A DNA stretch of 64,000 bases from Pantoea sp. Lij88 (GTDB taxonomy: Bacteria > Pseudomonadota > Gammaproteobacteria > Enterobacterales > Enterobacteriaceae). Under the pieces are notes generated by a model. The model searched no databases and had not been told where the DNA came from. It saw only the letters and a program-made list of their open reading frames with translations. Location: NCBI RefSeq assembly GCF_030062155.1, contig NZ_CP118269.1, forward strand, positions 2,356,001 through 2,420,000. The letters are read 5' to 3'. Positions 1-64,000 of this stretch are shown in pieces. Numbering within the stretch: the first letter of the stretch is position 1; each line of letters opens with the position of its first letter. The translations under genes and the position numbers were made by a program.

Positions 1-1
1 A

Positions 2-505
2 AAACATGCCTCCCTGCATGATCCGCTGACCAGCGTCTGGAATCGTCGCGCCCTGTTTAATGAAGCAGAAAAAATAGTGGCGCGATGCCGCCGTCAGAAC
101 CGGCCCTTCAGCGCGGTCCTGTTCGACCTCGATCATTTCAAAAGCATTAACGATCAGTATGGTCATCATCAGGGCGACCTGGTGCTGATCCACTTTTGCG
201 ACGTGGTCAGTTCGCTACTGCCGGCTGAGGGGCGTTTTGCGCGACTGGGCGGAGAAGAGTTTGCGGCGATTATCCCGGGAGCGGCTGAGGAAGCAGAAAC
301 GTGGTGTGAGTCCATCCGGCTGGCGGTCTGCGCATCGCAGCCGAATGCGATACCCTATTCGGTCAGCATTGGCTTTGCCACGGCAACAGGCCACCGGCAG
401 GGTTTTGAGGATTTGCTGGCGCAGGCGGACGCAGCGCTCTATCACGCGAAGGCCAGCGGCCGGAACCGCACAGCGCAGCATCCGGTCACTGCAGCCCTCA
501 GTTAA
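2..505 (+). CDS. Diguanylate cyclase, GGDEF domain (5' part outside window)
   Basis: C-terminal part of a GGDEF protein that makes cyclic di-GMP from two GTP. The frame is open from the left edge, so the true start and any N-terminal sensor domain lie outside. Visible family marks are the entry motif DPLTSVWNRRALF, the FDLDHFKSIND metal-binding segment and the active-site loop RLGGEEF, an accepted GGDEF variant, so the domain should be active. The product-inhibition site (RxxD, nine residues before the GGEEF) reads PAEG here, so allosteric inhibition by c-di-GMP is probably missing. The gene converges with ychH and the two stop codons overlap by 3 bp. Confidence 0.9.
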   Translation, partial: KHASLHDPLTSVWNRRALFNEAEKIVARCRRQNRPFSAVLFDLDHFKSINDQYGHHQGDLVLIHFCDVVSSLLPAEGRFARLGGEEFAAIIPGAAEEAETWCESIRLAVCASQPNAIPYSVSIGFATATGHRQGFEDLLAQADAALYHAKASGRNRTAQHPVTAALS

Positions 506-777
506 TGGTGTGAATTGTGAGACCGGCGGCAGCGATTGTCATAGCGACGATGCCAGTAATAACGATCTTCCACTTTTTCACGACCACTCAGGCCCGCCCC
601 CACCAGCCACAGCAGCGCACCGATAAAGATGCCTAACATCGCACCCTGCGCCAGCAGTTGCGGCATGTCGAGTGAGGGGAGCTGATTAATAATAGAAAAA
701 CCGACGCCCAGCACCATTGTGACTAATCCCAGTACCATCAAGCTGTTACCCGCTAAGCGGGAATGTTGATGTTTCAT
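502..777 (-). CDS. ychH: YchH-like small inner-membrane stress protein
   Basis: 90-residue protein with two hydrophobic segments (about residues 10-32 and 42-64) and a basic Arg/His-rich tail (RYYWHRRYDNRCRRS). It matches the E. coli YchH pattern in length, membrane topology and tail, and like ychH lies next to pth, transcribed away from it. YchH is a DUF2583 family protein linked to stress and biofilm behaviour; its biochemical role is unknown. The ATG at 777 was chosen because a GGAGGTGC ribosome binding site lies just upstream and the E. coli protein starts at the same place. A longer frame exists upstream without such support. Confidence 0.9.
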   Translation of the reverse strand: MKHQHSRLAGNSLMVLGLVTMVLGVGFSIINQLPSLDMPQLLAQGAMLGIFIGALLWLVGAGLSGREKVEDRYYWHRRYDNRCRRSHNSHH

Positions 778-857
778 GCTGCACCTCCATCCATATGAGT
801 CAATAACCGCACACAATGTTAAGTGCCATAAGTTTAGGCAATGGATAGCGGCTACGT

Positions 858-873
858 TGCGTACTGGATCACA
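858..873 (-). promoter_or_regulatory. Possible CRP site upstream of ychH
   Basis: The minus strand reads TGTGATCCAGTACGCA, with one perfect TGTGA half-site and a weak second half. It lies about 80 bp upstream of the ychH start. E. coli ychH is reported to be CRP-dependent, so the position is sensible, but the match is only partial. Confidence 0.35.
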
Positions 874-1032
874 CATCAGCCATAAACAATTTACTGGCCC
901 TGATTGCAGCCTGTTGATTTAGATAGAAAATGACTAATCACCCTCCTGAACCATTTCGATGCATGTGCTTTGTCATCCTGGCTGTGGCGAAGTAAACTAA
1001 CGCCCTTTCGCGATAACAGCAGGATAATCATT

Positions 1033-1620
1033 GTGAGCAGCATTAAACTGATTGTGGGCCTTGCCAATCCGGGCGCTGAATATGCCGCCACGCGCCACAA
1101 TGCGGGTGCCTGGTATCTGGATCTACTGGCTGAGCGCCACAATCAGTCACTGAAAGAGGAAGGCAAATTCTATGGCTACACCGCCCGTCTGGCGATAGCC
1201 GGAGAGGATGTGCGCCTGCTGGTGCCGACCACCTTTATGAACCTGAGCGGTAAAGCGGTGGCGGCAATGGCGACCTTTTATCGCATTGCACCGGAAGAGA
1301 TTCTGGTGGCGCACGATGAACTCGACTTGCCACCCGGCGTAGCGAAATTCAAGCAAGGCGGCGGGCATGGCGGCCATAACGGGCTGAAAGACATCATCAG
1401 CAAACTGGGCAATAACAATAATTTCCACCGTCTGCGCATCGGTATCGGGCATCCCGGCGATCGCAACAAGGTAACGGGATTTGTACTGGGCAAGCCGCCT
1501 GCCAGTGAGCAGAAGCTGATTGATGATGCCATTGATGAAGCGGCGCGCTGCACCGAACTGTGGCTGAAAGAGGATCGCATTAAGGCGATGAACCGGCTGC
1601 ACGCCTTCAGGCCTGCTTAA
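1033..1620 (+). CDS. pth: Peptidyl-tRNA hydrolase
   Basis: 195 residues, against 194 in E. coli, and nearly identical to it by eye. Pth hydrolyses the ester bond of peptidyl-tRNAs released by stalled ribosomes and recycles tRNA in the cytosol; it is essential in E. coli. Visible active-site marks are GLANPGAEY (Asn12), TRHNAG (catalytic His22) and HDELDLPPG (Asp near 95), plus the [13 protein letters not shown] segment. The start is GTG at 1033, with AGGA upstream and the protein beginning SSIKLIVGL; the longer frame from 970 has no support. ychF follows 108 bp downstream, as in E. coli. Confidence 0.97.
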
Positions 1621-1645
1621 ACGCCCGAATCGTCGCGATTCCGTG

Positions 1646-1651
1646 TATAAT
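1646..1651 (+). promoter_or_regulatory. Candidate -10 box for ychF
   Basis: A perfect TATAAT lies in the pth-ychF gap, 78 bp before the ychF start. No good -35 box is seen at 16-18 bp spacing, so this is a candidate only. Confidence 0.4.
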
Positions 1652-1728
1652 GCGCGAAATTTTTCTATTCGTCTCCGACAGCCCGCTTACTGGCGCGCTG
1701 TCCATCCAGTTATAAAGGGTATCAAACC

Positions 1729-2820
1729 ATGGGATTCAAATGCGGTATCGTGGGCCTGCCGAACGTCGGTAAATCCACTCTGTTTAACGCGCTGACTAAA
1801 GCGGGCATCGAAGCGGCTAACTTCCCCTTCTGCACCATTGAGCCAAACACGGGCGTGGTGCCAATGCCTGACCTGCGTCTCGACCAGCTTTCTGAGATTG
1901 TTAAGCCGCAGCGCGTGGTGCCAACTACCATGGAATTTGTCGATATCGCGGGTCTGGTAAAAGGCGCGTCAAAAGGTGAAGGCCTGGGCAACCAGTTCCT
2001 GACCAACATCCGCGAAACCGAAGCGATCGGCCACGTGGTGCGCTGCTTTGAAAATGACAACATCATCCACGTTGCGGGTAAAGTTAACCCGGCTGAAGAT
2101 ATTGATGTCATCAACACCGAACTGGCGCTGTCCGATCTTGAGACCTGTGAACGTGCCATTCAGCGTGTGCAGAAGAAAGCCAAAGGCGGCGACAAAGATG
2201 CCAAGGCTGAGCTGGCTGCGCTGGAGAAGTGCCTGCCGCATCTTTCTGAAGCGGGCATGCTGCGTTCACTGGATCTGGATGCGGACGACAAAGCGGCCAT
2301 CCGCTATCTGAGCTTCCTGACCCTGAAACCAACGATGTACATTGCGAACGTCAATGAAGATGGTTTCGAGAACAACCCATACCTGGATCAGGTTCGCGCT
2401 ATTGCTGAAGCAGAAGGTTCCGTCGTGGTACCCGTGTGCGCCGCCGTCGAGTCGGACATTGCCGAGCTGGAAGATGAAGACCGTGACGAGTTCATGGCCG
2501 AACTGGGACTGGAAGAGCCGGGTCTGAACCGCGTGATCCGCGCCGGTTACTCCCTGCTGAACCTGCAGACCTATTTCACCGCTGGCGTGAAAGAAGTGCG
2601 TGCATGGACTATCCCGGTTGGCGCAACGGCCCCACAGGCAGCCGGTAAAATCCATACCGACTTCGAGAAAGGCTTTATCCGCGCCCAGACCATCGCGTTT
2701 GAAGACTTCATCGCTTACAAAGGCGAGCAAGGCGCGAAAGAAGCCGGCAAGATGCGTTCAGAAGGTAAAGAGTACATCGTGAAAGATGGCGATGTGATGA
2801 ACTTCCTGTTCAACGTCTGA
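1729..2820 (+). CDS. ychF: Redox-regulated ATPase YchF (Obg/OLA1 family)
   Basis: 363 residues, the usual length for YchF. A P-loop NTPase of the Obg family that prefers ATP over GTP and binds ribosomes; it acts as a negative regulator of the oxidative stress response in E. coli. Motifs in order are G1 GLPNVGKST (residues 8-16), switch/G3 [10 protein letters not shown], and the altered G4 NVNE, which replaces NKxD and explains ATP preference. A helical insertion follows, then the C-terminal TGS domain ending [12 protein letters not shown]. Start ATG at 1729 after AAAGGG. The operon ends at a clear terminator 60 bp downstream. Confidence 0.97.
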
Positions 2821-2878
2821 TTAAACTTTGCTGGCTTATGGGGTTTCAGCAATCCCATGAAGTCAGACAGACTCCCTG

Positions 2879-2906
2879 AAATCCACGCCATTGCGTGGAT
2901 TTTTTA
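2879..2906 (+). terminator. Intrinsic terminator after ychF
   Basis: Perfect 8-bp stem ATCCACGC/GCGTGGAT (2881-2888 and 2893-2900) with a four-base loop, extended by A-T pairs and followed by a T run. It is best oriented for ychF and may weakly serve the opposing amiR-like gene. Confidence 0.85.
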
Positions 2907-2997
2907 TTTCATAATGTCTGACTTAACCCCGCAACAACGATACTCCGGCCTCTTCCTGAAGCCATTTTTTGTGCAGCACCTCACTAAGTAAATTACC

Positions 2998-3606
2998 CTA
3001 CTCCGCCAGCATTGATCTCAATCGGTTGAGCCAGGACTCCGTATTGTTCAGCAACTCACAACTGAGATTTTCAATGGTCATGTGTTGCGCCATTGAGGCA
3101 CGGCGCAGCAGGCTGTAGGCGTCATCCTCCTCCAGCCGAAGCGCAGACATCACCCGCAGCTGCGCGGAAAACAGAAACTTCCGTGCGCGAAGTCGCTCCT
3201 CCTGCCGTCGGAGTTGCGCTTCAAGCTGGCTGATGTGTGCAGCATGGTAGAGCGCCAGCGTAAAAGCAGTCATCACACCATCAAAGCGCACCGGTTTACG
3301 CATATAGCTGTCGATCTTCTGTTCGGCAATCCACTGTAAACGCGACGGCGTTTCAATGGCGGTCAGCGCAATCTTTGGCAGCGCGGGCCAGGGAAGCGGG
3401 TTCGTGGGGTGAAACAGGGTGGAGTTATCGCCGTCGAACACCAACAGCTGCTGGTCAGCCAGCTGGTTCTCGTCCGGAAACGCCGCACAGAACAGGCCCT
3501 CAATCCCTATGCGGCTAAACTGCTGCGCCAGATGGTGGTTATCACGGTCGGAACAGCCGATCACACAGACTTTTAATCCGCGCATCTGCACGTTTTTTCG
3601 GCTCAT
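2998..3606 (-). CDS. AmiR/NasT-type ANTAR-domain antiterminator
   Basis: 202 residues. The N-terminal part (about 1-125) is a degenerate receiver-like domain, a coiled-coil-like stretch follows (SQLEAQLRRQEERLRARK), and the C-terminal 60 residues form an ANTAR RNA-binding domain (FLFSAQLRVMSALRLEED...LLRRASMAQHMTIENLSCELL). In Pseudomonas AmiR this architecture binds a leader RNA and prevents termination, and is held inactive by AmiC. Its ATG overlaps the stop of the AmiC-like gene (ATGA), matching the amiC-amiR order. It is the last gene of the operon. The likely RNA target is the leader of the permease gene at 8018-8144. The start could be a few codons later (Met8). Confidence 0.85.
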   Translation of the reverse strand: MSRKNVQMRGLKVCVIGCSDRDNHHLAQQFSRIGIEGLFCAAFPDENQLADQQLLVFDGDNSTLFHPTNPLPWPALPKIALTAIETPSRLQWIAEQKIDSYMRKPVRFDGVMTAFTLALYHAAHISQLEAQLRRQEERLRARKFLFSAQLRVMSALRLEEDDAYSLLRRASMAQHMTIENLSCELLNNTESWLNRLRSMLAE

Positions 3607-4760
3607 GCGGGACCTCCGCGCTGCATGAGGCTCGCGAGATCCACCCAGGCCAGCCAGGGATCGGGTTCCACCGGCGCATCAGCCTGCCAGAAACTCTCCA
3701 GCCTGCCGTTGTGGCAACGCGCCAGATGCGGGGTCAGCCAGCAGTGATTATTCCCGGCGTTAAGGCGGATCCGCCCGGCTGGCGAATCCATTTCATCCTG
3801 TAATACCGCATTGCGCACACCTTCGACGTCATCATTGCCGTGGCTCGCAATGGCTCTCGCCAGCAAATGTCCGGCCAGCCAGGCACTCTCGCTATCCACT
3901 GACGGCGAAACATGCTCACCAAAGCGTTGGTGATAGCTGCTCAGAAAACGCCGGTTGGCGATGCTGTCTATCGACTGAAACCAGCTTGCCGAAACCAGAT
4001 ATCCCTCTAACGCTTCTGCGCCGATTAACTTAACTTCCGGTTCACACAAGGTCAGGCTGAGCTTGAGCACCTCGTTTAACCACGGCTGCTGCTGGCAGGC
4101 CTGATGCCAGGCGCGATAAAAACTGTAGGCGCTTTTCCCGACCAGGGTATTCAGGAGGACTTTCGGCCGGCAGGCGATGATATCGGCGATTAACGTCTCG
4201 ACATCTTCTTCGCCCATCGGCAGTAATTTACTTTGCAGCACGCTGCCGCCCGCAGGGATAACGGCTTCACGGGTGATGCGATCCATCTCCCAGGACCAGA
4301 CATAGTTTGAACCGATGTGATAGATCTCCGCCGCCTGCTGCTGCAGGAGCCAGCTAAGCATCGGCAAAATATGCTGATTAGGGGTGGCACCCAGGTAAAT
4401 CACGCTATTGCTGCTCTCAAATCCCTCATAGCGCGCGGAGTGCCACAGCAGCGCGTTGGCCCCTTCGATCAACGGCAGAATGGTCTTACGCGCCGCGGAC
4501 GTGTAGCAGCCAATTACATGACGCACACCGTGGCGATAGAGTAAGTCGTGGCAATATTCGTAGTAGAGATCCAGCGAACCCTGCGGATCGCGGATCACGG
4601 GCGCAAGGGTAAATTGATGGGCGGGATTGGCGTTTATCTCCTCAATTGCCAGCAGAATGCCGTTGAGCATCTCACGCCCGATAACCGCATAATCGCCAGA
4701 AACAGAATAGAGAATACCGACCGGAATAACGCGTTTAGGCAGCGGCTGAGTGACAGACAT
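3603..4760 (-). CDS. AmiC-like amide sensor / periplasmic-binding-fold negative regulator
   Basis: 385 residues, the same length as Pseudomonas AmiC. Type I binding-protein fold without signal peptide, so cytoplasmic: it starts IPVGILYSVSGDYAVIGREMLNG and contains RDPQGSLDLYYEYCHDLLYRHGVRHVIGCYTSAARK, the ligand-pocket region of the AmiC/UrtA group. By analogy it binds the inducer (small amide or related compound) and releases the AmiR-like protein encoded next to it. The start ATG at 4760 has AGGAGC six bases upstream; the longer frame from 4826 overlaps the nitrilase gene and has no such site. The ligand cannot be told from sequence. Confidence 0.85.
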   Translation of the reverse strand: MSVTQPLPKRVIPVGILYSVSGDYAVIGREMLNGILLAIEEINANPAHQFTLAPVIRDPQGSLDLYYEYCHDLLYRHGVRHVIGCYTSAARKTILPLIEGANALLWHSARYEGFESSNSVIYLGATPNQHILPMLSWLLQQQAAEIYHIGSNYVWSWEMDRITREAVIPAGGSVLQSKLLPMGEEDVETLIADIIACRPKVLLNTLVGKSAYSFYRAWHQACQQQPWLNEVLKLSLTLCEPEVKLIGAEALEGYLVSASWFQSIDSIANRRFLSSYHQRFGEHVSPSVDSESAWLAGHLLARAIASHGNDDVEGVRNAVLQDEMDSPAGRIRLNAGNNHCWLTPHLARCHNGRLESFWQADAPVEPDPWLAWVDLASLMQRGGPA

Positions 4761-4806
4761 AATAGCTCCTGAATCAACGCGGCCCACCACAGGCCGCGTC
4801 TTGGGG

Positions 4807-6513
4807 TCATCGCGGTGGTTTAGCAACCAGCGCCGTGTAGTAATGCGGCTGACGCATCAGCACCAGGTCTTTACGTCTGACAACATGATCGGGATATGAC
4901 GTACCGGCTGATCCCGTGGAGATATTCAGCACCGCCAGCCCCTTCGCACCGGTCGCTTTCGCTTCCTGACGCGGAAAAGCAAACGTATCGGGGCCAAATA
5001 TCCCGCTCAGACCAAAGCTTTCGCCTTCCGCGGCTGGCCAGTTAGCAAACGCCAGCCAGACGTTGTTCTCACCCGCGCGAACGCGCGGCAGCAGCCAGTG
5101 GTAAGGATCGGCGCCGCGCGGAATCGGCCAGACGTGGGGGATCGCCGTGCCTGCGTGCGCCATGGGCGCAGGTGAATGAAGCCGCGCCGGACAGGCAATG
5201 ATGTCGCAGCCTTCCAGCGCCAGAATCCGTGCGGCTTCCGGCACCAGCAGATCCTCACCCAGCAAAATACCGACCCGCCCGCAGGGCAGATCGCACGTCA
5301 CCCATTGATTGCCTGCGCTGGCCCAGTGCCGATCCTGGTCACTGACATGAATCTGCCGATAATGGGCACTCAACCCCTCACTACTCACCAGCACCGCGCT
5401 GTTATAGCACTGCTCCCCTTCCTGTTCGGCGAACCCCACCAGCAGCGCGATATCCAGTTCCATTGCCAGCGCGATCAGCGCCTGTACAGGCGCATCATCC
5501 CGTTTAAGTGCATAGCGGCTACCGTCACCACCGGTCAGCGCGCGTTCCGGCAATACCAGCAGCTCTGCGCCGCCCGATTTCGCCTCTTCGGCCTTCTGCC
5601 GAATCTGTGCCAGATTGGCATCAACATCGTCTTGCGGACGAAACTGCGCCACCGCAATGCGTGAAGCTTTACCGTCGGGCAAGGGATTACGGCCATATAA
5701 GCCAAAAAAGTCCCCTGGATTCCAGAAGAACGTGTTGGTCATCAAACGCTGATACAGCTCAGGCCGACGTTTATTCAGTTGCGGATTCTGCTCTGGAAGG
5801 GGTAATTCAGCACTGAGTATTCGATCGCCGCTGTCGCAACTGGCCAGCAGATGTCCGTGGCTATCCACGATACAACTGCCGCCGCTGAACTGCACGCCCC
5901 GCTCCCATCCCCAGCGGTTACTTTCAATCAGCGCACAGCCATTCTCCCAGGCGCGCGTAAGCCAGTAAGGCGCTGGCGTGCGTTCAGCCAGCCAGTTGCT
6001 GATGTGGCAGATAATTTGCGCCCCACCCAGCGCGGCCAGCCGGGCGGTTTCAATAAAGTGAATATCCATACAGATCAACAGCGCGATATTGCCGATCTCC
6101 GTCTGAAATACCTGATGACCGCTATCACCATTCGCCGCCCATTTCGGTTCTGAAATATAGGGATGAGTTTTACGATGAACGCCGATTACGCCCTGCGGCC
6201 CGACCAGAATGGCGCTGTTATAGTAGAGGTCGGTGACCGTGTCCCGCTCCGGCATGCCGAAGACCAGAAAGCAGTTAAACTCCCGCGCAATGGCAGCAAA
6301 TGCCTGGCTGGTGGCACCGTCCGCCGTTTCGACATAGGGGGCGACTTCCGCGCGATCCAGCCAGCAGTAACCGGTGGTGGCCATTTCCGGCATAACGATC
6401 AAACGCGCGCCACCCCGCGCGGCCTGGGTTGCCAGTGCCAGCAGGCGAGCAACGTTCTCCTCTTTTCTGAACTGCGTGGGTTCAAACTGGATGGTTGCAA
6501 CATTGATGCGCAT
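4807..6513 (-). CDS. Tandem nitrilase-superfamily amidohydrolase with one intact and one dead domain
   Basis: 568 residues, twice the usual length, because two carbon-nitrogen hydrolase domains are fused. Domain 1 (about 1-275) has the full triad: Glu43 in MPEMATTGY, Lys115 in HRKTHPY, Cys148 in LICMDIHF. Domain 2 (about 284-560) keeps Glu323 in LPERALTGG, but Lys is Gln387 (HYRQIH) and the nucleophile Cys is Gly419 (ILLGEDLL), so it cannot work by the family mechanism. The enzyme probably hydrolyses an amide or nitrile brought in by the permease whose stop codon overlaps its start (TAATG). The substrate is not known. Domain 2 may be structural or regulatory. Confidence 0.88.
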   Translation of the reverse strand: MRINVATIQFEPTQFRKEENVARLLALATQAARGGARLIVMPEMATTGYCWLDRAEVAPYVETADGATSQAFAAIAREFNCFLVFGMPERDTVTDLYYNSAILVGPQGVIGVHRKTHPYISEPKWAANGDSGHQVFQTEIGNIALLICMDIHFIETARLAALGGAQIICHISNWLAERTPAPYWLTRAWENGCALIESNRWGWERGVQFSGGSCIVDSHGHLLASCDSGDRILSAELPLPEQNPQLNKRRPELYQRLMTNTFFWNPGDFFGLYGRNPLPDGKASRIAVAQFRPQDDVDANLAQIRQKAEEAKSGGAELLVLPERALTGGDGSRYALKRDDAPVQALIALAMELDIALLVGFAEQEGEQCYNSAVLVSSEGLSAHYRQIHVSDQDRHWASAGNQWVTCDLPCGRVGILLGEDLLVPEAARILALEGCDIIACPARLHSPAPMAHAGTAIPHVWPIPRGADPYHWLLPRVRAGENNVWLAFANWPAAEGESFGLSGIFGPDTFAFPRQEAKATGAKGLAVLNISTGSAGTSYPDHVVRRKDLVLMRQPHYYTALVAKPPR

Positions 6514-8006
6514 TATTCTGCCTCCTTGCTCAGTAACGGATTAAATACCGGTTTCGGTCCCTGGTAAGCATCGGAGGGTTTCCAGTTTGTTTGCATATCT
6601 TCAGGGAAGGTTTTGAAGTAATAGCTGCCGCGGGTGGCCACGCTGATCGCGACATGCAGCACAGGGCCAACCAGCATGGCAATAAACGAGGCGTACACCA
6701 TCGGATAGAGGCCTAGCACGCCCGCCGCGCCGATTGCAACAGCGACGCACAACGCAATGACGCCGGACGGGTTCCACATACGCAGATACGCTTTGCGGAA
6801 CTCCACGAAATCAGATGGCGCAAGGTGCAGCACTTTGCGGCAGATAAAGTAATCAGCAAGGATAATAAATACCCAGGTGTTGGTGAGAATGCCGGTAATG
6901 GACAGGAAAGTGCCGGTGTACTGCAGGATATTGCAGATATAGAACACCACGCCGAGCAGCCAGACCAGTAACATCCACCACTGACGCCCAGGCCGATAGT
7001 TAAACGCCATATCCATGGTATTCGACAGTGCAATTGAACCTGAGTAGAGATTGAGCACGTTAATGCGGATCTGGGTAATCACCGCAAATAACACGCCGGT
7101 CAGACCAATAATCAGCGGGAAGACGAAGCCCGGATCGAGCGCCAGCGACCAGACATCTTCGCCCTGAATATGCGGCATCAGGGTATAGGCCATAAAGGCG
7201 CCAAACAGCATGACCACGACAATCGGGATCAGCATCCCCAGCATGATCGTTGCGGTGCCTTTATGACTGATGCCCGGACGGGCAAAACGACCGTAGTCGG
7301 TGGCCATCAGGCCCTGAAAAACAATCTGCCCGTTGGCCATATTCATCACCAGCCACAATGCGTTACTGTCGACCTCCCCTTTTGGCTGCCAGCCGCTGAA
7401 GCTGACCGCCGGATAGTGGTGCGTTAATTGCCAGATACAAAAGCCAAACAGCACAATGAAAATGGGAACGCCCCAGGTTTGCAGAAATTGCATTGATGAC
7501 ATGCCTTTCCAGACAAACCAGATGGCGGCCAGCCCCATCAGCGCAAAGATGGCGATACCGATCGGGGAGTTGACCGGCACGCCCGCATAGTTGGCGATGG
7601 CGTGGGAAACAATGGTGCCTTCGAACAGGAAATAGAAAATGAAGTTCACCGCGTAAATCAGCGAGGTGACGGCTGAGCCCATATAGCCAAACCCCAGGCC
7701 GCGCGTCATCAGATTGAGTGAAAGTCCCTCTTTGCTCGCCATCTTCATAATGCATGAGCCAATCAGGGTGGCGAACACCACCATATAACCTATCGGCAGC
7801 AGCAACATTGGCCAGCCGACCTGGTAGCTCATGTCCGCGCCAAGGCTGAACCAGAACATAGCGGTAGAGTTGCCAAGCAACACCAGAATAATGGCCGGGA
7901 TGGGCCAGCGATAGTGCGACGGCACGCGGCCAACCGCGTAATCCTCAACGGCCTCTGCTTCGGTGATATCCTGCGGCCCCTGAAACCAAGCTTTCAACTT
8001 ATTCAT
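6513..8006 (-). CDS. NCS1-family (cytosine/purine/hydantoin type) permease
   Basis: 497 residues with about 12 membrane segments, starting after a 35-residue cytosolic N terminus (VPSHYRWPIPAIILVLLGNSTAMFW). Length, the N-terminal Trp/Pro-containing motif and the overall pattern fit the nucleobase:cation symporter-1 family, inner-membrane importers of cytosine, purines, hydantoins or related N-heterocycles. It is the first gene of the operon and sits directly behind a leader with terminator; GGAG lies 8 bases before its ATG and touches the terminator T run. Context with a nitrilase and an amide sensor suggests uptake of a nitrogen source, possibly an amide or a ring compound. The exact substrate is open. 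Confidence 0.85.
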   Translation of the reverse strand: MNKLKAWFQGPQDITEAEAVEDYAVGRVPSHYRWPIPAIILVLLGNSTAMFWFSLGADMSYQVGWPMLLLPIGYMVVFATLIGSCIMKMASKEGLSLNLMTRGLGFGYMGSAVTSLIYAVNFIFYFLFEGTIVSHAIANYAGVPVNSPIGIAIFALMGLAAIWFVWKGMSSMQFLQTWGVPIFIVLFGFCIWQLTHHYPAVSFSGWQPKGEVDSNALWLVMNMANGQIVFQGLMATDYGRFARPGISHKGTATIMLGMLIPIVVVMLFGAFMAYTLMPHIQGEDVWSLALDPGFVFPLIIGLTGVLFAVITQIRINVLNLYSGSIALSNTMDMAFNYRPGRQWWMLLVWLLGVVFYICNILQYTGTFLSITGILTNTWVFIILADYFICRKVLHLAPSDFVEFRKAYLRMWNPSGVIALCVAVAIGAAGVLGLYPMVYASFIAMLVGPVLHVAISVATRGSYYFKTFPEDMQTNWKPSDAYQGPKPVFNPLLSKEAE

Positions 8007-8017
8007 AGATTTACTCC

Positions 8018-8055
8018 AAAAAAAAGCCCTGCCGACAGCATTGCCGGTAGGGCTT
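8018..8055 (-). terminator. Leader terminator before the NCS1 permease (attenuator)
   Basis: On the minus strand AAGCCCTACCG pairs with CGGCAGGGCTT (one A-C mismatch), with up to three more inner pairs, and is followed by eight T. The T run ends directly at the GGAG of the permease gene. An intrinsic terminator between promoter and first gene is the classic target of ANTAR antiterminators, and the operon encodes one. Confidence 0.8.
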
Positions 8056-8106
8056 CTTCGCCTGAAATCGATGTTGTGGAGTGGCGGGTCGCCACAAGCC
8101 GCTTAC

Positions 8107-8122
8107 CAGGCTACGGTGCCTG
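8107..8122 (-). promoter_or_regulatory. ANTAR-type hexaloop RNA hairpin in the permease leader
   Basis: Minus strand CAGGC-ACCGTA-GCCTG: a 5-bp stem with a six-base loop that has A at position 1 and G at position 4, the hallmark of RNA sites bound by ANTAR proteins (EutV, NasR, AmiR). One base upstream lies another perfect hairpin, TCCTG-CCTGG-CAGGA (8124-8138), in the place of the expected partner hairpin, but its loop does not follow the A1/G4 rule. Confidence 0.6.
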
Positions 8123-8155
8123 TTCCTGCCAGGCAGGATGCGGTAACTTTCAGAA

Positions 8156-8172
8156 AGCAATTACTGCGCCAA
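8156..8172 (-). promoter_or_regulatory. Sigma-54 (RpoN) promoter upstream of the permease leader
   Basis: Minus strand TTGGCGCAGTAATTGCT matches the RpoN consensus TTGGCACGnnnnTTGCW at all but two positions. The invariant GG and GC are ten bases apart as required. Transcription would start near 8144-8145, giving a leader of about 138 nt that holds the hairpins and terminator. RpoN use fits nitrogen-limited control. I found no convincing NtrC site further upstream (8173-8342), and nothing else recognisable there. Confidence 0.65.
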
Positions 8173-8342
8173 CTGTTAAAACAGCGGAGTATGGCGGTGA
8201 AGAGGCCTGATGGGGAGATGAATGCGCATGATGTCAGTGCAGCGCGCACCATTGTGATACAGACGCTCTGAGCGTGATTTCACGCCACACCGGGGTCAAT
8301 AACTGGTCGAACTTCAAGCAAAATGCCTCCGCAGGCACCTGT

Positions 8343-9251
8343 TCAGCCATGGATAAACTGCGTCTCACACTGCCGGGCGATCTCCCACAGTCTGTTACGG
8401 ATGACCTGCTTAAGTTGCAGAGTGGACTGCGACTGAGGCTGGTCACGACGACTGATCAGCATCACTTCAAACGGCAGGGGCTGCGCGATAGGCAGCAGTT
8501 TTAACTGTTCGGCATAGCGACAGGCAGTGAAGAGATCCACGACGCCCGCGCCGCCGCCTGCCAGCACCATATCCGCAATGACCGAGTAGGTTTTGATCGA
8601 CAGCGAGACGGCCGGGTTCAGTTTTTTATCGCGCAGCGCACGATGCAGTACGCGCCCCAGCGGATCCTGCGCCTGCATCATCAGTAAATTATTGTTGCAC
8701 AACCACTCCAGCGTAACGGGTTCATGCCGGGGATGATGGAGCGGTAACAGCGCCACCATCGAGGACTGGAACAGAGGTTCAGCCAGCAGATCCGCATCGA
8801 CCTGCTGACCAAAAACCAGCGCGAAGTCGAGCTGATTCTCCAGAATCATCTGGCATAAGGTACTGAAGTGCTCGGTGACCAGTTCCACACTGACGGAGGC
8901 CATCTGTTGCCGCCAGGTGACCAGCGCAGGAGCCATCACCATCTGACCAAACGCGTGCGCCGCCCCGACGCGGACTAATTGCCCTTCGCCACGCCGCAGC
9001 TGCTCGGTGAGCTGGGTGATAGATTGCAGGCGCTGGCAGAGATCCTCTATTTCAGGCAGCAGGCGTCGCCCTTCTGCCGTCACACTCATTCCCTGTAGCC
9101 GTCGCTCAAACAGCGCAAATCCCAGCTGCTGCTCAGCGTGATTCAGCACACGGCTGATATTCGGCTGCGACACATTCAGCAGGCGCGCCGCTGCACTGAT
9201 GCTGCCGGTCTGTACGATGGCCTGAAAGACCTCTATATGGCGGAGCCGCAT
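8343..9251 (-). CDS. LysR-family transcriptional regulator
   Basis: 302 residues, a standard LysR length. The N-terminal winged helix-turn-helix (about 1-60) shows RHIEVFQAIVQTGSISAAARLLNVSQ and NISRVLNHAEQQLGFALFER; residues 90-300 are the effector-binding domain (VRVGAAHAFGQMVMAPALVTW). It lies downstream of the D-aminopeptidase end of the peptide operon, same strand, 137 bp apart. It may regulate that operon: LysR-type regulators are known next to DgcN/DgcA genes. It could instead act on the permease operon behind it. The inducer is not predictable. Confidence 0.9.
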   Translation of the reverse strand: MRLRHIEVFQAIVQTGSISAAARLLNVSQPNISRVLNHAEQQLGFALFERRLQGMSVTAEGRRLLPEIEDLCQRLQSITQLTEQLRRGEGQLVRVGAAHAFGQMVMAPALVTWRQQMASVSVELVTEHFSTLCQMILENQLDFALVFGQQVDADLLAEPLFQSSMVALLPLHHPRHEPVTLEWLCNNNLLMMQAQDPLGRVLHRALRDKKLNPAVSLSIKTYSVIADMVLAGGGAGVVDLFTACRYAEQLKLLPIAQPLPFEVMLISRRDQPQSQSTLQLKQVIRNRLWEIARQCETQFIHG

Positions 9252-9288
9252 GGTGATTTACCCTGGCTGGAATAGCGAACACGGAGGC

Positions 9289-9316
9289 CTCTCCGACCGG
9301 CTGCACCGGCGGAGAG
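9289..9316 (-). other. Inverted repeat between the D-aminopeptidase gene and the LysR gene
   Basis: CTCTCCG(A)CCGG pairs with CCGGCGGAGAG around a short loop. It lies just past the end of the eight-gene peptide operon. There is no T run on either side, so it is either an RNA-stabilising 3' hairpin or a weak terminator. Confidence 0.5.
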
Positions 9317-9388
9317 TGAGAGAGCCATCATGATCATGAAGCAAAAACTGTACCGCAAAACCGGCGCAGTCACCCAGGGATAATGCCG

Positions 9389-10210
9389 CTACGACTGGGT
9401 ACTCGCCAGATAAGAGAATGCGCTGAGTAAGCTGATTAACGTCTCCATCTTCTCCGCCTGATACGCCACGGTAACGGCATCGAGGCGCGTGACGCCGGGG
9501 ATCAGGCTGAACAGATCGGCCAGCACCGGTTTAGTGGCCTGAAGCTGCATCGCGTAAGGTGCCGTCAGGCGGGTTGTGCTCACCTGAGGGGGATGTTGCA
9601 GTGCGGTGCTGGCGGCGGTGGCGATGGCACGCTGGGCCGCCTGGGGGCTTATCGATTCCGCGCAGGTATGAGAAATGGCGCGTTTTACACAGACGTAATC
9701 GACTGACGGGTAGTGTTCCGCTATCCAGTTCTGTAACTGATCGTCGCCGGTGACCAGCAGCAATGGCGTGCCCTGTTCAGCGGCAGCGGCGGCATAAATA
9801 TCGGTTTCTCCCATCACCAGGCCATTGATATGAATACGCCAGAATGCACGACCGTTGATGGTATGCGCCAGTACGCCGGATTCACCTGCTGCGCTGTGAA
9901 ATCCCACCAGAAACAGCCCGTCGAACGTCTGCTGTTCTATCCCCTCCACCATCGACAGGCAGCGGGGTTTTCCCTGCACCAGTCGGGCGCGGGGATCGAT
10001 ATTTTCCGCACGTAAATTGGTCATCTGAGCATGGCTGTCTGCCACAACCACTTCCGTTGCCCCGCCTGCGAAAGCCCCTTCAATCGCGGCATTCACTTCC
10101 TGCTCCATCAGTCCCCGGGCCAGCTGATGTTCCGGGTGACCAGGTGTACATTGCTCCGGGCGCATGACCCCCGCGATACCTTCAATGTCGGCCGAGATAA
10201 AAATTTTCAT
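9389..10210 (-). CDS. M55 family D-aminopeptidase (DppA-like)
   Basis: 273 residues, typical of DppA, a zinc enzyme that removes N-terminal D-amino acids such as D-Ala from short peptides. Metal and family motifs are FISADIEGIAG at the N terminus, DSHAQMTNLR (about 58-67), GFHSAAGESGVLAHT (about 103-117) and MGETDIYAAAAAEQG. No signal peptide, so cytosolic. It is the last gene of the peptide operon; its ATG overlaps the stop of the S58 peptidase gene (ATGA). Together with the peptide importer this points to use of peptides with D-residues, for example from cell-wall turnover. Confidence 0.9.
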   Translation of the reverse strand: MKIFISADIEGIAGVMRPEQCTPGHPEHQLARGLMEQEVNAAIEGAFAGGATEVVVADSHAQMTNLRAENIDPRARLVQGKPRCLSMVEGIEQQTFDGLFLVGFHSAAGESGVLAHTINGRAFWRIHINGLVMGETDIYAAAAAEQGTPLLLVTGDDQLQNWIAEHYPSVDYVCVKRAISHTCAESISPQAAQRAIATAASTALQHPPQVSTTRLTAPYAMQLQATKPVLADLFSLIPGVTRLDAVTVAYQAEKMETLISLLSAFSYLASTQS

Positions 10211-11250
10211 GAGGTTAATTTATCCAGAATCTGCGTCAGTGAGGGGCGATGATGACCGCGAAAGCCGGTAACCGCCTCTGCGCTCAACAAGGCATCCAGT
10301 ACAGCCTGTTCCGTTGCATCTGCCGCCGCCGCAAGCAGCGGCTCCAGCATGTCATCCTGTGGCGGCTGCGGCAGCGGTTGTGTTGAAAATGCCACCGCAA
10401 TATCGCCGGAGCCGTGGCCCCAGTAACTGCCCAGCCGTCCCAGACCAGCACCGGCCCGCTTCGCAATGCGCTTCAGCTGACGGGCGTCCAGCGGGGCATC
10501 CGTCGCCATGATGATGATGACAGAACCGGCATCCAGCTGTGGCGCATCTCCCGCCAGCAGCGGCGCAATCATCTCACCCGTCCGCACGCCATCCAGCGTT
10601 AACGCCTCCAGCGTGCCGAAATTGGCCAGCACCAGCACGCCAAGCGTGGCGTTGAGCGAGGGAATCACGCGCGAGGCGGTTCCGATGCCCCCTTTCAGGC
10701 TGAAACAGCTCATCCCGCGTCCCGCGCCAACGCTGCCACGCGCAAAGTCGGCAGAGGCCGTCTGCAGCGCCGCCTGCGCCATCGCCTCACTGATAGCCAG
10801 CGCCTGGATATCATTCAGCCAGCCATCGTTGCACTCCAGCGCCAGTGGGTTGACCGTGGGCAACGTGCGGCCCAGTTCCGGGTTGCGACGGATGGCATCC
10901 CGCACCAGCGTGGTAAACAGCGTGCCGACCGCCAGCGTGTTACTGAGCAGGATCGGCGTCTGAAGCACGCCCAGCGCCTCTATCTGGACCAGTCCGACGG
11001 GTTTGGCAAAGCCGTTCAGCACCTCAGCGCCACACGGCAGCGGCGTGAGAAACAGATTGTCGCCCGGCGGTACGATAGCGGTGACGCCAGTCTGCTTTTC
11101 GCCTTCATTCAGCGTGTAATGTCCGACACGTACGCCCGCAACATCGCTGATGCGATTAGTGGGGCCGCATGCGCTTCGCGGCTGCCCAAGCTGACGTCTG
11201 TCACGCCAGCGATCCAGCAGCAGATCGCGCTGCCGTTGTTGGAAATCCAT
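10207..11250 (-). CDS. P1/S58 family self-processing aminopeptidase (DmpA-like)
   Basis: 347 residues. S58 peptidases cleave themselves at a Gly-Ser bond to form an alpha/beta heterodimer whose new N-terminal Ser is the nucleophile; they remove L- or D-Ala or beta-Ala from small peptides. The autocleavage motif DAG/SVIIIMATDAPLD places the nucleophile at Ser243. Other family marks are ISDVAGVRVGHYTL, GVTAIVPPG, RGSVGAGRGMSCFSLKGGIG and SYWGHGSGDIAVAF. The ATG at 11250 follows AAGGG and starts 2 bp after the end of the permease gene; the longer frame from 11409 is unsupported. A partner of the D-aminopeptidase encoded next. Confidence 0.9.
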   Translation of the reverse strand: MDFQQRQRDLLLDRWRDRRQLGQPRSACGPTNRISDVAGVRVGHYTLNEGEKQTGVTAIVPPGDNLFLTPLPCGAEVLNGFAKPVGLVQIEALGVLQTPILLSNTLAVGTLFTTLVRDAIRRNPELGRTLPTVNPLALECNDGWLNDIQALAISEAMAQAALQTASADFARGSVGAGRGMSCFSLKGGIGTASRVIPSLNATLGVLVLANFGTLEALTLDGVRTGEMIAPLLAGDAPQLDAGSVIIIMATDAPLDARQLKRIAKRAGAGLGRLGSYWGHGSGDIAVAFSTQPLPQPPQDDMLEPLLAAAADATEQAVLDALLSAEAVTGFRGHHRPSLTQILDKLTS

Positions 11251-11252
11251 AG

Positions 11253-12137
11253 TCAGCCCTTGAGTTTGGGATCGAGCGTGTCGCGCAGCGCGTCTCCAAG
11301 CAGATTGAATGCCAGCACGGTGATAAAGATCGCCAGCCCCGGAAATACGCTCATATGCCAGGATCCGGCCATCATCATGCTGCGGCTCATCGCCAGAATG
11401 TTGCCCCATTCCGGCACGTCTGGCTCCGGACCCAGTCCGATAAAACTCAGGCCCGCCGCGGTCAGAATACTGGTGCCGATGCGCATGGTGAAGTAGACAA
11501 TGACGCTGGAGAGCGTGCCGGGCAGAATATGCCGCAGAATAATCACCCGGTCTGGCGCACCGGCACAGCGCACGGCTTCAACATAGGCAGCCTGCTTCAG
11601 AGAGAGCGTTGATGCCCGCACGATACGCGCAAATACCGGTACGCTGAATACTGCGACCGCGATAATAACATTGTTCAGGCCCGTGCCCAGCAGCGCCACC
11701 ACCGCAATGGCCAGCAACATGCCCGGAAAGGCAAATAATACGTCGGCACCGCGCATGATCAGCATATCGACCCAGCCGCCGTAATAGCCCGCCAGTAAAC
11801 CCAGCATGACCCCAACCAACATACCGATCGTCACCGACAGCACGCCGATATAGAGCGAGATACGCGCGCCATAGATAATGCGACTGAGCAGATCGCGCCC
11901 CAGTTCGTCGGTCCCCATCCAGTGTGCCGCCGTGGGTGGCGATGATAACGCCATCCAGTCCGGGGCCATGGGATCCCAGGGCGCCAGCCAGGGTGCAAAG
12001 ATCGCCACCACAATTAATAACAGGACGAACCCGCCTGAAACCAGCGCCAGAGGGTTACGTACAAAGGCATGCAGGAAGTCACGCCACGGCGAACGAATGA
12101 TCTGAGGCGGGTTTTCAGTCAGCGATTGAATACTCAT
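11253..12137 (-). CDS. Peptide ABC transporter permease, DppC type
   Basis: 294 residues. Inner-membrane subunit with an N-terminal segment ([36 protein letters not shown]) typical of OppC/DppC and five further membrane helices. The EAA loop for ATPase contact is [22 protein letters not shown] (about 178-199). Partners are the DppB-like permease upstream (ATGA overlap), the fused ATPase and the binding protein. The role is import of short peptides. Confidence 0.92.
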
Positions 12138-13066
12138 TTCGGCTCCTGTCGCAGACGAATAGCCGGATTGACCACCGCGTATAGCAGATCGACCAGCAGA
12201 TTAATCACGATAAACTCAAACACGAACAGCATCACCAGCGCCTGAATGACCGGCTGATCCTGCGCTTTGATCGACTCAATCAATAACCAGCCTAACCCTG
12301 GCCAGTTGAAAACACTCTCCACGACGATGGAGCCGCCCAGCAGAAAACCGAACTGCAGGCCCAGCATGGTAATCACCGGGATGAGCGCATTGCGCATCAC
12401 ATGTTTCCACGTGACCAGGCGGTTACGCAGCCCTTTTGCCCTGGCGGTCCGCACGTAGTCTTCCTGCGCGACCTCCAGGAAGGCCGAGCGGGTAAAACGC
12501 GCCATGACCGCCGCAACCGATGAACCCAGCGTGATGGCGGGCAGGACAATATCGCTGGCCTGGTTAAAGCCGCTGACCGAGAACAGCCCGAAAGGCATCG
12601 CGACGAACTGGATGAGCAACAGTCCCAGCCAGAAGGCCGGCATTGAAATGCCGCCTACCGCCGCGCTCATCAGCGTCCAGTCCTGCCATCGTCCCCGTTT
12701 CAGTGCAGCCATCACGCCGAATAACAAACCGAGAATGACGGACCAGGTAAAACCCGCCAGGGCGAGCCACAGTGTCGGCATGAAGCCTTCCCTGATCACC
12801 GTCAGCACGGGTTGCTGGGTGCGATACGTGGTGCCCAGATCGCCCTGCAACAGGCTGCCGATCCAGTGAACATACTGCTGCGGCAGCGGATCGTTAAGCC
12901 CGAGATGCTGACGCGCCGCTTCGATCGCCTCAACCGGCGCATCCGGCCCGGCATAAATGCGCGCCGGGTCGCCCGGCATGAGCTTGATAAAACCGAAAAC
13001 CAGCAACGAGACCACCAGCAAAACCGGGATCATCTCCAGCAATCGGCGAATGATGTATGCAAACAT
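12134..13066 (-). CDS. Peptide ABC transporter permease, DppB type
   Basis: 310 residues, the standard length of DppB/GsiC. It starts [35 protein letters not shown], the family signature, and has six membrane segments. The EAA loop is [28 protein letters not shown]. It forms the inner-membrane channel with the DppC-like subunit, whose start overlaps its stop. It follows the binding-protein gene by 82 bp. Confidence 0.92.
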
Positions 13067-13148
13067 GCCATTCCCTGAAATGAGGTGCGACTGGCCTCCT
13101 CACGCCCCCGACCCGTTGCGGACAGGGGGCGAGAAAGAAGAAACCGTC

Positions 13149-14690
13149 TTATTTAAAGGACGCCTGAGTGAACAGTAAATTGCCATCAGGCAGCATCGAA
13201 ACGCCGCCGAGCGTGTTGCGCTTGCCCACCAGATTGTCTGGCGTGCCAAGGAACGCCACCGGGGCTTCTTTCCACAACACCTTCTGCGCCTGGGCATAGG
13301 CGATGCCACGCTTTGCCGGATCGGCCGTCGCCAGCCCGGCCGCTATCGCTTTGTCTGCGTCAGGGTTGCTGAAGTAAGAGACGTTATAGGAGGTCGGCAC
13401 CCAGGATTCGGTGGCAAACAGCGGACGCAGCGCCCAGTCGGCATCACCGGTTGAGGTCGACCAGCCGCCATAATAGAGGTCAAACTCCGCCTTTTTCGGG
13501 TCCTGAACGCCCCACAATTTTGCATTGCGCGTACCGGAATCCATCGGGGTTACCGTGACACGAATGCCCGCCGTGGCCAGTTGTGCTTTCAGCACCTGAG
13601 CGGCACGGACGCTGGCCGTGGCATTCGTTACCCAGAGCTTCAGATCCAGCCCGTCCGGATAGCCCGCCGCTTTCAGCAAGGCTCTGGCCTTATCCGGCGC
13701 ATAGCTGTAATCAGGATCGCCCTGTTTCTGATAGAACTGTACGCCTTCCGGTATCGCGGAGGTGGCCGGTTTGCCCAGACCGGCAAAGGCCACTTTCAGC
13801 CACAGATTACGGTCAATCGCGTAGTTGATTGCCTGACGCACCCGAACATCGGCCAGCGGTTTGTGCTGCGTGTTGATCGCCATGTAATAAAGATAAATGC
13901 TCGGATCGCGCTGAATGGAGAGATGGCTGTCCTGCTTCACGGCCGCGATCAGGTCTGACGGCAGCGGCCAGATGGCATCCACCTGACCCGATTTCAGCGC
14001 CGCTACTCGTGTCGCATCTTCCGGACTCGGCGAGAAGATGACATGGTCGACTTTAGGCCATCCCTGCTGCCAGTAGCCTGCATATCTGGCCAGGGTAACG
14101 GCTTTGCCCGGTTTCCAGTCAACAAAGGTAAACGGACCGGTTCCCACCGGATGCAGCCGCAACTGCGCTTCGACCGGATATTGCTTCAGAATCGCTGGAC
14201 TCCACATCACCGCGGAAGGATGCGCCAGCGTGTTGATAAAGGCCCCGAACGACTGATTGAGATCGATTTTCACCCGGTCGGGTGCCAGCACCGTGACCTT
14301 ATCGATCATTTTGTAGAGGCTGTTACGCTTCAGCCCTTTTTTCTGGTCTGCCAGACGCTCAAGGTTAGCTTTAACGGCTTCGGCATCAAAAGGGGTACCG
14401 TCCTGGAAAGTGACGCCTTTGCGCAGCGTCAGCGTAAATTCGGTGGCACTGTCATTGGAGGTATAACCGGTCGCCAGCCAGGGCTGCAGCTTCATCTGAG
14501 GATCAAACTGGAACAGGCGCTCGAAGATGCCGCTCTGAACCGAATAGCTGACATTATCCGAGGTGTCGTGCGGATCCAGCCCCGTGATATCGGCATACAT
14601 TGAAATGCGCAGATCCTGTGCCTGCGCAGTCATGACCAGCGTCGTCGTCAGTGCGAGGGCTAGCGTAGTGCGGCGAAAAAGCGTTTTCAT
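13149..14690 (-). CDS. Periplasmic peptide-binding protein (SBP family 5)
   Basis: 513 residues. A clear signal peptide (MKTLFRRTTLALALTTTLVMTAQAQ, cleavage after AQA) is followed by the DppA/OppA/GsiB fold: ISMYADITGLDPHDT, FERLFQFDPQ, ATEFTLTLRKGVTFQDGTPFDA and RVRQAINYAIDRN. It delivers a peptide ligand to the DppB/C-like permease. The ATG at 14690 has AGGAG eight bases upstream and opens the signal peptide; the 81-residue extension of the frame is not coding. Ligand preference cannot be read directly; context suggests peptides containing D-amino acids. Confidence 0.92.
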   Translation of the reverse strand: MKTLFRRTTLALALTTTLVMTAQAQDLRISMYADITGLDPHDTSDNVSYSVQSGIFERLFQFDPQMKLQPWLATGYTSNDSATEFTLTLRKGVTFQDGTPFDAEAVKANLERLADQKKGLKRNSLYKMIDKVTVLAPDRVKIDLNQSFGAFINTLAHPSAVMWSPAILKQYPVEAQLRLHPVGTGPFTFVDWKPGKAVTLARYAGYWQQGWPKVDHVIFSPSPEDATRVAALKSGQVDAIWPLPSDLIAAVKQDSHLSIQRDPSIYLYYMAINTQHKPLADVRVRQAINYAIDRNLWLKVAFAGLGKPATSAIPEGVQFYQKQGDPDYSYAPDKARALLKAAGYPDGLDLKLWVTNATASVRAAQVLKAQLATAGIRVTVTPMDSGTRNAKLWGVQDPKKAEFDLYYGGWSTSTGDADWALRPLFATESWVPTSYNVSYFSNPDADKAIAAGLATADPAKRGIAYAQAQKVLWKEAPVAFLGTPDNLVGKRNTLGGVSMLPDGNLLFTQASFK

Positions 14691-14712
14691 ACATTCTCCT
14701 GGTCGTTGAGGA

Positions 14713-16578
14713 TTACTGCAATGCAATGCCGTCAGCGACCCAGTGCTGGGGCGCAACCTGGCGATAACGGGGTTTGGTAACCGTTTCGCCCACCTTACGC
14801 AACGGCGAGGGAATTTCGCTGTCATCGAAAAGTCGGGGCTGACGGTTCTCTGGATCCGCGACCGGCACGGAGGCCAGCAGACGTTGGGTATAGGGATGTT
14901 GCGGCTGATTAAAGACTGACTGGCGCGGTCCAAGCTCGACTATCTGGCCGAGGTACATCACCGCGACGCGATTCGCAATACGCTCGACGACCGCCATGTC
15001 GTGAGAGATGAAAATCCATGCCACGCCCGTTTGCTGCTGCAGGTCCATCATCAGATTCACCACCTGCGCCTGAATTGAGACATCGAGCGCCGACACCGCT
15101 TCATCCGCAATAATCACTTTCGGTTTCAGCGCCATGGCGCGGGCAATGGCAATACGCTGACGCTGACCGCCAGAAAATTCGTGCGGATAACGACGCGCGT
15201 GCTCTGGCAGGAGGCCGACGCTTTTCAGCAGCGCATCGATCTGTGGAGAGGCCTGTTCAAGTGAAGAGACCATGCCATGTAACAGCAACGGCTCGGCAAT
15301 GGTGAACCCTACTGTCAGGCGGGGATTCAGAGACGCATAGGGATCCTGAAACACCATCTGGATTTCACGCCGGAGCGGCTGGAACTCCGCCTCTTTCAGG
15401 TCAGAGATTTCCTTTCCTTCAAAATGAATGCTTTCAGCCTCACTGTTGATGAGGCGCATCAGCGCCCGTCCGGTTGTCGATTTGCCACAGCCGCTTTCGC
15501 CCACGATCGCCAGGGTTTCACCTGGCCACAGACTGAAATCAACCTGCTCCACCGCATGCACATGATGCGTCAGGCCCGAAAAGATGCCGCTGCGGATGGG
15601 GTAATAGACTTTCAACCCGCGTACATCCAGCAGCGGCGCCTCGTCATAGCGCGCGGTTTGCTGCTCGCTTTGCACAGCGTCCCGCGCGCCGGGCAGAGGA
15701 AAGCGGTGCGGCCACGCGTGTTCCCGCATATCGCCGAGTCTGGGTACGGCAGCCAGTAACGCCTGGGTATAAGCGTGCTGCGGGGCGGCAAAAATCTCAG
15801 ACACGGTTCCCTGCTCGACCACTTCGCCTCGCAGCATGACCACCACGCGATCGGCGATTTCCGCAACCACGCCCATATCATGGGTGATAAACAGCACCGC
15901 CATCTGTTTCTCGCGTTGCAGGTCACGCAGTATATGAAGAATGCGCGCCTGCACGGTGACATCCAGGGCAGTGGTAGGCTCATCAGCAATCAGGAGTTGC
16001 GGATCACAGGCAAGGGCCTGCGCAATCATCACACGCTGCCGCATGCCGCCTGACAGCGAGTGCGGATAGCTTTTCATGACGCGATCCACGTCGGCGATGC
16101 GCACCTGTCGCAGTAATTCACATGCGCGCGCATGGGCCTGCTTTCTGTCACACAGGTGATGATCGCGTAATGCCTCGGTAAGTTGATCATCAATGCGCAG
16201 CACCGGATTCAGCGAGGTCATGGGCTCCTGAAAGATCATCGCCATTTCACGGCCACGCAGTGTGCGGCGCTGAGCGTCATCCAGCGTTTCTAACGCATGC
16301 ACTTTTCCGCTCCGGTCGCGAAACTGCATGCTGCCTCGATCGATACGGCCGTTGTTTGCCAGCAGGCCCATCACCGCCAGTGACGTGACCGATTTACCCG
16401 ATCCGCTTTCACCCACCACGGCGACAATTTCACCCGGATTAATGGCAAAACTGATGCCTTTGAGTGCCTGATTCTCTCCGCTGCGGCCATGAAATGAGAC
16501 GCTGAGATCCTGAATCGCCAGCACGGGAGATGGCGAAGCCGCGCGGGTTGCCGGGGAAGTACGTTGTGTGTCCGTCAT
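14713..16578 (-). CDS. Fused double ATPase of the peptide ABC transporter (GsiA/DppDF type)
   Basis: 621 residues with two ABC ATPase domains in one chain, as in GsiA. Domain 1 has Walker A GESGSGKS (about 55-62), signature [16 protein letters not shown] and Walker [13 protein letters not shown]. Domain 2 has [24 protein letters not shown] and [12 protein letters not shown]. Both sites look intact. It powers the DppB/C-like permease from the cytosolic side. The second gene downstream of the epimerase; the start ATG at 16578 has GAGG upstream. GsiA proper imports glutathione, but the neighbours here argue for another peptide. Confidence 0.93.
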
Positions 16579-16593
16579 CGTCGCCTCGCAGAG

Positions 16594-17559
16594 TTATAGC
16601 CAGATACGGCCTTCGGAGTAGCTCAGGAAAGGAGAACTGTCGGCGGCAAGCCAGATAGGCCCATCCAGATCGACGAACTCAGCGTTAACCGCGACGGGCA
16701 ATGCGGCCTCCATGGCCAGTGACGATCCCAGCATGCAACCGACCATGATGCGCATATTCAGCATCCGGGCTTCATTCACCATCGCCAGCGCTTCGGTCAG
16801 GCCACCGCACTTATCCAGTTTGATGTTGACCATCTCGTAACGATCGCGTAATCCGGCAATGTCTGCCCGCGTATGGCAGCTCTCATCAGCACAGACCGGT
16901 ATCGGATGCTTAAAGCGTTGCAGGTCATGATCCTGTCCGGCGGGAAGGGGTTGCTCCACCATCGCAATGTTGAAGGCCTTCAGTGCCACCAGCAGGCTTT
17001 CCAGGTCCAGCCCCGACCAGGCTTCATTGGCATCGATAATGAGCGTGGCATGCGGTGCCGCCGCACGAATCGCCGCCACTTTTTCCAGAATCTCACTGCG
17101 GTCGAGCTTAATTTTGAGCAGGATGGCACCACGTGACACGGCATCCGCCGCCGCGAGAGCCATCAATTCCTGTGTATCCAGGCTGAGGGTTTCTGCCGTC
17201 ACCACCGACGCTGGCTGAGAGCACGCACTCATTTGCCACAGCGTCTGATTCGCCCGTGCGGCATCAAGTCGCCAAAGCGCACAGTCCAGCACGTTGCGCG
17301 CTGAACCGGCGGGTAAACGGTGTTGCAGATCATGACGGCTGAGACCCGACTCCACGTCAGTGCGTACCGCTTCGAGCAGGGCCTGAACGCTGTCGGGCGT
17401 CTCATCGTAGCGGGCCGTCGGGGTACATTCGCCCTGCCCGATGAACCCCTCCTGCTCCAGCGTGACCCGGACGACCGTCACGGCGGTACGGGTTCCGCGT
17501 GCGATAGCAAAAGGCCGGGCCAGCGGCAGCTCCACCACCTCAATCTGCAACTGTCGCAT
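16594..17559 (-). CDS. Enolase-superfamily dipeptide epimerase / DgcA-like
   Basis: 321 residues, the same size as E. coli L-Ala-D/L-Glu epimerase. The muconate-lactonising subgroup signatures are present: acid/base Lys in LLKIKLD, metal ligands in IDANEAW, VEQPLP and CADESC, and the second Lys in NIKLDKCGG. Two roles are known for this family in such a setting: epimerising Ala-Glu murein dipeptides, or, next to DUF1611/DgcN, converting N-acetyl-D-Glu to N-acetyl-L-Glu (DgcA). The DUF1611 neighbour, one base away, favours the second, but the peptide importer keeps the first open. The ATG at 17559 was chosen because the upstream frame overlaps the DgcN gene. Confidence 0.88.
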   Translation of the reverse strand: MRQLQIEVVELPLARPFAIARGTRTAVTVVRVTLEQEGFIGQGECTPTARYDETPDSVQALLEAVRTDVESGLSRHDLQHRLPAGSARNVLDCALWRLDAARANQTLWQMSACSQPASVVTAETLSLDTQELMALAAADAVSRGAILLKIKLDRSEILEKVAAIRAAAPHATLIIDANEAWSGLDLESLLVALKAFNIAMVEQPLPAGQDHDLQRFKHPIPVCADESCHTRADIAGLRDRYEMVNIKLDKCGGLTEALAMVNEARMLNMRIMVGCMLGSSLAMEAALPVAVNAEFVDLDGPIWLAADSSPFLSYSEGRIWL

Positions 17560-17560
17560 T

Positions 17561-18568
17561 TCAGCCACGCTCCTGAAGCAGTGCGGCGATCTCATCAATA
17601 CCAAAACGCACAGGATCCGTGGCCGGTAAGCCGAACTCAGCGCTGATTTCGGCGCAATAAGCGAGCGCCTCTTCTTCGCTGTAACTGGAGGTGTTGATAG
17701 CAAAACCCGCCAGCTGAACCGACTCACTGGTCACCTGCGCGGCACGCAGATTGGCTTCAACGCACGCCTGCAGGCTGACCATGGGCTGGTGTGGCAGATG
17801 ACGCATATGAGGACGTCCCATTTCATGGCACATGACCAGCCAGTGCGGTTGCGCACCGTGCATCAGCCCCATACTCACGCCCGCATAAGAGGGATGGAAC
17901 AGAGAGCCCTGGCCTTCGACGATATCCCAATGGTCCTCGTCATTTGCCGGTGACAGCGCTTCTGCTGCACCGGCAATAAAATCAGCGATGACCGCATCGA
18001 CAGCAATGCCCTCACCTGCGACCAGAATGCCGGTCTGCCCCGTGGCACGGAAATCAGCTTTCATGCCGCGCACACGCATTGCCGCTTCCAGCGCCAGTGA
18101 GGTGTACATTTTGCCCACTGAGCAGTCCGTACCCACCGTCAGTATCCGCTTACCTGAACGCTTCTTACCGCTGCCCACACTGAGCGTTGGTCGCATATGA
18201 CGCAGGTCAAAAAGCTCAACACCCGAAGCCTGCGCAAGCGCTACCAGTTCCGGCTCATCCACCAGCCGATGGTGCAGACCACTGGCAACATTCATGCCTG
18301 CTTTGATGGCACTTTTGATGGTTTCCAGCCAGTGTGCAGGCAGATAGCCGCCGGCATTGGCTGTGCCAAGCACCAGCGTTTTTGCGCCGCGCGCTATGGC
18401 ACCGGGAATATCCAGTTCATCGAGACCCAGGCTGACCGTACAGCCCGGCAGTTTGATTTCGCCAACGCACTGCTCCGGCCGCCAGATATGAACGCCGCGC
18501 GCCGTTTTTGCCGCGAGGGGATCGGTTACATCGCCAAGAAAGAGTAAATAGGGTTGTGGGATTAGCAT
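17561..18568 (-). CDS. DUF1611 family protein, DgcN-like D-glutamate N-acetyltransferase
   Basis: 335 residues. N-terminal Rossmann-like part (LLFLGDVTDPLAAKTARGVHIWRPE) and C-terminal P-loop-like part with KRILTVGTDCSVGKMYTSLALE (about 151-172), the hallmark of DUF1611. The family member DgcN has been shown to acetylate D-glutamate as the first step of a D-Glu catabolic pathway, with DgcA as the second enzyme; the same pair is adjacent here. It is the first gene of the eight-gene operon. The ATG at 18568 follows GAGAGA; upstream Met codons lack a site. Confidence 0.82.
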   Translation of the reverse strand: MLIPQPYLLFLGDVTDPLAAKTARGVHIWRPEQCVGEIKLPGCTVSLGLDELDIPGAIARGAKTLVLGTANAGGYLPAHWLETIKSAIKAGMNVASGLHHRLVDEPELVALAQASGVELFDLRHMRPTLSVGSGKKRSGKRILTVGTDCSVGKMYTSLALEAAMRVRGMKADFRATGQTGILVAGEGIAVDAVIADFIAGAAEALSPANDEDHWDIVEGQGSLFHPSYAGVSMGLMHGAQPHWLVMCHEMGRPHMRHLPHQPMVSLQACVEANLRAAQVTSESVQLAGFAINTSSYSEEEALAYCAEISAEFGLPATDPVRFGIDEIAALLQERG

Positions 18569-18597
18569 GTTGTCTCTCGTTTCAGCCAAAAGATCAG

Positions 18598-18629
18598 GTT
18601 CTGAAACCACTATTTCATGCGTTCTGAAA
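18598..18629. repeat. Direct repeat GTTCTGAAA upstream of the peptide operon
   Basis: GTTCTGAAA occurs at 18598-18606 and again at 18621-18629, 23 bp apart (about two helix turns), 30-60 bp before the first gene of the operon. The spacing fits an operator bound on one face of DNA, for example by the LysR protein. Confidence 0.4.
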
Positions 18630-18695
18630 GGTGACGAATGCTTGTTTAGCAGGAGGGTATAACGGCAGGTTATAGCCAGAGGTAATAGTGATGAT

Positions 18696-18726
18696 GGGTG
18701 GGTTTTTCAGGGGGTTTGGGACAGGG
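18696..18726 (+). other. G-quadruplex motif in a purine-rich, C-poor tract
   Basis: Five runs of three or more G (18696-18698, 18700-18702, 18710-18714, 18718-18720, 18724-18726) with loops of 1, 7, 3 and 3 bases satisfy the usual quadruplex rule. They lie in a tract (about 18684-18810) with almost no C on the plus strand. The tract is in the gene-free stretch 18569-18909 between the peptide operon and the ADP-ribosylglycohydrolase gene. Confidence 0.55.
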
Positions 18727-18825
18727 AAAGGAGTAAAAGAAGAGGTGGGTCATAGGAAAAAGATTGTGTTCGGGAAGGAGGGATATGGGCAAGGGGAGGA
18801 AATGGCTTACGGAGTCACTAACGCC

Positions 18826-18866
18826 GGGCCGCTGATGAGAGCATTCATGGCGAATGCCAGCGGCCC
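18826..18866. other. Strong two-part hairpin after the ADP-ribosylglycohydrolase gene
   Basis: GGGCCGCTG (18826-18834) pairs perfectly with CAGCGGCCC (18858-18866), and inside it GCATTC pairs with GAATGC around ATGGC. No T run follows on either strand. It could protect the 3' end of the minus-strand transcript. Confidence 0.5.
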
Positions 18867-18909
18867 TGCCGGGTTATATCAGGGCAACAAAAGAATCCCC
18901 TACCTGAAA

Positions 18910-19995
18910 TTAATCCGTTTCTTCCGGTGCGAGGTGAAACAACTCTTCTGCCATCGAAAGGATTCTGTCTTTATCGACTATTTTATCAACCCACTCTGCA
19001 GGAATGCCTGACAGTCCATACAAAGCGCCTGCTAACTGACCTGCGGTGGCTGCCACGCTATCAGCATCATCAGCAAGATTTGCCGCCAGCAAAATGGCAT
19101 CTTTGAAATTGTCTGTATGCCAGACGGCCCATAATGCGGCCTCAAGGGTGTCGATGACATAGCCAGAAGAGCGGATTTGATCACGATGCTTTTCTTTATA
19201 TTCACCGGCATTGATGATCAGAAGTCTTACCATTAAAGACATTTTATGAGGCGCGAGGGCTTCATTTTTACCAAAACCATTTAAAAGATAATGTAAAATG
19301 GAATTCAAATACTGACAGCTATTTATTGACTCTGGTGCACCATGCGTTGCCATACTTTGAATGCTGGCATCACGCCAACCATCAATAAAAGATTTCCTTC
19401 TAAAAATAGCCACGGGCGCATGCCGAATCAATGCAGCATTACCTGCTGTTTCGGGAGAGTTGTTGCCCAACCAATCAGGCCCATGCTTGATAACTTGTTC
19501 CAGAGCATAGCGGGTCGCATTACCGATATCAAAACAGATTCCATTCGCGCTATTATGCCCCGTTTTGTACCACTGGATTAATTTTTTCCTGAATAAATCA
19601 ATGTCACAGCTTTGCTTTTCAATATAGGTTTCTGCCAGACACAGCGCCATTGAGGTGTCATCGGTCCACTCTCCGGCCTTAAGATTGAAAGGACCACCGC
19701 CAACCATATCGTAAATATGAGAACTGTCGCGGGTCTGGAATTCCAGCGTGGTTCCCACGGCATCACCAACAGCAAGTCCAATCAGTAAACCTTTGGCTTT
19801 GTCTAAAGCCTCAACATCGGAAATGCGTTGTTTCAGCGTATACATCCACTCAGGTTTCGTGGGCTTTTCATCGGGCATCGGCTGATGTTCGTATGCCATC
19901 CGGTTGATGAGCTGAGGCGATAGCTCAGGAAGTAAATGCGCATACTTCCTGGCGTAAATATTAAGATCAAAATCCGGCAATCTTAGGTCTATCAT
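18910..19995 (-). CDS. ADP-ribosylglycohydrolase family protein (DraG/Tri1 type)
   Basis: 361 residues. The catalytic core starts near residue 68 with GLLIGLAVGDAVGTTLEF, followed by the metal motif GEWTDDTSMALCLAE and the C-terminal NLADDADSVAATAGQLAGALYG. These bind two Mg ions and remove ADP-ribose from proteins. About 65 residues precede the core; an N-terminal extension is also seen in Tri1, a T6SS immunity protein that both plugs and reverses an ADP-ribosylating toxin. AAGGA lies before the ATG. Its place at the edge of the orphan-immunity zone supports a defensive role, but housekeeping ADP-ribose removal is also possible. Confidence 0.88.
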   Translation of the reverse strand: MIDLRLPDFDLNIYARKYAHLLPELSPQLINRMAYEHQPMPDEKPTKPEWMYTLKQRISDVEALDKAKGLLIGLAVGDAVGTTLEFQTRDSSHIYDMVGGGPFNLKAGEWTDDTSMALCLAETYIEKQSCDIDLFRKKLIQWYKTGHNSANGICFDIGNATRYALEQVIKHGPDWLGNNSPETAGNAALIRHAPVAIFRRKSFIDGWRDASIQSMATHGAPESINSCQYLNSILHYLLNGFGKNEALAPHKMSLMVRLLIINAGEYKEKHRDQIRSSGYVIDTLEAALWAVWHTDNFKDAILLAANLADDADSVAATAGQLAGALYGLSGIPAEWVDKIVDKDRILSMAEELFHLAPEETD

Positions 19996-20073
19996 AAAAA
20001 TTCCTTTTCAATTACGTGGGAGAAAAAACTCTACTACATTTCATAGTCATTTTTCTCTGTTGCGCAGCAAGAG

Positions 20074-20316
20074 CTAAGGACCAAAATAGTGCATTAATGT
20101 ATCCATATCATTCCAGTCATCTTGTGTAAGTGGCTGTTTCTCCATGCTGTCAAATTTATGTCTGATACCTTTCATTGGAATTGAGTACTCATTTTTTGTT
20201 GCTAAATCCATTAACAGGGCAATATCAGCCTGATTTTTTAAAGTGCGGGTTAAAAGATTCAGTAACATCATTTCAGCGTCTTTTCTCTCTGGAACACACA
20301 TTTTTAACTCATCCAT
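20074..20316 (-). CDS. Small hypothetical protein (80 aa)
   Basis: Not recognised. 80 residues, predicted mostly helical and charged, no signal peptide or membrane segment (MDELKMCVPERKDAEMMLL...NDMDTLMHYFGP). It follows the T6SS-type accessory genes on the same strand and precedes the ADP-ribosylglycohydrolase gene by 78 bp, so it may be part of the same immunity set. The upstream AATGAGAATCT is only a weak ribosome binding site. Confidence rests on length and composition only. Confidence 0.5.
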   Translation of the reverse strand: MDELKMCVPERKDAEMMLLNLLTRTLKNQADIALLMDLATKNEYSIPMKGIRHKFDSMEKQPLTQDDWNDMDTLMHYFGP

Positions 20317-20546
20317 AGATTCTCATTGAGCGGGATTTAATCCTTCCCAGACTGATATACGTATACACCTCATTTTTCTTGACCTGTTAAGGCCAGGAAA
20401 TTGTTTGCTTTTACTCCAACTCCCCCTCACCGCAGCGATATCAGCCGCATCCTGTCAGGCCTCCAGACTTTGCTTCAGCCCTGACGGGTTTATGATCCAT
20501 TCAGAGCCCTGCCTGGTGTACTAAAAACCTGATTATTTAAGAAAAT

Positions 20547-20933
20547 TCATGGATGATTAATGCCTAACACATCCCTTTCCCATTGAGTTTCTTTTTCACT
20601 TTTTGTTCTCAGCCTGACAATCATAACACCCAGAACTTTAGTCTGTTTATCATTGAGATAGAGTTCAAAACCATAGTGCCTGTCATAACCAGCTAAAATA
20701 TATACATAGCATCCCTGATAGAGACTAAGATTTTCTTTTAACGAGACACTTCCTATAACCTCGCCCCCCATATTTTTGACGCCAATGAGATGAATATCAA
20801 TTTCTTCCTTTGCTCTGCCCGTCATAATGCTCCTTGAAAAAAAAGACTCTATATTTTGAAAATCTATATAATGACGTAACAAATCTGGAGCCAGGAAATA
20901 TAAAAGCTTTTTGTCTGAATTATTTACTGTCAT
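20547..20933 (-). CDS. Hypothetical protein, candidate orphan immunity protein (128 aa)
   Basis: Not recognised. 128 residues, cytosolic, with a beta-rich central part (IDIHLIGVKNMGGEVIGSVS, YVYILAGYDRHYGFELYL). A strong site, AGAGGGG, lies six bases before the ATG at 20933, so this is a real gene. Small size, A+T-rich codons and its place among T6SS-linked orphan genes suggest an immunity protein without its toxin. No toxin gene is next to it. Confidence 0.6.
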   Translation of the reverse strand: MTVNNSDKKLLYFLAPDLLRHYIDFQNIESFFSRSIMTGRAKEEIDIHLIGVKNMGGEVIGSVSLKENLSLYQGCYVYILAGYDRHYGFELYLNDKQTKVLGVMIVRLRTKSEKETQWERDVLGINHP

Positions 20934-21371
20934 AGTAAACCCCTCTTTATTACTCTTGAAATCTTAAGAGTTAAATGTCGAGTAAAAGTAGCTCATCAAA
21001 AAAAATGGACTCAATAAAAGTGTAAGTAACTTCCAGAAAAAATTGATAAACTTAAGACCTTTACACTATCGAAATACAATCTACAACCTAATGTTATGAC
21101 CTCACAACTATATTTATTCGCCCGTTAATTATTAGATAGATATAAACAATTAGCCCACTTAGCATTTCACTTAACTATATGCTATAATCAAGAGCATAAG
21201 AGATATTTCAGCTAAATCAGGCGGTATTTTGCATCCTGAAAGATCAAGAAACTAAATTTATGGCTTAAAAAACACATCATCCTTCATATTAATATCATCG
21301 TGAATTTAATAGCATTCACAATCACGCCTCTTATCCTGTTTCGTTATTGTTAAAAGTTATTTTTATTAATT
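20934..21371. other. Gene-free A+T-rich spacer
   Basis: 438 bp of A+T-rich DNA between two orphan genes. I see no open frame of note, no recognisable gene remnant, no terminator-type hairpin and no mobile-element end. It presumably holds the promoter of the downstream orphan gene at 20547-20933. Confidence 0.5.
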
Positions 21372-21818
21372 CTATTTATCGGGTGCAGAACGATAGTGAC
21401 AATTGACTGTAGCCGTTCTGTTATAAACGTCATAAGCTACACCAATGCTACCCCAGACCCCGTTTAAAGGTAATGAAGATCTCGTTTGTTCCTTAAACCA
21501 ACGTTTTAACCTTTGAGTTACGTTCCCAGCCAGGCTTTCCTGCTCGCCTGCCAACAATTTGTCTGGTGCAAAGTTCCAGTGCGATATTGCAACGTCTGAG
21601 TTACCTGACTCAAAAAAACTGACAACCAAATAAATATCGCCGCTATTAGTTTTTTTAAGCGGAAAAACACTTCTGTATGAAACTGTATTTCCACCATTAT
21701 CTGGCCATGCCTCCCAGGTAAATCCAGGGATTGACATTAACTCCTGCTTTGTTATTTTTGGGTTCAAACTCAAAGAATCATTAAAAACCAGCTCTCCAGT
21801 TGCGTATTTTAAGCTCAT
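21372..21818 (-). CDS. Hypothetical protein, candidate orphan immunity protein (148 aa)
   Basis: Not recognised with confidence. 148 residues, no signal peptide, Trp-rich and beta-rich (FTWEAWPDNGGNTVSYRSVFPL, IYLVVSFFESGNSDVAISHWNF), ending with GVWGSIGVAYDVYNRTATVN and CHYRSAPDK. The closing pattern resembles small proteins often found behind Rhs toxin genes, from memory and not from a search. The ribosome binding site is weak. There is no toxin gene next to it. I read it as an orphan immunity gene; other functions are not excluded. Confidence 0.55.
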   Translation of the reverse strand: MSLKYATGELVFNDSLSLNPKITKQELMSIPGFTWEAWPDNGGNTVSYRSVFPLKKTNSGDIYLVVSFFESGNSDVAISHWNFAPDKLLAGEQESLAGNVTQRLKRWFKEQTRSSLPLNGVWGSIGVAYDVYNRTATVNCHYRSAPDK

Positions 21819-21967
21819 ATTTAAATACTCATCTTTGTTATTACAGATTGAGACAAGATTATAACCCTGCCCTTACCTCTCCATCGACAGGACACTAAAT
21901 TTATTGTGCATTTCACACGATTGCATCATGCTCATTACGGCAATGCGTTGTTAGAACGCGAGCCTGC

Positions 21968-22744
21968 TTATTTATCCGGAACATCACTCCACTTCCCTGT
22001 TTCGGAAAGTATAAGCTTACCATTAACACTAACGGAAAGATTATTGATCACGTTATTAATAATATAATTTGCATCATGATTTCTAAATGTATAGGTGAGA
22101 ATTGGGCAAGAGGCTTTACCACAGTCGCTTTTCATCGCTTTACCTTTCAGTCTGGCAACTGCTCCATCTGACTTTCGAACGCCTTCATAGCTAACATCAT
22201 TGCAATCTGAATCAGTCATACAAAGCGAGGTGATTTTAATCCTGAATTTATTTGTCTCGAAAAAGCGTTCTGTTTTGCTGTTCTTTTTGTGTTCAACAGT
22301 CACAACAGGTGGCGGCACCTTGTCAAAACGCTTCGCCCAGCCAGCAATATCTTCCTGTATTTTCCTTTGCGGTGCGTTAGTGACATAATGCACTTCATTG
22401 TTTTCCGGAGAAAACCACGCAGCATAAATGTCCCCATCAGGCTGTATGACAAATGCTGAAGCCTGTTCAAGATAAAGATCTTTTAGCCAGCCCTCAACGA
22501 ATAAACCACCTTCTTTAGTTTTATGAGGCTCACCAAAAACATCGAAATTCTGATTAAATTCATTGTAATCTTTCCCCAGCACAGATTTCAATCTGGAAAC
22601 AACTGCATGGTTATTAAAGATAGCTGAAATATTACTTAAATTATCATACTGAGACAACGATTGTGAATTCTCAGAAGCCATATCGGCACCTGTTGTGACA
22701 CCTAAGACAATAATCAAAAAAATCACTCTTATAAAGAATTTCAT
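21968..22744 (-). CDS. Secreted hypothetical protein, candidate periplasmic immunity protein (258 aa)
   Basis: Not recognised. 258 residues with a typical signal peptide (KFFIRVIFLIIVLGVTTGADMA). The mature protein has two parts: an N-terminal region with GDIYAAWFSPENNEVHYVTN and a C-terminal region with two close cysteine pairs (SLCMTDSDCNDV and KSDCGKASCPILTY) that could form disulfides in the periplasm. AGGTAATA lies before the ATG. Immunity proteins against periplasm-acting T6SS effectors look like this, but no effector gene is adjacent. Confidence 0.6.
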   Translation of the reverse strand: MKFFIRVIFLIIVLGVTTGADMASENSQSLSQYDNLSNISAIFNNHAVVSRLKSVLGKDYNEFNQNFDVFGEPHKTKEGGLFVEGWLKDLYLEQASAFVIQPDGDIYAAWFSPENNEVHYVTNAPQRKIQEDIAGWAKRFDKVPPPVVTVEHKKNSKTERFFETNKFRIKITSLCMTDSDCNDVSYEGVRKSDGAVARLKGKAMKSDCGKASCPILTYTFRNHDANYIINNVINNLSVSVNGKLILSETGKWSDVPDK

Positions 22745-22954
22745 TATTACCTGCCTGAGAAAATTTAATCGTCAGCGATGTCTCTACATTAATGCCTTGA
22801 ATAGGGGTTAAAGGAAAATCAGTTTCATCGAATCTTTACAGATTTCGATACGCTATTATAATAGTACTCCCTGAAACGAGAGCTCCCGTTCGTTACTGTT
22901 CTGGCTGCAGCAAAACACTGGCATTAAAATCTGTACCCATCCTGAAAATCACAT

Positions 22955-23479
22955 TCAGAGAAAATCAAAATCACGCTTACTTATTTGGCTTTTTGCATAA
23001 TATTTGTAGGAAATCCTGATATTTTCCGCTAACCTCTCGCACGTACTCACCAGGTCTTCTGCGTTCAGTAGGGAGTCAGTGACAATAAAAAATCTCTCAA
23101 CATCGACTTTGTAATCTCCCTCACTGAAAATGACCTTCAGTACATGCGTCTCGGTACCACACCGATATAATGTGAAATCCCAGGGTTTCATGGCTAATTT
23201 CAATTTACTCATCAGTCGTCGTCCTGTAACGTTGACCCTTTCAGTCTCATACCGTTGAAATGAGGCATAATCCCTTCTTATATCCTTAGATAATGCATCA
23301 AGTGCTTCAAAATCACCTGACTGTATCAGCCCTGATATATCCAGCTTAAAATCTCTGCTCACATCAAAGTGAGAGTTTTTGTAGGCATTAGGAAACAAAA
23401 CACTGATTATATAACCCTCTTTAGTTTCAAGAATCGCATAGTCTCCTTTTCTCACGTGAATCAAAACTCCATCGCTCAT
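22955..23479 (-). CDS. Hypothetical cytosolic protein (174 aa)
   Basis: Not recognised. 174 residues without signal peptide, mixed alpha/beta, with MSDGVLIHVRKGDYAILETK at the start. Its ATG overlaps the TGA of a short upstream frame (ATGA), the arrangement usual for toxin-immunity pairs, but only about 20 codons of that frame are open, so the overlap may be chance. GAGAGGG lies upstream. Most likely another orphan immunity gene. Confidence 0.55.
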   Translation of the reverse strand: MSDGVLIHVRKGDYAILETKEGYIISVLFPNAYKNSHFDVSRDFKLDISGLIQSGDFEALDALSKDIRRDYASFQRYETERVNVTGRRLMSKLKLAMKPWDFTLYRCGTETHVLKVIFSEGDYKVDVERFFIVTDSLLNAEDLVSTCERLAENIRISYKYYAKSQISKRDFDFL

Positions 23480-23604
23480 ACCCTTTTACCCTCTCTGGAA
23501 AGGTTACTTACATTTTCACGCCAGACAGAATGCCATTATGAGATTAAAATTTTCGCGTCACAAAGAACGGAGGTGGATTGTCAGAGGTTTTTCCTTAGTA
23601 CCTA

Positions 23605-23988
23605 TTAACACAACTTTTTTCCCTCTATCCAAAGCCCTTCTTTAGAACGACTATGGCCACGTTTAATGAAAGCACAACCAATAATTTCATCACCGATGAT
23701 GAAGCAACTTCCAGAAATAAAGCTATTTTTTAACGGGAAAACAATGACTTTGGCGTTATCTTCAAAGGCTGCTAAACACTTAATCAGGGTATTCAGGCCC
23801 AGGGTATCGCTGATATCAATTTCAGTTGAACGCATTCTGCTTCGATATTGGGGTAATAATAAACTTAGTGATTCCTCATAAGAAACACCAATTTCCAGGC
23901 TATCAGAAAGAAGCATTTCACTCAAAAACTGAGACCAACCCTCTCTTTTTGCTGGCATCGCAGAATGCAGATAGCTTAGATCATCCAT
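23605..23988 (-). CDS. Hypothetical protein, candidate orphan immunity protein (127 aa)
   Basis: Not recognised. 127 residues; the C-terminal half is beta-rich (AKVIVFPLKNSFISGSCF, IIGDEIIGCAFIKRGHS). The start at 23988 was chosen because GGAGG lies nine bases upstream; the frame extends 50 codons further but those overlap a possible effector scar in another frame. Position and size fit an immunity protein. Confidence 0.6.
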   Translation of the reverse strand: MDDLSYLHSAMPAKREGWSQFLSEMLLSDSLEIGVSYEESLSLLLPQYRSRMRSTEIDISDTLGLNTLIKCLAAFEDNAKVIVFPLKNSFISGSCFIIGDEIIGCAFIKRGHSRSKEGLWIEGKKLC

Positions 23989-24116
23989 ATTGCTACACCT
24001 CCCGGTTCTGTTACGATTCCACTGATCAGCGCACCTGCCAGAAATATGAAACGTGGATGGGCCTCCTGAAGCCACTTTTTGAAAGAGTGAAACAGCTCTG
24101 TCAGAGCAGTCGTATT
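23976..24116 (-). pseudogene. Possible scar of an effector C-terminus overlapping the orphan immunity gene
   Basis: A 46-codon frame without start codon, in a different frame from the immunity gene, reads LTELFHSFKKWLQEAHPRF then a hydrophobic run FLAGALISGIVTEPGGVAI and stops 13 bases inside the next gene. Effector genes normally overlap their immunity gene in this way. The frame is short, so chance is possible. Confidence 0.35.
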
Positions 24117-24156
24117 TCAGGCAGAGGGTGATCAACACTTATCTGTTGAATGTCCT

Positions 24157-24432
24157 CTATTGCCAATGATGCAGTAAGACTGACCACATTTCTTTTTCTT
24201 CGGGAATGGCAGTAACTACACTTATGTTCGCTTTTACATATTGCATGTAGGTTTCGTAAATTGCCCTGATTGTCACCGTTTGTTCAGATCGGGATCCTTC
24301 TACCAAACTCAGTAAGCTTTTACGGTAGAACGGTGATTCAACCCTGCTGTTAAAAAACTCGTTTAAATGGTCAAGTACCTCATGGCACGAAGGGTTATCC
24401 ATTTCTTCCTCCGAAAATAACGCTGCTTTCAT
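24157..24432 (-). CDS. Small hypothetical protein (91 aa)
   Basis: Not recognised. 91 residues, acidic, mostly helical by composition (NPSCHEVLDHLNEFFNSRVE, TIRAIYETYMQYVKANISVV), no signal peptide. It lies between two other small orphan genes on the same strand. AAAGAG is the only site upstream and lies somewhat far. Possible orphan immunity protein. Confidence 0.5.
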   Translation of the reverse strand: MKAALFSEEEMDNPSCHEVLDHLNEFFNSRVESPFYRKSLLSLVEGSRSEQTVTIRAIYETYMQYVKANISVVTAIPEEKEMWSVLLHHWQ

Positions 24433-24597
24433 CGCTGACTTATGCTCTTTAAGAAGGCACCTATTACAGACTTAATCATGTTAAACCGGTTGCTATGGTT
24501 TAGTGGAGATCTCACACTGCTTTGAGGTGTAATCCCCATGTGCAAGGCTGAACTTATCTGAAACAATACCTATCTCGGCACATTCCAAATTGCCAGC

Positions 24598-24813
24598 CTA
24601 AAATTTAGCAATGTTAATCCCATCTCTAACCTGGGTTAACAAAATGATTTCATTAGCATCACCCGGGCTGCGTTGAGCTTTGAGCGCTTCGTCCTTACTT
24701 ATTTCAGACTCAATCTCTTTACTGACTAAACTGCCATCATCATATCGGATATAAAAAACCCCATCTCTTATTACGATATCAATACCATAGTTACTAAATA
24801 GAGTCTCGCTCAT
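24598..24813 (-). CDS. Small hypothetical protein (71 aa), possibly shortened by a nonsense codon
   Basis: Not recognised. 71 residues ending AKF and a TAG at 24598-24600. The same frame stays open for 34 more codons after the TAG (to 24493) with protein-like sequence (NLECAEIGIVSDKFSLAHGD). This suggests a longer ancestral protein of about 105 residues cut by one substitution, although chance cannot be ruled out. The start has AAGAGAACGGT upstream. Confidence 0.5.
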   Translation of the reverse strand: MSETLFSNYGIDIVIRDGVFYIRYDDGSLVSKEIESEISKDEALKAQRSPGDANEIILLTQVRDGINIAKF

Positions 24814-25039
24814 ACCGTTCTCTTAAATATTTCAGTTTGAAGGATTGCGCATTGCCGCACTAAGCTCAGGCTTTAAAAACAGACCGGGCTGCCTTTGGGG
24901 GTAACGCTCTGTAAGAGACGAAAGCATTACACGGTGTAACCGTTGTGAGGCTGTACACTCCAGGGACAGATGGTGCTAAGCGGCGTTGTGCTGCCGTTAT
25001 CGTCCTGCTTAATTGGAGATATGTGCAACATCACCTGAT

Positions 25040-25558
25040 TCACTTTTTAGCCGTGATGATCACTTTACTCAGGCAATCCGGATTTCTGACAGCAAAAGAA
25101 AATGTGATTACCTGACCATCCAAATCCGGGGGGGATGTGTAGCTGGTCACTTCATTTTCAGATTGGCCACGAGGATAGTCACTCAACTTAACACCCGGAT
25201 ACTGTTTCCTGACATCATCACGGGTTGTGCATTTACCATCGGGAGAAAAGCTCAGAAAAGGGGCGATGCCGCCTGATGATTTACTGACACGCAACTCAAT
25301 ATCAGTAATACTCGCATCATCTTCCAGTTTGACCGAATTAACCTGATAAACGTTGATGTAGTCATTTTGGGTTTCTAATGTCAGCGCCAGCGGAAACTGA
25401 GTAAGATTTTTCACAGAGAGACTTTTAAGTGAAGCACTCAACTGACGGATAAAGCTCCACATATCTTTATTTTGCATCTTCGCTTTTGCGAACCCGCTAA
25501 ACAGAAAAAAAGTCAGTATTAACAGAACCCTGTTTCTTTGATGTGTCATTTTTTTCAT
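25040..25558 (-). CDS. Orphan paralogue of the VgrG1 immunity protein, periplasmic
   Basis: 172 residues with a signal peptide (NRVLLILTFFLFSGFAKA). It aligns without gaps over its whole length with the protein at 35179-35697, the neighbour of the toxin-bearing VgrG: shared blocks include SITDIELR, APFLSFSP, an identical DYPRGQSENEVTSYTS and the two cysteines (GKC and PDCLSK). Here no toxin gene precedes it, only a short scar that ends one base before the ATG. It probably still protects against a metallopeptidase effector of the same family. The start at 25558 has AAGG upstream and opens the signal peptide. Confidence 0.8.
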   Translation of the reverse strand: MKKMTHQRNRVLLILTFFLFSGFAKAKMQNKDMWSFIRQLSASLKSLSVKNLTQFPLALTLETQNDYINVYQVNSVKLEDDASITDIELRVSKSSGGIAPFLSFSPDGKCTTRDDVRKQYPGVKLSDYPRGQSENEVTSYTSPPDLDGQVITFSFAVRNPDCLSKVIITAKK

Positions 25559-25559
25559 A

Positions 25560-25634
25560 CTAACCCTTGTATTGCTCATCATAGTAGCCCCAGGTGTCAC
25601 ACTCTCCGGAAGGGATAATGGATTGATAACCTCT
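25560..25634 (-). pseudogene. Scar of an effector C-terminus before the orphan immunity gene
   Basis: 24 codons ending CDTWGYYDEQYKG and TAG, one base before the immunity ATG. The VgrG1 toxin domain ends YYGGWYDKNYPTK and is followed by the paralogous immunity gene in the same way. Upstream of these codons the frame is closed by TGA, so the rest of the effector is gone or decayed. Confidence 0.5.
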
Positions 25635-25738
25635 TCACACTCTTATCATCTAAAAGGAGTTAACAGGGCAGGCGGAGGATGGTCGTCTTTAAAGGGTTGT
25701 GTGCGTGCTCACCCAGCAAAAACATAGATGAGCCTCCA

Positions 25739-25897
25739 TCAGTAGATAACAAGTCTCCCGGATGGCCATTGCCCTTCCCATCCACAGGGGATGTGACCAT
25801 TTTCATAAATCACCGTCAGCCGACTAAAAAATGGCTCGTCAGGTAAATATGACTTATAGGCATCTTCAGCAAGAAAACTGACTAAACTCCACTTCAC
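25739..25897 (-). CDS. Small ORF or gene fragment (52 aa)
   Basis: Frame from GTG at 25897 reads KWSLVSFLAEDAYKSYLPDE, then FFSRLTVIYENGHIPCGW and ends GRLVIY. The composition is clearly protein-like, with a folded-domain look (Trp, Gly, hydrophobic end), but there is no ATG or good ribosome binding site. It may be the 3' end of a decayed gene or a small orphan with a GTG start. Not recognised with certainty. It lies in the gap 25559-25965 together with the effector scar. Confidence 0.35.
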   Translation of the reverse strand: MKWSLVSFLAEDAYKSYLPDEPFFSRLTVIYENGHIPCGWEGQWPSGRLVIY

Positions 25898-25965
25898 AAC
25901 TCGCGTTAACAGTAATCAAAGTCAGTATAATTAGCTGGGCTTATAATAATTAAATTTTTATAATA

Positions 25966-26337
25966 TTAGTAAGCTCGTGATAAACGCACCAGTTGATTCG
26001 TTTCAGGATAGAAAGAGAAATGCCAGTCACTCCAGCCATCAAATTTTTCAGTAAAAACGCAAACCACTAATACTTCTTTCTTTGAACCTACTGTCATGTA
26101 GTAGAATGCTCCACCGTCGGGAGATGAAAAAGATGATAAGATTTTACCTTGCGCATTTATTATAGTGAGTCTTTCAGGCAAATTTTTCTTCTGATCAAGA
26201 ACAAATATTAAATCTCTGCTTTCATCAGCTAAAATCTGATCGGCTTCTGAACATGAAAATAAAAATGCTTCTCCCATGTAGTTCCACTTTATAGCGGACT
26301 GATCAGTTAACAACGTTAACTCACTTATCTTTTTCAT
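25966..26337 (-). CDS. Hypothetical protein, candidate orphan immunity protein (123 aa)
   Basis: Not recognised. 123 residues, cytosolic, beta-rich with repeated strand-turn pattern (RDLIFVLDQKKNLPERLTII, GGAFYYMTVGSKKEVLVVCV). A+T-rich codon use like its neighbours. CAGG lies 9-10 bases before the ATG. Likely one more orphan immunity gene; no partner toxin is next to it. Confidence 0.55.
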   Translation of the reverse strand: MKKISELTLLTDQSAIKWNYMGEAFLFSCSEADQILADESRDLIFVLDQKKNLPERLTIINAQGKILSSFSSPDGGAFYYMTVGSKKEVLVVCVFTEKFDGWSDWHFSFYPETNQLVRLSRAY

Positions 26338-26647
26338 ATAAAAAACCTGACTTTGTTACTGGCGAATTATTAGTCAAAAAATTAAATTTTGCGCTCAATT
26401 AAACAAACTTTCATTCTAACTTTCATTGTCAACTCTTATCACCCCTATCAAGGGTAATAATCATGAATGCTATGATGCCTATCTCACTATCCTCGTTGTT
26501 AAAACCAGATCCGCTCAGAATTTCACTCAGTGTTAGACTTATTTTTTCAGAGTAATAATCGTTTCGTTTAAATGGAAATAGCGTGAATGACATGATGTTT
26601 ACATCCTTCTCTTAGCAATAGCCTATGATGTTGCCAGACGATTTGCC

Positions 26648-27054
26648 CTGTAACAATTGCTAGCAGATTTACTGATGCGACGCCCCAACGGATTTTAGCG
26701 GGAACTCACATTAGTGCATGGCATATTGCGGTCCAGCGGTATGCTGAGGAAGTCTGTTGAATTGTGCTTACCATCATAACGGTAGCCTATGGGACTAAGC
26801 CTCATCCTTATCGGTGTTAGGACCTATTGCCAGCGGATATTGTCAGTGAGGTTGTGTGGTATGCATGATGTCAGAACCAGCATGGTAATATAGCGGGTTG
26901 ACCATACTCTCCCAGTTCAACTGTTCATTACAGGGCTGCGCGCATTTCTGTTACAGCAGACGAACGGCGCTATCGAAGTTCAATAATGTCAGGCTGAACG
27001 GATTATCGTCACGCTCTTCAGTGTTGAGGTTATAACCGTAATCGAAGTCGCGCT
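26648..27054 (-). pseudogene. Decayed fragment of an rhs gene
   Basis: About 400 bp align by eye, in order and orientation, with the intact rhs gene at about 30298-30720. Shared anchors are CTGTAACA, TTACTGATGCGACG, CTGTTCATTAC, GCTGAACGGATTATC and CCGTAATCGAAGTC. Many substitutions and small indels destroy the frame. It covers part of the YD-repeat core, without N-terminal PAAR region or toxin end. The flanking 26338-26647 shows nothing recognisable, and 27055-27209 only a short GTTTGAG tandem. Confidence 0.8.
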
Positions 27055-27209
27055 AAAGAAACCTGAATATTACAGGCCTTTCCTCTTAACCAATAGTAAT
27101 CAGGGACCGCTTGCACCTGGTTTGAGGTTTGAGGTTTGGAGAGGTGAAAGGTATGACAGAAGTCGCGGAAAGGGTATTCCGCGATAACAGCACTAAAGAC
27201 CACGATGGG

Positions 27210-27791
27210 TTATTTCATGCGACGCCGCCGGGCCACACTGGCGAGGCGTTGGGTCCGGCAGTAAATGGCAAGCAGGATGAAAGCCTGCCCATTGAGTATC
27301 CAGCGAGCACCCACCAAAGCAGCGAGTGCCAGAAGTAACCACAGGCCCGAGTGGCTGCCCGTAACAACGCTGTAGCTTAAGAGTAAAACGGTCGATATAA
27401 CCAACATTGCCCAGATGTAAACCAGCCCCTGAACACCCGCTGTATGACCTCGCGCAAGCAGATAACTGGCGGTGAGAATCGCGCCAAGAATGACGATTGA
27501 GGGAACAAAAAAACTCAACGCATGTATCTGTGGAGTAAGAGGAGGTAAAGCGTGCAGAAACGTCAGTAAATTAAATGCAAACGCAACCAGTAACAGCACC
27601 AGCACTAGTGCAACCGGGAAGCCGTTCTGCCGGGGAAGCAACTCGGAAGGCTGTTTAAAATAACGCTCAAGCTCTGTAGTGGAACGGGCAAGTATCGAAT
27701 TATCCTGCCGTGCAATTACCTGATCTATTTCGCGACCATGCTGCAGTACTTCAGTGATATTACGCCCAACAAGCCATGATAAAAATTGCAT
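27210..27791 (-). CDS. Membrane protein, candidate immunity to the adjacent gene product (193 aa)
   Basis: 193 residues with about four membrane segments (roughly 60-80, 92-112, 124-144, 149-170) and a basic tail RRRRMK. The N-terminal 50 residues are soluble. Not recognised as a named family. Its ATG overlaps the stop of the upstream gene (TAATG), so the two are translationally coupled. A multi-span protein behind a Gly/Ala-rich hydrophobic one is the usual layout of a pore-forming toxin and its membrane immunity protein, which I infer here. Confidence 0.65.
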   Translation of the reverse strand: MQFLSWLVGRNITEVLQHGREIDQVIARQDNSILARSTTELERYFKQPSELLPRQNGFPVALVLVLLLVAFAFNLLTFLHALPPLTPQIHALSFFVPSIVILGAILTASYLLARGHTAGVQGLVYIWAMLVISTVLLLSYSVVTGSHSGLWLLLALAALVGARWILNGQAFILLAIYCRTQRLASVARRRRMK

Positions 27792-28522
27792 TAAAATACC
27801 GCCAGCGATTGAATTGTTCCCACTATATAACGCCCGGTGCGCGGCACGTTACCTGGAGTAGCAATAATACCACTGACAGCACTGCCTGCCACAGCAGCTG
27901 CGCTCGTGACGACCTGCGCGAGTTGCTTAACAAGTTCTTTTTGCACCGACTCTACAGGGAAACGTTTTGGATAAAGTCCTGCACGGATGGCGGCTTTAAG
28001 CTCTTTATTACTTATACCAGGGTTTTGTGCCTTAATAATTAATTCAGTCAGGCGCGCGCGATCCTGCCCTGGATAGTTCCTGAGCCACTCCGTTGCTTTT
28101 AAAGAAGAGACCGATTTCATCGCTCGCCATGTTGCCAGGGCTTCTTTTAACGCACCGCCCACACTGGCTAGTGAAATTAGGTCAAGGGACGTTGAAGTGG
28201 CAACGTACCAATCCTGAGAGTCCAGCCACGCTACGTTTTGACCACCGTTTTCGACAAGATCATAAACGCGGTAAATACCATTGACACATTGCACGCCTGT
28301 TGCGGCAGCGCCGGCATAACCAATAGCAACAAGCACCCCGCTACTGCCAGCGGTTATAGGTGTTGCTGAAGCGCCGATAACCGCCACACCAGCTGTGATA
28401 ATCATTGCGCCACAGGAAAGCACGGTTGAGGCAATCTCCGTTCCCATTGCGGTTGCGCTTACTGCTTCACTAAGTGACTTGCCCGTATTAGACGCTGTGG
28501 CTTGCTTAGGCGTTTTGGTCAC
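27791..28522 (-). CDS. Gly/Ala-rich hydrophobic protein, probably a 5'-truncated effector (243 aa)
   Basis: 243 residues from a GTG at 28522. Residues 20-90 are hydrophobic and rich in small residues (IITAGVAVIGASATPITAGS, VLVAIGYAGAAATG), and a second such patch lies near 200-225 (VVTSAAAVAGSAVSGIIA). No ribosome binding site precedes the GTG, and the same frame stays open back to a TAA at 28613-28615 with protein-like sequence (LDGQRHPNGQSGIVTHLIVT). So the gene is either started at an undetected codon or is the C-terminal remnant of a longer toxin. The coupled membrane gene suggests a membrane-acting toxin. Function not proven. Confidence 0.55.
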   Translation of the reverse strand: MTKTPKQATASNTGKSLSEAVSATAMGTEIASTVLSCGAMIITAGVAVIGASATPITAGSSGVLVAIGYAGAAATGVQCVNGIYRVYDLVENGGQNVAWLDSQDWYVATSTSLDLISLASVGGALKEALATWRAMKSVSSLKATEWLRNYPGQDRARLTELIIKAQNPGISNKELKAAIRAGLYPKRFPVESVQKELVKQLAQVVTSAAAVAGSAVSGIIATPGNVPRTGRYIVGTIQSLAVF

Positions 28523-28615
28523 AATAAGATGTGTGACGATACCACTTTGGCCATTAGGATGACGCTGACCGTCTAGGTTCGACCATAATGATGATAAATG
28601 GTTTATCCACGATTA

Positions 28616-28930
28616 ATTTATGATTATCCTGACGAATATTTTGCTTATCATCCGCTGCAACCATTCTGTCTGGGTCAGAAAGTCAAATCCCAAGATGGAT
28701 ATTTTTATATGCGCCAATGACAATGATTTTGACTGATCGATGTGTTAAATGTGTTAGTTTTATCAGTTTTGGAGCAAATACAATATTCGAATAATTATTC
28801 ATATTAAAAAATCCAAATTTTCATTTTTAAATGAACTACCGGAAATATATTTCCCATCCATAAATAACAATGCACACTATACATATAAATAAATTTATTT
28901 TAAAAGCACAAGATTTAACACTTAAGAATA
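28616..28930. other. Gene-free A+T-rich spacer
   Basis: About 315 bp, very A+T-rich, between the rhs immunity gene and the truncated hydrophobic gene. No open frame of note, no hairpin with T run and no recognisable remnant were seen. Confidence 0.5.
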
Positions 28931-29416
28931 CTATTCAGTTACGTTCCAAACGATATAAATCCCGTGATCGAATGATCTTGTCTCGTATGAGACTGAAACT
29001 CGTCCCCAATCGAAAATCCATCTGACCATCTCATCCTCTTTTATATCAGGATCACCTAAACTTAAAGATTTTTTTAACCAATCAGAAAGGTTTTTCACTG
29101 ATTCATTCAACATATCGATATCGGTTCGAGCATCCCAATCTTTTAAAGATCTGAAATATTGACTGTTTTTATCAACAAGTTGAACCATAAAAGGAAAGCC
29201 AAAGCATATTGGATTTAAACTAACCTCAAACTCTTTATCATAAAAAGTCGCTACATCGACAAGGTAGCTATGAGGTATATTACTCTTTATGCAACCACGA
29301 TTAATTAACAACTCGTAAAGCTTACTATTACAAAAACCTTCTTCTGTATCAATCTCCAAAGGAATATCATCAAAACTTAACTTGCCCGCGATTGAATTAA
29401 ATCTTAAATTTATCAT
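28931..29416 (-). CDS. Rhs immunity protein
   Basis: 161 residues, acidic, cytosolic (no signal peptide). Not a family I can name. The assignment comes from position: its ATG overlaps the rhs stop codon (ATGA), the standard arrangement for the immunity gene of an Rhs C-terminal toxin, and its A+T content is like that of the toxin-coding end of rhs and unlike the rhs core. A cytosolic location implies that the toxin acts in the cytosol. Confidence 0.8.
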   Translation of the reverse strand: MINLRFNSIAGKLSFDDIPLEIDTEEGFCNSKLYELLINRGCIKSNIPHSYLVDVATFYDKEFEVSLNPICFGFPFMVQLVDKNSQYFRSLKDWDARTDIDMLNESVKNLSDWLKKSLSLGDPDIKEDEMVRWIFDWGRVSVSYETRSFDHGIYIVWNVTE

Positions 29417-32400
29417 ATATCTATTATCTTTCCTGGAATTAAAAGGTGTCTCGACTCCTCAGGGATAAAGAACTGAAGACCGCCTCCGCCACCATATTTA
29501 CTATTAGCTGCTGCTCGACCATAAGCAACATCTATGTCTTCACTTACGTAGAAAGCTCTTAATTTTGTACGAACCGGCCATTTAGGGTCTAATTTAACTT
29601 GTAACGCCTGATGATAGCCCAATGGATTGCCCCTATATTGTCTGACTGTAGGAAATGTCACTGTATAAGAAGGTTGTTGGTTCCCATTCGGATATAGCGC
29701 ATAAAGAACAGTACCTTTTTTGAGCTTTCTGTTTTTATAAACATCCACACCTGGATAGACATCATTTCCCGGACCTTGCCATTTAGTCGCTTCTTTAGAA
29801 GGGTCTTTACAAGTACGACTCAGCCCCCACGGATCCACCCAACCCAGCGCGTTCGGCGCATACTGGTAAAGGTTGATCCCGCCAGCCAGCCCTATCGGGT
29901 CCTGCTGGGTAAACCGTCCGCTGTCAGGGTCATAATAACGAAACAGATTGTAGTGCAGTCCGGTTTCCCGGTCCAGGTACTGGCCCTGCATACGCAGGTT
30001 CTGCTGAATTACAGGCATCCGCTGGCTGGACTCGCGCAGCAGTTTGCCCCACGGGCTGTTTATGCCTTCCCAGGCTTTTTGCCCTTCACCGTCAGTCAGC
30101 AGCTCCGGCATCCCGTTGGCCGCATTATGGAACCAGTAAATTTCCGGGCTTTCCACGCCATCAATACGCGCCAGAGGCTCATAGCTCTGGCTGTCACTGT
30201 AAACGTAAGTCAGCGGAGTGCCGTCGTGGTTTTCCTGCAGCAGGCGGTAACCTTCCCACACGAAGCGCGTCGTGACGGCGTTGCCAGATGGTCTTCCCTG
30301 TAACAGCTGCTGGCTGGTTTTACTGATGCGACGTCCCAGCGGATCATAACGGAAACTCACCTTAGTGCGCGGCTTGTTACGGTCCCGCGGCTCGCTGAGC
30401 ACCTCCGTCAGGCGATGCTCCCCATCGTAGCGATATCGCCAGCGGGCCTGGCCGTCATCTTTTTCTGTGGTGCGGCCATGGATATCGTACTGCCAGCGGA
30501 TACCGTTCAGTTCAGTGACACGGTTGTGCAGGACATGGGCGTTACTATGGCGATCCAGCGGGTTGCCTGCGCCATCCCAGCGCCACTGTTCATTACCCGG
30601 CTGCGCACCGTCCTGTGACAACAGCCGGCCGGCGTTATCGTAGTTCCATAGTGTCTGGCTGAACGGATTATCATCACGCTCTTCACGGATCAGGTTGTTA
30701 CCGTAATCGAAGTCACGCCGGCGGGACCAGACGCGCGGTGCAGGACGCTGCGAGTCACCCCTGAACACATCACGGCGGCGCAGTCTGCCTGACCGGTCAT
30801 ATTCACTGCGCATGGTCAGGCCACCCTGCGTCCGGCTCAGTTCCCGGTGCAGCGTGTCACGGGTAAACTCGGTGACCGGCAGGTTGTCTAATGCGATGCT
30901 CAGTAAATGGCCGCTGCCGTAATAAAGCTGCTTCAGGTTACGGCCATCCGGCAGGGTTAAGGCAGTGCAGTTACCCAGCGCGTCATACTCCCACGCCAGT
31001 TCGCCCTGCTCCCCCTGCTCAGCAACAATGCGGCCCAGCGCATCATATTTAAAGGTAATCTCCTGCTCGGCCTGCTGGCTCCACTCGGTGTCAGACAGCG
31101 GCAGATGCTGCGACACTTTACCCAGCTGACCGCCACCGCTGTAGTGATAGCGCGTCTGGCCCTCCGGCGTGGTTCGCGCCAGCAGTTGTCCCGCACGGCT
31201 CCAGTGGTAACGATGGGTAATGGACTGAGGATGCCCGGCGGCAAAGGTGCGTGATACCGTGCGTCCCGCCGCGTCATAGCCGTAACGCGTGGCAACGCCA
31301 TCCAGCCCAACCTGAGCCAGCAACAGGGAATCTGCGCCCCACTGGAACTGATACTGCTCGCCGTTCTCGTTTTGCAGCGCCGTCAACCGGCCACGGCTGT
31401 CCCAGCTTCGCTGAACCGTCTCACCCTGCGCATTGCGGCTGGCGATCAATCGCCCGACATTGTCGTAACGGAATTCACTGCGCTTACCATCAGCCGACTC
31501 ATAGGCCAGCGGCAGCCCGTTTTCGCTCCAGTGCAGCCGCTCTTCCCATCCCTCTGCACGCTCCAGCTGAAGAGGGCGGCCTGCAGCGTCATAGTGATAA
31601 CGGGTCTCTTCACCATCCGGCGCGGTGACAGAGCTGAGCCAGCCCAGCGGATGATAACGGTAGCGCGTGGTCAGCCCTGAACAGTCCGTTTCACGGATAA
31701 CCTGCCCGGCATCGTTAAACTCACGGCGGTAGCTGTTACCTGCTGCGTCGATCTCCCCGACAACCAACCCGGACTCATCCCGCTTATAGATCGTGCTTTG
31801 CCCGAGCGCATCAACCACGCGCTCAAGACCATGATGGGGATCGTAATAGTATTTCGTTGTGGAGCCATCAGCTCCGGCAACCACCGTGGGCAGTGAACGG
31901 TGGGACAGCCACTGCACCGCCTGCACACCGCCGTCAGCATCTTTCTCTTCAACGCGGTTACCCAGATCGTCATAGGTGAAGCTTACCGCGTTGCCCAGCG
32001 GATCGATGCGGCGCGTCAGAAGTTCGTTTTCATCCCACTCATAGCGCCACTTCTGGCCCCGCTCATCAATGAAACAGGTGATGAGGCCCGCGGCGTTCCA
32101 GTGGTGTTCGCGCTGCTGACCGTCATAGGTCGATACGCGCGTGATGCCCGCCTCAAGATCGTAATGCATGTGGCAGCCGTCACCGGTATTGGTGCGGTTC
32201 TCCACCACGCGCCAGTGATCCAGCTTCTGCCAGCGATATTCGCTTTCCAGCCCGCCGGGAAGCTGATGCCAGACCATCAATCCGTCGTCGTTGTAACGGA
32301 AGCGCCGGGAGACAACGCCTGCGGCATCGGTGACGCTGGCAAGCTGGCCCTGGTCGCTGTAGGTCCAGCGCGTCAGAGGCCAGTGCTGATCGCCATCAAA

Positions 32401-33804
32401 ATGGCTGGCGGATGTCGGGCGCCGCGCATGCTGTTTGTCGTTATAGTGCAGTGTGACGTCAATCGCCAGCTGCGCGTCATGAATACGCACCAGACGAGCC
32501 TGTTCATCCCAGCCCATCTCCAGCGCATTGCCGTACTCGTCGCTCAGTGAAGCCAGGCGAAGCACCTGCGGATCGGCAGCCGTGCGCCGGTAGAGACGCC
32601 AGACCGCACCGTCATCATCGGCAATGGCGATATCGCCAGACTCGTTGCGCCGCACCATCAGCCCTTCGCTGATGCTGTAGAGCACCTCTTTTTCACCGGG
32701 AACGTCAAAACTCAGTTCGCGCCCGTTGTCATCAAACCAGGTCGCCCGGTTCCCTTCCAGCGTCAGATAGCTGTCAAACACCGTGGCCCAGCCCTGACCA
32801 AACAGGCCAGCGCGCTGAGTCAGGCTGTTATAGCTGCGCTGAAAACTCAGCGGGAAACGTCCGGGAAGGGAAAAATCGCGCTCGGCATCATCATTCAGGA
32901 CTTTGACGCCGGTTGCCGCATGAACCGGGAACAGCGACGAGAAGGCCGCGTTAATAGCCATGTCCGCCGCCATACCGCCCACGGCACTGGCCAGCGCGCA
33001 GGGCATGTTTTTGATGATCTGACCGGGGCGACCACGAAGGAGGGAAAGACCGATCATCATCACGGCCAGACCCGGGAACTTGCCACTTTTGATCTCTCTG
33101 ACCGTGACGGTTTCACCACCAATGATGACGTTCGGGGAAACATCGTCACTCACGGTGGCATCACAGGTGGTTTTATCCTTTGCGCGTACTGCAGGCTGGC
33201 CATTAATAAAGACGCTTTTCGAACCCTGTGCCAGATATTGCGGTGCACTGTGCTTTTCACAGGCCACTTTGTCCTGCTCCAGCGGAGAGGTGCCCGCATC
33301 GGCAGAGGCGACCGTGGGCTGCCACATTGCACTGCCAAACTGGCCGACCGCAGACAGCAGCATGCCGCCGTAGTCCGCAAAGCTCTGCGGCGATTGCGGT
33401 TCCGGTGGCGGTGTCTCACCTAGCGTGAGCATCCCGGCCGCGCGTGCGGCTAAAAGACCATTAACATAGACATTCTCTGAACCACTGGATATCACACCGG
33501 CTGGAGAAGGGGGGAATATCATATTACCCAGCTCATCCGCCGCTTTGCTGATCTCCTTTGACAGACCCACGGCATTGGCCAGGATACCCCCCAGAATCCC
33601 GCTGAGCAGGCAACTGTTACCCACGGCTGCGACACTCGCCGCTGCCACTCCTGTCCCCAGCAGGGGCGCTGCCGAGACGATAGCGGCACCCACTGCGGCA
33701 CCAATAACGGCATAGGCCGCACCTTCCGCCACAATACTCGTGATATCAGCGAAAATGCTGGAGTGAATGATCTCGTCGCCCACGCGGGCCGCATGGTTAT
33801 CCAT
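29413..33804 (-). CDS. PAAR-Rhs T6SS effector with C-terminal toxin
   Basis: 1463 residues. Order: prePAAR motif AARVGDEIIHSS (5-16), hydrophobic helices that may aid translocation (about 20-85), PAAR domain with ISSGSENVYVNGLLAARAAG and SVFINGQPAVRAKDKTTC (about 100-235), Rhs/YD-repeat shell, the autocleavage region DPIGLAGGINLYQYAPN, then DPWGLS (1324-1329) and a variable toxin of 134 residues. The toxin ends RAFYVSEDIDVAYGRAAANS, then a GGGGG-L-Q-FFIP motif, reminiscent of NAD-using toxins, which is a low-confidence guess. G+C drops sharply at the toxin. Upstream is its Eag chaperone, downstream its immunity gene. Confidence 0.93.
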   Translation of the reverse strand: MDNHAARVGDEIIHSSIFADITSIVAEGAAYAVIGAAVGAAIVSAAPLLGTGVAAASVAAVGNSCLLSGILGGILANAVGLSKEISKAADELGNMIFPPSPAGVISSGSENVYVNGLLAARAAGMLTLGETPPPEPQSPQSFADYGGMLLSAVGQFGSAMWQPTVASADAGTSPLEQDKVACEKHSAPQYLAQGSKSVFINGQPAVRAKDKTTCDATVSDDVSPNVIIGGETVTVREIKSGKFPGLAVMMIGLSLLRGRPGQIIKNMPCALASAVGGMAADMAINAAFSSLFPVHAATGVKVLNDDAERDFSLPGRFPLSFQRSYNSLTQRAGLFGQGWATVFDSYLTLEGNRATWFDDNGRELSFDVPGEKEVLYSISEGLMVRRNESGDIAIADDDGAVWRLYRRTAADPQVLRLASLSDEYGNALEMGWDEQARLVRIHDAQLAIDVTLHYNDKQHARRPTSASHFDGDQHWPLTRWTYSDQGQLASVTDAAGVVSRRFRYNDDGLMVWHQLPGGLESEYRWQKLDHWRVVENRTNTGDGCHMHYDLEAGITRVSTYDGQQREHHWNAAGLITCFIDERGQKWRYEWDENELLTRRIDPLGNAVSFTYDDLGNRVEEKDADGGVQAVQWLSHRSLPTVVAGADGSTTKYYYDPHHGLERVVDALGQSTIYKRDESGLVVGEIDAAGNSYRREFNDAGQVIRETDCSGLTTRYRYHPLGWLSSVTAPDGEETRYHYDAAGRPLQLERAEGWEERLHWSENGLPLAYESADGKRSEFRYDNVGRLIASRNAQGETVQRSWDSRGRLTALQNENGEQYQFQWGADSLLLAQVGLDGVATRYGYDAAGRTVSRTFAAGHPQSITHRYHWSRAGQLLARTTPEGQTRYHYSGGGQLGKVSQHLPLSDTEWSQQAEQEITFKYDALGRIVAEQGEQGELAWEYDALGNCTALTLPDGRNLKQLYYGSGHLLSIALDNLPVTEFTRDTLHRELSRTQGGLTMRSEYDRSGRLRRRDVFRGDSQRPAPRVWSRRRDFDYGNNLIREERDDNPFSQTLWNYDNAGRLLSQDGAQPGNEQWRWDGAGNPLDRHSNAHVLHNRVTELNGIRWQYDIHGRTTEKDDGQARWRYRYDGEHRLTEVLSEPRDRNKPRTKVSFRYDPLGRRISKTSQQLLQGRPSGNAVTTRFVWEGYRLLQENHDGTPLTYVYSDSQSYEPLARIDGVESPEIYWFHNAANGMPELLTDGEGQKAWEGINSPWGKLLRESSQRMPVIQQNLRMQGQYLDRETGLHYNLFRYYDPDSGRFTQQDPIGLAGGINLYQYAPNALGWVDPWGLSRTCKDPSKEATKWQGPGNDVYPGVDVYKNRKLKKGTVLYALYPNGNQQPSYTVTFPTVRQYRGNPLGYHQALQVKLDPKWPVRTKLRAFYVSEDIDVAYGRAAANSKYGGGGGLQFFIPEESRHLLIPGKIIDI

Positions 33805-33807
33805 AGG

Positions 33808-34248
33808 TTATGCTTTCCGTGGATTGTTCAGACTCAGGCTTTGTTTAAAAGCACTCCAGCGCTGTCCGTCTTTTTCATTGAATGGGCGCATCGCGGAGAG
33901 CGTAAAAATCATAAAGATGTTCGAGTCAGGCACCTGTGTAGCCAGCTGTTTCTGCCACACCGCTTGCCCGTTACGGTCAAATATGGTTTCAACTTCTACC
34001 GCATGTAATGTGTTATTCACACCGGCCATCGAACGTACAAATTCACTCTGCTGGATGTGGCCCATCTGACTCCGCAACGTGTCCCACTGACGCCGGAATT
34101 CTTTTTCCGCATCACTGCCCTCAGAAATAACACCACGGCTGACAACCCATGCCAGTCCACTGGCTTCATCGCGGAGAATATTCATGGTGGTGTCCTGCCA
34201 GTCAGCAGGAAAAAGCGCAAAGGCGCCCTCATTGAAGTGGTAATTCAT
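33808..34248 (-). CDS. Eag-type chaperone (DcrB/DUF1795 fold) for the Rhs effector
   Basis: 146 residues, starting YHFNEGAFALFPADWQDTTMNIL, the signature of DUF1795/Eag proteins. Eag chaperones bind the prePAAR motif and the N-terminal membrane helices of PAAR-Rhs effectors and load them on VgrG. It ends 3 bp before the start of rhs, and that Rhs protein has exactly the prePAAR plus membrane-helix layout served by Eag proteins. No signal peptide, so cytosolic as expected. Confidence 0.88.
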   Translation of the reverse strand: MNYHFNEGAFALFPADWQDTTMNILRDEASGLAWVVSRGVISEGSDAEKEFRRQWDTLRSQMGHIQQSEFVRSMAGVNNTLHAVEVETIFDRNGQAVWQKQLATQVPDSNIFMIFTLSAMRPFNEKDGQRWSAFKQSLSLNNPRKA

Positions 34249-34265
34249 ATTGGGTGTCCGTTTTA

Positions 34266-35111
34266 TTAATGGTTTGTGGCGGGTGGAATCAGGCTATGGA
34301 ATTCGCCATCGACGTTATCGGCATTAGTGAGTAGCTGTGTATTATCACGCGCAACTTTAATTTCAAAAAGTCGATGCGTAATATCAGGATCGCCACCGCA
34401 ACTGCGGTCGTGATTATCTTCACGAACCGTAATGACAAAGAAACGTTTATCACTGCTGTCGTCGAGATCGTAACGCAGGCATTTATCATCGAGGCTGGTC
34501 AGGTGCCAGGTATGAATCGCTTCCGTTGCGGCGCTGATAGCCTGATAAGCACTAATTTCGCTTTGCTCTTCACCCAGGTCTGTTTTTAACATGATGCAAC
34601 TGACCTTTCCCTGGTCAATCTGGAACATTAACTGTTTCCCGCCCGACTGATAGACAAGCCAGTGCTGATTATCACTGTTATCTTCTTTGCCGGGTCCATA
34701 GGCTTGCTGAACCTGTTCCAGACTATCGCCTACTTTAATATTCCGGGCTGTCGGCACGCTGGCACTTCCCAGAAGGATCTCAGCCAGAACCGGGTGGCTG
34801 GCATTTCCAACCGCCGCCGCGCTAAACAACTCAAAGCCGTCATAGCTATGCTGGAAGTAGTTGTACTGCTGATTGTTGATGTCCACTTCTCCGGCCAGAA
34901 CTGAACTCAGAGCTTTACCTGCGCGTACAAAATTTTCGTTGTTCCAGGTCTCACCCGGAGTGAAAGCATAGTCGTTCAGCAGAACGGAAAAATCGCCCTC
35001 GTTAAGCGCAGGAACAGACGATTCCGCGGCGGATTCAGCCCTGGCAATACAGGATAAAAAGAGGAGTACAGGTACACATATAAGGCTGGTGAAAAAACGA
35101 TTTACAATCAT
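34266..35111 (-). CDS. Periplasmic hypothetical protein in the T6SS cargo region (281 aa)
   Basis: Not recognised. 281 residues with signal peptide MIVNRFFTSLICVPVLLFLS, cleavage near ARA. Mature protein acidic with four cysteines besides the leader (SCIMLK, DKCLRY, RSCGGD). A region NIKVGDSLEQVQQAYGPGKED resembles the repeated G-x-S-L-x-x-V-x-x-x-Y-G motif of SmpA/OmlA-like or lipoprotein folds, a weak likeness. It lies between the VgrG1 immunity gene and eag, so it may be a second periplasmic immunity protein. Confidence 0.6.
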   Translation of the reverse strand: MIVNRFFTSLICVPVLLFLSCIARAESAAESSVPALNEGDFSVLLNDYAFTPGETWNNENFVRAGKALSSVLAGEVDINNQQYNYFQHSYDGFELFSAAAVGNASHPVLAEILLGSASVPTARNIKVGDSLEQVQQAYGPGKEDNSDNQHWLVYQSGGKQLMFQIDQGKVSCIMLKTDLGEEQSEISAYQAISAATEAIHTWHLTSLDDKCLRYDLDDSSDKRFFVITVREDNHDRSCGGDPDITHRLFEIKVARDNTQLLTNADNVDGEFHSLIPPATNH

Positions 35112-35178
35112 TGGCTTTTATCGGAGTAAAGACATAAGAGCCTCAAATATGAGGCAATGGATTCAACATCACGTTCTT

Positions 35179-35697
35179 TTACTCATCGGCAGTGATAATG
35201 ATTTTACTCAGGCAATCAGGATTTTTGGCAGAGAATGAAAACGTGATGAACTGTCCATTACCATCGGGGGATGATGTGTAGCTGGTCACTTCATTTTCAG
35301 ACTGTCCCCGTGGATAATCGGTTAACTTCACACTCTGATAGTGCTCTTTGACTTCATTGAGCGAGATGCATTTTCCCTGGGGAGTAAAGCTAAGAAAAGG
35401 AGCCATCCCATCAGACGTTTTACTTAAACGCAACTCTATATCCGTAATCGTCGACGCATCTTGCAGCTTTACCGGATTAGCCTGATAGAAGTTGATATAT
35501 TCATTTTGATTTTTTAATGTAAACGTCAATGGTGCCTGATGAATACTTTCCACAGACAGAGTCTTTATGGAGGCACTCATTTGCGTGACAAAAACCCACA
35601 TATCTTCTTTTTGCATCTTCGCTTCCACTATTCCGCTTAACATAAAACCAGCCATTAATAAAATAAACATCTTACTTTGTCGGATAATTTTTATCAT
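35179..35697 (-). CDS. Periplasmic immunity protein for the VgrG1 C-terminal toxin
   Basis: 172 residues with signal peptide (SKMFILLMAGFMLSGIVEA). Mature protein has two cysteines (GKC, PDCLSK). The gene overlaps the vgrG1 stop by 26 bp in another frame, the typical effector-immunity coupling. The periplasmic location means the toxin acts in the periplasm, as for Pseudomonas VgrG2b, whose HExxH toxin is neutralised by a periplasmic protein. The start at 35697 has GGGGGCTGG upstream; 35709 is an alternative. A full-length paralogue lies alone at 25040-25558. Confidence 0.8.
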   Translation of the reverse strand: MIKIIRQSKMFILLMAGFMLSGIVEAKMQKEDMWVFVTQMSASIKTLSVESIHQAPLTFTLKNQNEYINFYQANPVKLQDASTITDIELRLSKTSDGMAPFLSFTPQGKCISLNEVKEHYQSVKLTDYPRGQSENEVTSYTSSPDGNGQFITFSFSAKNPDCLSKIIITADE

Positions 35698-38236
35698 ACC
35701 AGCCCCCATAGTAATCTTCGTAAAGCTGATTGGTAGTGGAGGTTTTTTCACCTTTACCGAATATACGACCAATCTGCGTCCTGGCTTCGCTTTCGCTTAT
35801 GTTACCTTTACTGAGAGAATCATAGATTCCGTTGTACCCTTTCTGATTTGCTGCATTGCCCGCTATCCCAATGTCTCCGCCCTGATTTGCAATAATTTCG
35901 CGCTGTACACGAATATTATTGAGTGTGGCTGCCCCTTCATCACTAAGCGCACTATTCAGGTAGGTTTCACGTGAGGTTACATTGATATCAGGCTTATACA
36001 ATGCATGTCCACTCTCATGTGATAGTGACTGCACCACTTTTGCGGCATCGTTCATATTACTTTTATCAACAGTAATAGTCCTGCTCTGACGATCGGCAAA
36101 CGTACCTTTACCTGCAGCCCCTTCTTTAAAAACCCAGCCGCGCTTTTTGAGCGTCGTGATGTCCTGTTTCATGGTCGGTGATTTCTCAACCATATTATCT
36201 ACATCTGCGCCAAAGCCACTAAAAGAAGGAGCCTGAGAATTCGCAGCTGCGCCAGCATTTTGTGACGCGTCGGCAGGTGCGCTTGCTATTGCACCTGCCT
36301 TATTCTCCTTTCCCGGCGTAAACTTCTCCTTAACAGCCGCATCTATATCGCCTTTATGACCTGCACCCGGCGCAGACGTGCCAGGTTTAGCACCCGAAGT
36401 GTTCAGATTCAGTTTACCGCCGGTGGTGATATGTCCGTCGTTCTCAACAAAGAAGTTAAAATCTTTTCCAATAAGATTTATTGTGCCATTGGCATTGAGT
36501 TCAATGGCACTTTCACCAGAAACAAGTCTCAGCTGCGATCCCGATGCCAGAACATATTGTTCAACGACTGCATCAACTTTACTCAGGCCAGTCAGGATTT
36601 CAGTTCCGCCTTTTACGGCCTGAATCTGATTGCCTTCAACCCTGTTAAGCTCATTTTTAGCCACATAGTGGCTTCGCTCTCCACCAACACTGTGTGATTC
36701 GTCATTTTTAACATGCGTATCCATGTTCTTCTGCGCCTGAATCCACAGGTGTTCTTCACCCGCCTTGTCCTCAAACCTCAGCGCGTTCGCGGTTTCCGCC
36801 GTGCCATCCTTTGACCGGCTCAGAAAGCCCATCTGCGTCGCTGCCGCCGGCAGCGCCCACGGCGGCATGCTCGCCTCGTTATACACGCGGCCAATGATTA
36901 GCGGACGATCCGGATCGCCGTTGATGAAGTCCACCACCACTTCGTCGTTAACCCGCGGGATCTGCACCCCGCCGAACCCCTGACCGGCCCAGGCGCTGGA
37001 GACGCGCACCCAGCAGGAGCTGGTGTCGTCGCCCTTCGCCAGCCGGTCCCAGTGAAACTTCACCTTCACCCGGCCGTAGCGGTCGGTCCAGATCGACTCG
37101 CCTTTCGGGCCGACCACCTTCGCGGTCTGCGGGCCGTGGGTTTTCGGCCACCGCGTTTCCGGCGGCGTGCGGTACGTCACCGACGACGGCAGTACCGTGA
37201 AGTGGATGTTGTGCCGGCTGTCGCCGGTGTCGCCGCTGGCGTAACTGTTCTCGGCGAAGTCATAGGTGGCCGAGGTCACCAGATACTCACCGTTGTCGCT
37301 GAAGTGCGGCGCGTTGATGATGGAGAAAGTAAAGCCCGGCGCGATGCCGGTTGCCGTGCCCGACCCGCTGACGCTGTGGTGCTCGGCCTGCCACACCTCC
37401 TGACGGATGCGCGCGTAGGACTCGCCGTGGCTGTGGTCGACAAAATGGCCCGGCCAGTCGTAGACGTCCACCGAGCCCGGTACCGGCGACGCCGGGTTCT
37501 GGCGGGCCTGCAGCATCCACGCGTTCGGCTTGCGGAAGTCGTAGTCGTCGGTGCTGTAGATGCCCGGCGTCACGCTCTCCGCCAGCGACCACTGGCTGAT
37601 ACCCTCTTCCGTGACCACGCCGCCCGACGGGGTGACGTGATAGGCGATGGTCTCATAGCCGGGAAACGCCTGGTGCTGGTCCGGCGCGTCGCACAGCACC
37701 AGCGTATGCTTGTCCGCCTCGTGGCTGAAGAAGTAGTAAATCCCCTCCAGCTCCATCAGGCGGCTGATAAAGTCCAGGCTGCTCTCCTGATACTGCACGC
37801 AGTACTCCCACACCCGGTAGTTGCCCGCCAGCCGCGTCTCAACGTTGACCGCGTACTCCTTCAGCAGCGTCTGCACAATCTGCGGCACCGTCTGGCTCTG
37901 GAAAATGCGCAGGTTGCGGTCGCGCTGCATCGGCCACAGGTCCGGCTCAACCGTCAGCTGATAGACCGCGTAGCGCGTGCCGCTCAGCTCCTGGCTGCGC
38001 ACCGCTATCCGGGTGATTTTGCCGTTGAGGTAGCGCGGGCTCAGCGCGTTCATCAGGCCATCGGTCGGCAGCGTAAACGTCACCGGCTTGCCCAGCAGGG
38101 CGTGACGGTCGATGCGCGCGTCGGTGGCCAGCAGTTCGGCGGTGAGCACAAACGGACGGGACAGCGTCTCGGTGCCCGTGAGCGTATGGAACAGCAGGCC
38201 GTCCGCCGGTAGAAGGACGGTGATACGATCAAACAT
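35672..38236 (-). CDS. vgrG: VgrG spike protein with C-terminal HExxH metallopeptidase domain (VgrG1)
   Basis: 854 residues. The gp27/gp5-like core (about 1-640) forms the T6SS spike: LLFHTLTGTETLSRPFVL, YEESS-type region QYQESSLDFISRLMELEG, PRVNDEVVVDFINGDPDRPL. After a low-complexity Ala/Gly/Pro/Lys linker (about 615-680) comes a toxin domain with LSHESGHALY, a zinc HExxH at 740-744, and a possible third ligand Glu767. A periplasmic immunity gene overlaps its end. Residues 9-475 are encoded by DNA nearly identical to vgrG2. By analogy to VgrG2b the domain should attack a periplasmic target in rival bacteria. Confidence 0.92.
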   Translation of the reverse strand: MFDRITVLLPADGLLFHTLTGTETLSRPFVLTAELLATDARIDRHALLGKPVTFTLPTDGLMNALSPRYLNGKITRIAVRSQELSGTRYAVYQLTVEPDLWPMQRDRNLRIFQSQTVPQIVQTLLKEYAVNVETRLAGNYRVWEYCVQYQESSLDFISRLMELEGIYYFFSHEADKHTLVLCDAPDQHQAFPGYETIAYHVTPSGGVVTEEGISQWSLAESVTPGIYSTDDYDFRKPNAWMLQARQNPASPVPGSVDVYDWPGHFVDHSHGESYARIRQEVWQAEHHSVSGSGTATGIAPGFTFSIINAPHFSDNGEYLVTSATYDFAENSYASGDTGDSRHNIHFTVLPSSVTYRTPPETRWPKTHGPQTAKVVGPKGESIWTDRYGRVKVKFHWDRLAKGDDTSSCWVRVSSAWAGQGFGGVQIPRVNDEVVVDFINGDPDRPLIIGRVYNEASMPPWALPAAATQMGFLSRSKDGTAETANALRFEDKAGEEHLWIQAQKNMDTHVKNDESHSVGGERSHYVAKNELNRVEGNQIQAVKGGTEILTGLSKVDAVVEQYVLASGSQLRLVSGESAIELNANGTINLIGKDFNFFVENDGHITTGGKLNLNTSGAKPGTSAPGAGHKGDIDAAVKEKFTPGKENKAGAIASAPADASQNAGAAANSQAPSFSGFGADVDNMVEKSPTMKQDITTLKKRGWVFKEGAAGKGTFADRQSRTITVDKSNMNDAAKVVQSLSHESGHALYKPDINVTSRETYLNSALSDEGAATLNNIRVQREIIANQGGDIGIAGNAANQKGYNGIYDSLSKGNISESEARTQIGRIFGKGEKTSTTNQLYEDYYGGWYDKNYPTK
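36813..38212 (-). repeat. Direct repeat copy A (shared by vgrG1 and vgrG2)
   Basis: These 1400 bp recur at 41600-42999 in the same orientation, exactly 4787 bp away. Reading them side by side I noticed a single difference (A at 36895, G at 41682). The boundaries are sharp and lie inside the two vgrG genes. Confidence 0.9.
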
Positions 38237-38271
38237 AGTGATTTCCCGGACAGATGGTAATCGGTGAATTA

Positions 38272-38290
38272 ACCCGGGGATTCCCCGGGT
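38272..38290. other. GC-rich hairpin in the vgrG1 upstream gap
   Basis: ACCCGGGG-ATT-CCCCGGGT, a perfect 8-bp stem, 36 bp before the vgrG1 start in an otherwise A+T-rich gap. No T run follows; it could slow or partly stop transcription entering vgrG1, or stabilise an mRNA end. Confidence 0.5.
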
Positions 38291-38423
38291 CAGGCAATAC
38301 CAGAGGGTCAGACAAGCGTCTTTTATTATTGCAGCGGATCACATGACGAGTTAAAAGCAGGTACCTTAATACTCATTGCTACGAGGCGAAATGCCAGCTA
38401 AAGAGGTCTAACTAGCAGGATTA

Positions 38424-39488
38424 TTATTTCACTTTGATATTCAGAGTCGCCAGAATAATTTCTACGCAGCGTTTATTCGCTTCGAAGTGATAACTTTTAT
38501 AATTTCTGTGCTGCCCTACTAAATCAACGTAGCACCACAAGCCTGAACAATTGAATATGTAACTCTGATAAAAGGCACGCATTTTCTCTTCGTCGCTGTA
38601 GAGCTCACCTGTACAGGTCGATAATGATCCCAGCGCAGCATTGATATCATTAGGAATGGGTTCCAGTTCGTTTGCCACCAGCGTGACCGAATGCTCATGC
38701 TCCCGGAAACGTTGCGTCGACTTTTCAAAAGCATCCTCTGCGGAATGGCATACGGTACCGGAATAAAAGTAAAAATTAATGACCCCGTAATTCACACCAC
38801 CTATTGTATGATCAACGATAAGTCTGTTCTCAGCAATGACGCTGGCATGCCATGAAACCGGTATTTTAAAAGCGTTTTCCCCGTCCATGTTAACCGAGGT
38901 CAGCAACTCCGCCATGGCTAAGTTACTGCGATTCAGCAGATTCCAGTTAACCACTGTAAAATAGATGTCATTGGCAAGCGAAGGATAGTCGCGTGCCGCA
39001 CAGGACGCTTTTAATAAGAGGTAATTCCCACCGCCGCTGTCCCGATTGTAATCTTTTTGAACAGTGTATCGTGAGATCACATCGTCACCGGAAGCGTGCG
39101 TTTTTAGGGTCAATACATCTGCAAAAATACCGTTTTCCGAGGCCTTACCGACAAGACGGCGGTGCAGGATTTTTTCGCCCATCATGGCGAGTTTTTTAAA
39201 CAGCCAGTCAGACGCATTCATCTCCCACTGGCAGCGTTCATACGCTGCCCAAACTTCCAGATAGAGTGAGTCATCCGTAGTTAAGTAGCGTCCGATATTG
39301 GTTAAACCGACATCAGGGAAGGCAACCGGCTCCAGTTCCACAGGTTTGAGGCTTTTAGGCAGCACAACCCAGTAATGCAGCATTTCTTCTCTGGCCGATG
39401 TATAAAGGCATTTCCAGAAGCGTTGTTCGATTTCTTCTTTAGAGAAACCCGGCGTAAGGGGAAAAATATAGTCCGTTTCAAAATTCAT
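38424..39488 (-). CDS. T6SS-associated hypothetical protein, possible adaptor or immunity protein (354 aa)
   Basis: 354 residues, no signal peptide. It looks like two related halves: the first with GYLT-type strands and FADVLTLKTHASGDDVISRY, the second starting at FKIPVSWHASVIAENRLIVD and INFYFYSGTVCHSAEDAF. The second half is reminiscent of DcrB/Eag-like folds, so a loading factor for the PAAR protein upstream is possible; an immunity protein is the alternative. I cannot name a family. It sits between the PAAR-linked membrane gene and vgrG1 on the same strand. Confidence 0.6.
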   Translation of the reverse strand: MNFETDYIFPLTPGFSKEEIEQRFWKCLYTSAREEMLHYWVVLPKSLKPVELEPVAFPDVGLTNIGRYLTTDDSLYLEVWAAYERCQWEMNASDWLFKKLAMMGEKILHRRLVGKASENGIFADVLTLKTHASGDDVISRYTVQKDYNRDSGGGNYLLLKASCAARDYPSLANDIYFTVVNWNLLNRSNLAMAELLTSVNMDGENAFKIPVSWHASVIAENRLIVDHTIGGVNYGVINFYFYSGTVCHSAEDAFEKSTQRFREHEHSVTLVANELEPIPNDINAALGSLSTCTGELYSDEEKMRAFYQSYIFNCSGLWCYVDLVGQHRNYKSYHFEANKRCVEIILATLNIKVK

Positions 39489-39508
39489 AGCCTGTTTCCC
39501 TTCTTAAT

Positions 39509-39946
39509 TTAATTCGCTAGCCAGATGCCGTAATAAATCACTATAGAGCCAAGAGAAACCACGCATTTTGCAAAGATGAGCATGCCCGGCACTAACTTAC
39601 TGGCAGTAGGTGAAATTCGGGCATAATTATCAGCATTATATTTTCTTTGAAAACCCACAATCCCACTAAATAAAGTGCAAATCATGATAATCATAAACTT
39701 TATACCAAGGATAAATATAAAAGAAATACCTATTTCTTCCATTAAATCTCCAGCAAGATCATTACTAAACCCGGGAATAACTAACACTAATCCTTTGAGC
39801 GCAAAGGCAAGTACTACAATACCAACCAGCACACCTGCAAACTTCTTACCAAATGCTGCCCATTCTTTTTTATTATAAAAATCCTTTCCGTTCCAGACAT
39901 AATAAACCGTTACAATCCAGAAAAATAAAAATGCTATAAATTTCAT
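39509..39946 (-). CDS. Small membrane protein, candidate immunity to the PAAR effector (145 aa)
   Basis: 145 residues with about four hydrophobic segments (2-18, 35-60, 75-97, 120-142). Not recognised. It follows the PAAR gene by 23 bp on the same strand. Multi-span immunity proteins usually guard against pore-forming or membrane-targeting toxins, so this supports the idea that the large insertion in the PAAR protein acts on membranes. The start at 39946 (Met of MKFIAFLFFW) was preferred to the longer frame, which overlaps the PAAR gene. Confidence 0.65.
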   Translation of the reverse strand: MKFIAFLFFWIVTVYYVWNGKDFYNKKEWAAFGKKFAGVLVGIVVLAFALKGLVLVIPGFSNDLAGDLMEEIGISFIFILGIKFMIIMICTLFSGIVGFQRKYNADNYARISPTASKLVPGMLIFAKCVVSLGSIVIYYGIWLAN

Positions 39947-39969
39947 GTTAGAATTAACCCTATCTTTAT

Positions 39970-41028
39970 TTAACCGCCAACTAAAACCGTTGCGCAACCG
40001 TTGATGATAGCACCATCTGCACCACCATTGCTGCCAGATTTTTCTGTACTATCCCTTTCACCAAAAAGCAGGTCGCGGAGGGGTTTTAATGCAATTTTTA
40101 CATTAATTTCGCCTGTTATCCCCAGTATAAAAGCTAACTTACCTGAGAGCTTTACTGTAGCTGAGTAATCGGTTTCATCCGCATAGGCAGTTAAACCTCC
40201 TGCTGCACCTACTGCGCCTAAATGTACTCCGCCTTTAGCATCAGCTACTACAATACCGTACAGGCTAACTTTCCCCGTAACGCTCTCTTTCACTGCCGCT
40301 GCACCTGCGCCACCCTCAACACTGAACCCATATCTTCCTTTATTGCCGGTATATACTTCTGCAACCGCTTTTGCATCAGCAGTGCCAAGCGTCACATCGC
40401 CGGTAGCGATGGCATACAATGTGTTCTCTGTTCCTATTGAGCCCGTCGCGCCATATTGCATACCCGCCGCTGCGGCTTTGCCATTAATGCCATAGATTCC
40501 GCTATCACCGGTGTAAAGTGAGCCAGTTGCATTGGCATCCGCTATTTTATTCCGCAACTCACCTTTCAAAAGGGCGTCACTTTTCATATTCGCTAATGTG
40601 AGGTTTTCAAGCGAAAATCCTGCCGACACAGTGTCATAACTGCCATCATTAGTGCTGTCTTTCAGGCTGGCATACGCCCCTAAAATTCGCGCATCGTAGT
40701 GCTCGCCATGTAACATCCCATCATCACCAGCCTTCTTCGCCAGCGAGCCTCCCCAGTATTGAGGCGGTGCAGGTTTACATTTCGCGGGAGCCGACGCCCC
40801 ACCTGCATGACACTGCGTCTTATCACCCTGACGGGCCAGCGCCATACCGTTAACGAATACGCTGCCGGAGCCGCTGACGATAATACCGCCACCGTGTTGC
40901 TTACACGAAAATTCATCACCTTTTCGCGCAGCGGGAAATCCGCCAATGATAACGTCAGGACTGCCGCATTGAATGGGGCCATCGTGAGCCGCTTTATCCA
41001 CAGAAGCTCTGGCCGCAGGCATACCCAT
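39970..41028 (-). CDS. PAAR protein with a large domain inserted before its last strand
   Basis: 352 residues. Residues 1-76 carry most of a PAAR spike tip (DGPIQCGSPDVIIGGFPAAR, SGSVFVNGMALARQGDKTQC). The closing PAAR motif GAIINGCATVLVGG, which normally follows within a few residues, appears only at the extreme C terminus (339-352). Between them lie about 260 residues rich in Gly, Ala and beta-type repeats (GSLYTGDSGIYGINGKAAAA, TGNKGRYGFSVEGGAG) and a hydrophobic patch LSGKLAFILGITGEINVKI. The tip would be completed by strands from both ends with the insertion looped out. Likely an effector tip between vgrG2 and a membrane immunity gene. Confidence 0.82.
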   Translation of the reverse strand: MGMPAARASVDKAAHDGPIQCGSPDVIIGGFPAARKGDEFSCKQHGGGIIVSGSGSVFVNGMALARQGDKTQCHAGGASAPAKCKPAPPQYWGGSLAKKAGDDGMLHGEHYDARILGAYASLKDSTNDGSYDTVSAGFSLENLTLANMKSDALLKGELRNKIADANATGSLYTGDSGIYGINGKAAAAGMQYGATGSIGTENTLYAIATGDVTLGTADAKAVAEVYTGNKGRYGFSVEGGAGAAAVKESVTGKVSLYGIVVADAKGGVHLGAVGAAGGLTAYADETDYSATVKLSGKLAFILGITGEINVKIALKPLRDLLFGERDSTEKSGSNGGADGAIINGCATVLVGG

Positions 41029-41052
41029 ACTGATGTTCCTTCCAATAAGCGA

Positions 41053-43023
41053 TTAACTGTTAATATTGACGACCGCGCCTTTGATGTCGGTGATGTTCGT
41101 GCCGGTAATGCTTACCTTGTCATTCGCCTTTAATTCTGCATTTTTACCGGTACCTAAAGTGGTCAACTCATTGCCTTTAAACAGTGCCTGCAACTCGCTT
41201 TCAGCATGGATACTTCCTGTTTTCACTTGGATTTGAATAGCTTCAGGGGTGATCAGGATGTAATTCTCTTTCACCTTTAATTTGATGCTGGTATTGGCTT
41301 CAAGCAGCGCATTGCCCTCTTTATCCATGGTCAGCACCGTTTCGCCTTCGCCAACATTAATAACGTGCTGGATGCCCGTATTGCTCACCGCATGTTCACC
41401 CACGTTGGCCTGACGATTGCGCTTAATAGTGACCTTTTCGTCACGGCCTATGGTTTTCTGCCGATCCACACCGACATGGTGCGTCTCACAGCTTTCCACT
41501 TCCGTATCCATATTTTTTTCGGCGTGGATCCAAATCTGCTCATGTCCTGCTTTGTCTTCAAAACGCAACGCATTAGCAGTATCGCTGTTACCATCCTTCG
41601 ACCGGCTCAGAAAGCCCATCTGCGTCGCTGCCGCCGGCAGCGCCCACGGCGGCATGCTCGCCTCGTTATACACGCGGCCGATGATTAGCGGACGATCCGG
41701 ATCGCCGTTGATGAAGTCCACCACCACTTCGTCGTTAACCCGCGGGATCTGCACCCCGCCGAACCCCTGACCGGCCCAGGCGCTGGAGACGCGCACCCAG
41801 CAGGAGCTGGTGTCGTCGCCCTTCGCCAGCCGGTCCCAGTGAAACTTCACCTTCACCCGGCCGTAGCGGTCGGTCCAGATCGACTCGCCTTTCGGGCCGA
41901 CCACCTTCGCGGTCTGCGGGCCGTGGGTTTTCGGCCACCGCGTTTCCGGCGGCGTGCGGTACGTCACCGACGACGGCAGTACCGTGAAGTGGATGTTGTG
42001 CCGGCTGTCGCCGGTGTCGCCGCTGGCGTAACTGTTCTCGGCGAAGTCATAGGTGGCCGAGGTCACCAGATACTCACCGTTGTCGCTGAAGTGCGGCGCG
42101 TTGATGATGGAGAAAGTAAAGCCCGGCGCGATGCCGGTTGCCGTGCCCGACCCGCTGACGCTGTGGTGCTCGGCCTGCCACACCTCCTGACGGATGCGCG
42201 CGTAGGACTCGCCGTGGCTGTGGTCGACAAAATGGCCCGGCCAGTCGTAGACGTCCACCGAGCCCGGTACCGGCGACGCCGGGTTCTGGCGGGCCTGCAG
42301 CATCCACGCGTTCGGCTTGCGGAAGTCGTAGTCGTCGGTGCTGTAGATGCCCGGCGTCACGCTCTCCGCCAGCGACCACTGGCTGATACCCTCTTCCGTG
42401 ACCACGCCGCCCGACGGGGTGACGTGATAGGCGATGGTCTCATAGCCGGGAAACGCCTGGTGCTGGTCCGGCGCGTCGCACAGCACCAGCGTATGCTTGT
42501 CCGCCTCGTGGCTGAAGAAGTAGTAAATCCCCTCCAGCTCCATCAGGCGGCTGATAAAGTCCAGGCTGCTCTCCTGATACTGCACGCAGTACTCCCACAC
42601 CCGGTAGTTGCCCGCCAGCCGCGTCTCAACGTTGACCGCGTACTCCTTCAGCAGCGTCTGCACAATCTGCGGCACCGTCTGGCTCTGGAAAATGCGCAGG
42701 TTGCGGTCGCGCTGCATCGGCCACAGGTCCGGCTCAACCGTCAGCTGATAGACCGCGTAGCGCGTGCCGCTCAGCTCCTGGCTGCGCACCGCTATCCGGG
42801 TGATTTTGCCGTTGAGGTAGCGCGGGCTCAGCGCGTTCATCAGGCCATCGGTCGGCAGCGTAAACGTCACCGGCTTGCCCAGCAGGGCGTGACGGTCGAT
42901 GCGCGCGTCGGTGGCCAGCAGTTCGGCGGTGAGCACAAACGGACGGGACAGCGTCTCGGTGCCCGTGAGCGTATGGAACAGCAGGCCGTCCGCCGGTAGC
43001 TGTGCAGTAATGCGTGAGAACAT
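41053..43023 (-). CDS. vgrG: VgrG spike protein (VgrG2)
   Basis: 656 residues. Same gp27/gp5 core as VgrG1 (residues about 9-475 identical), then a different C-terminal part made of beta-helix-like repeats (HHVGVDRQKTIGRDEKVTIK, TSIKLKVKENYILITPEAIQ) ending GAVVNINS, with no toxin domain. It should be a structural spike carrying the PAAR protein encoded 25 bp downstream. The start at 43023 follows CAGGGATT; the longer frame begins inside ppkA. It is the last conserved gene of the T6SS block before the variable cargo. Confidence 0.93.
   Translation of the reverse strand: MFSRITAQLPADGLLFHTLTGTETLSRPFVLTAELLATDARIDRHALLGKPVTFTLPTDGLMNALSPRYLNGKITRIAVRSQELSGTRYAVYQLTVEPDLWPMQRDRNLRIFQSQTVPQIVQTLLKEYAVNVETRLAGNYRVWEYCVQYQESSLDFISRLMELEGIYYFFSHEADKHTLVLCDAPDQHQAFPGYETIAYHVTPSGGVVTEEGISQWSLAESVTPGIYSTDDYDFRKPNAWMLQARQNPASPVPGSVDVYDWPGHFVDHSHGESYARIRQEVWQAEHHSVSGSGTATGIAPGFTFSIINAPHFSDNGEYLVTSATYDFAENSYASGDTGDSRHNIHFTVLPSSVTYRTPPETRWPKTHGPQTAKVVGPKGESIWTDRYGRVKVKFHWDRLAKGDDTSSCWVRVSSAWAGQGFGGVQIPRVNDEVVVDFINGDPDRPLIIGRVYNEASMPPWALPAAATQMGFLSRSKDGNSDTANALRFEDKAGHEQIWIHAEKNMDTEVESCETHHVGVDRQKTIGRDEKVTIKRNRQANVGEHAVSNTGIQHVINVGEGETVLTMDKEGNALLEANTSIKLKVKENYILITPEAIQIQVKTGSIHAESELQALFKGNELTTLGTGKNAELKANDKVSITGTNITDIKGAVVNINS
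41600..42999 (-). repeat. Direct repeat copy B (shared by vgrG2 and vgrG1)
   Basis: Second copy of the 1400-bp repeat described at 36813-38212. The two copies bracket the PAAR gene, its membrane partner and the 354-aa gene, so recombination between them would delete or swap that cassette. Confidence 0.9.
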
Positions 43024-43039
43024 AAGTAATCCCTGACTA

Positions 43040-44545
43040 TTAACTGTGTGGATCGAGCAACCAGACACCTTCTTCGCTGATGTTCAGCGTCTGCTGACGG
43101 GTGCCACTCTGGCCGCTGATGGCAAAGGTGTAGTTACCCGGCGCCAGCTGCAGCGTGGCGAAGCCATTCACCGCCGGGACCAGCGCCTGCGGCTGACCGT
43201 TCACCTGAACGCGTTCACCCTGTTGCAGACGGATATAGACCTGAGCAACAGGTGCTGGCGGCGGTGCCGGTTGTGGATCGGGTTCACGCGCAGCGGTCTG
43301 CGCGGGCTCTGAAGTCTGGACCGGAGCGCTGGCAACACTATCCGGCGGGGTGTCAGGCTGCGTCGGTGGCGCAGTAACCGGCTGATTAACCGGTGCGACG
43401 GTAACGGCAGGCGCGGTGTTTTGCGCGGTCTCAGCCGGCGTCGTCTGTTCGTTACCGCGTGACATCAGCAGACCGGCGCACAGGCCGACCAGCACGCCAG
43501 CGGCCACCAGGCCTGGCAGTGCAAAGCGATGTCCCAGCAGCGTTTTCAGCGGCGAAGCGGGTTTGACAACCTCCTCTTCTTCTTCGATCGGCACCAGCAT
43601 GGTGCCCGGCCCGCTCATTTTTGCGCTGAGCAGCGGTTCCGGTTCGCGATCCGGCAGCGCCATCAGCACAGCAAAATCATCAATGCTCTGCGGACGATCT
43701 TCCGGTTTCAGCGCCAGCGCGCGGTCGACGGCGCTGAGCAGCGCAGTCGAATAACCCGCCAGACGACGCTGTACCAGCGGCTGATAGTTATCTTCGATGC
43801 TGCGCACCACGCTGACCGGCGGAGGCGCACCGGTGATCAGCGTATGCAGCACCGCGCCAAGCGCGTAGATATCGGTCCACGCGCCCTGCTCGCTCTCATC
43901 GTTATCGCTGTACTGCTCGATCGGCGCATAGCCGGGACGCAGCATAGTCTCGCTCTCATCCGACAGGTTGCCGATGGTTTTACGCGCCGACCCAAAGTCC
44001 AGCAGGATCGGCTCACCGCTGCTCTGAATCTGGATATTATCCAGCGAGATATCGCGATGCAGATAACCCGCTTCATGGATGGTTTTGATCGCGCCCAGCA
44101 GCGGAGGCAGCATGCGACGGATCCAGGCCTCATTCACCGACTGCGGATTACGTTCGCTGAAGTTCGAGAGCGTGGTGCCGCTGTAGAACACCGTGCCCAT
44201 GTAGGCGGTGTCGTTCTGCACCCAGAAACGCAGCACGTGCAGCAGGTTAGGATGGTTAAAGCGCGCCAGCAGCCGCGCCTCCTGAATAAAGCTGTTCAGG
44301 CCGGCGTGAAAGGTTTTGCTGAACCGCTCACTGCGCAGCACCAGGTTCAGGTCATCGCTACGTACCGCCAGCGAGGCGGGCATAAACTCTTTGATCGCGA
44401 TATCGCGCTCAAGCTGGTGATCCCAGGCGCGATAGACGATGCCAAAGCCGCCACCGCCGATGACCTCTTTGATTTCAAACTCATTGAAGCGGTAACCCAG
44501 CGGCAGGGCGTTGGGGACATTCAGGGGTTGATCATGTTCCGACAT
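43040..44545 (-). CDS. ppkA: T6SS serine/threonine protein kinase (PpkA-like)
   Basis: 501 residues. Kinase domain about 20-290: Gly loop IGGGGFGIVYRA, catalytic Lys in AIKEF, HRDISLDN catalytic loop, LDFGSAR metal motif. A single membrane helix (FALPGLVAAGVLVGLCAGLL, about 340-362) is followed by a Pro/Ala/Thr-rich periplasmic stretch and a small C-terminal beta domain (PEGA-like, VYIRLQQGERVQVNGQPQAL). PpkA phosphorylates the FHA protein and so switches on T6SS assembly; PppA, encoded at 52548-53339, reverses this. Confidence 0.92.
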   Translation of the reverse strand: MSEHDQPLNVPNALPLGYRFNEFEIKEVIGGGGFGIVYRAWDHQLERDIAIKEFMPASLAVRSDDLNLVLRSERFSKTFHAGLNSFIQEARLLARFNHPNLLHVLRFWVQNDTAYMGTVFYSGTTLSNFSERNPQSVNEAWIRRMLPPLLGAIKTIHEAGYLHRDISLDNIQIQSSGEPILLDFGSARKTIGNLSDESETMLRPGYAPIEQYSDNDESEQGAWTDIYALGAVLHTLITGAPPPVSVVRSIEDNYQPLVQRRLAGYSTALLSAVDRALALKPEDRPQSIDDFAVLMALPDREPEPLLSAKMSGPGTMLVPIEEEEEVVKPASPLKTLLGHRFALPGLVAAGVLVGLCAGLLMSRGNEQTTPAETAQNTAPAVTVAPVNQPVTAPPTQPDTPPDSVASAPVQTSEPAQTAAREPDPQPAPPPAPVAQVYIRLQQGERVQVNGQPQALVPAVNGFATLQLAPGNYTFAISGQSGTRQQTLNISEEGVWLLDPHS

Positions 44546-44568
44546 ATTCGAAAACTCTCTGATAGGCT

Positions 44569-47178
44569 TTAAACAGCGAACTGGCAGACAAATTCGCCCT
44601 GCTCACAACGCACTTCAACGCGGCGATAGCGTTCATCGCGGGCGTGGGCGCTCAGCAGTATCTGGCTCATCTGCGGCAACAGCGTGTTGGTGAGGATGGC
44701 ATCCACCATGCGACCGCCCGACTCCACCTCGGTGCAGCGCTGGACGATCTGGCTCACCACCGACTCGTCGATCTGCGCCTCAATGCCATGGTTGTCGGCC
44801 AGACGACGCACGATACGCGCCAGCTGCAGCCGCACAATCTCTGCCAGCATCGCGTCGCTGAGCGGGTAATAGGGCACTACCAGCAGACGGCCCAGCAGCG
44901 CAGGCGGGAACACCTCCAGCAGCGGCTTACGCAGCGCGGTGCTCAGGGCGTCGGGATCGGGCATCAGCTCAGGATCGGCACACATAGCACTAATCAGCTG
45001 CGTGCCAACGTTCGAGGTCAGAATGATGATGGTGTTGCGGAAGTCGATGTGGCGACCTTCCCCATCTTCCATCCAGCCTTTATCGAACACCTGGAAGAAA
45101 AGCTCATGCACATCCGGATGGGCTTTCTCAATCTCATCCAGCAGCACCACGCTGTAAGGCCGACGTCGAACGGCTTCGGTCAGCACGCCGCCCTCGCCGT
45201 AACCGACGTAGCCTGGCGGTGCGCCTTTCAGCGTCGAGACGGTGTGCGCCTCCTGGAACTCGCTCATGTTGATGGTGATGATATTCTGCTCACCACCATA
45301 CAGTGACTCGGCCAGCGCCAGCGCGGTCTCGGTTTTCCCGACACCGGACGGGCCGCACAGCATAAAGACGCCTGCGGGTTTGTTGGGGTTGTCCAGGCGT
45401 GCGCGCGTGGTGCGAACCCGCTTCGCGATAAGCTCCAGACCGTGACGCTGGCCGATGACGCGCTGGTTCAGGGTATCCGCCAGATTCAGGACGGCGTCGA
45501 TCTCATTCTTCACCATCCGGCCCAGCGGAATGCCGGTCCAGTCCGAGACCACAGCCGCTACCACGCCCGCATCGACGGCGGCAAACAGCAGCGGCGTGTC
45601 GCCCTGCAGCGCAGTCAGTTGCTGCTGTGTCGCATCGCGCTGTTCACGCAGCACCGCATCCTCTTCGGTTACACAGCGGGCACGCAGCGCAATCAGCGTC
45701 TCGACCAGTTCACGCTCCTGCAGCCAGCGTTCCTGCAGTGCATCGCGTTCAGCTTCCAGCGCTGCACGCTCACCGGCAATCGCCTGCTGACGGGTCACAT
45801 CGCCGAGGCCCACCCGGATTTCGCGTTCAATGATCTCCGCTTCAATCTCCAGCGCGGCCAGACGGTGCAGGCAATCTTCCAGCGCTGCAGGCTGCGCGCC
45901 CTGACTGACTGCCACGCGGGCGCAGGCGGTATCCAGCAGCGCCACCGCTTTATCGGGCAGCTGGCGCGCCGGAATGTAGCGATGGGATAGTTTTACCGCT
46001 GCACTGACCGCATCATCCAGCAGCAGCACCCGATGGTGTTTCTCCAGCGCGCTGACGGTGCTGCGCAGCATCAGAATTGCTTTGGCTTCATCCGGCTCCT
46101 GCACCTGCACGGTCTGGAAACGGCGGGTCAGCGCCGGATCTTTCTCGATGTACTTTTTATATTCGGCCCAGGTGGTCGCGCCGATGGTGCGCAGCTGGCC
46201 GCGCGCCAGCGCCGGTTTCAGCAGGTTGGCGGCATCGCCGGTGCCCTGCTGACCGCCCGCGCCGACCAAGGTGTGAATCTCATCTACAAAAAGCACAATC
46301 GGTGTCGGACTGGACTGCACCTCATTGATCAGTGCCTGCAGTCGCGCTTCAAATTCCCCTTTCATCCCGGCACCCGCCTGCAGCAGGCCGATGTCCAGCA
46401 GCCAGAGCTGCACATCGCGCAGCGGCGCAGGCACATCGCCCGCCGCAATGCGTAGCGCCAGGCCTTCGACCACCGCGGTTTTGCCGACGCCCGCTTCACC
46501 GGTCAGCAGCGGGTTGTTCTGGCGACGACGCATCAGGATATCGACCATCTGGCGGATCTCATCGTCACGCCCGGTCACCGGATCGATGCGGCCTTCACGT
46601 GCGCGGGCGGTCAGGTCCTGTCCATACTGCTCCAGCGTGCTGCCACCCGCTGCAGGGGGTGCGCCAGCGACATCAGCCGGTGCGCTCAGCGCCTGCTGGG
46701 CTTCTTTGCTGTTGCTGAGCAGCGTGTCGAACTCCGCCAGCAGCGCATCGGCGTTGACGCGGCTGAACTGGCCGGAGATGCCTTTCAGCACGCTGGCGAG
46801 GTTGAAGGTTTTCAGCATGCCGATCAGCAGATGGCCGCCGCGAATGCGGGTCGCGCCATATTTCAGTGAGGCGTAAACCCACGCCCGCTCGACGGCGCTG
46901 TCGATATGCTCGGAGAGGTCGGAGACCGCACTGGCACCGCGTGGCAGGCGATCCAGCGCGGCAACGATGTCCTGAGTCAGGGCCTTTTCATCCAGTGAAA
47001 AATGTGTGATGACCTGCTGTAAGTCGCCATCCTGCTGCTGCATCAGCTGATGCAGCCAGTGCACCAGCTCGACATAAGGATTGCCGCGCAGTTTGCAAAA
47101 GGCGGTGGCGCTTTCCAGCGAGGTAAATAACAGCGTATCCAGTTTGCCGAATAGCACGGCACGGCTGATTTCTGACAT
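44569..47178 (-). CDS. clpV: T6SS ATPase ClpV (TssH)
   Basis: 869 residues. AAA+ disaggregase that takes apart the contracted TssBC sheath for reuse. N-terminal Clp repeat domain, first ATPase with [13 protein letters not shown] and [15 protein letters not shown], coiled-coil middle domain ([20 protein letters not shown]...), second ATPase with [16 protein letters not shown] and [14 protein letters not shown], and C-terminal domain. Both Walker A and B sites are intact. It lies between tssG and ppkA. Confidence 0.96.
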
Positions 47179-47232
47179 AGGGGGCTCTCTTCAATGAAAG
47201 ACGCAGGCTGTGTAACAGGGAAAGCGGCTGGG

Positions 47233-48279
47233 CTAGCGCGAAGCAGCCTCAACCTCAAACATAAAATCTTCTCGATCCTGCGGCTGCGGCATCTGCCCCA
47301 GCCAGCTGGTGTAACCGAGTCGGGCACTGCCGCCCAGCGCCACACCCTGCACCTCGTCAGCGGCCAGGATCAGGCTGAGATCCCACTGCATTTCGATGCC
47401 GAGGTAATGACGAACCCAGTCGCGCACTTCACGCGCGCCGGTGGCATCGGGCAGAAAATGGGCATACTGCGCGGCGCTGAGCGGGCCAAGGTGGAGACGG
47501 AAACGGTGCTGCACGTCGCGCACCGCTACCCCGAGAAAAGCGGAGGTACCCAGCCGGGGCATATGGCGTCCCGCACCCAGTCGGGCCTGATCGCGGCTGT
47601 CCAGCGTCAGCCAGTGCGGCAGGTTCTGCGTCAGGCGGACCGGCACGCCAAAGTAGTGGCGCAGAATCCGCACCAGCCCTTCGGCATCATGGCCGTGACG
47701 GCTGAGATGGCCCACCAGCATTAGCCGGGCATGAAGGCTCAGCGAGCTGGCCTGCTGCTGGGCCGGTAAACCGATGCCCGCCAGGCAGGCGAGATAGTTC
47801 AGGAAGCGGCTGTCGTCCGGACGATCCAGCGACACGGTCGGCTGCGCATCGGCCCAGGCGCGATAGAACAGCAGCGTAGCGCGATGGTGAAACAGATCCG
47901 CAAACGCCGACAGGCTGTGATCCTGATGATGCACAATACGTTCGTGCACATATTCGGTCAGATGGGTCGGCAGCGGACCGTTGGGGCCAAACAGGCCAAA
48001 GCTGTAGATCGATAGCTCATGCCTTCCCGACTCGTCACGCGGCATGGCGCTGGCAACGGTAGCGGGCGCAAACGCCAGTGACGGCGTCTGACCGATGCGC
48101 ACCGATTCAAACTTCGGCAGCGGCGCACGGCCCAGCGGATAGCGCTGCCCGCCCTGCGCATCCAGCCGCCGCAGCAGCTGAAACAGATCGTAGCGCCAGG
48201 GCGCGGCCATCACTTTTTGCCAGAAATCATCCGGCAGCCGGGTCAGCCGCGGCAGCGTAATGACTTTTTCGCCACTCAT
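47233..48279 (-). CDS. tssG: T6SS baseplate subunit TssG
   Basis: 348 residues, usual TssG size. Family marks are WQKVMAAPWRYDLFQLLRRL, SVRIGQTPSLAFAPATV, FGLFGPNGPLPTHLTEYVHE and RAWADAQPTVSLDRP. TssG clamps two TssF copies in the baseplate wedge. The ATG overlaps the tssF stop (ATGA), which fixes the start at 48279; the 46-codon extension lies inside tssF. Confidence 0.96.
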   Translation of the reverse strand: MSGEKVITLPRLTRLPDDFWQKVMAAPWRYDLFQLLRRLDAQGGQRYPLGRAPLPKFESVRIGQTPSLAFAPATVASAMPRDESGRHELSIYSFGLFGPNGPLPTHLTEYVHERIVHHQDHSLSAFADLFHHRATLLFYRAWADAQPTVSLDRPDDSRFLNYLACLAGIGLPAQQQASSLSLHARLMLVGHLSRHGHDAEGLVRILRHYFGVPVRLTQNLPHWLTLDSRDQARLGAGRHMPRLGTSAFLGVAVRDVQHRFRLHLGPLSAAQYAHFLPDATGAREVRDWVRHYLGIEMQWDLSLILAADEVQGVALGGSARLGYTSWLGQMPQPQDREDFMFEVEAASR

Positions 48280-50147
48280 ATCAGCGCTTTCCGGCCCATG
48301 CGCGGCGGCCAGTAGCCCACTTCCCCGCGCTGCTGACTGTTCAGGGTGAACTCTGTGAAGCTGTTCAGCGCCACCAGGCGGCCACAGACCCGCTCCAGTA
48401 CGCTGCCAAACAGCCACGGGCTGGCACCTGAAAACGCCTGCTCATCCACCTCCAGAGTGATGCTGACGCCGCGCGCAAACACCACGGGACCAGGCTCCGG
48501 CACGCGGCGGTTGACGGCGCTGAGCGTACAGTGGCGGATGCCATCTATCTGCCGGGCAACCGGCGCCTCCGCGAGGTTGGCATAGAGGCTCAGCAGCTGA
48601 CGCAGTGCGGCCGCGCCTTCCCCGTCGCTGCTGTCCATCAGACTGAGATAGTTCATCTGCAGATGGCTGATCAGCCGCCACGCAGAAAGGCCCTCGGCCA
48701 GCGCCGGACGCGGCGGTGTCGGCCCTTTGCACAGTTTCAGCTCCGACACCGGAATGGAGTCCGGCATCACGAAGTTGCCCTGATCCTGCTGCAGCATCAG
48801 CGGCAGATCGCGACTGGTGCACATCACCTCGGCAGAGAGATAGCGCACGTCATCGCGCCACGGCGTGTGATGCTCATCCACCAGCGACAGAAAGACTTCT
48901 GAACCGATGTAACCGGTGCGCGTGCCGTAGCGCTGCGCCTGCTCTGACAGGGTGCGCTGTTCGCGACGCAGCGAGAAATAGGCGCCGTAGTCGCCCTGGT
49001 CACCGCTGAAGGTGCTCCAGAACGGGCGAAACATCTGCTCTTCCCGTTTGCCTTCTACGGTCGCGAACAGCCGCTGCACTGAATGCACTTCGTAATCCAG
49101 CGGCCGGATGTTATCCACCACCAGATGATATTCATGCTGGCTGTCGCTGACCTTCAGACGCTCGGCGGTTTTCGGGAACAGATTGATGACCGGCGTACAG
49201 TGCAGCGCCAGATGGCTGTGATCGACCACGCTTTCCAGCGCGCTATCCGCTTTGTCGAGCAGGATGATGATGTCGAACGCCGTGGCATTGTCGCAGCGGC
49301 GCAGAAACGGGCCAAGCTGACTCAGGCTGATAAACTGGAAACGGGCCGGAAAGGCGAAATACTCCTGCAACAGGCGATAACCGTCGAAGTTGCGCAGATC
49401 GTCCGGCAACAGCGCCTGCTCCGGCGCAAAACCTTCCTGCTGCAGGGCATCATCCGTCAGCACCTGACGCTGCGGCCGCTTCTCTACCGACTGCAGCACG
49501 ATGCCGACCCGGTGCTGCATCAGCAGCTCCAGCAGCTTCAGCGCCTGGATATCGGGACCGCTGAGGAACAGCATCAGGTCATCCACGTTGAGCTGACTCA
49601 GCGAGGAGATCCCTTCACACGTGATGCGGATGCGCAGCGCACTGGCTGCGCCCAGACCCGTGAGTTTCAGCTCGCCAGAGGGCAGATCGCCCGGCACGCC
49701 GCCGAGGCTGGCTTCGCTGATGCGCAGCGGATGCAGCACCACATCGTGTGCGGTGGTGTAGCTGCAGGTCACCCCGGTTTTTTTCAGGTTCTGGCTCTCC
49801 ATCATGGTGCCGCGCGGCACGCGGAAGCCCTGGGTGATGTCACCCTTGCGGCTGTCCGGCGTCAGCTGTGCGATGGCCATTGACGGCGTTGGCGAGAGAT
49901 AGGATGGCGCAATCATCTCCAGCAGACGCTGTGAGAAGCGCGGAAATTCCGCATCCATCTTCAGCTGGACGCGCGACGTCAGGAAGGCGAATCCCTCCAT
50001 CAGCCGCTCTACATAGGGGTCCGCCACGTCAATGCCATGCATGCCGAGACGTCCCGCGACTTTAGGGTATCGCGTGGCGAACTCCGCCCCCATCTCGCGC
50101 AGGTAGGCCAGTTCACGGTTGTAATAGTCGAGCAGATTGCTGTCCAT
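48276..50147 (-). CDS. tssF: T6SS baseplate subunit TssF
   Basis: 623 residues. Begins DSNLLDYYNRELAYLREMGA and contains DPYVERLMEGFAFLTSRVQ, both hallmark TssF segments. The main baseplate wedge protein, partner of TssG, TssE and TssK. The ATG at 50147 has AGGG upstream; a GTG two codons earlier (50153) overlaps the tssE stop and is a possible alternative. Confidence 0.96.
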   Translation of the reverse strand: MDSNLLDYYNRELAYLREMGAEFATRYPKVAGRLGMHGIDVADPYVERLMEGFAFLTSRVQLKMDAEFPRFSQRLLEMIAPSYLSPTPSMAIAQLTPDSRKGDITQGFRVPRGTMMESQNLKKTGVTCSYTTAHDVVLHPLRISEASLGGVPGDLPSGELKLTGLGAASALRIRITCEGISSLSQLNVDDLMLFLSGPDIQALKLLELLMQHRVGIVLQSVEKRPQRQVLTDDALQQEGFAPEQALLPDDLRNFDGYRLLQEYFAFPARFQFISLSQLGPFLRRCDNATAFDIIILLDKADSALESVVDHSHLALHCTPVINLFPKTAERLKVSDSQHEYHLVVDNIRPLDYEVHSVQRLFATVEGKREEQMFRPFWSTFSGDQGDYGAYFSLRREQRTLSEQAQRYGTRTGYIGSEVFLSLVDEHHTPWRDDVRYLSAEVMCTSRDLPLMLQQDQGNFVMPDSIPVSELKLCKGPTPPRPALAEGLSAWRLISHLQMNYLSLMDSSDGEGAAALRQLLSLYANLAEAPVARQIDGIRHCTLSAVNRRVPEPGPVVFARGVSITLEVDEQAFSGASPWLFGSVLERVCGRLVALNSFTEFTLNSQQRGEVGYWPPRMGRKALI

Positions 50148-50149
50148 GA

Positions 50150-50725
50150 TCACCCTGCATCCTGAAGTTCGAAATGGCCGCTCTCCAGATCAACCTGAGT
50201 GCGGAACAGAAACGCCAGCGGATAAGGCACGCACCAGAGCCGCCCTTTGATCTCAATCGACAGCACGTTGTGCAGGCTGAGCGAGCCGAGATCGCTGACG
50301 CAGCGCACCTGCAGACCCTGCGGCAGAATGCGCGGCTCAAAGTGGAGAATGGCGTTGGTCATTTTGCGCTGCATATCCTGCCATTCGATATCGGAGACGT
50401 TCTGCCCGGCCAGCGGCGCAACGCCGAAGTTCCAGACCGAGCGCTGCACCTGATCGAAGCCGCTGAGATCCTGCTGCGCTTCGTTATTAATGGTGTTGAA
50501 CAGCCACTGCAGATCGCGCAGGACGTGGCGGCGCAGCGTGCTGTGGCTGATCAGCATGCTGTTCTCCGCCTCCTGCTGCTTGTCCGGCGCGTTGTCGGTC
50601 AGGCGATCCAGCAATGAGGATTGCAGCTTGTCGCGGGCGGTTAACGCGTCACGCTTTTTGCGCGCGCGAAAGCCGCCATGCAGCTGGGCATAGCCGTCAT
50701 TGTGCGCGCCAGAATCATGACTCAT
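50150..50725 (-). CDS. tssE: T6SS baseplate subunit TssE (gp25-like)
   Basis: 191 residues. The gp25-like lysozyme-fold domain occupies about 60-175 with LRRHVLRDLQWLFNTINNEA, SVWNFGVAPLAGQNVSDIEW and FEPRILPQGLQVRC. TssE starts sheath polymerisation at the baseplate. A basic N-terminal stretch (RARKKRDALTARDKLQSSLLDRL) precedes it. It overlaps tagJ by 11 bp. Confidence 0.95.
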   Translation of the reverse strand: MSHDSGAHNDGYAQLHGGFRARKKRDALTARDKLQSSLLDRLTDNAPDKQQEAENSMLISHSTLRRHVLRDLQWLFNTINNEAQQDLSGFDQVQRSVWNFGVAPLAGQNVSDIEWQDMQRKMTNAILHFEPRILPQGLQVRCVSDLGSLSLHNVLSIEIKGRLWCVPYPLAFLFRTQVDLESGHFELQDAG

Positions 50726-51542
50726 CGGCAGACTCTGTGTTGTCGAACGCGACCTGTTGCAGACTCAGCAGCGAGAATTCTGCGCTGTCGCTGAGCCACA
50801 TTTTTTGCCCCTGCCCCATGAACTGGTCCGGGTCGTCGCCCAGCGGCTGCCATTCGGTGACGCTGGCGCGCAGAAAACGCTCGTCTGCACCCGCCAGCAG
50901 CGGATAGCGCGCCGGGATCTGACACACCTGTTCGCTGCCATCCACCAGCTGCACCCGCGTGTGACGCCACACCAGATCGGTGACGCTGGCAGGTGCCTGA
51001 AACTGCATCTCACGAATGGCGGCAAACGGGATCCAGTAATAACGCCCCTGATTGATCACTTCACACACCGGCCCGAAACGGCTGTCGCCATCCATCAGCC
51101 AGCTGAATGCGGTCGGCTGATCCTGCTGAGTGGCCGTGCCGGGATTGGCGGCAGCAAGCTCCAGCGCGTCGGCCCGCAGTGCGCTGCCGCGCGTGGCATC
51201 ACCTGCGGTTTCGGCCTGCAGGGCGGCCAGCAGCGTGTCGCACCAGTGCCAGGCGCTGCCCGGCAACACCGGCTGTGCCTCACCCCGCAACACCGCGTCA
51301 CGCTGCAGCTCACCGGCAATCGCCTGCTGCAACAGAGTGACGGTCGGTTGCGCCTGCGGGCTTAACGCCAGCCAGGATTGCAGCTGTGTCTGCGCACGTG
51401 TCCAGTTGCCTGCCAGACAGAGCAGCTGCACAAAGGCAGCCCGCAGGTCGGCATTCGCCGGATTGGCCTGAATCTGGCGGGTCACATCAGCCAGCGTCTC
51501 GCTGAGTGTGGCGCTGGCCAGACGGTGTTGTAAGGATTCCAT
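50715..51542 (-). CDS. tagJ: T6SS accessory protein TagJ (ImpE/SciE family)
   Basis: 275 residues. N-terminal helical, TPR-like half (NPANADLRAAFVQLLCLAGN) and C-terminal ImpE half (FSWLMDGDSRFGPVCEVINQ, YYWIPFAAIREMQFQAP, SVTEWQPL). TagJ binds ClpV and the sheath protein in a subset of T6SSs and modulates sheath recycling. Encoded directly before tssE, as in other systems with this gene. Confidence 0.92.
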   Translation of the reverse strand: MESLQHRLASATLSETLADVTRQIQANPANADLRAAFVQLLCLAGNWTRAQTQLQSWLALSPQAQPTVTLLQQAIAGELQRDAVLRGEAQPVLPGSAWHWCDTLLAALQAETAGDATRGSALRADALELAAANPGTATQQDQPTAFSWLMDGDSRFGPVCEVINQGRYYWIPFAAIREMQFQAPASVTDLVWRHTRVQLVDGSEQVCQIPARYPLLAGADERFLRASVTEWQPLGDDPDQFMGQGQKMWLSDSAEFSLLSLQQVAFDNTESADES

Positions 51543-51559
51543 GCAAACTCCTTTTTGCG

Positions 51560-52537
51560 TCAGTTAAGGGTGCGATAGACCGCAGCGGCGGGATCTTTCA
51601 GTTCAGGATGCAGTTTTTCCACCAGCTTTACGCTCAGCATGGCATCACCGCTGACCCACGGTGACCAGACTTTGCGGACTTCCTGCAGACGCGCCTGCAC
51701 CGCACTCTCATCAGCCGCTTCGCTGGCGGGCATCTGCACCACCACCTGACGCGTTGCCTGCCAGCCGTTAAAGCGGTTGCTGAATGGCAGAACCAGCCAG
51801 CTGTCCGGGGATTTTTCATTGCTCAGCACCATGCGCTCGCTGTTGACCGTGGTGATGTGCAGTTCAGCGGTGGACGACTGACTGCTCAGTCCCATCACCG
51901 GGAAGCCCTGCAGGAAGGTCACGCCGACGGCTGCCGGCGCGCCGTTGCCCTGCTGCGTCAGGCGGCTGTGTCCGCTGAGCCAGCCGTCGGAACCGCAGAC
52001 CAGCCCCTGTTTTGCCGGAACAAACAGCGCGCTGCCCTGCGCCGGGTGCTGCCACCAGGTGCGGAAATGGCAGCCATCAAGCAGGCTGAACTGCAGCCAC
52101 GGCGAGGTGTCCGCCTGAGCGGCGTTACGCAGTGCGTCAGCGGGAACGGCTGCCAGGGCTGGCTGCTGCTGTTGCTGCGGCACAGGCGGCGTCACCACGG
52201 TTTTCCACTGCTGCGATCGGGCAGCGCTGCCGGTGGCGATTTCACTGCCCTCTGCATCGGTCAGCTGCCAGTGCAGCTGCTGAAGCGGTTTACACTGCGT
52301 CGCCATCAATCCGGCCACCCGTGGCAGAAACTCTTTTAAGACCGTCGGGTTTTTCTCACCCAGCGTGACGATGCGCAGGTTAATAGTGCTGTTACACCAG
52401 CTCGACAGCTGATTGTTTTTGACGTTATCAATCCAGACATCCAGTTTCTGTGCCGGGGACTGTACGATGCGATAGTTTTCAGCATAAGCCTGCGTGCTGA
52501 GCAGCAGCGCAGCCAGACCCAGTAATCCATATTTCAT
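51560..52537 (-). CDS. Periplasmic protein of the T6SS cluster (325 aa)
   Basis: 325 residues with signal peptide KYGLLGLAALLLSTQAYAE. Four cysteines in the mature protein (SSWCNS, TQCKPL, DGCHFR, LVCGSD) suggest disulfides. It sits between pppA and tagJ, where T6SS clusters of this type often carry a periplasmic accessory gene, but I cannot name the family. It may help sense or assemble the system across the periplasm. The start at 52537 opens the signal peptide and lies inside the end of pppA. Confidence 0.75.
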   Translation of the reverse strand: MKYGLLGLAALLLSTQAYAENYRIVQSPAQKLDVWIDNVKNNQLSSWCNSTINLRIVTLGEKNPTVLKEFLPRVAGLMATQCKPLQQLHWQLTDAEGSEIATGSAARSQQWKTVVTPPVPQQQQQPALAAVPADALRNAAQADTSPWLQFSLLDGCHFRTWWQHPAQGSALFVPAKQGLVCGSDGWLSGHSRLTQQGNGAPAAVGVTFLQGFPVMGLSSQSSTAELHITTVNSERMVLSNEKSPDSWLVLPFSNRFNGWQATRQVVVQMPASEAADESAVQARLQEVRKVWSPWVSGDAMLSVKLVEKLHPELKDPAAAVYRTLN

Positions 52538-52547
52538 GTTGGCGTTC

Positions 52548-53339
52548 TCAATCTCGCAGAGGGAAGAACTGCGCCGCTTCAGAGAGCGAGTGCAGCAAGG
52601 TGGTGTCCTGGGGCGATCCAATCCAGACGGCCAGCGCGCTGAAATTATCCTGCTGCCCCTGATCCGACTGATCGTTTTTGATGATTTGCTGCATCAGCGT
52701 CAGCCACTCTTCCGGTGTGTTCACCATGTGCAGTGACTGCTGCATCTGCTCCAGCGTTACGCCGTGCCAGAAACCATCAGTGCAGAGTAAAAAGGCATCG
52801 CCATCTTCAATCTCGACCACGTCGCTGTAGCTGGCGTCGCGCTGCTCATCGCCCATCCCCAGCGCAAAATAGAGCAGATTGCTGTTGATGCCTTCGGTGC
52901 GATGTCCGGCATCTTTCATCTGCTGCACCAGACTGTGGTCGGTGGTGACCAGGTAGAGATAGCCGCGACGAAACAGATAGAGGCGGCTGTCACCGGCATG
53001 GGCCCAGCAGGCAAGATGGTAGTCGCGGTCGATGAACAGGCTGACCAGCGTGGTTCCCATCCGGCTGTGTTCGCTGCTGGCTTTCTGCTGCTGCCGGATG
53101 GCATGGTTCGCGTGGTTGACGTAGTTGCGAATCGACTGCGCATTGAGGTGCGCATCGCCATCAAACGATTGCAGCAGGCTGCTGCGGGCGATGGCGGCTG
53201 CTTTATCCCCGCCGGGAAATCCTGCCACACCGTCACACACGACAAAGCAGGCTGAACGCTTACCGATGACATCACCGATCTGATCCTGATTACTGGCGCG
53301 ATCGCCCTGATTCGACGTCGAGGCAATAGTGATATTCAT
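52548..53339 (-). CDS. pppA: T6SS PP2C-type protein phosphatase (PppA/Stp)
   Basis: 263 residues. PP2C metal and catalytic motifs: RASNQDQIGD, VCDGVAGFPGG, HAGDSRLYLFRRG, LLCTDGFW and QQDNFSALAVW, all aspartates present. It removes the phosphate that PpkA adds to the FHA protein and so stops T6SS firing. The start overlaps the tagH stop (ATGA). Confidence 0.93.
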   Translation of the reverse strand: MNITIASTSNQGDRASNQDQIGDVIGKRSACFVVCDGVAGFPGGDKAAAIARSSLLQSFDGDAHLNAQSIRNYVNHANHAIRQQQKASSEHSRMGTTLVSLFIDRDYHLACWAHAGDSRLYLFRRGYLYLVTTDHSLVQQMKDAGHRTEGINSNLLYFALGMGDEQRDASYSDVVEIEDGDAFLLCTDGFWHGVTLEQMQQSLHMVNTPEEWLTLMQQIIKNDQSDQGQQDNFSALAVWIGSPQDTTLLHSLSEAAQFFPLRD

Positions 53340-55195
53340 GCGTCATCCGTGTGGGTTTGTGAGTCTTTGTACTGATTGACTTCCAGGTCATAGGCGTGCA
53401 GAAACGCTTCGCCAAACAGGGTGTGGAAATCGTCTTCGATCTCGCCCGCTGTCTCGCCGTAACGCTCTACAAAATGTTCCCACAGTGCCGCTTTGCGGCT
53501 GCCCGGCAGACCGATACGTGAAACCGAACCTGCCTGACGCGCCTCTTCTTCCAGCTGCTCCGGGTTAAAGGATTGCAGCATTGAGGCGATGATGGCGCGG
53601 ATACCGGCGATCATGCCTAGCTGGTGCGCCTGCAGATCGATTAGTGCATCACGCACCGCCTGACGCGGCGGCATAAAGCCCGGCATCCGGCTGCCGAACA
53701 TCTGCATTAATACGGTTTTACCCGACGGCAGCAGCTTGAATGGGTTGTTGGCATCGTCGAGGATCACCGTCATGTCGGCTTTGACGCCCCGCTTGAGGAT
53801 CGAACGCGACGACAGCAGTGCAACCGTACCCTGAGAGAACATGCTGAGCATCTGACCAAACTGTAGCATCTGCTCACGGTCAAATTGTGGTGTCGGCTGC
53901 AGGTCACGCAGGCCCATGCCTTCCAGCAGCGCATCCAGCAGTTCGCCCTTGAGAGCATCACCGCTGCTCTGGCTCGGCGCTGAAGGATGAACAGCGGTAG
54001 CATGATGGCGACCGGAAGCAACCGGATCGATGCGCAGCCGCCCTTTTGGCGTTGGCGATGGCGTGCGCTGCACCGCCTGCGGCGTCGGCAGCGTAATTCC
54101 GCCGTAGTCGTTCTGCGGATTCACCGCTTCCGGCAGGCCGAACTCTGCTTCATCAGCCTGCGGCATCTGGCGTGGGGTTTCGCTGTGAGGCTGGTCATCA
54201 ACAGGTACGTCGACGCCGCTGAACAGCGGTGAATTTTCCATTTCATTCAGGCTGACGGATGCCTGCCCGTGTTCACGGGAAGTAACCGGCTCCGGCTTTG
54301 CCTCTGGTTGAGGCGGCACATGCAACGTGGCGGGTTTCTCTGGCTCCGGCTGTGCCAGCGGCACCGCATTCCCCATCATCAGTCCTAATGGATCATCATG
54401 GTTGCGCACATCCACGCTGCTCTCGCCATCAAACAGGCTCAGCGGGTCCAGTTCATCGGCGGGCGCTTCAGCCTGCTTTGGTGCGCTGTGCTGCTGAGCC
54501 GACAGCGTGCTCGGCGTCCGGTCGTCAAAAATGCTCTGCTGCGCGAACAGCGCATCGCCGTCGTCAAACAGACTGCTGCTTTTGGGTTTCTGACCATAAT
54601 CCAGCGGCGCATCGTCGATCAGCTGTGCCAGTGGATCTTCCGGATTCCGGTCTGGCATGGCAGGCGCGGTCAGCGGATGAGCATCCGGCATCTCCGGCAC
54701 CGCTTTGCGTTTAGAGAGATCGTCGGAAATCGAGAATTCTTTCGCCAGACTGTCCCAGATTTCACTGGGAATGGCGGCGGTGGTACTGGCTTTTTCGGCT
54801 GCCGGTTCGCGAGCAGGTGCGACAGGCTGGACCGGCTCAGGACGCGGAACGGCCCTTTCCATCTGTGGCTGATGATCGCTGTTGAGGTCGCTGACCAGCA
54901 GCTGATAATCATCGATGCCCAGTATGTCACCATCCTGCAGCTCAACCTGCCGACCGCGTTCCAGCGGGATATCGTTGAGCAGCACGCGCGTCACATTGCC
55001 ACGGTTGGTCAGGCGACATTCGCCGTTAGCCGTGATGTGCACAATCGCCTGCAGGCGGGAGAGCGTTCGATCGTCATCCGGCAGTACCAGATTGTTATCC
55101 ACGCCGCGACCAATGGTGCCGCCGGGCGGGAAGAAATCACAATGAGTCTGAGGCGGCTGTTGGCCGGGTTTAGTCGTTATTATCGTAAAGCGCAT
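53336..55195 (-). CDS. tagH: T6SS FHA-domain protein TagH (Fha)
   Basis: 619 residues. N-terminal FHA domain (about 1-105) with GGTIGRGVDNNLVLPDDDRT, LSRLQAIVHI and NDIPLERGRQVELQDGD, binding phosphothreonine. Then a long Pro/Glu-rich, probably disordered linker (105-395) and a C-terminal domain typical of T6SS FHA proteins (LLDALLEGMGLRDLQPTPQF, QSFNPEQLEEEA). It is the PpkA substrate that activates the system. AGGA precedes the ATG. The upstream gap 55196-55497 is A+T-rich and presumably holds its promoter; no clear boxes seen. Confidence 0.92.
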   Translation of the reverse strand: MRFTIITTKPGQQPPQTHCDFFPPGGTIGRGVDNNLVLPDDDRTLSRLQAIVHITANGECRLTNRGNVTRVLLNDIPLERGRQVELQDGDILGIDDYQLLVSDLNSDHQPQMERAVPRPEPVQPVAPAREPAAEKASTTAAIPSEIWDSLAKEFSISDDLSKRKAVPEMPDAHPLTAPAMPDRNPEDPLAQLIDDAPLDYGQKPKSSSLFDDGDALFAQQSIFDDRTPSTLSAQQHSAPKQAEAPADELDPLSLFDGESSVDVRNHDDPLGLMMGNAVPLAQPEPEKPATLHVPPQPEAKPEPVTSREHGQASVSLNEMENSPLFSGVDVPVDDQPHSETPRQMPQADEAEFGLPEAVNPQNDYGGITLPTPQAVQRTPSPTPKGRLRIDPVASGRHHATAVHPSAPSQSSGDALKGELLDALLEGMGLRDLQPTPQFDREQMLQFGQMLSMFSQGTVALLSSRSILKRGVKADMTVILDDANNPFKLLPSGKTVLMQMFGSRMPGFMPPRQAVRDALIDLQAHQLGMIAGIRAIIASMLQSFNPEQLEEEARQAGSVSRIGLPGSRKAALWEHFVERYGETAGEIEDDFHTLFGEAFLHAYDLEVNQYKDSQTHTDDA

Positions 55196-55497
55196 AACGG
55201 ATTCCTGCGGTTAGCGGTTCGGCATCTATACCGCGCACCTCTCAGGGAAAGGCGCGGGGTATAGGAAGCGGAGAGTTTTAATATTGGGGTTGGGTTTATT
55301 TAAATTAGTTGTGCCGGATGTATTACTGAAAATGACTGCGCGACAGGTTAATAAAGCAAATTTAGTACTTCTGAATTTAATAAACCCTGAGCTTAAATGG
55401 GTGCAGCATAAACACGGAACCGGAAAAACATAAATTAAAGATAAATAAAAAATGAGTGGATTTTTAAATTTGAACAGACATGAATCCTGCCAGGTAA

Positions 55498-55893
55498 TCA
55501 GTAGGGAAGTTGCTTCAGAATCGCGGTGCGTTCCTTATCGAGACGGTCAATACAGAAATTCATAACACTCACATAAGCATCGCTGCCTTGTTCTGCGGCA
55601 TAGGCTTCCAGCCTGCACTGACTATCACGGTATTTAAGCCAGTTACGCTGAGTATCAAGAAAGGCGGTTCTGTACTGGCTTGACTCCTGATCGTGGCCCT
55701 TATAAATTTGCTCAATACGCGTCTTCGCAGCCTTATACTCTTTATTTAAATTCAGCTCTGACTCTGTTTTATTTTTTTCTGCACATTCATTAACTTCCTG
55801 AACGTTATTTCCCTTTGAACAATCACTCATCGCGTGAACGGGGAAAGTATAAACAACTGAGACACATAGCATTAATGATAAATAAGATCGCAT
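55498..55893 (-). CDS. LprI-like (DUF1311) periplasmic protein, possible lysozyme inhibitor
   Basis: 131 residues with signal peptide (MRSYLSLMLCVSVVYTFPVHA). The mature part fits DUF1311/LprI: four cysteines (SDCSKG, NECAEK, SQCRLE, NFCIDR) and the NWLKYRDSQC segment. LprI of Mycobacterium inhibits lysozyme. Here the gene lies one gene away from a muramidase effector and could be a second layer of protection against peptidoglycan cleavage. The start at 55893 has AAGG seven bases upstream. Confidence 0.8.
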   Translation of the reverse strand: MRSYLSLMLCVSVVYTFPVHAMSDCSKGNNVQEVNECAEKNKTESELNLNKEYKAAKTRIEQIYKGHDQESSQYRTAFLDTQRNWLKYRDSQCRLEAYAAEQGSDAYVSVMNFCIDRLDKERTAILKQLPY

Positions 55894-56107
55894 ACGAACC
55901 CTTAAATACGACAACTAATAAGCCCCAGCAAAACACACTGGTAATTATTTGTTAGTTCAACAGGCATTATAAAAGAAAGGTGCAGCATCACCCTCTTATC
56001 TAAGGCATGCTTTTTATTATTAATTATTAACTTTCATATAAATAAATGTTAACTGAAGAAAAATAAGGTTAGAACGATGTGATAACCTGGTGTTTTTAAA
56101 CCAGACA

Positions 56108-56137
56108 TTGAGGTTATCAATCTGTTGATAACCTCAA
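56108..56137. terminator. Perfect 13-bp hairpin after the muramidase immunity gene
   Basis: TTGAGGTTATCAA (56108-56120) pairs perfectly with TTGATAACCTCAA (56125-56137) around TCTG, 15 bp past the stop of the immunity gene. There is no strong T run on the minus-strand side, so it may be a weak terminator or an mRNA 3' stabiliser. Confidence 0.55.
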
Positions 56138-56151
56138 TTTATTAAATTAAG

Positions 56152-56706
56152 TTAGCTCTTTTCACTCAGCTTCTTTTTTAACTCTTTAATCGTTTTTGCT
56201 CCGGAAGCACCCACTTTCTGCGTTAATGCCTTATCAATTTCAATGTCATTACTGGAATTATCTATAGAGAAAATGATCGCTTCATCAGCCGTGGAGTTTG
56301 GTGATGCTACCTCATAGATAACGGCAATCCTGGTTTCAGGATCATTATCCGGGGAAACAATACCCACAGATTTAGTAGCATTACAAACCTCAGCTTCCCA
56401 GTCATCAAATCCTATTGTTGGGATTAACGTCTTAACTGCAGGTTTTTTTTCAGACCAGCCGACAAAGCAAACGTTGTCATCATGTGCATTGAAACCTTTA
56501 CCTGCGATAAAAGTTCCCAGCACTTTTCCTTTATTAGTGAGCGTGAAAGTCTGTCCATCAACAGGCGTTCCACCCTGAACAGACTTTTCTGTCGCTTTCT
56601 GGAAGAGATCTTTCTGAAATGCTGTATCACTCACAGCATGTAATGATGTCTGAGCAAACGCAGCAACCGGGAAAAACAGAACTGGAATTAAAAAAGATAA
56701 GCGCAT
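56152..56706 (-). CDS. Periplasmic immunity protein for the muramidase effector
   Basis: 184 residues with signal peptide (RLSFLIPVLFFPVAAFA). Mature protein has two cysteines (NVCFVG, AEVCNA). No named family. It starts 8 bp after the muramidase gene with GAGAGGAAAT before the ATG. A secreted partner behind a peptidoglycan-cleaving T6SS effector is the expected immunity protein. The four-codon longer frame from 56718 overlaps the effector stop and lacks a site. Confidence 0.75.
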   Translation of the reverse strand: MRLSFLIPVLFFPVAAFAQTSLHAVSDTAFQKDLFQKATEKSVQGGTPVDGQTFTLTNKGKVLGTFIAGKGFNAHDDNVCFVGWSEKKPAVKTLIPTIGFDDWEAEVCNATKSVGIVSPDNDPETRIAVIYEVASPNSTADEAIIFSIDNSSNDIEIDKALTQKVGASGAKTIKELKKKLSEKS

Positions 56707-56714
56707 ATTTCCTC

Positions 56715-57560
56715 TCAAGAATTTCTTAAAGCTGCCTGATAGTTATTGGCAAGCTTATTATCATAGTCGTTCTTTTTAAAGTTTTTTCCGTTATAAGTTC
56801 TTGCAAAAGTAACCCAGTGTTTATTTTGCAGAGCACTTTGCAGCGGAGGCGTATTTTTAATAAAACTAACAAACGCATTTAGTTGCCCTTGCACTGTTTC
56901 CATACCTTTCACAAAATCTTCGACAGATGCAAAACCTGCAGCTTTGTAATTCTCTCCCATAATCTGAAAAGCCCCCCATGAAGCTGATTGCAAAGCGGCA
57001 TTTCTATCAAGAGCAATAGCTTTATTCAACTTACCATATTGGGCACTGTACTTTCCATACCCTCCGGCGTCTTTATTGGAGAGGACAGGATCGCTATCAT
57101 ATTTCCCATTGGTCAATCGATGGAAATAATGACGCTCATAGAGAATAGTGGGTTTACCGTCATCACCAAAAGCCCCACGTGGCGTCTCAGTCAGTACAAC
57201 CGCTTTGATCGCTGCGACTTCGCACCCAAGGCTCTTTGCCGCCTCAACCAGTTGTTCCTGGCTGAAAACAATTGCCCGTGGCGCTCTGTTGGTTGATGTA
57301 TGGAATGATGAATGCACAACTAAATTGCGCATGGTGATGCCGGTTGGAGAAATGATTCCGTCAGGATTTTTTAAATTAACAACCTCCTGCTGAAACTTCT
57401 TAATTCTTTCTGCAGTGGCAGGACCAAAAACCCCATCCTCGCCTAATTTATTTGACGGTGTAGTTATTTTTTTATTTTTATTTAACAATACCTGAACGGT
57501 AAAAACATCCGCGTAATTATTTTTCTGTCCGATACCCACAGGCGAACTAATTCTTGCCAT
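56715..57560 (-). CDS. T6SS effector: peptidoglycan-binding plus N-acetylmuramidase domain
   Basis: 281 residues. N-terminal peptidoglycan-binding_1 domain (about 10-75: ADVFTVQVLLNKNKKITTPS, DGVFGPATAERIKKFQQEVV) and C-terminal N-acetylmuramidase (DUF3380-type, about 90-280) with AIKAVVLTETPRGAFGDDGK, LYERHYFHRLTNGKYD, GYGKYSAQYGKLNKAI and SASWGAFQIMGENYKAAGF. The Glu in VVLTET is the likely catalytic acid. No signal peptide, as for T6SS cargo. It follows hcp and precedes a periplasmic immunity gene, so it is probably an Hcp-delivered cell-wall effector; phage-endolysin ancestry is likely. Confidence 0.9.
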   Translation of the reverse strand: MARISSPVGIGQKNNYADVFTVQVLLNKNKKITTPSNKLGEDGVFGPATAERIKKFQQEVVNLKNPDGIISPTGITMRNLVVHSSFHTSTNRAPRAIVFSQEQLVEAAKSLGCEVAAIKAVVLTETPRGAFGDDGKPTILYERHYFHRLTNGKYDSDPVLSNKDAGGYGKYSAQYGKLNKAIALDRNAALQSASWGAFQIMGENYKAAGFASVEDFVKGMETVQGQLNAFVSFIKNTPPLQSALQNKHWVTFARTYNGKNFKKNDYDNKLANNYQAALRNS

Positions 57561-57604
57561 ACCTTCACCTCAATTACTGATACATCCCGGTACATATTGA
57601 GCGT

Positions 57605-57635
57605 AAAAGATGAGCCTCCTGCCAGCAGGAGGCTC
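57605..57635 (-). terminator. Hairpin between hcp and the muramidase effector gene
   Basis: GAGCCTCCTG (57612-57621) pairs perfectly with CAGGAGGCTC (57626-57635) around CCAG; on the minus strand it is followed by ATCTTTTA. It would end most hcp transcripts and let a fraction read into the effector gene. Confidence 0.75.
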
Positions 57636-57641
57636 TTACAA

Positions 57642-58124
57642 TTATGCTTCTCTGTTTTCTTTGATATTCCAGCCAGCACTGCTCTCTGCGCCTTTTCCGC
57701 CGGAGGAGCTCTGTTCCCAATACTGCTGTTTGACTTTGGAAGACTGGAAAGAATAGGACATGCCTACTAAGTCACCATTATCTGCGCCGTTATATTTAAC
57801 AGTCGTTACCAGAACATCTTCAAGTGTGATGCGAGCATACTCAACCTGAGTACCACCAGCCTTACAGATTGATAATTCGACTTTAGACAGGTGTTTGCCG
57901 CTTGCGCAGTTTTTCAGTAATGCCGTTACTGACTTATCAATCAGAGCCTCAACATGCAAGTCCTCAAAATTAACCTTACCCGCACCGCCGCCGCCGCCAA
58001 CAGACATGTTGCCTGGCTGAGAAGCACCCCATGAGAAAGAGGTGATATCAGTCCAGCCAGTGTGGTTTGAGTCTTTAGACTCGCCGGTGACTCCGTCAAC
58101 CTTCATAAACATATCAATAGCCAT
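57642..58124 (-). CDS. hcp: T6SS tube protein Hcp (TssD)
   Basis: 160 residues, the usual Hcp length. AIDMFMKVDGVTGESKDSNH at the start, GWTDITSFSWGASQPG, then a Gly-rich loop and VEYARITLEDVLVTTVKYNG. Forms the hexameric inner tube and can carry small effectors in its lumen. It has its own 240-bp upstream region with two dyads and is closed by a strong hairpin, so it is likely expressed at a higher level than its neighbours. Confidence 0.96.
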   Translation of the reverse strand: MAIDMFMKVDGVTGESKDSNHTGWTDITSFSWGASQPGNMSVGGGGGAGKVNFEDLHVEALIDKSVTALLKNCASGKHLSKVELSICKAGGTQVEYARITLEDVLVTTVKYNGADNGDLVGMSYSFQSSKVKQQYWEQSSSGGKGAESSAGWNIKENREA

Positions 58125-58236
58125 TATCTTTCACTCTTTATTGGTTGAGATTATTGCTTTCAAAAAAGCAAGGATATGGCAAAAAGAAAAGCATGGGGCT
58201 GAATAAAACAGTCCATATTTTACCTTTGCCTTGCTT

Positions 58237-58265
58237 CTGAAATATCGTCATAAACAATATTTCAG
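58237..58265. promoter_or_regulatory. Dyad upstream of hcp (1)
   Basis: CTGAAATAT and ATATTTCAG form a perfect 9-bp inverted repeat with an 11-base spacer, about 115-140 bp before the hcp start. It could be an operator or a 5' RNA structure. Confidence 0.45.
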
Positions 58266-58307
58266 ATACTGCGTTGCCAGGCACCAGGCCGGGCAATGTA
58301 TTTATTC

Positions 58308-58326
58308 ATTTCTCATGATGAGAAAT
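58308..58326. promoter_or_regulatory. Dyad upstream of hcp (2)
   Basis: ATTTCTCAT-G-ATGAGAAAT is a perfect 19-bp palindrome about 185-200 bp before hcp and 40 bp past the end of the preceding small gene. The form is that of a dimeric repressor or activator site. Confidence 0.45.
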
Positions 58327-58364
58327 CGAGGTTCTGACCCGCTATTCAGGACGCAGAGAAGCGC

Positions 58365-58577
58365 TTAATAAATTTCTCTTAGCTTAGCCGCCGCCCAGTA
58401 AAAACCTAACGACACAGTGCCTGAAATAATAATCAGGACACCGTTAGTCACTTTCCCCATAACAGGAATATTCCAGTCAAAGAACAAAAGGTAATAACCT
58501 GCACAGGTGATTAAAATAAGAGCGGAAATAAAAACCAGCAGATAATGCAGCAAGTATAGAGCTGACTTTTTAAGCAT
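58365..58577 (-). CDS. Small two-span membrane protein (70 aa)
   Basis: 70 residues with two hydrophobic segments (LLHYLLVFISALILITCAGY and GVLIIISGTVSLGFYWAAAK). Not recognised. It lies between tssC and hcp on the same strand. The ATG at 58577 has AGGATGACAGG upstream; an upstream start at 58634 would add 19 charged residues. Function unknown; possibly a lineage-specific T6SS accessory or a stray gene. Confidence 0.6.
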   Translation of the reverse strand: MLKKSALYLLHYLLVFISALILITCAGYYLLFFDWNIPVMGKVTNGVLIIISGTVSLGFYWAAAKLREIY

Positions 58578-58670
58578 CCTGTCATCCTCCCTGACGTTTA
58601 TCTCAGCAACCTTCCTGTCAGGCATCAGGCGCAAAACCCTTTCGCGCCTGATAACCCTGCAACTCAGCCC

Positions 58671-60170
58671 TTAAGCATTGTCATTTTTCAGTGACGGCAG
58701 CTTAGAGACCAGACGCAGAGAAACCGTCAGGCCTTCCAGCTGGTAGTGCGGACGCAGGAAGAACTTCGCGGCGTAATAGCCTGGATTGTCTTCCTGCTCT
58801 TCCACATTCACCTCGGCAGCGGCCAGCGGCTTGCGTGACTTGGTCTCCTGCGAGGAGTTAGCCGGATCGCCATCGACATAGTTCATCACCCAGTCGTTCA
58901 GCCAGCGTTCCATCTCGTCACGCTCGCGGAAAGAGCCGATCTTGTCACGCACGATGCACTTCAGGTAATGCGCGAAGCGGCAGCAGGCGAACAGGTAAGG
59001 CAGACGCGCGGCCAGACGGGCATTGGCGGTGGCATCGGCATCGTGATACTCCATTGGCTTCTGCAGTGACTGCGCACCGATAAAGGCAGCGAAGTCAGAG
59101 TTTTTGCGATGCACCAGCGGCATAAAGCCGTTTTTCGCCAGTTCCGCTTCGCGGCGATCGCTGATGGCGATTTCGGTCGGACACTTCATGTCCACGCCGC
59201 CGTCATCGCTCGGGAAGGTGTGACACGGCAGATTTTCAACTGCCCCGCCCGACTCCACGCCGCGGATCGCCGTGCACCAGCCGTACTCTTTGAAAGAGCG
59301 GTTAATGTTAGCGGCCATGGCGTAGGCAGCATTGCTCCATGTGTAGTTGCCGTGATCGGAACCGTCGGTCTGCTCTTCGAAATCGAAGCTGTCGACCGGG
59401 TTGGTGCGGATGCCATATGGCAGACGCGCCAGGAAGCGCGGCATCACCAGACCCAGATAGCGTGCATCTTCCGATTCACGCAGGCTGCGCCAGGCGGCAT
59501 ATTCAGTGTTCTGGAAGATCTTGGTCAGATCGCGTGGATTCGCCAGCTCCTGCCAGGACTCCATCTGCATAACTTCCGGCGCGGTGCCGGTAATGAACGG
59601 ACAGTGCGCCGCCGAACCGATACGGGCCATCTCACCCAGCAGCTCAACATCCTGCGGGCTGTGATCGAAGTAGTAGTCACCTACCAGGCAGCCAAACGGC
59701 TCGCCGCCGAACTGACCATACTCCTGCTCATAAATCTTCTTGAACAGCGGGCTTTGATCCCAGCCGGCACCCTTGTAACGCTTCAGAGTCCGACCCAGCT
59801 CCTGCTTGGAGATGCTCATAAAGCGGATTTTCAGCATCTCGTCAGTTTCGGTATTGTTCACCAGATAGCTCAGACCGCGCCAGGCGCTCTCCAGCGACTG
59901 AAACTCTGGATGGTGAATAATCTGGTTCACCTGTTGCGACAGCTTTTCGTCGATCTCCGCAATCAGCGCCTGGATGGTGCGATACGCATCGCTGGAGACG
60001 GTGACGGTGTTCTCAAGCGCCTGCTGCGCCAGAGTTTTCACTGCGCTTTCGACCGCCGCGCGCGCCTGATCACTTTTCGGCCGGAACTCTTTATTCAGCA
60101 GTGCACTGAACTCATCCTGACTGAAACTGGCTGCGCCCTGCGACTGCGGTTGTTGTGAAGTCTGCGTCAT
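58671..60170 (-). CDS. tssC: T6SS sheath large subunit TssC (VipB)
   Basis: 499 residues, standard size. Contains LSYLVNNTETDEMLKIRFMS, FGCLVGDYYFDHSPQDVELL, LPYGIRTNPVDSFDFEEQ and YLFACCRFAHYLKCIVRDKI, all typical TssC segments. Forms the contractile sheath with TssB. The start overlaps the tssB stop (ATGA). Confidence 0.97.
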   Translation of the reverse strand: MTQTSQQPQSQGAASFSQDEFSALLNKEFRPKSDQARAAVESAVKTLAQQALENTVTVSSDAYRTIQALIAEIDEKLSQQVNQIIHHPEFQSLESAWRGLSYLVNNTETDEMLKIRFMSISKQELGRTLKRYKGAGWDQSPLFKKIYEQEYGQFGGEPFGCLVGDYYFDHSPQDVELLGEMARIGSAAHCPFITGTAPEVMQMESWQELANPRDLTKIFQNTEYAAWRSLRESEDARYLGLVMPRFLARLPYGIRTNPVDSFDFEEQTDGSDHGNYTWSNAAYAMAANINRSFKEYGWCTAIRGVESGGAVENLPCHTFPSDDGGVDMKCPTEIAISDRREAELAKNGFMPLVHRKNSDFAAFIGAQSLQKPMEYHDADATANARLAARLPYLFACCRFAHYLKCIVRDKIGSFRERDEMERWLNDWVMNYVDGDPANSSQETKSRKPLAAAEVNVEEQEDNPGYYAAKFFLRPHYQLEGLTVSLRLVSKLPSLKNDNA

Positions 60171-60700
60171 GCCTGCGGCTCCTTACCTTCAGTGGCCTCA
60201 TCCTGCTTTGGCAGATGGGTCAGGGCCTGCAGCAGCGTAGGATCCTGCAGCACTTTACCAATCAGCTCTTCAGCGCCGTTTTTGCCGTCCATATAGGTCA
60301 GCAGGTTCGCCAGCTGGGTACGCGCTTCCAGCAGCTTGCTCAGCGGCTCGACGTTGCGGGCCACCGCGTCCGGCGAAAAGTCATCCATGCTGTCAAAGGT
60401 GAGATCGATGTTCAGCTTGCCTTCGCCGTTCAGGGTGTTGTCTACCTGGAATGCGGCGCGCGGCTTCAGCGCTTTCATGCGCTCATCAAAGTTGTCGATG
60501 TCGATCTCAAGGAATTTACGTTCGTCGATGCCCGGCTGCGGCTCCAGCGGTTTACCCACCAGATCCGCCAGCACGCCCATCACAAACGGCAGCTGGATTT
60601 TGCGTTCCGCGCCATAAATTTCCACGTCATATTCAATCTGAACGCGAGGCGCGCGATTGCGGGCAATGAACTTCTGCCCACTGGATTTGCTTGTTGCCAT
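60167..60700 (-). CDS. tssB: T6SS sheath small subunit TssB (VipA)
   Basis: 177 residues. RAPRVQIEYDVEIYGAERKI, LPFVMGVLADLVGKP and DERMKALKPRAAFQVDNTL are TssB hallmarks. Partner of TssC in the sheath. The ATG at 60700 has GGAG six bases upstream; two earlier ATGs in the frame lack a good site. Confidence 0.96.
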   Translation of the reverse strand: MATSKSSGQKFIARNRAPRVQIEYDVEIYGAERKIQLPFVMGVLADLVGKPLEPQPGIDERKFLEIDIDNFDERMKALKPRAAFQVDNTLNGEGKLNIDLTFDSMDDFSPDAVARNVEPLSKLLEARTQLANLLTYMDGKNGAEELIGKVLQDPTLLQALTHLPKQDEATEGKEPQA

Positions 60701-60779
60701 GGTTTTCTCCATCAATGATGCGCGGATAATGTGTCACAGCAGGCGCGCAGGTCCCGCTGTGTGAGTGGGTCACGCCTGC

Positions 60780-61802
60780 TTAGTCGCGACGTCCGAAAAT
60801 GGTTTCCAGCTGATGTACGCCATCGGGTGCCAGTTCGCGGATGATCTCCAGGAAGTCGCGCTCGATTAAGCGCTGCACCCGGTCGATCATCAGCGGGGCC
60901 GGATGGCTCGGCTCATGCTGAGTGAAGTAGAGCTTCACCTTTTCCAGCATCAGCTGGGCATCGGCGCGGGAATTGATCTGTACCGTGCGCCAGTCCGCGG
61001 CAGCACGTGGAGTTGCTGCGGCAGCCACCGGTGCAGCCGCTTCTGCGGGCTGTTCCGCCGCTGCAGTGGGTATCAGCTGGCTGAGGTCGGTGGCCTGGCA
61101 GCGTTCGGCGATCTGCGCAATCTGTCTGCGCAGCAGTGTCAGTTCCGGCACTGCCGCATCGCCCAGCCGTTCGGCCACGGTTTCGCAGATGGTCTGCAGC
61201 CGCTCATGAATCTGCAGCACCGCCTCAATACCGGGCTGGTCGCCGCGCGCCAGTTCGTCGATCAGACGCGGCAGGCCACCAGGGTAGTCTGCTACCTCGG
61301 TTTTGCTGCCGTCGCACAGGGCGGCCGCATCGCGCAGCGAGATACCGTCAGACGGATAGCGCAGCAGCCAGCACTGACGCACCGCGCCACTTAGTTCAGT
61401 CTTGTCACCCAGCAGCGCCAGGGCATTAATACGGTAGAAGGGATCCTGCTCACCGTACTCTTCCAGCCGGGGCCACAGCGGCTCCCAGTAGAGCAGCAAC
61501 GCCTGTTCAATCAGCTTCAGCCCCTGGGCATAGCCCGGCAGCCCTTTCAGCTCTGTCCAGGCGTGAGTCAGCGCCAGCATTACCCGCAAATCTTTGCTGC
61601 GGGCCAGTAATGCGATCGCCAGCTTCTCGACTTTGTTCCAGTCGGCGGGTTCGGCCGGAATGATGGTGTCGCCGAACTGCTGTTCCGCTTTACCGGCGCT
61701 GGCCTGCTCCATCGCCTGAAAATCGGCGTCGTACTCCAGGTTATCGCCGCCAGGATTGTCCTCACTGACCGGAGCCAGCAAAGCCTCTGTATTCATCGTC
61801 AT
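60780..61802 (-). CDS. tssA: T6SS cap/priming protein TssA
   Basis: 340 residues. N-terminal ImpA domain (LLAPVSEDNPGGDNLEYDAD, TELKGLPGYAQGLKLIEQAL, YWEPLWPRLEEYGEQDPFYR), an Ala/Pro-rich linker (about 245-275) and a C-terminal domain ending PDGVHQLETIFGRRD. TssA co-ordinates tube and sheath assembly. The start at 61802 has GAGG upstream; ATG at 61796 is two codons later and equally possible. Confidence 0.95.
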   Translation of the reverse strand: MTMNTEALLAPVSEDNPGGDNLEYDADFQAMEQASAGKAEQQFGDTIIPAEPADWNKVEKLAIALLARSKDLRVMLALTHAWTELKGLPGYAQGLKLIEQALLLYWEPLWPRLEEYGEQDPFYRINALALLGDKTELSGAVRQCWLLRYPSDGISLRDAAALCDGSKTEVADYPGGLPRLIDELARGDQPGIEAVLQIHERLQTICETVAERLGDAAVPELTLLRRQIAQIAERCQATDLSQLIPTAAAEQPAEAAAPVAAAATPRAAADWRTVQINSRADAQLMLEKVKLYFTQHEPSHPAPLMIDRVQRLIERDFLEIIRELAPDGVHQLETIFGRRD

Positions 61803-61812
61803 GCGTGTCGCC

Positions 61813-62529
61813 TCAGGATTCAAACATCGGGGGATAAAGTCCGTTTCGTCCCGGCTTTGCCCCACCGGCCGGATCAAACAGCAAGGAAAAGAGCTGCGCG
61901 GTGAAGTTACCGCTGTGGACCTGGGTATAAAGCGGGAAACCGTCGCTTTGATTGGTCCACCAGAAACTGGTGTAGAACTGCGGGTCGAAGTTCTCGCCCG
62001 GCAGCGCCCAGTTCAGCGTCGAGGGCGTGTCGCCATGCCCGATGACGTTGAGAATATCTGACGACTCACCCGCTTCCTGCGGCGGTTGCGGCTGCGGAAT
62101 GCTGATCAGCGCCTGATCCAGCTGCTCCGGCGATCCGCCGCCCTGAACCACCCGCAGCAGCGTATTGCCCACCTGCTGGTACCACTCGCCGGAACGGGCC
62201 AGCAGGGCTGGTGACCACTCGGCGGGGGTGAAGTGGCGCAGCGCGCAGAGCGGATAGTTACGCCCTACGCTATCCCGTGCGGCGATCAGGCAGCCCATCT
62301 GGATCAGCTGACTGCCCAGCATCGGCGGCACCACAAAATTCCAGACCGGCGCGTTGAGGAACGGGCGCGACGGGGCATTTTCACTCTCCTGGCTGCTCTG
62401 CCAGTGATGCAGGCCCACCTGAAACCAGCTGGACCATTGGCGATAGAGCACGTCAGGAAAGCGGCGCTTCACAAAGTCACCCGCGCTGGGCAATTTGCCG
62501 TACCAGCAGGGTGCAGCGTAATGAGTCAT
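61813..62529 (-). CDS. tagF: T6SS-associated TagF (DUF2094)
   Basis: 238 residues. WYGKLPSAGDFVKRRFPDVL is the family start, followed by NFVVPPMLGSQLIQMGCLIA and SFWWTNQ. TagF holds the T6SS off at the post-translational level in Pseudomonas by acting on the FHA protein, independently of the kinase; here it is a separate gene, not fused to PppA as in some species. Sits between tssM and tssA. Confidence 0.94.
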   Translation of the reverse strand: MTHYAAPCWYGKLPSAGDFVKRRFPDVLYRQWSSWFQVGLHHWQSSQESENAPSRPFLNAPVWNFVVPPMLGSQLIQMGCLIAARDSVGRNYPLCALRHFTPAEWSPALLARSGEWYQQVGNTLLRVVQGGGSPEQLDQALISIPQPQPPQEAGESSDILNVIGHGDTPSTLNWALPGENFDPQFYTSFWWTNQSDGFPLYTQVHSGNFTAQLFSLLFDPAGGAKPGRNGLYPPMFES

Positions 62530-62543
62530 TGTCGGGTCCTGTT

Positions 62544-64000
62544 TCAGGGGCAGCTAAAGCCGGGAAGCTGGAACGGGTTACGAATGCTGCCAGGGGTAAA
62601 CGACAGCGTGACCTGATGGCCTTCCACGCTGAACGTGGCTTCGCGGGTCAGGCCGCCTGCAGCGGTAACACGGGCGCGATCAAAGAAGCGATTGAGCGCC
62701 CAGGGGCCGCTGGTGACGAGCGTCGACGTGGTGCCGTTGGTCAGGCCCAGCTGCATCCGCACCTGGCTGGTGCCGCCAGGGCCAGGCCAGCTGACCATCT
62801 GCACCGCCTGCGGCCCGTGGCTGTAACGCAGGATCTGTCCATCCACATCCAGCGTCAGGTTGAGAATGTCGTTGTCCATTTTTACGGTGCGCAGCGTGAC
62901 GCGGAAGCCTGGTGTGGTTGCGCCGTTGGCAAAGAACGCATCGCGGATTGACTGCGCCTGCTGGAACGGCCGCAGTAACGCTTCGCCACCTGGCAGAGTT
63001 TTACCGTCGATACCCGGCGTAAAGCGCCACGCCGCGTTAGTGGTATCGACCTTGCTGGCCAGATTATCGCGGAAGAAGCTATCCATCATGCCGCTGCCGG
63101 GGGCAAACATCCGGGCCAGATCGTCCGGCGTCACTTCACTGCGCGCGGAGCGAACCAGCGGATAACGCCCGGCGATCGCCTGACGGCAGAAACTGCCGAC
63201 TTCCATGGTGATGCGTTTACGGACGTTGTCCATGTCGCGGCGCTGCGCATCACTGCTGGCGCCAACCGCCATGCTGGAGACCATATTCTGCAGCGACCCC
63301 GGCAGACGTCCGGCGCTGGCCTGCAGACGACTGATCGCATCGCTGGCCGGTGGCGGCATCCCGCTGTTGGCGGCATCCTGCACCGCCGTGAGGTAGCGAT
63401 AGAGATCGTCAATCTGGTGCAGGAAATCATCCACCGCCAGCACTTTGCTGCCCTGCTGTAATGGCTGAGCCAGCTCAATGACCGGCGCAAAATGCACGGC
63501 AACCGCCTGCTCCGGTGACACCTGGGTTGCCGCCTGTCCACGCGCCGCAGCCGCCTCAGGCGAGGTAAACAGCGCTTCAAGGGTGCGGGTGGCGCTGTTA
63601 TCCGCTGGCTTCGCGGCCTGCGCGGTTTTCTCATCGGGCTGCGCCCGGTTCAGCGTCAGCAGATTGCTGAGATTGATCACCAGCTGGCGCAGCGGAGAAT
63701 GGTTACCTGACAGCAGACGCGCGGTGTTGATGCGTTGTGAAAGATCGGCGCTGCTGTTGAGCTGGATGTCGCTCAGGAACTGCTCCCACTGGCGGATGTA
63801 GTCCTGGACATAAAGCTGGCGAACCGCGAGATCGGTCTGCTCACTTTTCTGCTGCGGCGCAGCACCGTCCAGTACCCAGAGATCGTCCTGATAAAGCGCC
63901 TGCGTTACGGGGGCAATCTGCTTGTCCACATGCTGCCAGTAGCCATCGGGTGTATAGAGACCAGACACCCCGTCATTGACCGACTTACCGCTTTTACGCG
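62544..64000 (-). CDS. tssM: T6SS membrane-complex protein TssM, C-terminal part
   Basis: The frame is open to the right edge, so the 5' part (membrane helices and cytosolic NTPase-like domain) is outside. The 485 visible codons are the periplasmic C-terminal region of the IcmF/TssM family: VNDGVSGLYTPDGYWQHVDK, a helical part, DAAWRFTPG-type region AAWRFTPGIDGKTLPGGEAL and the final beta-sandwich (QVRMQLGLTNGTTSTLVTSG...) ending in CP. This part contacts the lipoprotein TssJ. The final residues include one cysteine. Confidence 0.94.
   Translation of the reverse strand, partial: RKSGKSVNDGVSGLYTPDGYWQHVDKQIAPVTQALYQDDLWVLDGAAPQQKSEQTDLAVRQLYVQDYIRQWEQFLSDIQLNSSADLSQRINTARLLSGNHSPLRQLVINLSNLLTLNRAQPDEKTAQAAKPADNSATRTLEALFTSPEAAAARGQAATQVSPEQAVAVHFAPVIELAQPLQQGSKVLAVDDFLHQIDDLYRYLTAVQDAANSGMPPPASDAISRLQASAGRLPGSLQNMVSSMAVGASSDAQRRDMDNVRKRITMEVGSFCRQAIAGRYPLVRSARSEVTPDDLARMFAPGSGMMDSFFRDNLASKVDTTNAAWRFTPGIDGKTLPGGEALLRPFQQAQSIRDAFFANGATTPGFRVTLRTVKMDNDILNLTLDVDGQILRYSHGPQAVQMVSWPGPGGTSQVRMQLGLTNGTTSTLVTSGPWALNRFFDRARVTAAGGLTREATFSVEGHQVTLSFTPGSIRNPFQLPGFSCP

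Follow-up and report, generated by a model that had tools for sequence, protein, structure and literature searches.

The leader of a four-gene operon in Pantoea sp. Lij88, read on the minus strand of the 64,000-nt stretch of DNA analysed here (the window), carries a sigma-54-like promoter, two ANTAR hexaloop hairpins with G at loop position 4 (P1 and P2) and an intrinsic terminator, and each of these four elements is present in all 15 orthologous leaders. Read together with the gene content, this arrangement very probably reflects two gates in series, in which NtrC and sigma-54 would start transcription and an AmiR-like protein would act at P1 and P2 by ANTAR antitermination. Two-layer control had been predicted in a first-pass annotation of the window, and the conserved leader, the gene content and candidate NtrC boxes now support that prediction; P2, a three-way junction holding P1, the NtrC-like boxes, the long linker between P1 and P2 and the loops with G at position 1 were absent from it. 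Regulation and a likely inducer logic can thereby be assigned to a rare permease-hydrolase operon.

The operon consists of four minus-strand genes with overlapping ends. The first encodes an NCS1-type permease (6513..8006; Transp_cyt_pur by domain search) and the second a tandem carbon-nitrogen hydrolase of the nitrilase superfamily (4807..6513), followed by an AmiC-like amide/urea-type sensor (3603..4826, with the start codon of the ORF list; Peripla_BP_5) and, as last gene, an AmiR-like antiterminator with an AmiR_N pseudo-receiver and an ANTAR domain (2998..3606; domain search). The claim that the operon ends with an ANTAR protein and its AmiC-type sensor therefore stands, with domain scores of 1.3e-100 for the sensor (PF13433) and of 34.9 bits (PF21332) and 31.4 bits (PF03861) for the antiterminator, the latter two above their cut-offs. 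Against solved structures, the AmiC-like protein matched AmiC (1pea, 3.5e-56) and an extracellular ligand-binding receptor (8tg1, 4.4e-67), and the AmiR-like protein matched AmiR (1qo0) only at 0.012. No signal peptide was seen by eye in the AmiC-like protein, which fits a cytoplasmic sensor of the AmiC type. In the hydrolase, the Glu, Lys and Cys of domain 1 (E43-K115-C148) are all kept in 81/81 aligned proteins (the window and the loci of the best 80 of 118 relatives). In domain 2, Gly419 takes the place of the catalytic Cys, and across the same set the Gly is present in 81/81, the Glu in 75/81 and the Lys in 37/81, a pattern suggesting that domain 2 is a conserved partner domain that is probably inactive.

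Conservation and distribution of the leader

The relatives came from a hydrolase scan of a species-genome collection (118 found, best 80 kept), against which the window proteins were compared by tblastn. The four-gene order, together with upstream sequence, was found in 14 loci among these best 80, which with the window gives 15 leaders: Kosakonia sacchari (L009) and K. arachidis (L010); Pantoea anthophila (L011), P. formicae (L012), P. rwandensis (L013), Pantoea SOD02 (L014) and P. rodasii (L019); Biostraticola (L015); Winslowiella (L016); two Alloalcanivorax (L017 and L018); two Mangrovibacter (L024 and L026); and Erwinia JUb26 (L088). Same-genome duplicates were removed before counting (L006=L011, L007=L019 and L008=L014), L033 is cut off upstream, and L099 and L100 stand outside the counts; L099, a closely related 16th leader, agrees with the 15. 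It is conservation in 15 of 15 leaders that decides whether these elements are real, and the outcome named beforehand as refuting the prediction, loss of hairpin and terminator from orthologous operons, was not what was found. A strict hexaloop finder, which required A at position 1 of P1, returned 12 hits in the window and the 80 loci compared with 1 on shuffled sequence (mononucleotide shuffling in 100-nt blocks); ten of these hits fall in 9/15 leaders (two in L018), one lies before the AmiC gene of L041 and one in L076.

Comparison with flanking and synonymous sequence indicates that the leader is under strong constraint among the Pantoea relatives. The leader of the window is 83-86% identical to its counterparts in P. 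formicae, P. rwandensis, SOD02 and P. rodasii, compared with 57-59% for the 100 nt that precede the sigma-54 site and 44-52% at four-fold sites of the NCS1 gene. The seven most distant leaders show little contrast (58-63% to the window, against 44-58% for the upstream flank and 43-52% for the NCS1 four-fold sites), so that the argument there rests on structure and on motif positions. Plain synteny does not account for the conservation of the leader, as a close upstream LysR neighbour occurs only in the window, in L011 (=L006) and in L099. In one case (L030), a locus has the NCS1 and hydrolase genes, lacks AmiC and ANTAR genes, and lacks the leader too.

A leader model (R1), built like the alignment A2 from 13/15 leaders, was used to search more widely. 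In the genome of strain Lij88 itself, where 150/6136 first-look candidates were scored, only the window copy was credible (next hits E 2.65 and 9.38), and further regulon members are not supported. In drawn genome samples, searched under strict filters with about 15 candidates scored per genome, R1 hit 1/369 genomes of the class (our own) and 3/392 of the family (our own, G288 and G876); the G876 leader is identical in sequence to that of Biostraticola. The model missed both Mangrovibacter leaders, and a search of 33 sources that contained 9/15 leaders found 7. By protein, the NCS1 permease was found in 2/394 genomes of the order at E<=1e-100, and AmiR_N in 3/369 genomes of the class at E<=1e-8, a limit at which our own genome is not among them. 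Four regions from the genomes of the AmiR_N search were tried as further targets and gave only one doubtful motif (L106).

Promoter and nitrogen layer

The sigma-54 promoter proposed on the minus strand was recovered by motif scan at 8171-8156 (TGGCGCAGTAATTGCT) and lies at the corresponding place in all 15 leaders, with a predicted +1 at about 8145. Its GG-N10-GC element agrees with TGGCACnnTTnTTGC at 9/11 scored bases in the window and at 9-11/11 across 15/15 leaders. Matches with two mismatches are no more frequent in the whole window (13) than in shuffles (16.2), which places the window site by itself within chance; in its 303-nt upstream region the shuffle probability is 0.04, and per leader it is 0-0.052 over the 15, with the best match in L030 reaching 6 bases. 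In the 13 leaders whose outer stem starts with TA[CT]CGC, promoter and stem start are separated by 9-10 nt, so that the predicted +1 falls at the outer stem.

These promoter data bear on the proposal that the terminator belongs to the upstream LysR-type gene (8343-9251, minus strand), the NCS1 operon using another promoter and the hairpins being incidental. This proposal would agree with the same-strand LysR gene ending 336 bp before the NCS1 start, with the chance-level sigma-54 match in the window taken by itself, and with a weak sigma-70 site that the scan upstream of NCS1, which found none at its threshold, would have passed over; it is nevertheless extremely unlikely, given that the sigma-54 site, P2 and the terminator are kept in 13/14 loci without a close LysR copy, L011 alone having one. 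Separately, DNA about 84% identical to the LysR-type gene is found on Klebsiella and Enterobacter plasmids (19/20 among the matches listed, 24 in all), and the operon DNA had no match on those records at the same search sensitivity. Elsewhere in the window, positions 20001-28000 have a G+C content of 38-44%, compared with 54-60% in the preceding 20 kb, which suggests an acquired region.

For the reading in which nitrogen limitation acts through sigma-54, the sequence upstream of the promoter was compared with the NtrC box consensus TGCACCAnnnTGGTGCA taken from PMC8743547. Two NtrC-like boxes were found on the minus strand: box 1 (TGTATCACAATGGTGCG, 8245..8261), which agrees at 11/14 scored positions (shuffle P 0.028) and is centred about -108 from the predicted +1, and box 2 (TGCACTGACATCATGCG, 8225..8241), which agrees at 9/14 and lies 20 bp from box 1, at about -88. 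Across the 15 leaders, the best matches to TGCACCAnnnTGGTGCA precede the sigma-54 site by 68-166 nt; pairs of matches near -90 and -70, spaced by 20-21 bp, occur in the window and in the Kosakonia and Pantoea leaders (L009-L014 and L019), and both boxes are kept, by eye, in L099. The best match scored at P<=0.03 against shuffles in 11/15 leaders (per leader, uncorrected) and no better than shuffles (P>0.05) in L012, L013, L017 and L026, a result that counts against the main reading. Overall, the candidate boxes upstream of the sigma-54 site lend support to a nitrogen layer.

Junction, P2 and terminator

The full leader of the window folds at -60.1 kcal/mol (z -4.72), and none of 200 dinucleotide shuffles was as stable. 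Its 5' part can form a three-way junction (8099..8143, minus strand) in which the outer stem pairs CCGC (8143-8140) with GCGG (8102-8099) and encloses two arms, Pa (TCCTG-CCTGG-CAGGA, 8124..8138) and the ANTAR hexaloop hairpin P1 (CAGGC-ACCGTA-GCCTG, 8107..8122; A1 and G4); P1 is thus probably one arm of a three-way junction at the predicted +1. Two adjacent hairpins had been noted here at first, and of that claim the ACCGTA ANTAR loop at 8122-8107 stands; the neighbouring hairpin proved to be Pa, a variable structural arm, and the role of second ANTAR hairpin falls to P2 (8062-8051). Between P1 and P2, the energy fold places a spacer hairpin, Pm (GTGGCG-ACC-CGCCAC, 8081..8095), followed by a mostly unpaired stretch up to P2.

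Compensatory changes of the kind looked for in related leaders are present between lineages in both Pa and the outer stem. The stem of Pa is retained as TCCTG/CAGGA, TCAGC/GCTGA, CCGGA/TCCGG or CTGGC/GCCGG, with a variable loop, and in a hand alignment its pairs are canonical in every counted cell (five pairs, four in Mangrovibacter). When the 3' arms of the six arm types were re-assigned, 2/720 assignments equalled the pairing total of the true one, namely the true one itself and a swap between types that share a 5' strand. The outer stem, ACCGC/GCGGT (ACCGC/GCGGN over the leaders), becomes GCATG/CATGC in Mangrovibacter, a two-sided change that preserves pairing; its outermost pair is non-standard in 5/15 leaders, that of the window among them. 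A covariation count on A2, which covers the outer stem and P1 in 12 distinct rows from outside Mangrovibacter, found no two-sided change, with 95.8% of cells paired.

The P1 stem and loop are the part of the junction most conserved in sequence, and the other junction loops vary (hand alignment). G4 of the P1 loop is present in 15/15 leaders, and position 1 is A in 11/15 and G in 4/15. The hairpin reads CAGGC-hexaloop-G[CT]CTG in 13/15 leaders, and in the two Mangrovibacter leaders it has a shorter stem, with one A-G pair in both. Folds ending before P2 contain the junction in 13/15 leaders (not L015 or L018), with fold z-scores from -3.92 to 0.07 and a P1 closing-pair probability of 0.88-1.00, the exceptions being L015 (0.65) and L018 (0.01). 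Read by eye, the junction with P1 appears in 12/15 folds up to P2 and in 9/15 energy folds of the full leader. The folds that lack it speak against the main reading, as do the A2 count, the Mangrovibacter leaders missed by R1 and the small identity contrast of the most distant leaders. A hairpin occupies the Pm place in 14/15 folds (not L015), with varying sequence.

Three-way junctions are common in aptamers, and together with a spacer hairpin kept in place in 14/15 folds this would agree with a leader that is a small-molecule aptamer, a riboswitch governing the terminator, with the ANTAR protein acting elsewhere. We consider this very improbable: junction loops beyond the hexaloop are not conserved, Rfam gave no match in the window at the gathering score and chance-level matches only for the leader by itself, and L030, the sole locus without AmiC and ANTAR genes, is also without the leader.

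P2 (GGC-GAAGAA-GCC, 8051..8062, minus strand; G1 and G4) shares its 3' arm with the 5' arm of the intrinsic terminator (8018..8055), so that the two structures are mutually exclusive by sequence. This overlap, which corresponds to known ANTAR antiterminator logic, occurs in 15/15 leaders, of which a later hexaloop finder recovers 13 (not L024 or L026). P2 reads GGC-[A/G]AAGAA-GCC throughout, with G4 in 15/15 leaders and position 1 as A in 5/15 and G in 10/15. Its stem has three pairs, and some folds lack P2 or show it only in part, which counts against the main reading. The terminator, found in the sequence and the energy fold and originally described with eight T that touch the ribosome binding site, is confirmed as such, and its hairpin is present in the energy folds of 15/15 leaders; a simple terminator scan did not list it, probably owing to its internal mismatch. 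In the window the T run is directly followed by GGAG (8014..8017), with the NCS1 ATG at 8006; T run and GGAG touch in 6/15 leaders (window included) and lie 3-8 nt apart in 9/15. According to the first-pass annotation, their contact could link antitermination with translation.

These elements suggest the following sequence of events. Under nitrogen limitation, phosphorylated NtrC on the paired boxes would activate sigma-54 RNA polymerase at 8171-8156, and the nascent RNA, starting at about 8145, would open with the outer stem of the three-way junction and so present P1. By default the terminator (8055-8018) would form and the transcript would halt before NCS1. Binding of a substrate or product by the AmiC-like sensor would release the AmiR-like protein, whose ANTAR domains would then bind P1 and P2 at the G4 hexaloops; P2 would take the terminator 5' arm, and its stabilisation would prevent termination. 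Read-through would allow permease, hydrolase, sensor and antiterminator all to be made, with P1 acting over a linker of 44-62 nt.

Whether the AmiR-like protein is equipped for such binding was examined against EutV (6wsh), with which its ANTAR domain aligns without gaps at E 1.2. According to this alignment, six of the eleven EutV residues listed in PMC8934654 as contacting the hexaloop hairpin are kept (R142, K143, E160, Y164, R168 and M172) and five differ (K147 to S, K149 to Q, N173 to A, R175 to H and R177 to T). The residues that read or flip G4 (R142, E160, Y164 and M172) are among those kept, which fits the invariant G4 of the loops; K149, near G4, and residues holding the stem backbone are changed. 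A triple change of N173, R175 and R177 in EutV abolished RNA binding (PMC8934654). Hexaloop binding by the AmiR-like protein cannot, on this comparison, be assumed in view of the five changed contact residues, and this counts against the main reading.

Linker length and known ANTAR systems

The P1-P2 linker is 44 nt in the window and in the Kosakonia and Pantoea leaders, 53-59 nt in Biostraticola, Winslowiella, Alloalcanivorax and Erwinia (values that a later finder reproduces to within 1 nt) and 62 nt in the two Mangrovibacter leaders. In eut leaders, linkers are 5-12 nt and 14 nt drastically reduces induction (PMC3369931), extension by 20 nt abolishes EutV antitermination (PMC8934654), and curated actinobacterial ANTAR RNAs have linkers of 2-25 nt (PMC8164766). 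With 44-62 nt in 15/15 leaders, the present linker lies outside both the curated and the eut ranges and is longer than every ANTAR linker that we found in the literature, which counts against the main reading. So does the G at position 1 of the P2 loop in the window, given that a change of A1 lowered eut induction (PMC3369931).

The long linker leads to a narrower alternative, in which both gates work and antitermination uses P2 only, the junction being a 5'-end stabiliser or having another role, e.g., AmiR titration. We regard this as possible, though rather doubtful. The junction begins at the predicted +1, the P1-P2 spacing exceeds published limits, and the minimal motif for ANTAR binding can consist of one hexaloop (PMC8934654); moreover, in three hydrolase-AmiC-ANTAR loci without a close NCS1 gene (L020, L022 and L025), a sigma-54-like site, P2 and a terminator occur without an evident P1. 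Against a role for P2 only stand the P1 stem and loop, best conserved in the junction and invariant at G4, the EutV model, in which contact with both hexaloops is needed (PMC8934654), and rhizobial relatives that retain the hexaloop P1 without a Pa arm.

The rhizobial loci, which carry AmiC, ANTAR, ABC transporter and nitrilase genes (e.g., L029, L041 and L062), resemble the NCS1 leaders by eye: an outer stem (GCGC...GCGC in one example) encloses P1 with its hexaloop, and the hexaloop of P2 lies at a hairpin resembling a terminator. They differ in their sigma-70-like TTGACA, in the lack of a Pa arm, and in their transporter (ABC) and gene order. By script, linkers there measure 32-39 nt in L028, L041, L062 and L063 (for L028 the script took as P1 the hairpin GAGC-AGCGTT-GCTC in a shifted register), and by eye the linker of L034 measures about 65 nt. 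Two further loci (L021 and L023) show, by eye, P2 and a terminator with weaker sigma-54-like sites. This comparison suggests an early origin of the outer stem and long linker within the AmiR-type family, with Pa and sigma-54/NtrC control perhaps marking the NCS1 operons.

A distinct class of ANTAR antiterminator RNA would be defined if both hexaloops are used and P1, carried by a closed outer stem (in the NCS1 operons, as part of a three-way junction), acts on P2 over 32-65 nt of structured linker; we hold this proposal with as much doubt as confidence. If it is true, the published spacing rule is not general, and the geometry of AmiR-type RNA may keep AmiR-type targets apart from NasR targets in the same cell. 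The leader would be a natural, conserved counter-example to that rule, for which a canonical ANTAR target in the same genome serves as a control, and it makes a mechanistic question testable, that is, whether one dimer moves from P1 to P2 or how else both are reached. Our findings also suggest that searches restricted to short linkers would miss such leaders.

The canonical target belongs to a nasR-nasF pair about 22 kb before the window. Two ANTAR proteins in our own genome exceed the Pfam cut-off, and the second is NasR-like (NIT and ANTAR domains), with a nitrate regulatory protein (4akk, 2e-67) as its best solved match; its gene (L098:9607-10821) lies beside a nasF-type gene. The leader of the latter (L098:9490-9367), read by eye, has its own sigma-54-like site and two A1/G4 hexaloops, P1 (CCCGCC-AATGGC-GGTGGG) and, after an 11-nt linker, P2 (GGAT-AAAGGC-GTCC), which overlaps the terminator; the hexaloop finder did not recover it. 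This pair differs from the NCS1 operon in its one-component NIT sensor, its 11-nt linker and A1 in both loops, and no three-way junction was seen. A single cell would thus hold a canonical ANTAR target and a long-linker one. The pair is an internal example of the principle that the earlier remark attributed to Klebsiella nas genes. The Klebsiella nasFEDCBA operon with NasR shares with the present case an ANTAR protein, a nitrogen-source operon and a leader attenuator (PMC7496416, PMC3369936).

Among other known systems, the amidase operon of Pseudomonas aeruginosa is alike in its AmiC-type sensor, AmiR-type antiterminator and leader terminator (PMC3369931, PMC3369936). It has an aliphatic amidase in place of the NCS1 permease and tandem hydrolase found here, and the likeness is drawn from proteins and literature. 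We know of no sigma-54 control of that operon. Enterococcus faecalis eut, with EutV, has a dual hexaloop antiterminator overlapping a terminator (PMC3369931), and differs in its two-component phosphorylation input and in its 5-12 nt linkers with strict spacing (PMC8934654, PMC3369931). NtrC/sigma-54 control joined to ANTAR antitermination is therefore already known from nas, and AmiC/AmiR sensing from the amidase operon; what appears to set the present leader apart is the joining of an AmiR-type pair to sigma-54, together with the three-way junction, the long structured linker and the G1 loops. In the openly accessible main texts searched, we found neither ANTAR control of an NCS1-nitrilase operon nor an ANTAR three-way junction, and the supplementary tables of Ramesh 2012 may list such leaders. 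Neighbours of the present case are already in print, since 66 sigma-54 promoters for ANTAR-protein genes are predicted in PMC12316311 and amiE-amiC-amiR operons are described in PMC13209695.

Two further observations concern other ANTAR targets among the loci collected. AmiC-ANTAR-hydrolase operons of the Yersinia/Klebsiella type (L052, L053, L055-L057, L060, L064, L070 and L078) have a very conserved leader and terminator, and their P2-like loop has, by eye, A at position 4, possibly representing another ANTAR target dialect. In Pseudomonas typographi (L082:640-860), P1, an 11-nt linker, P2 and a terminator occur about 7 kb before the hydrolase gene.
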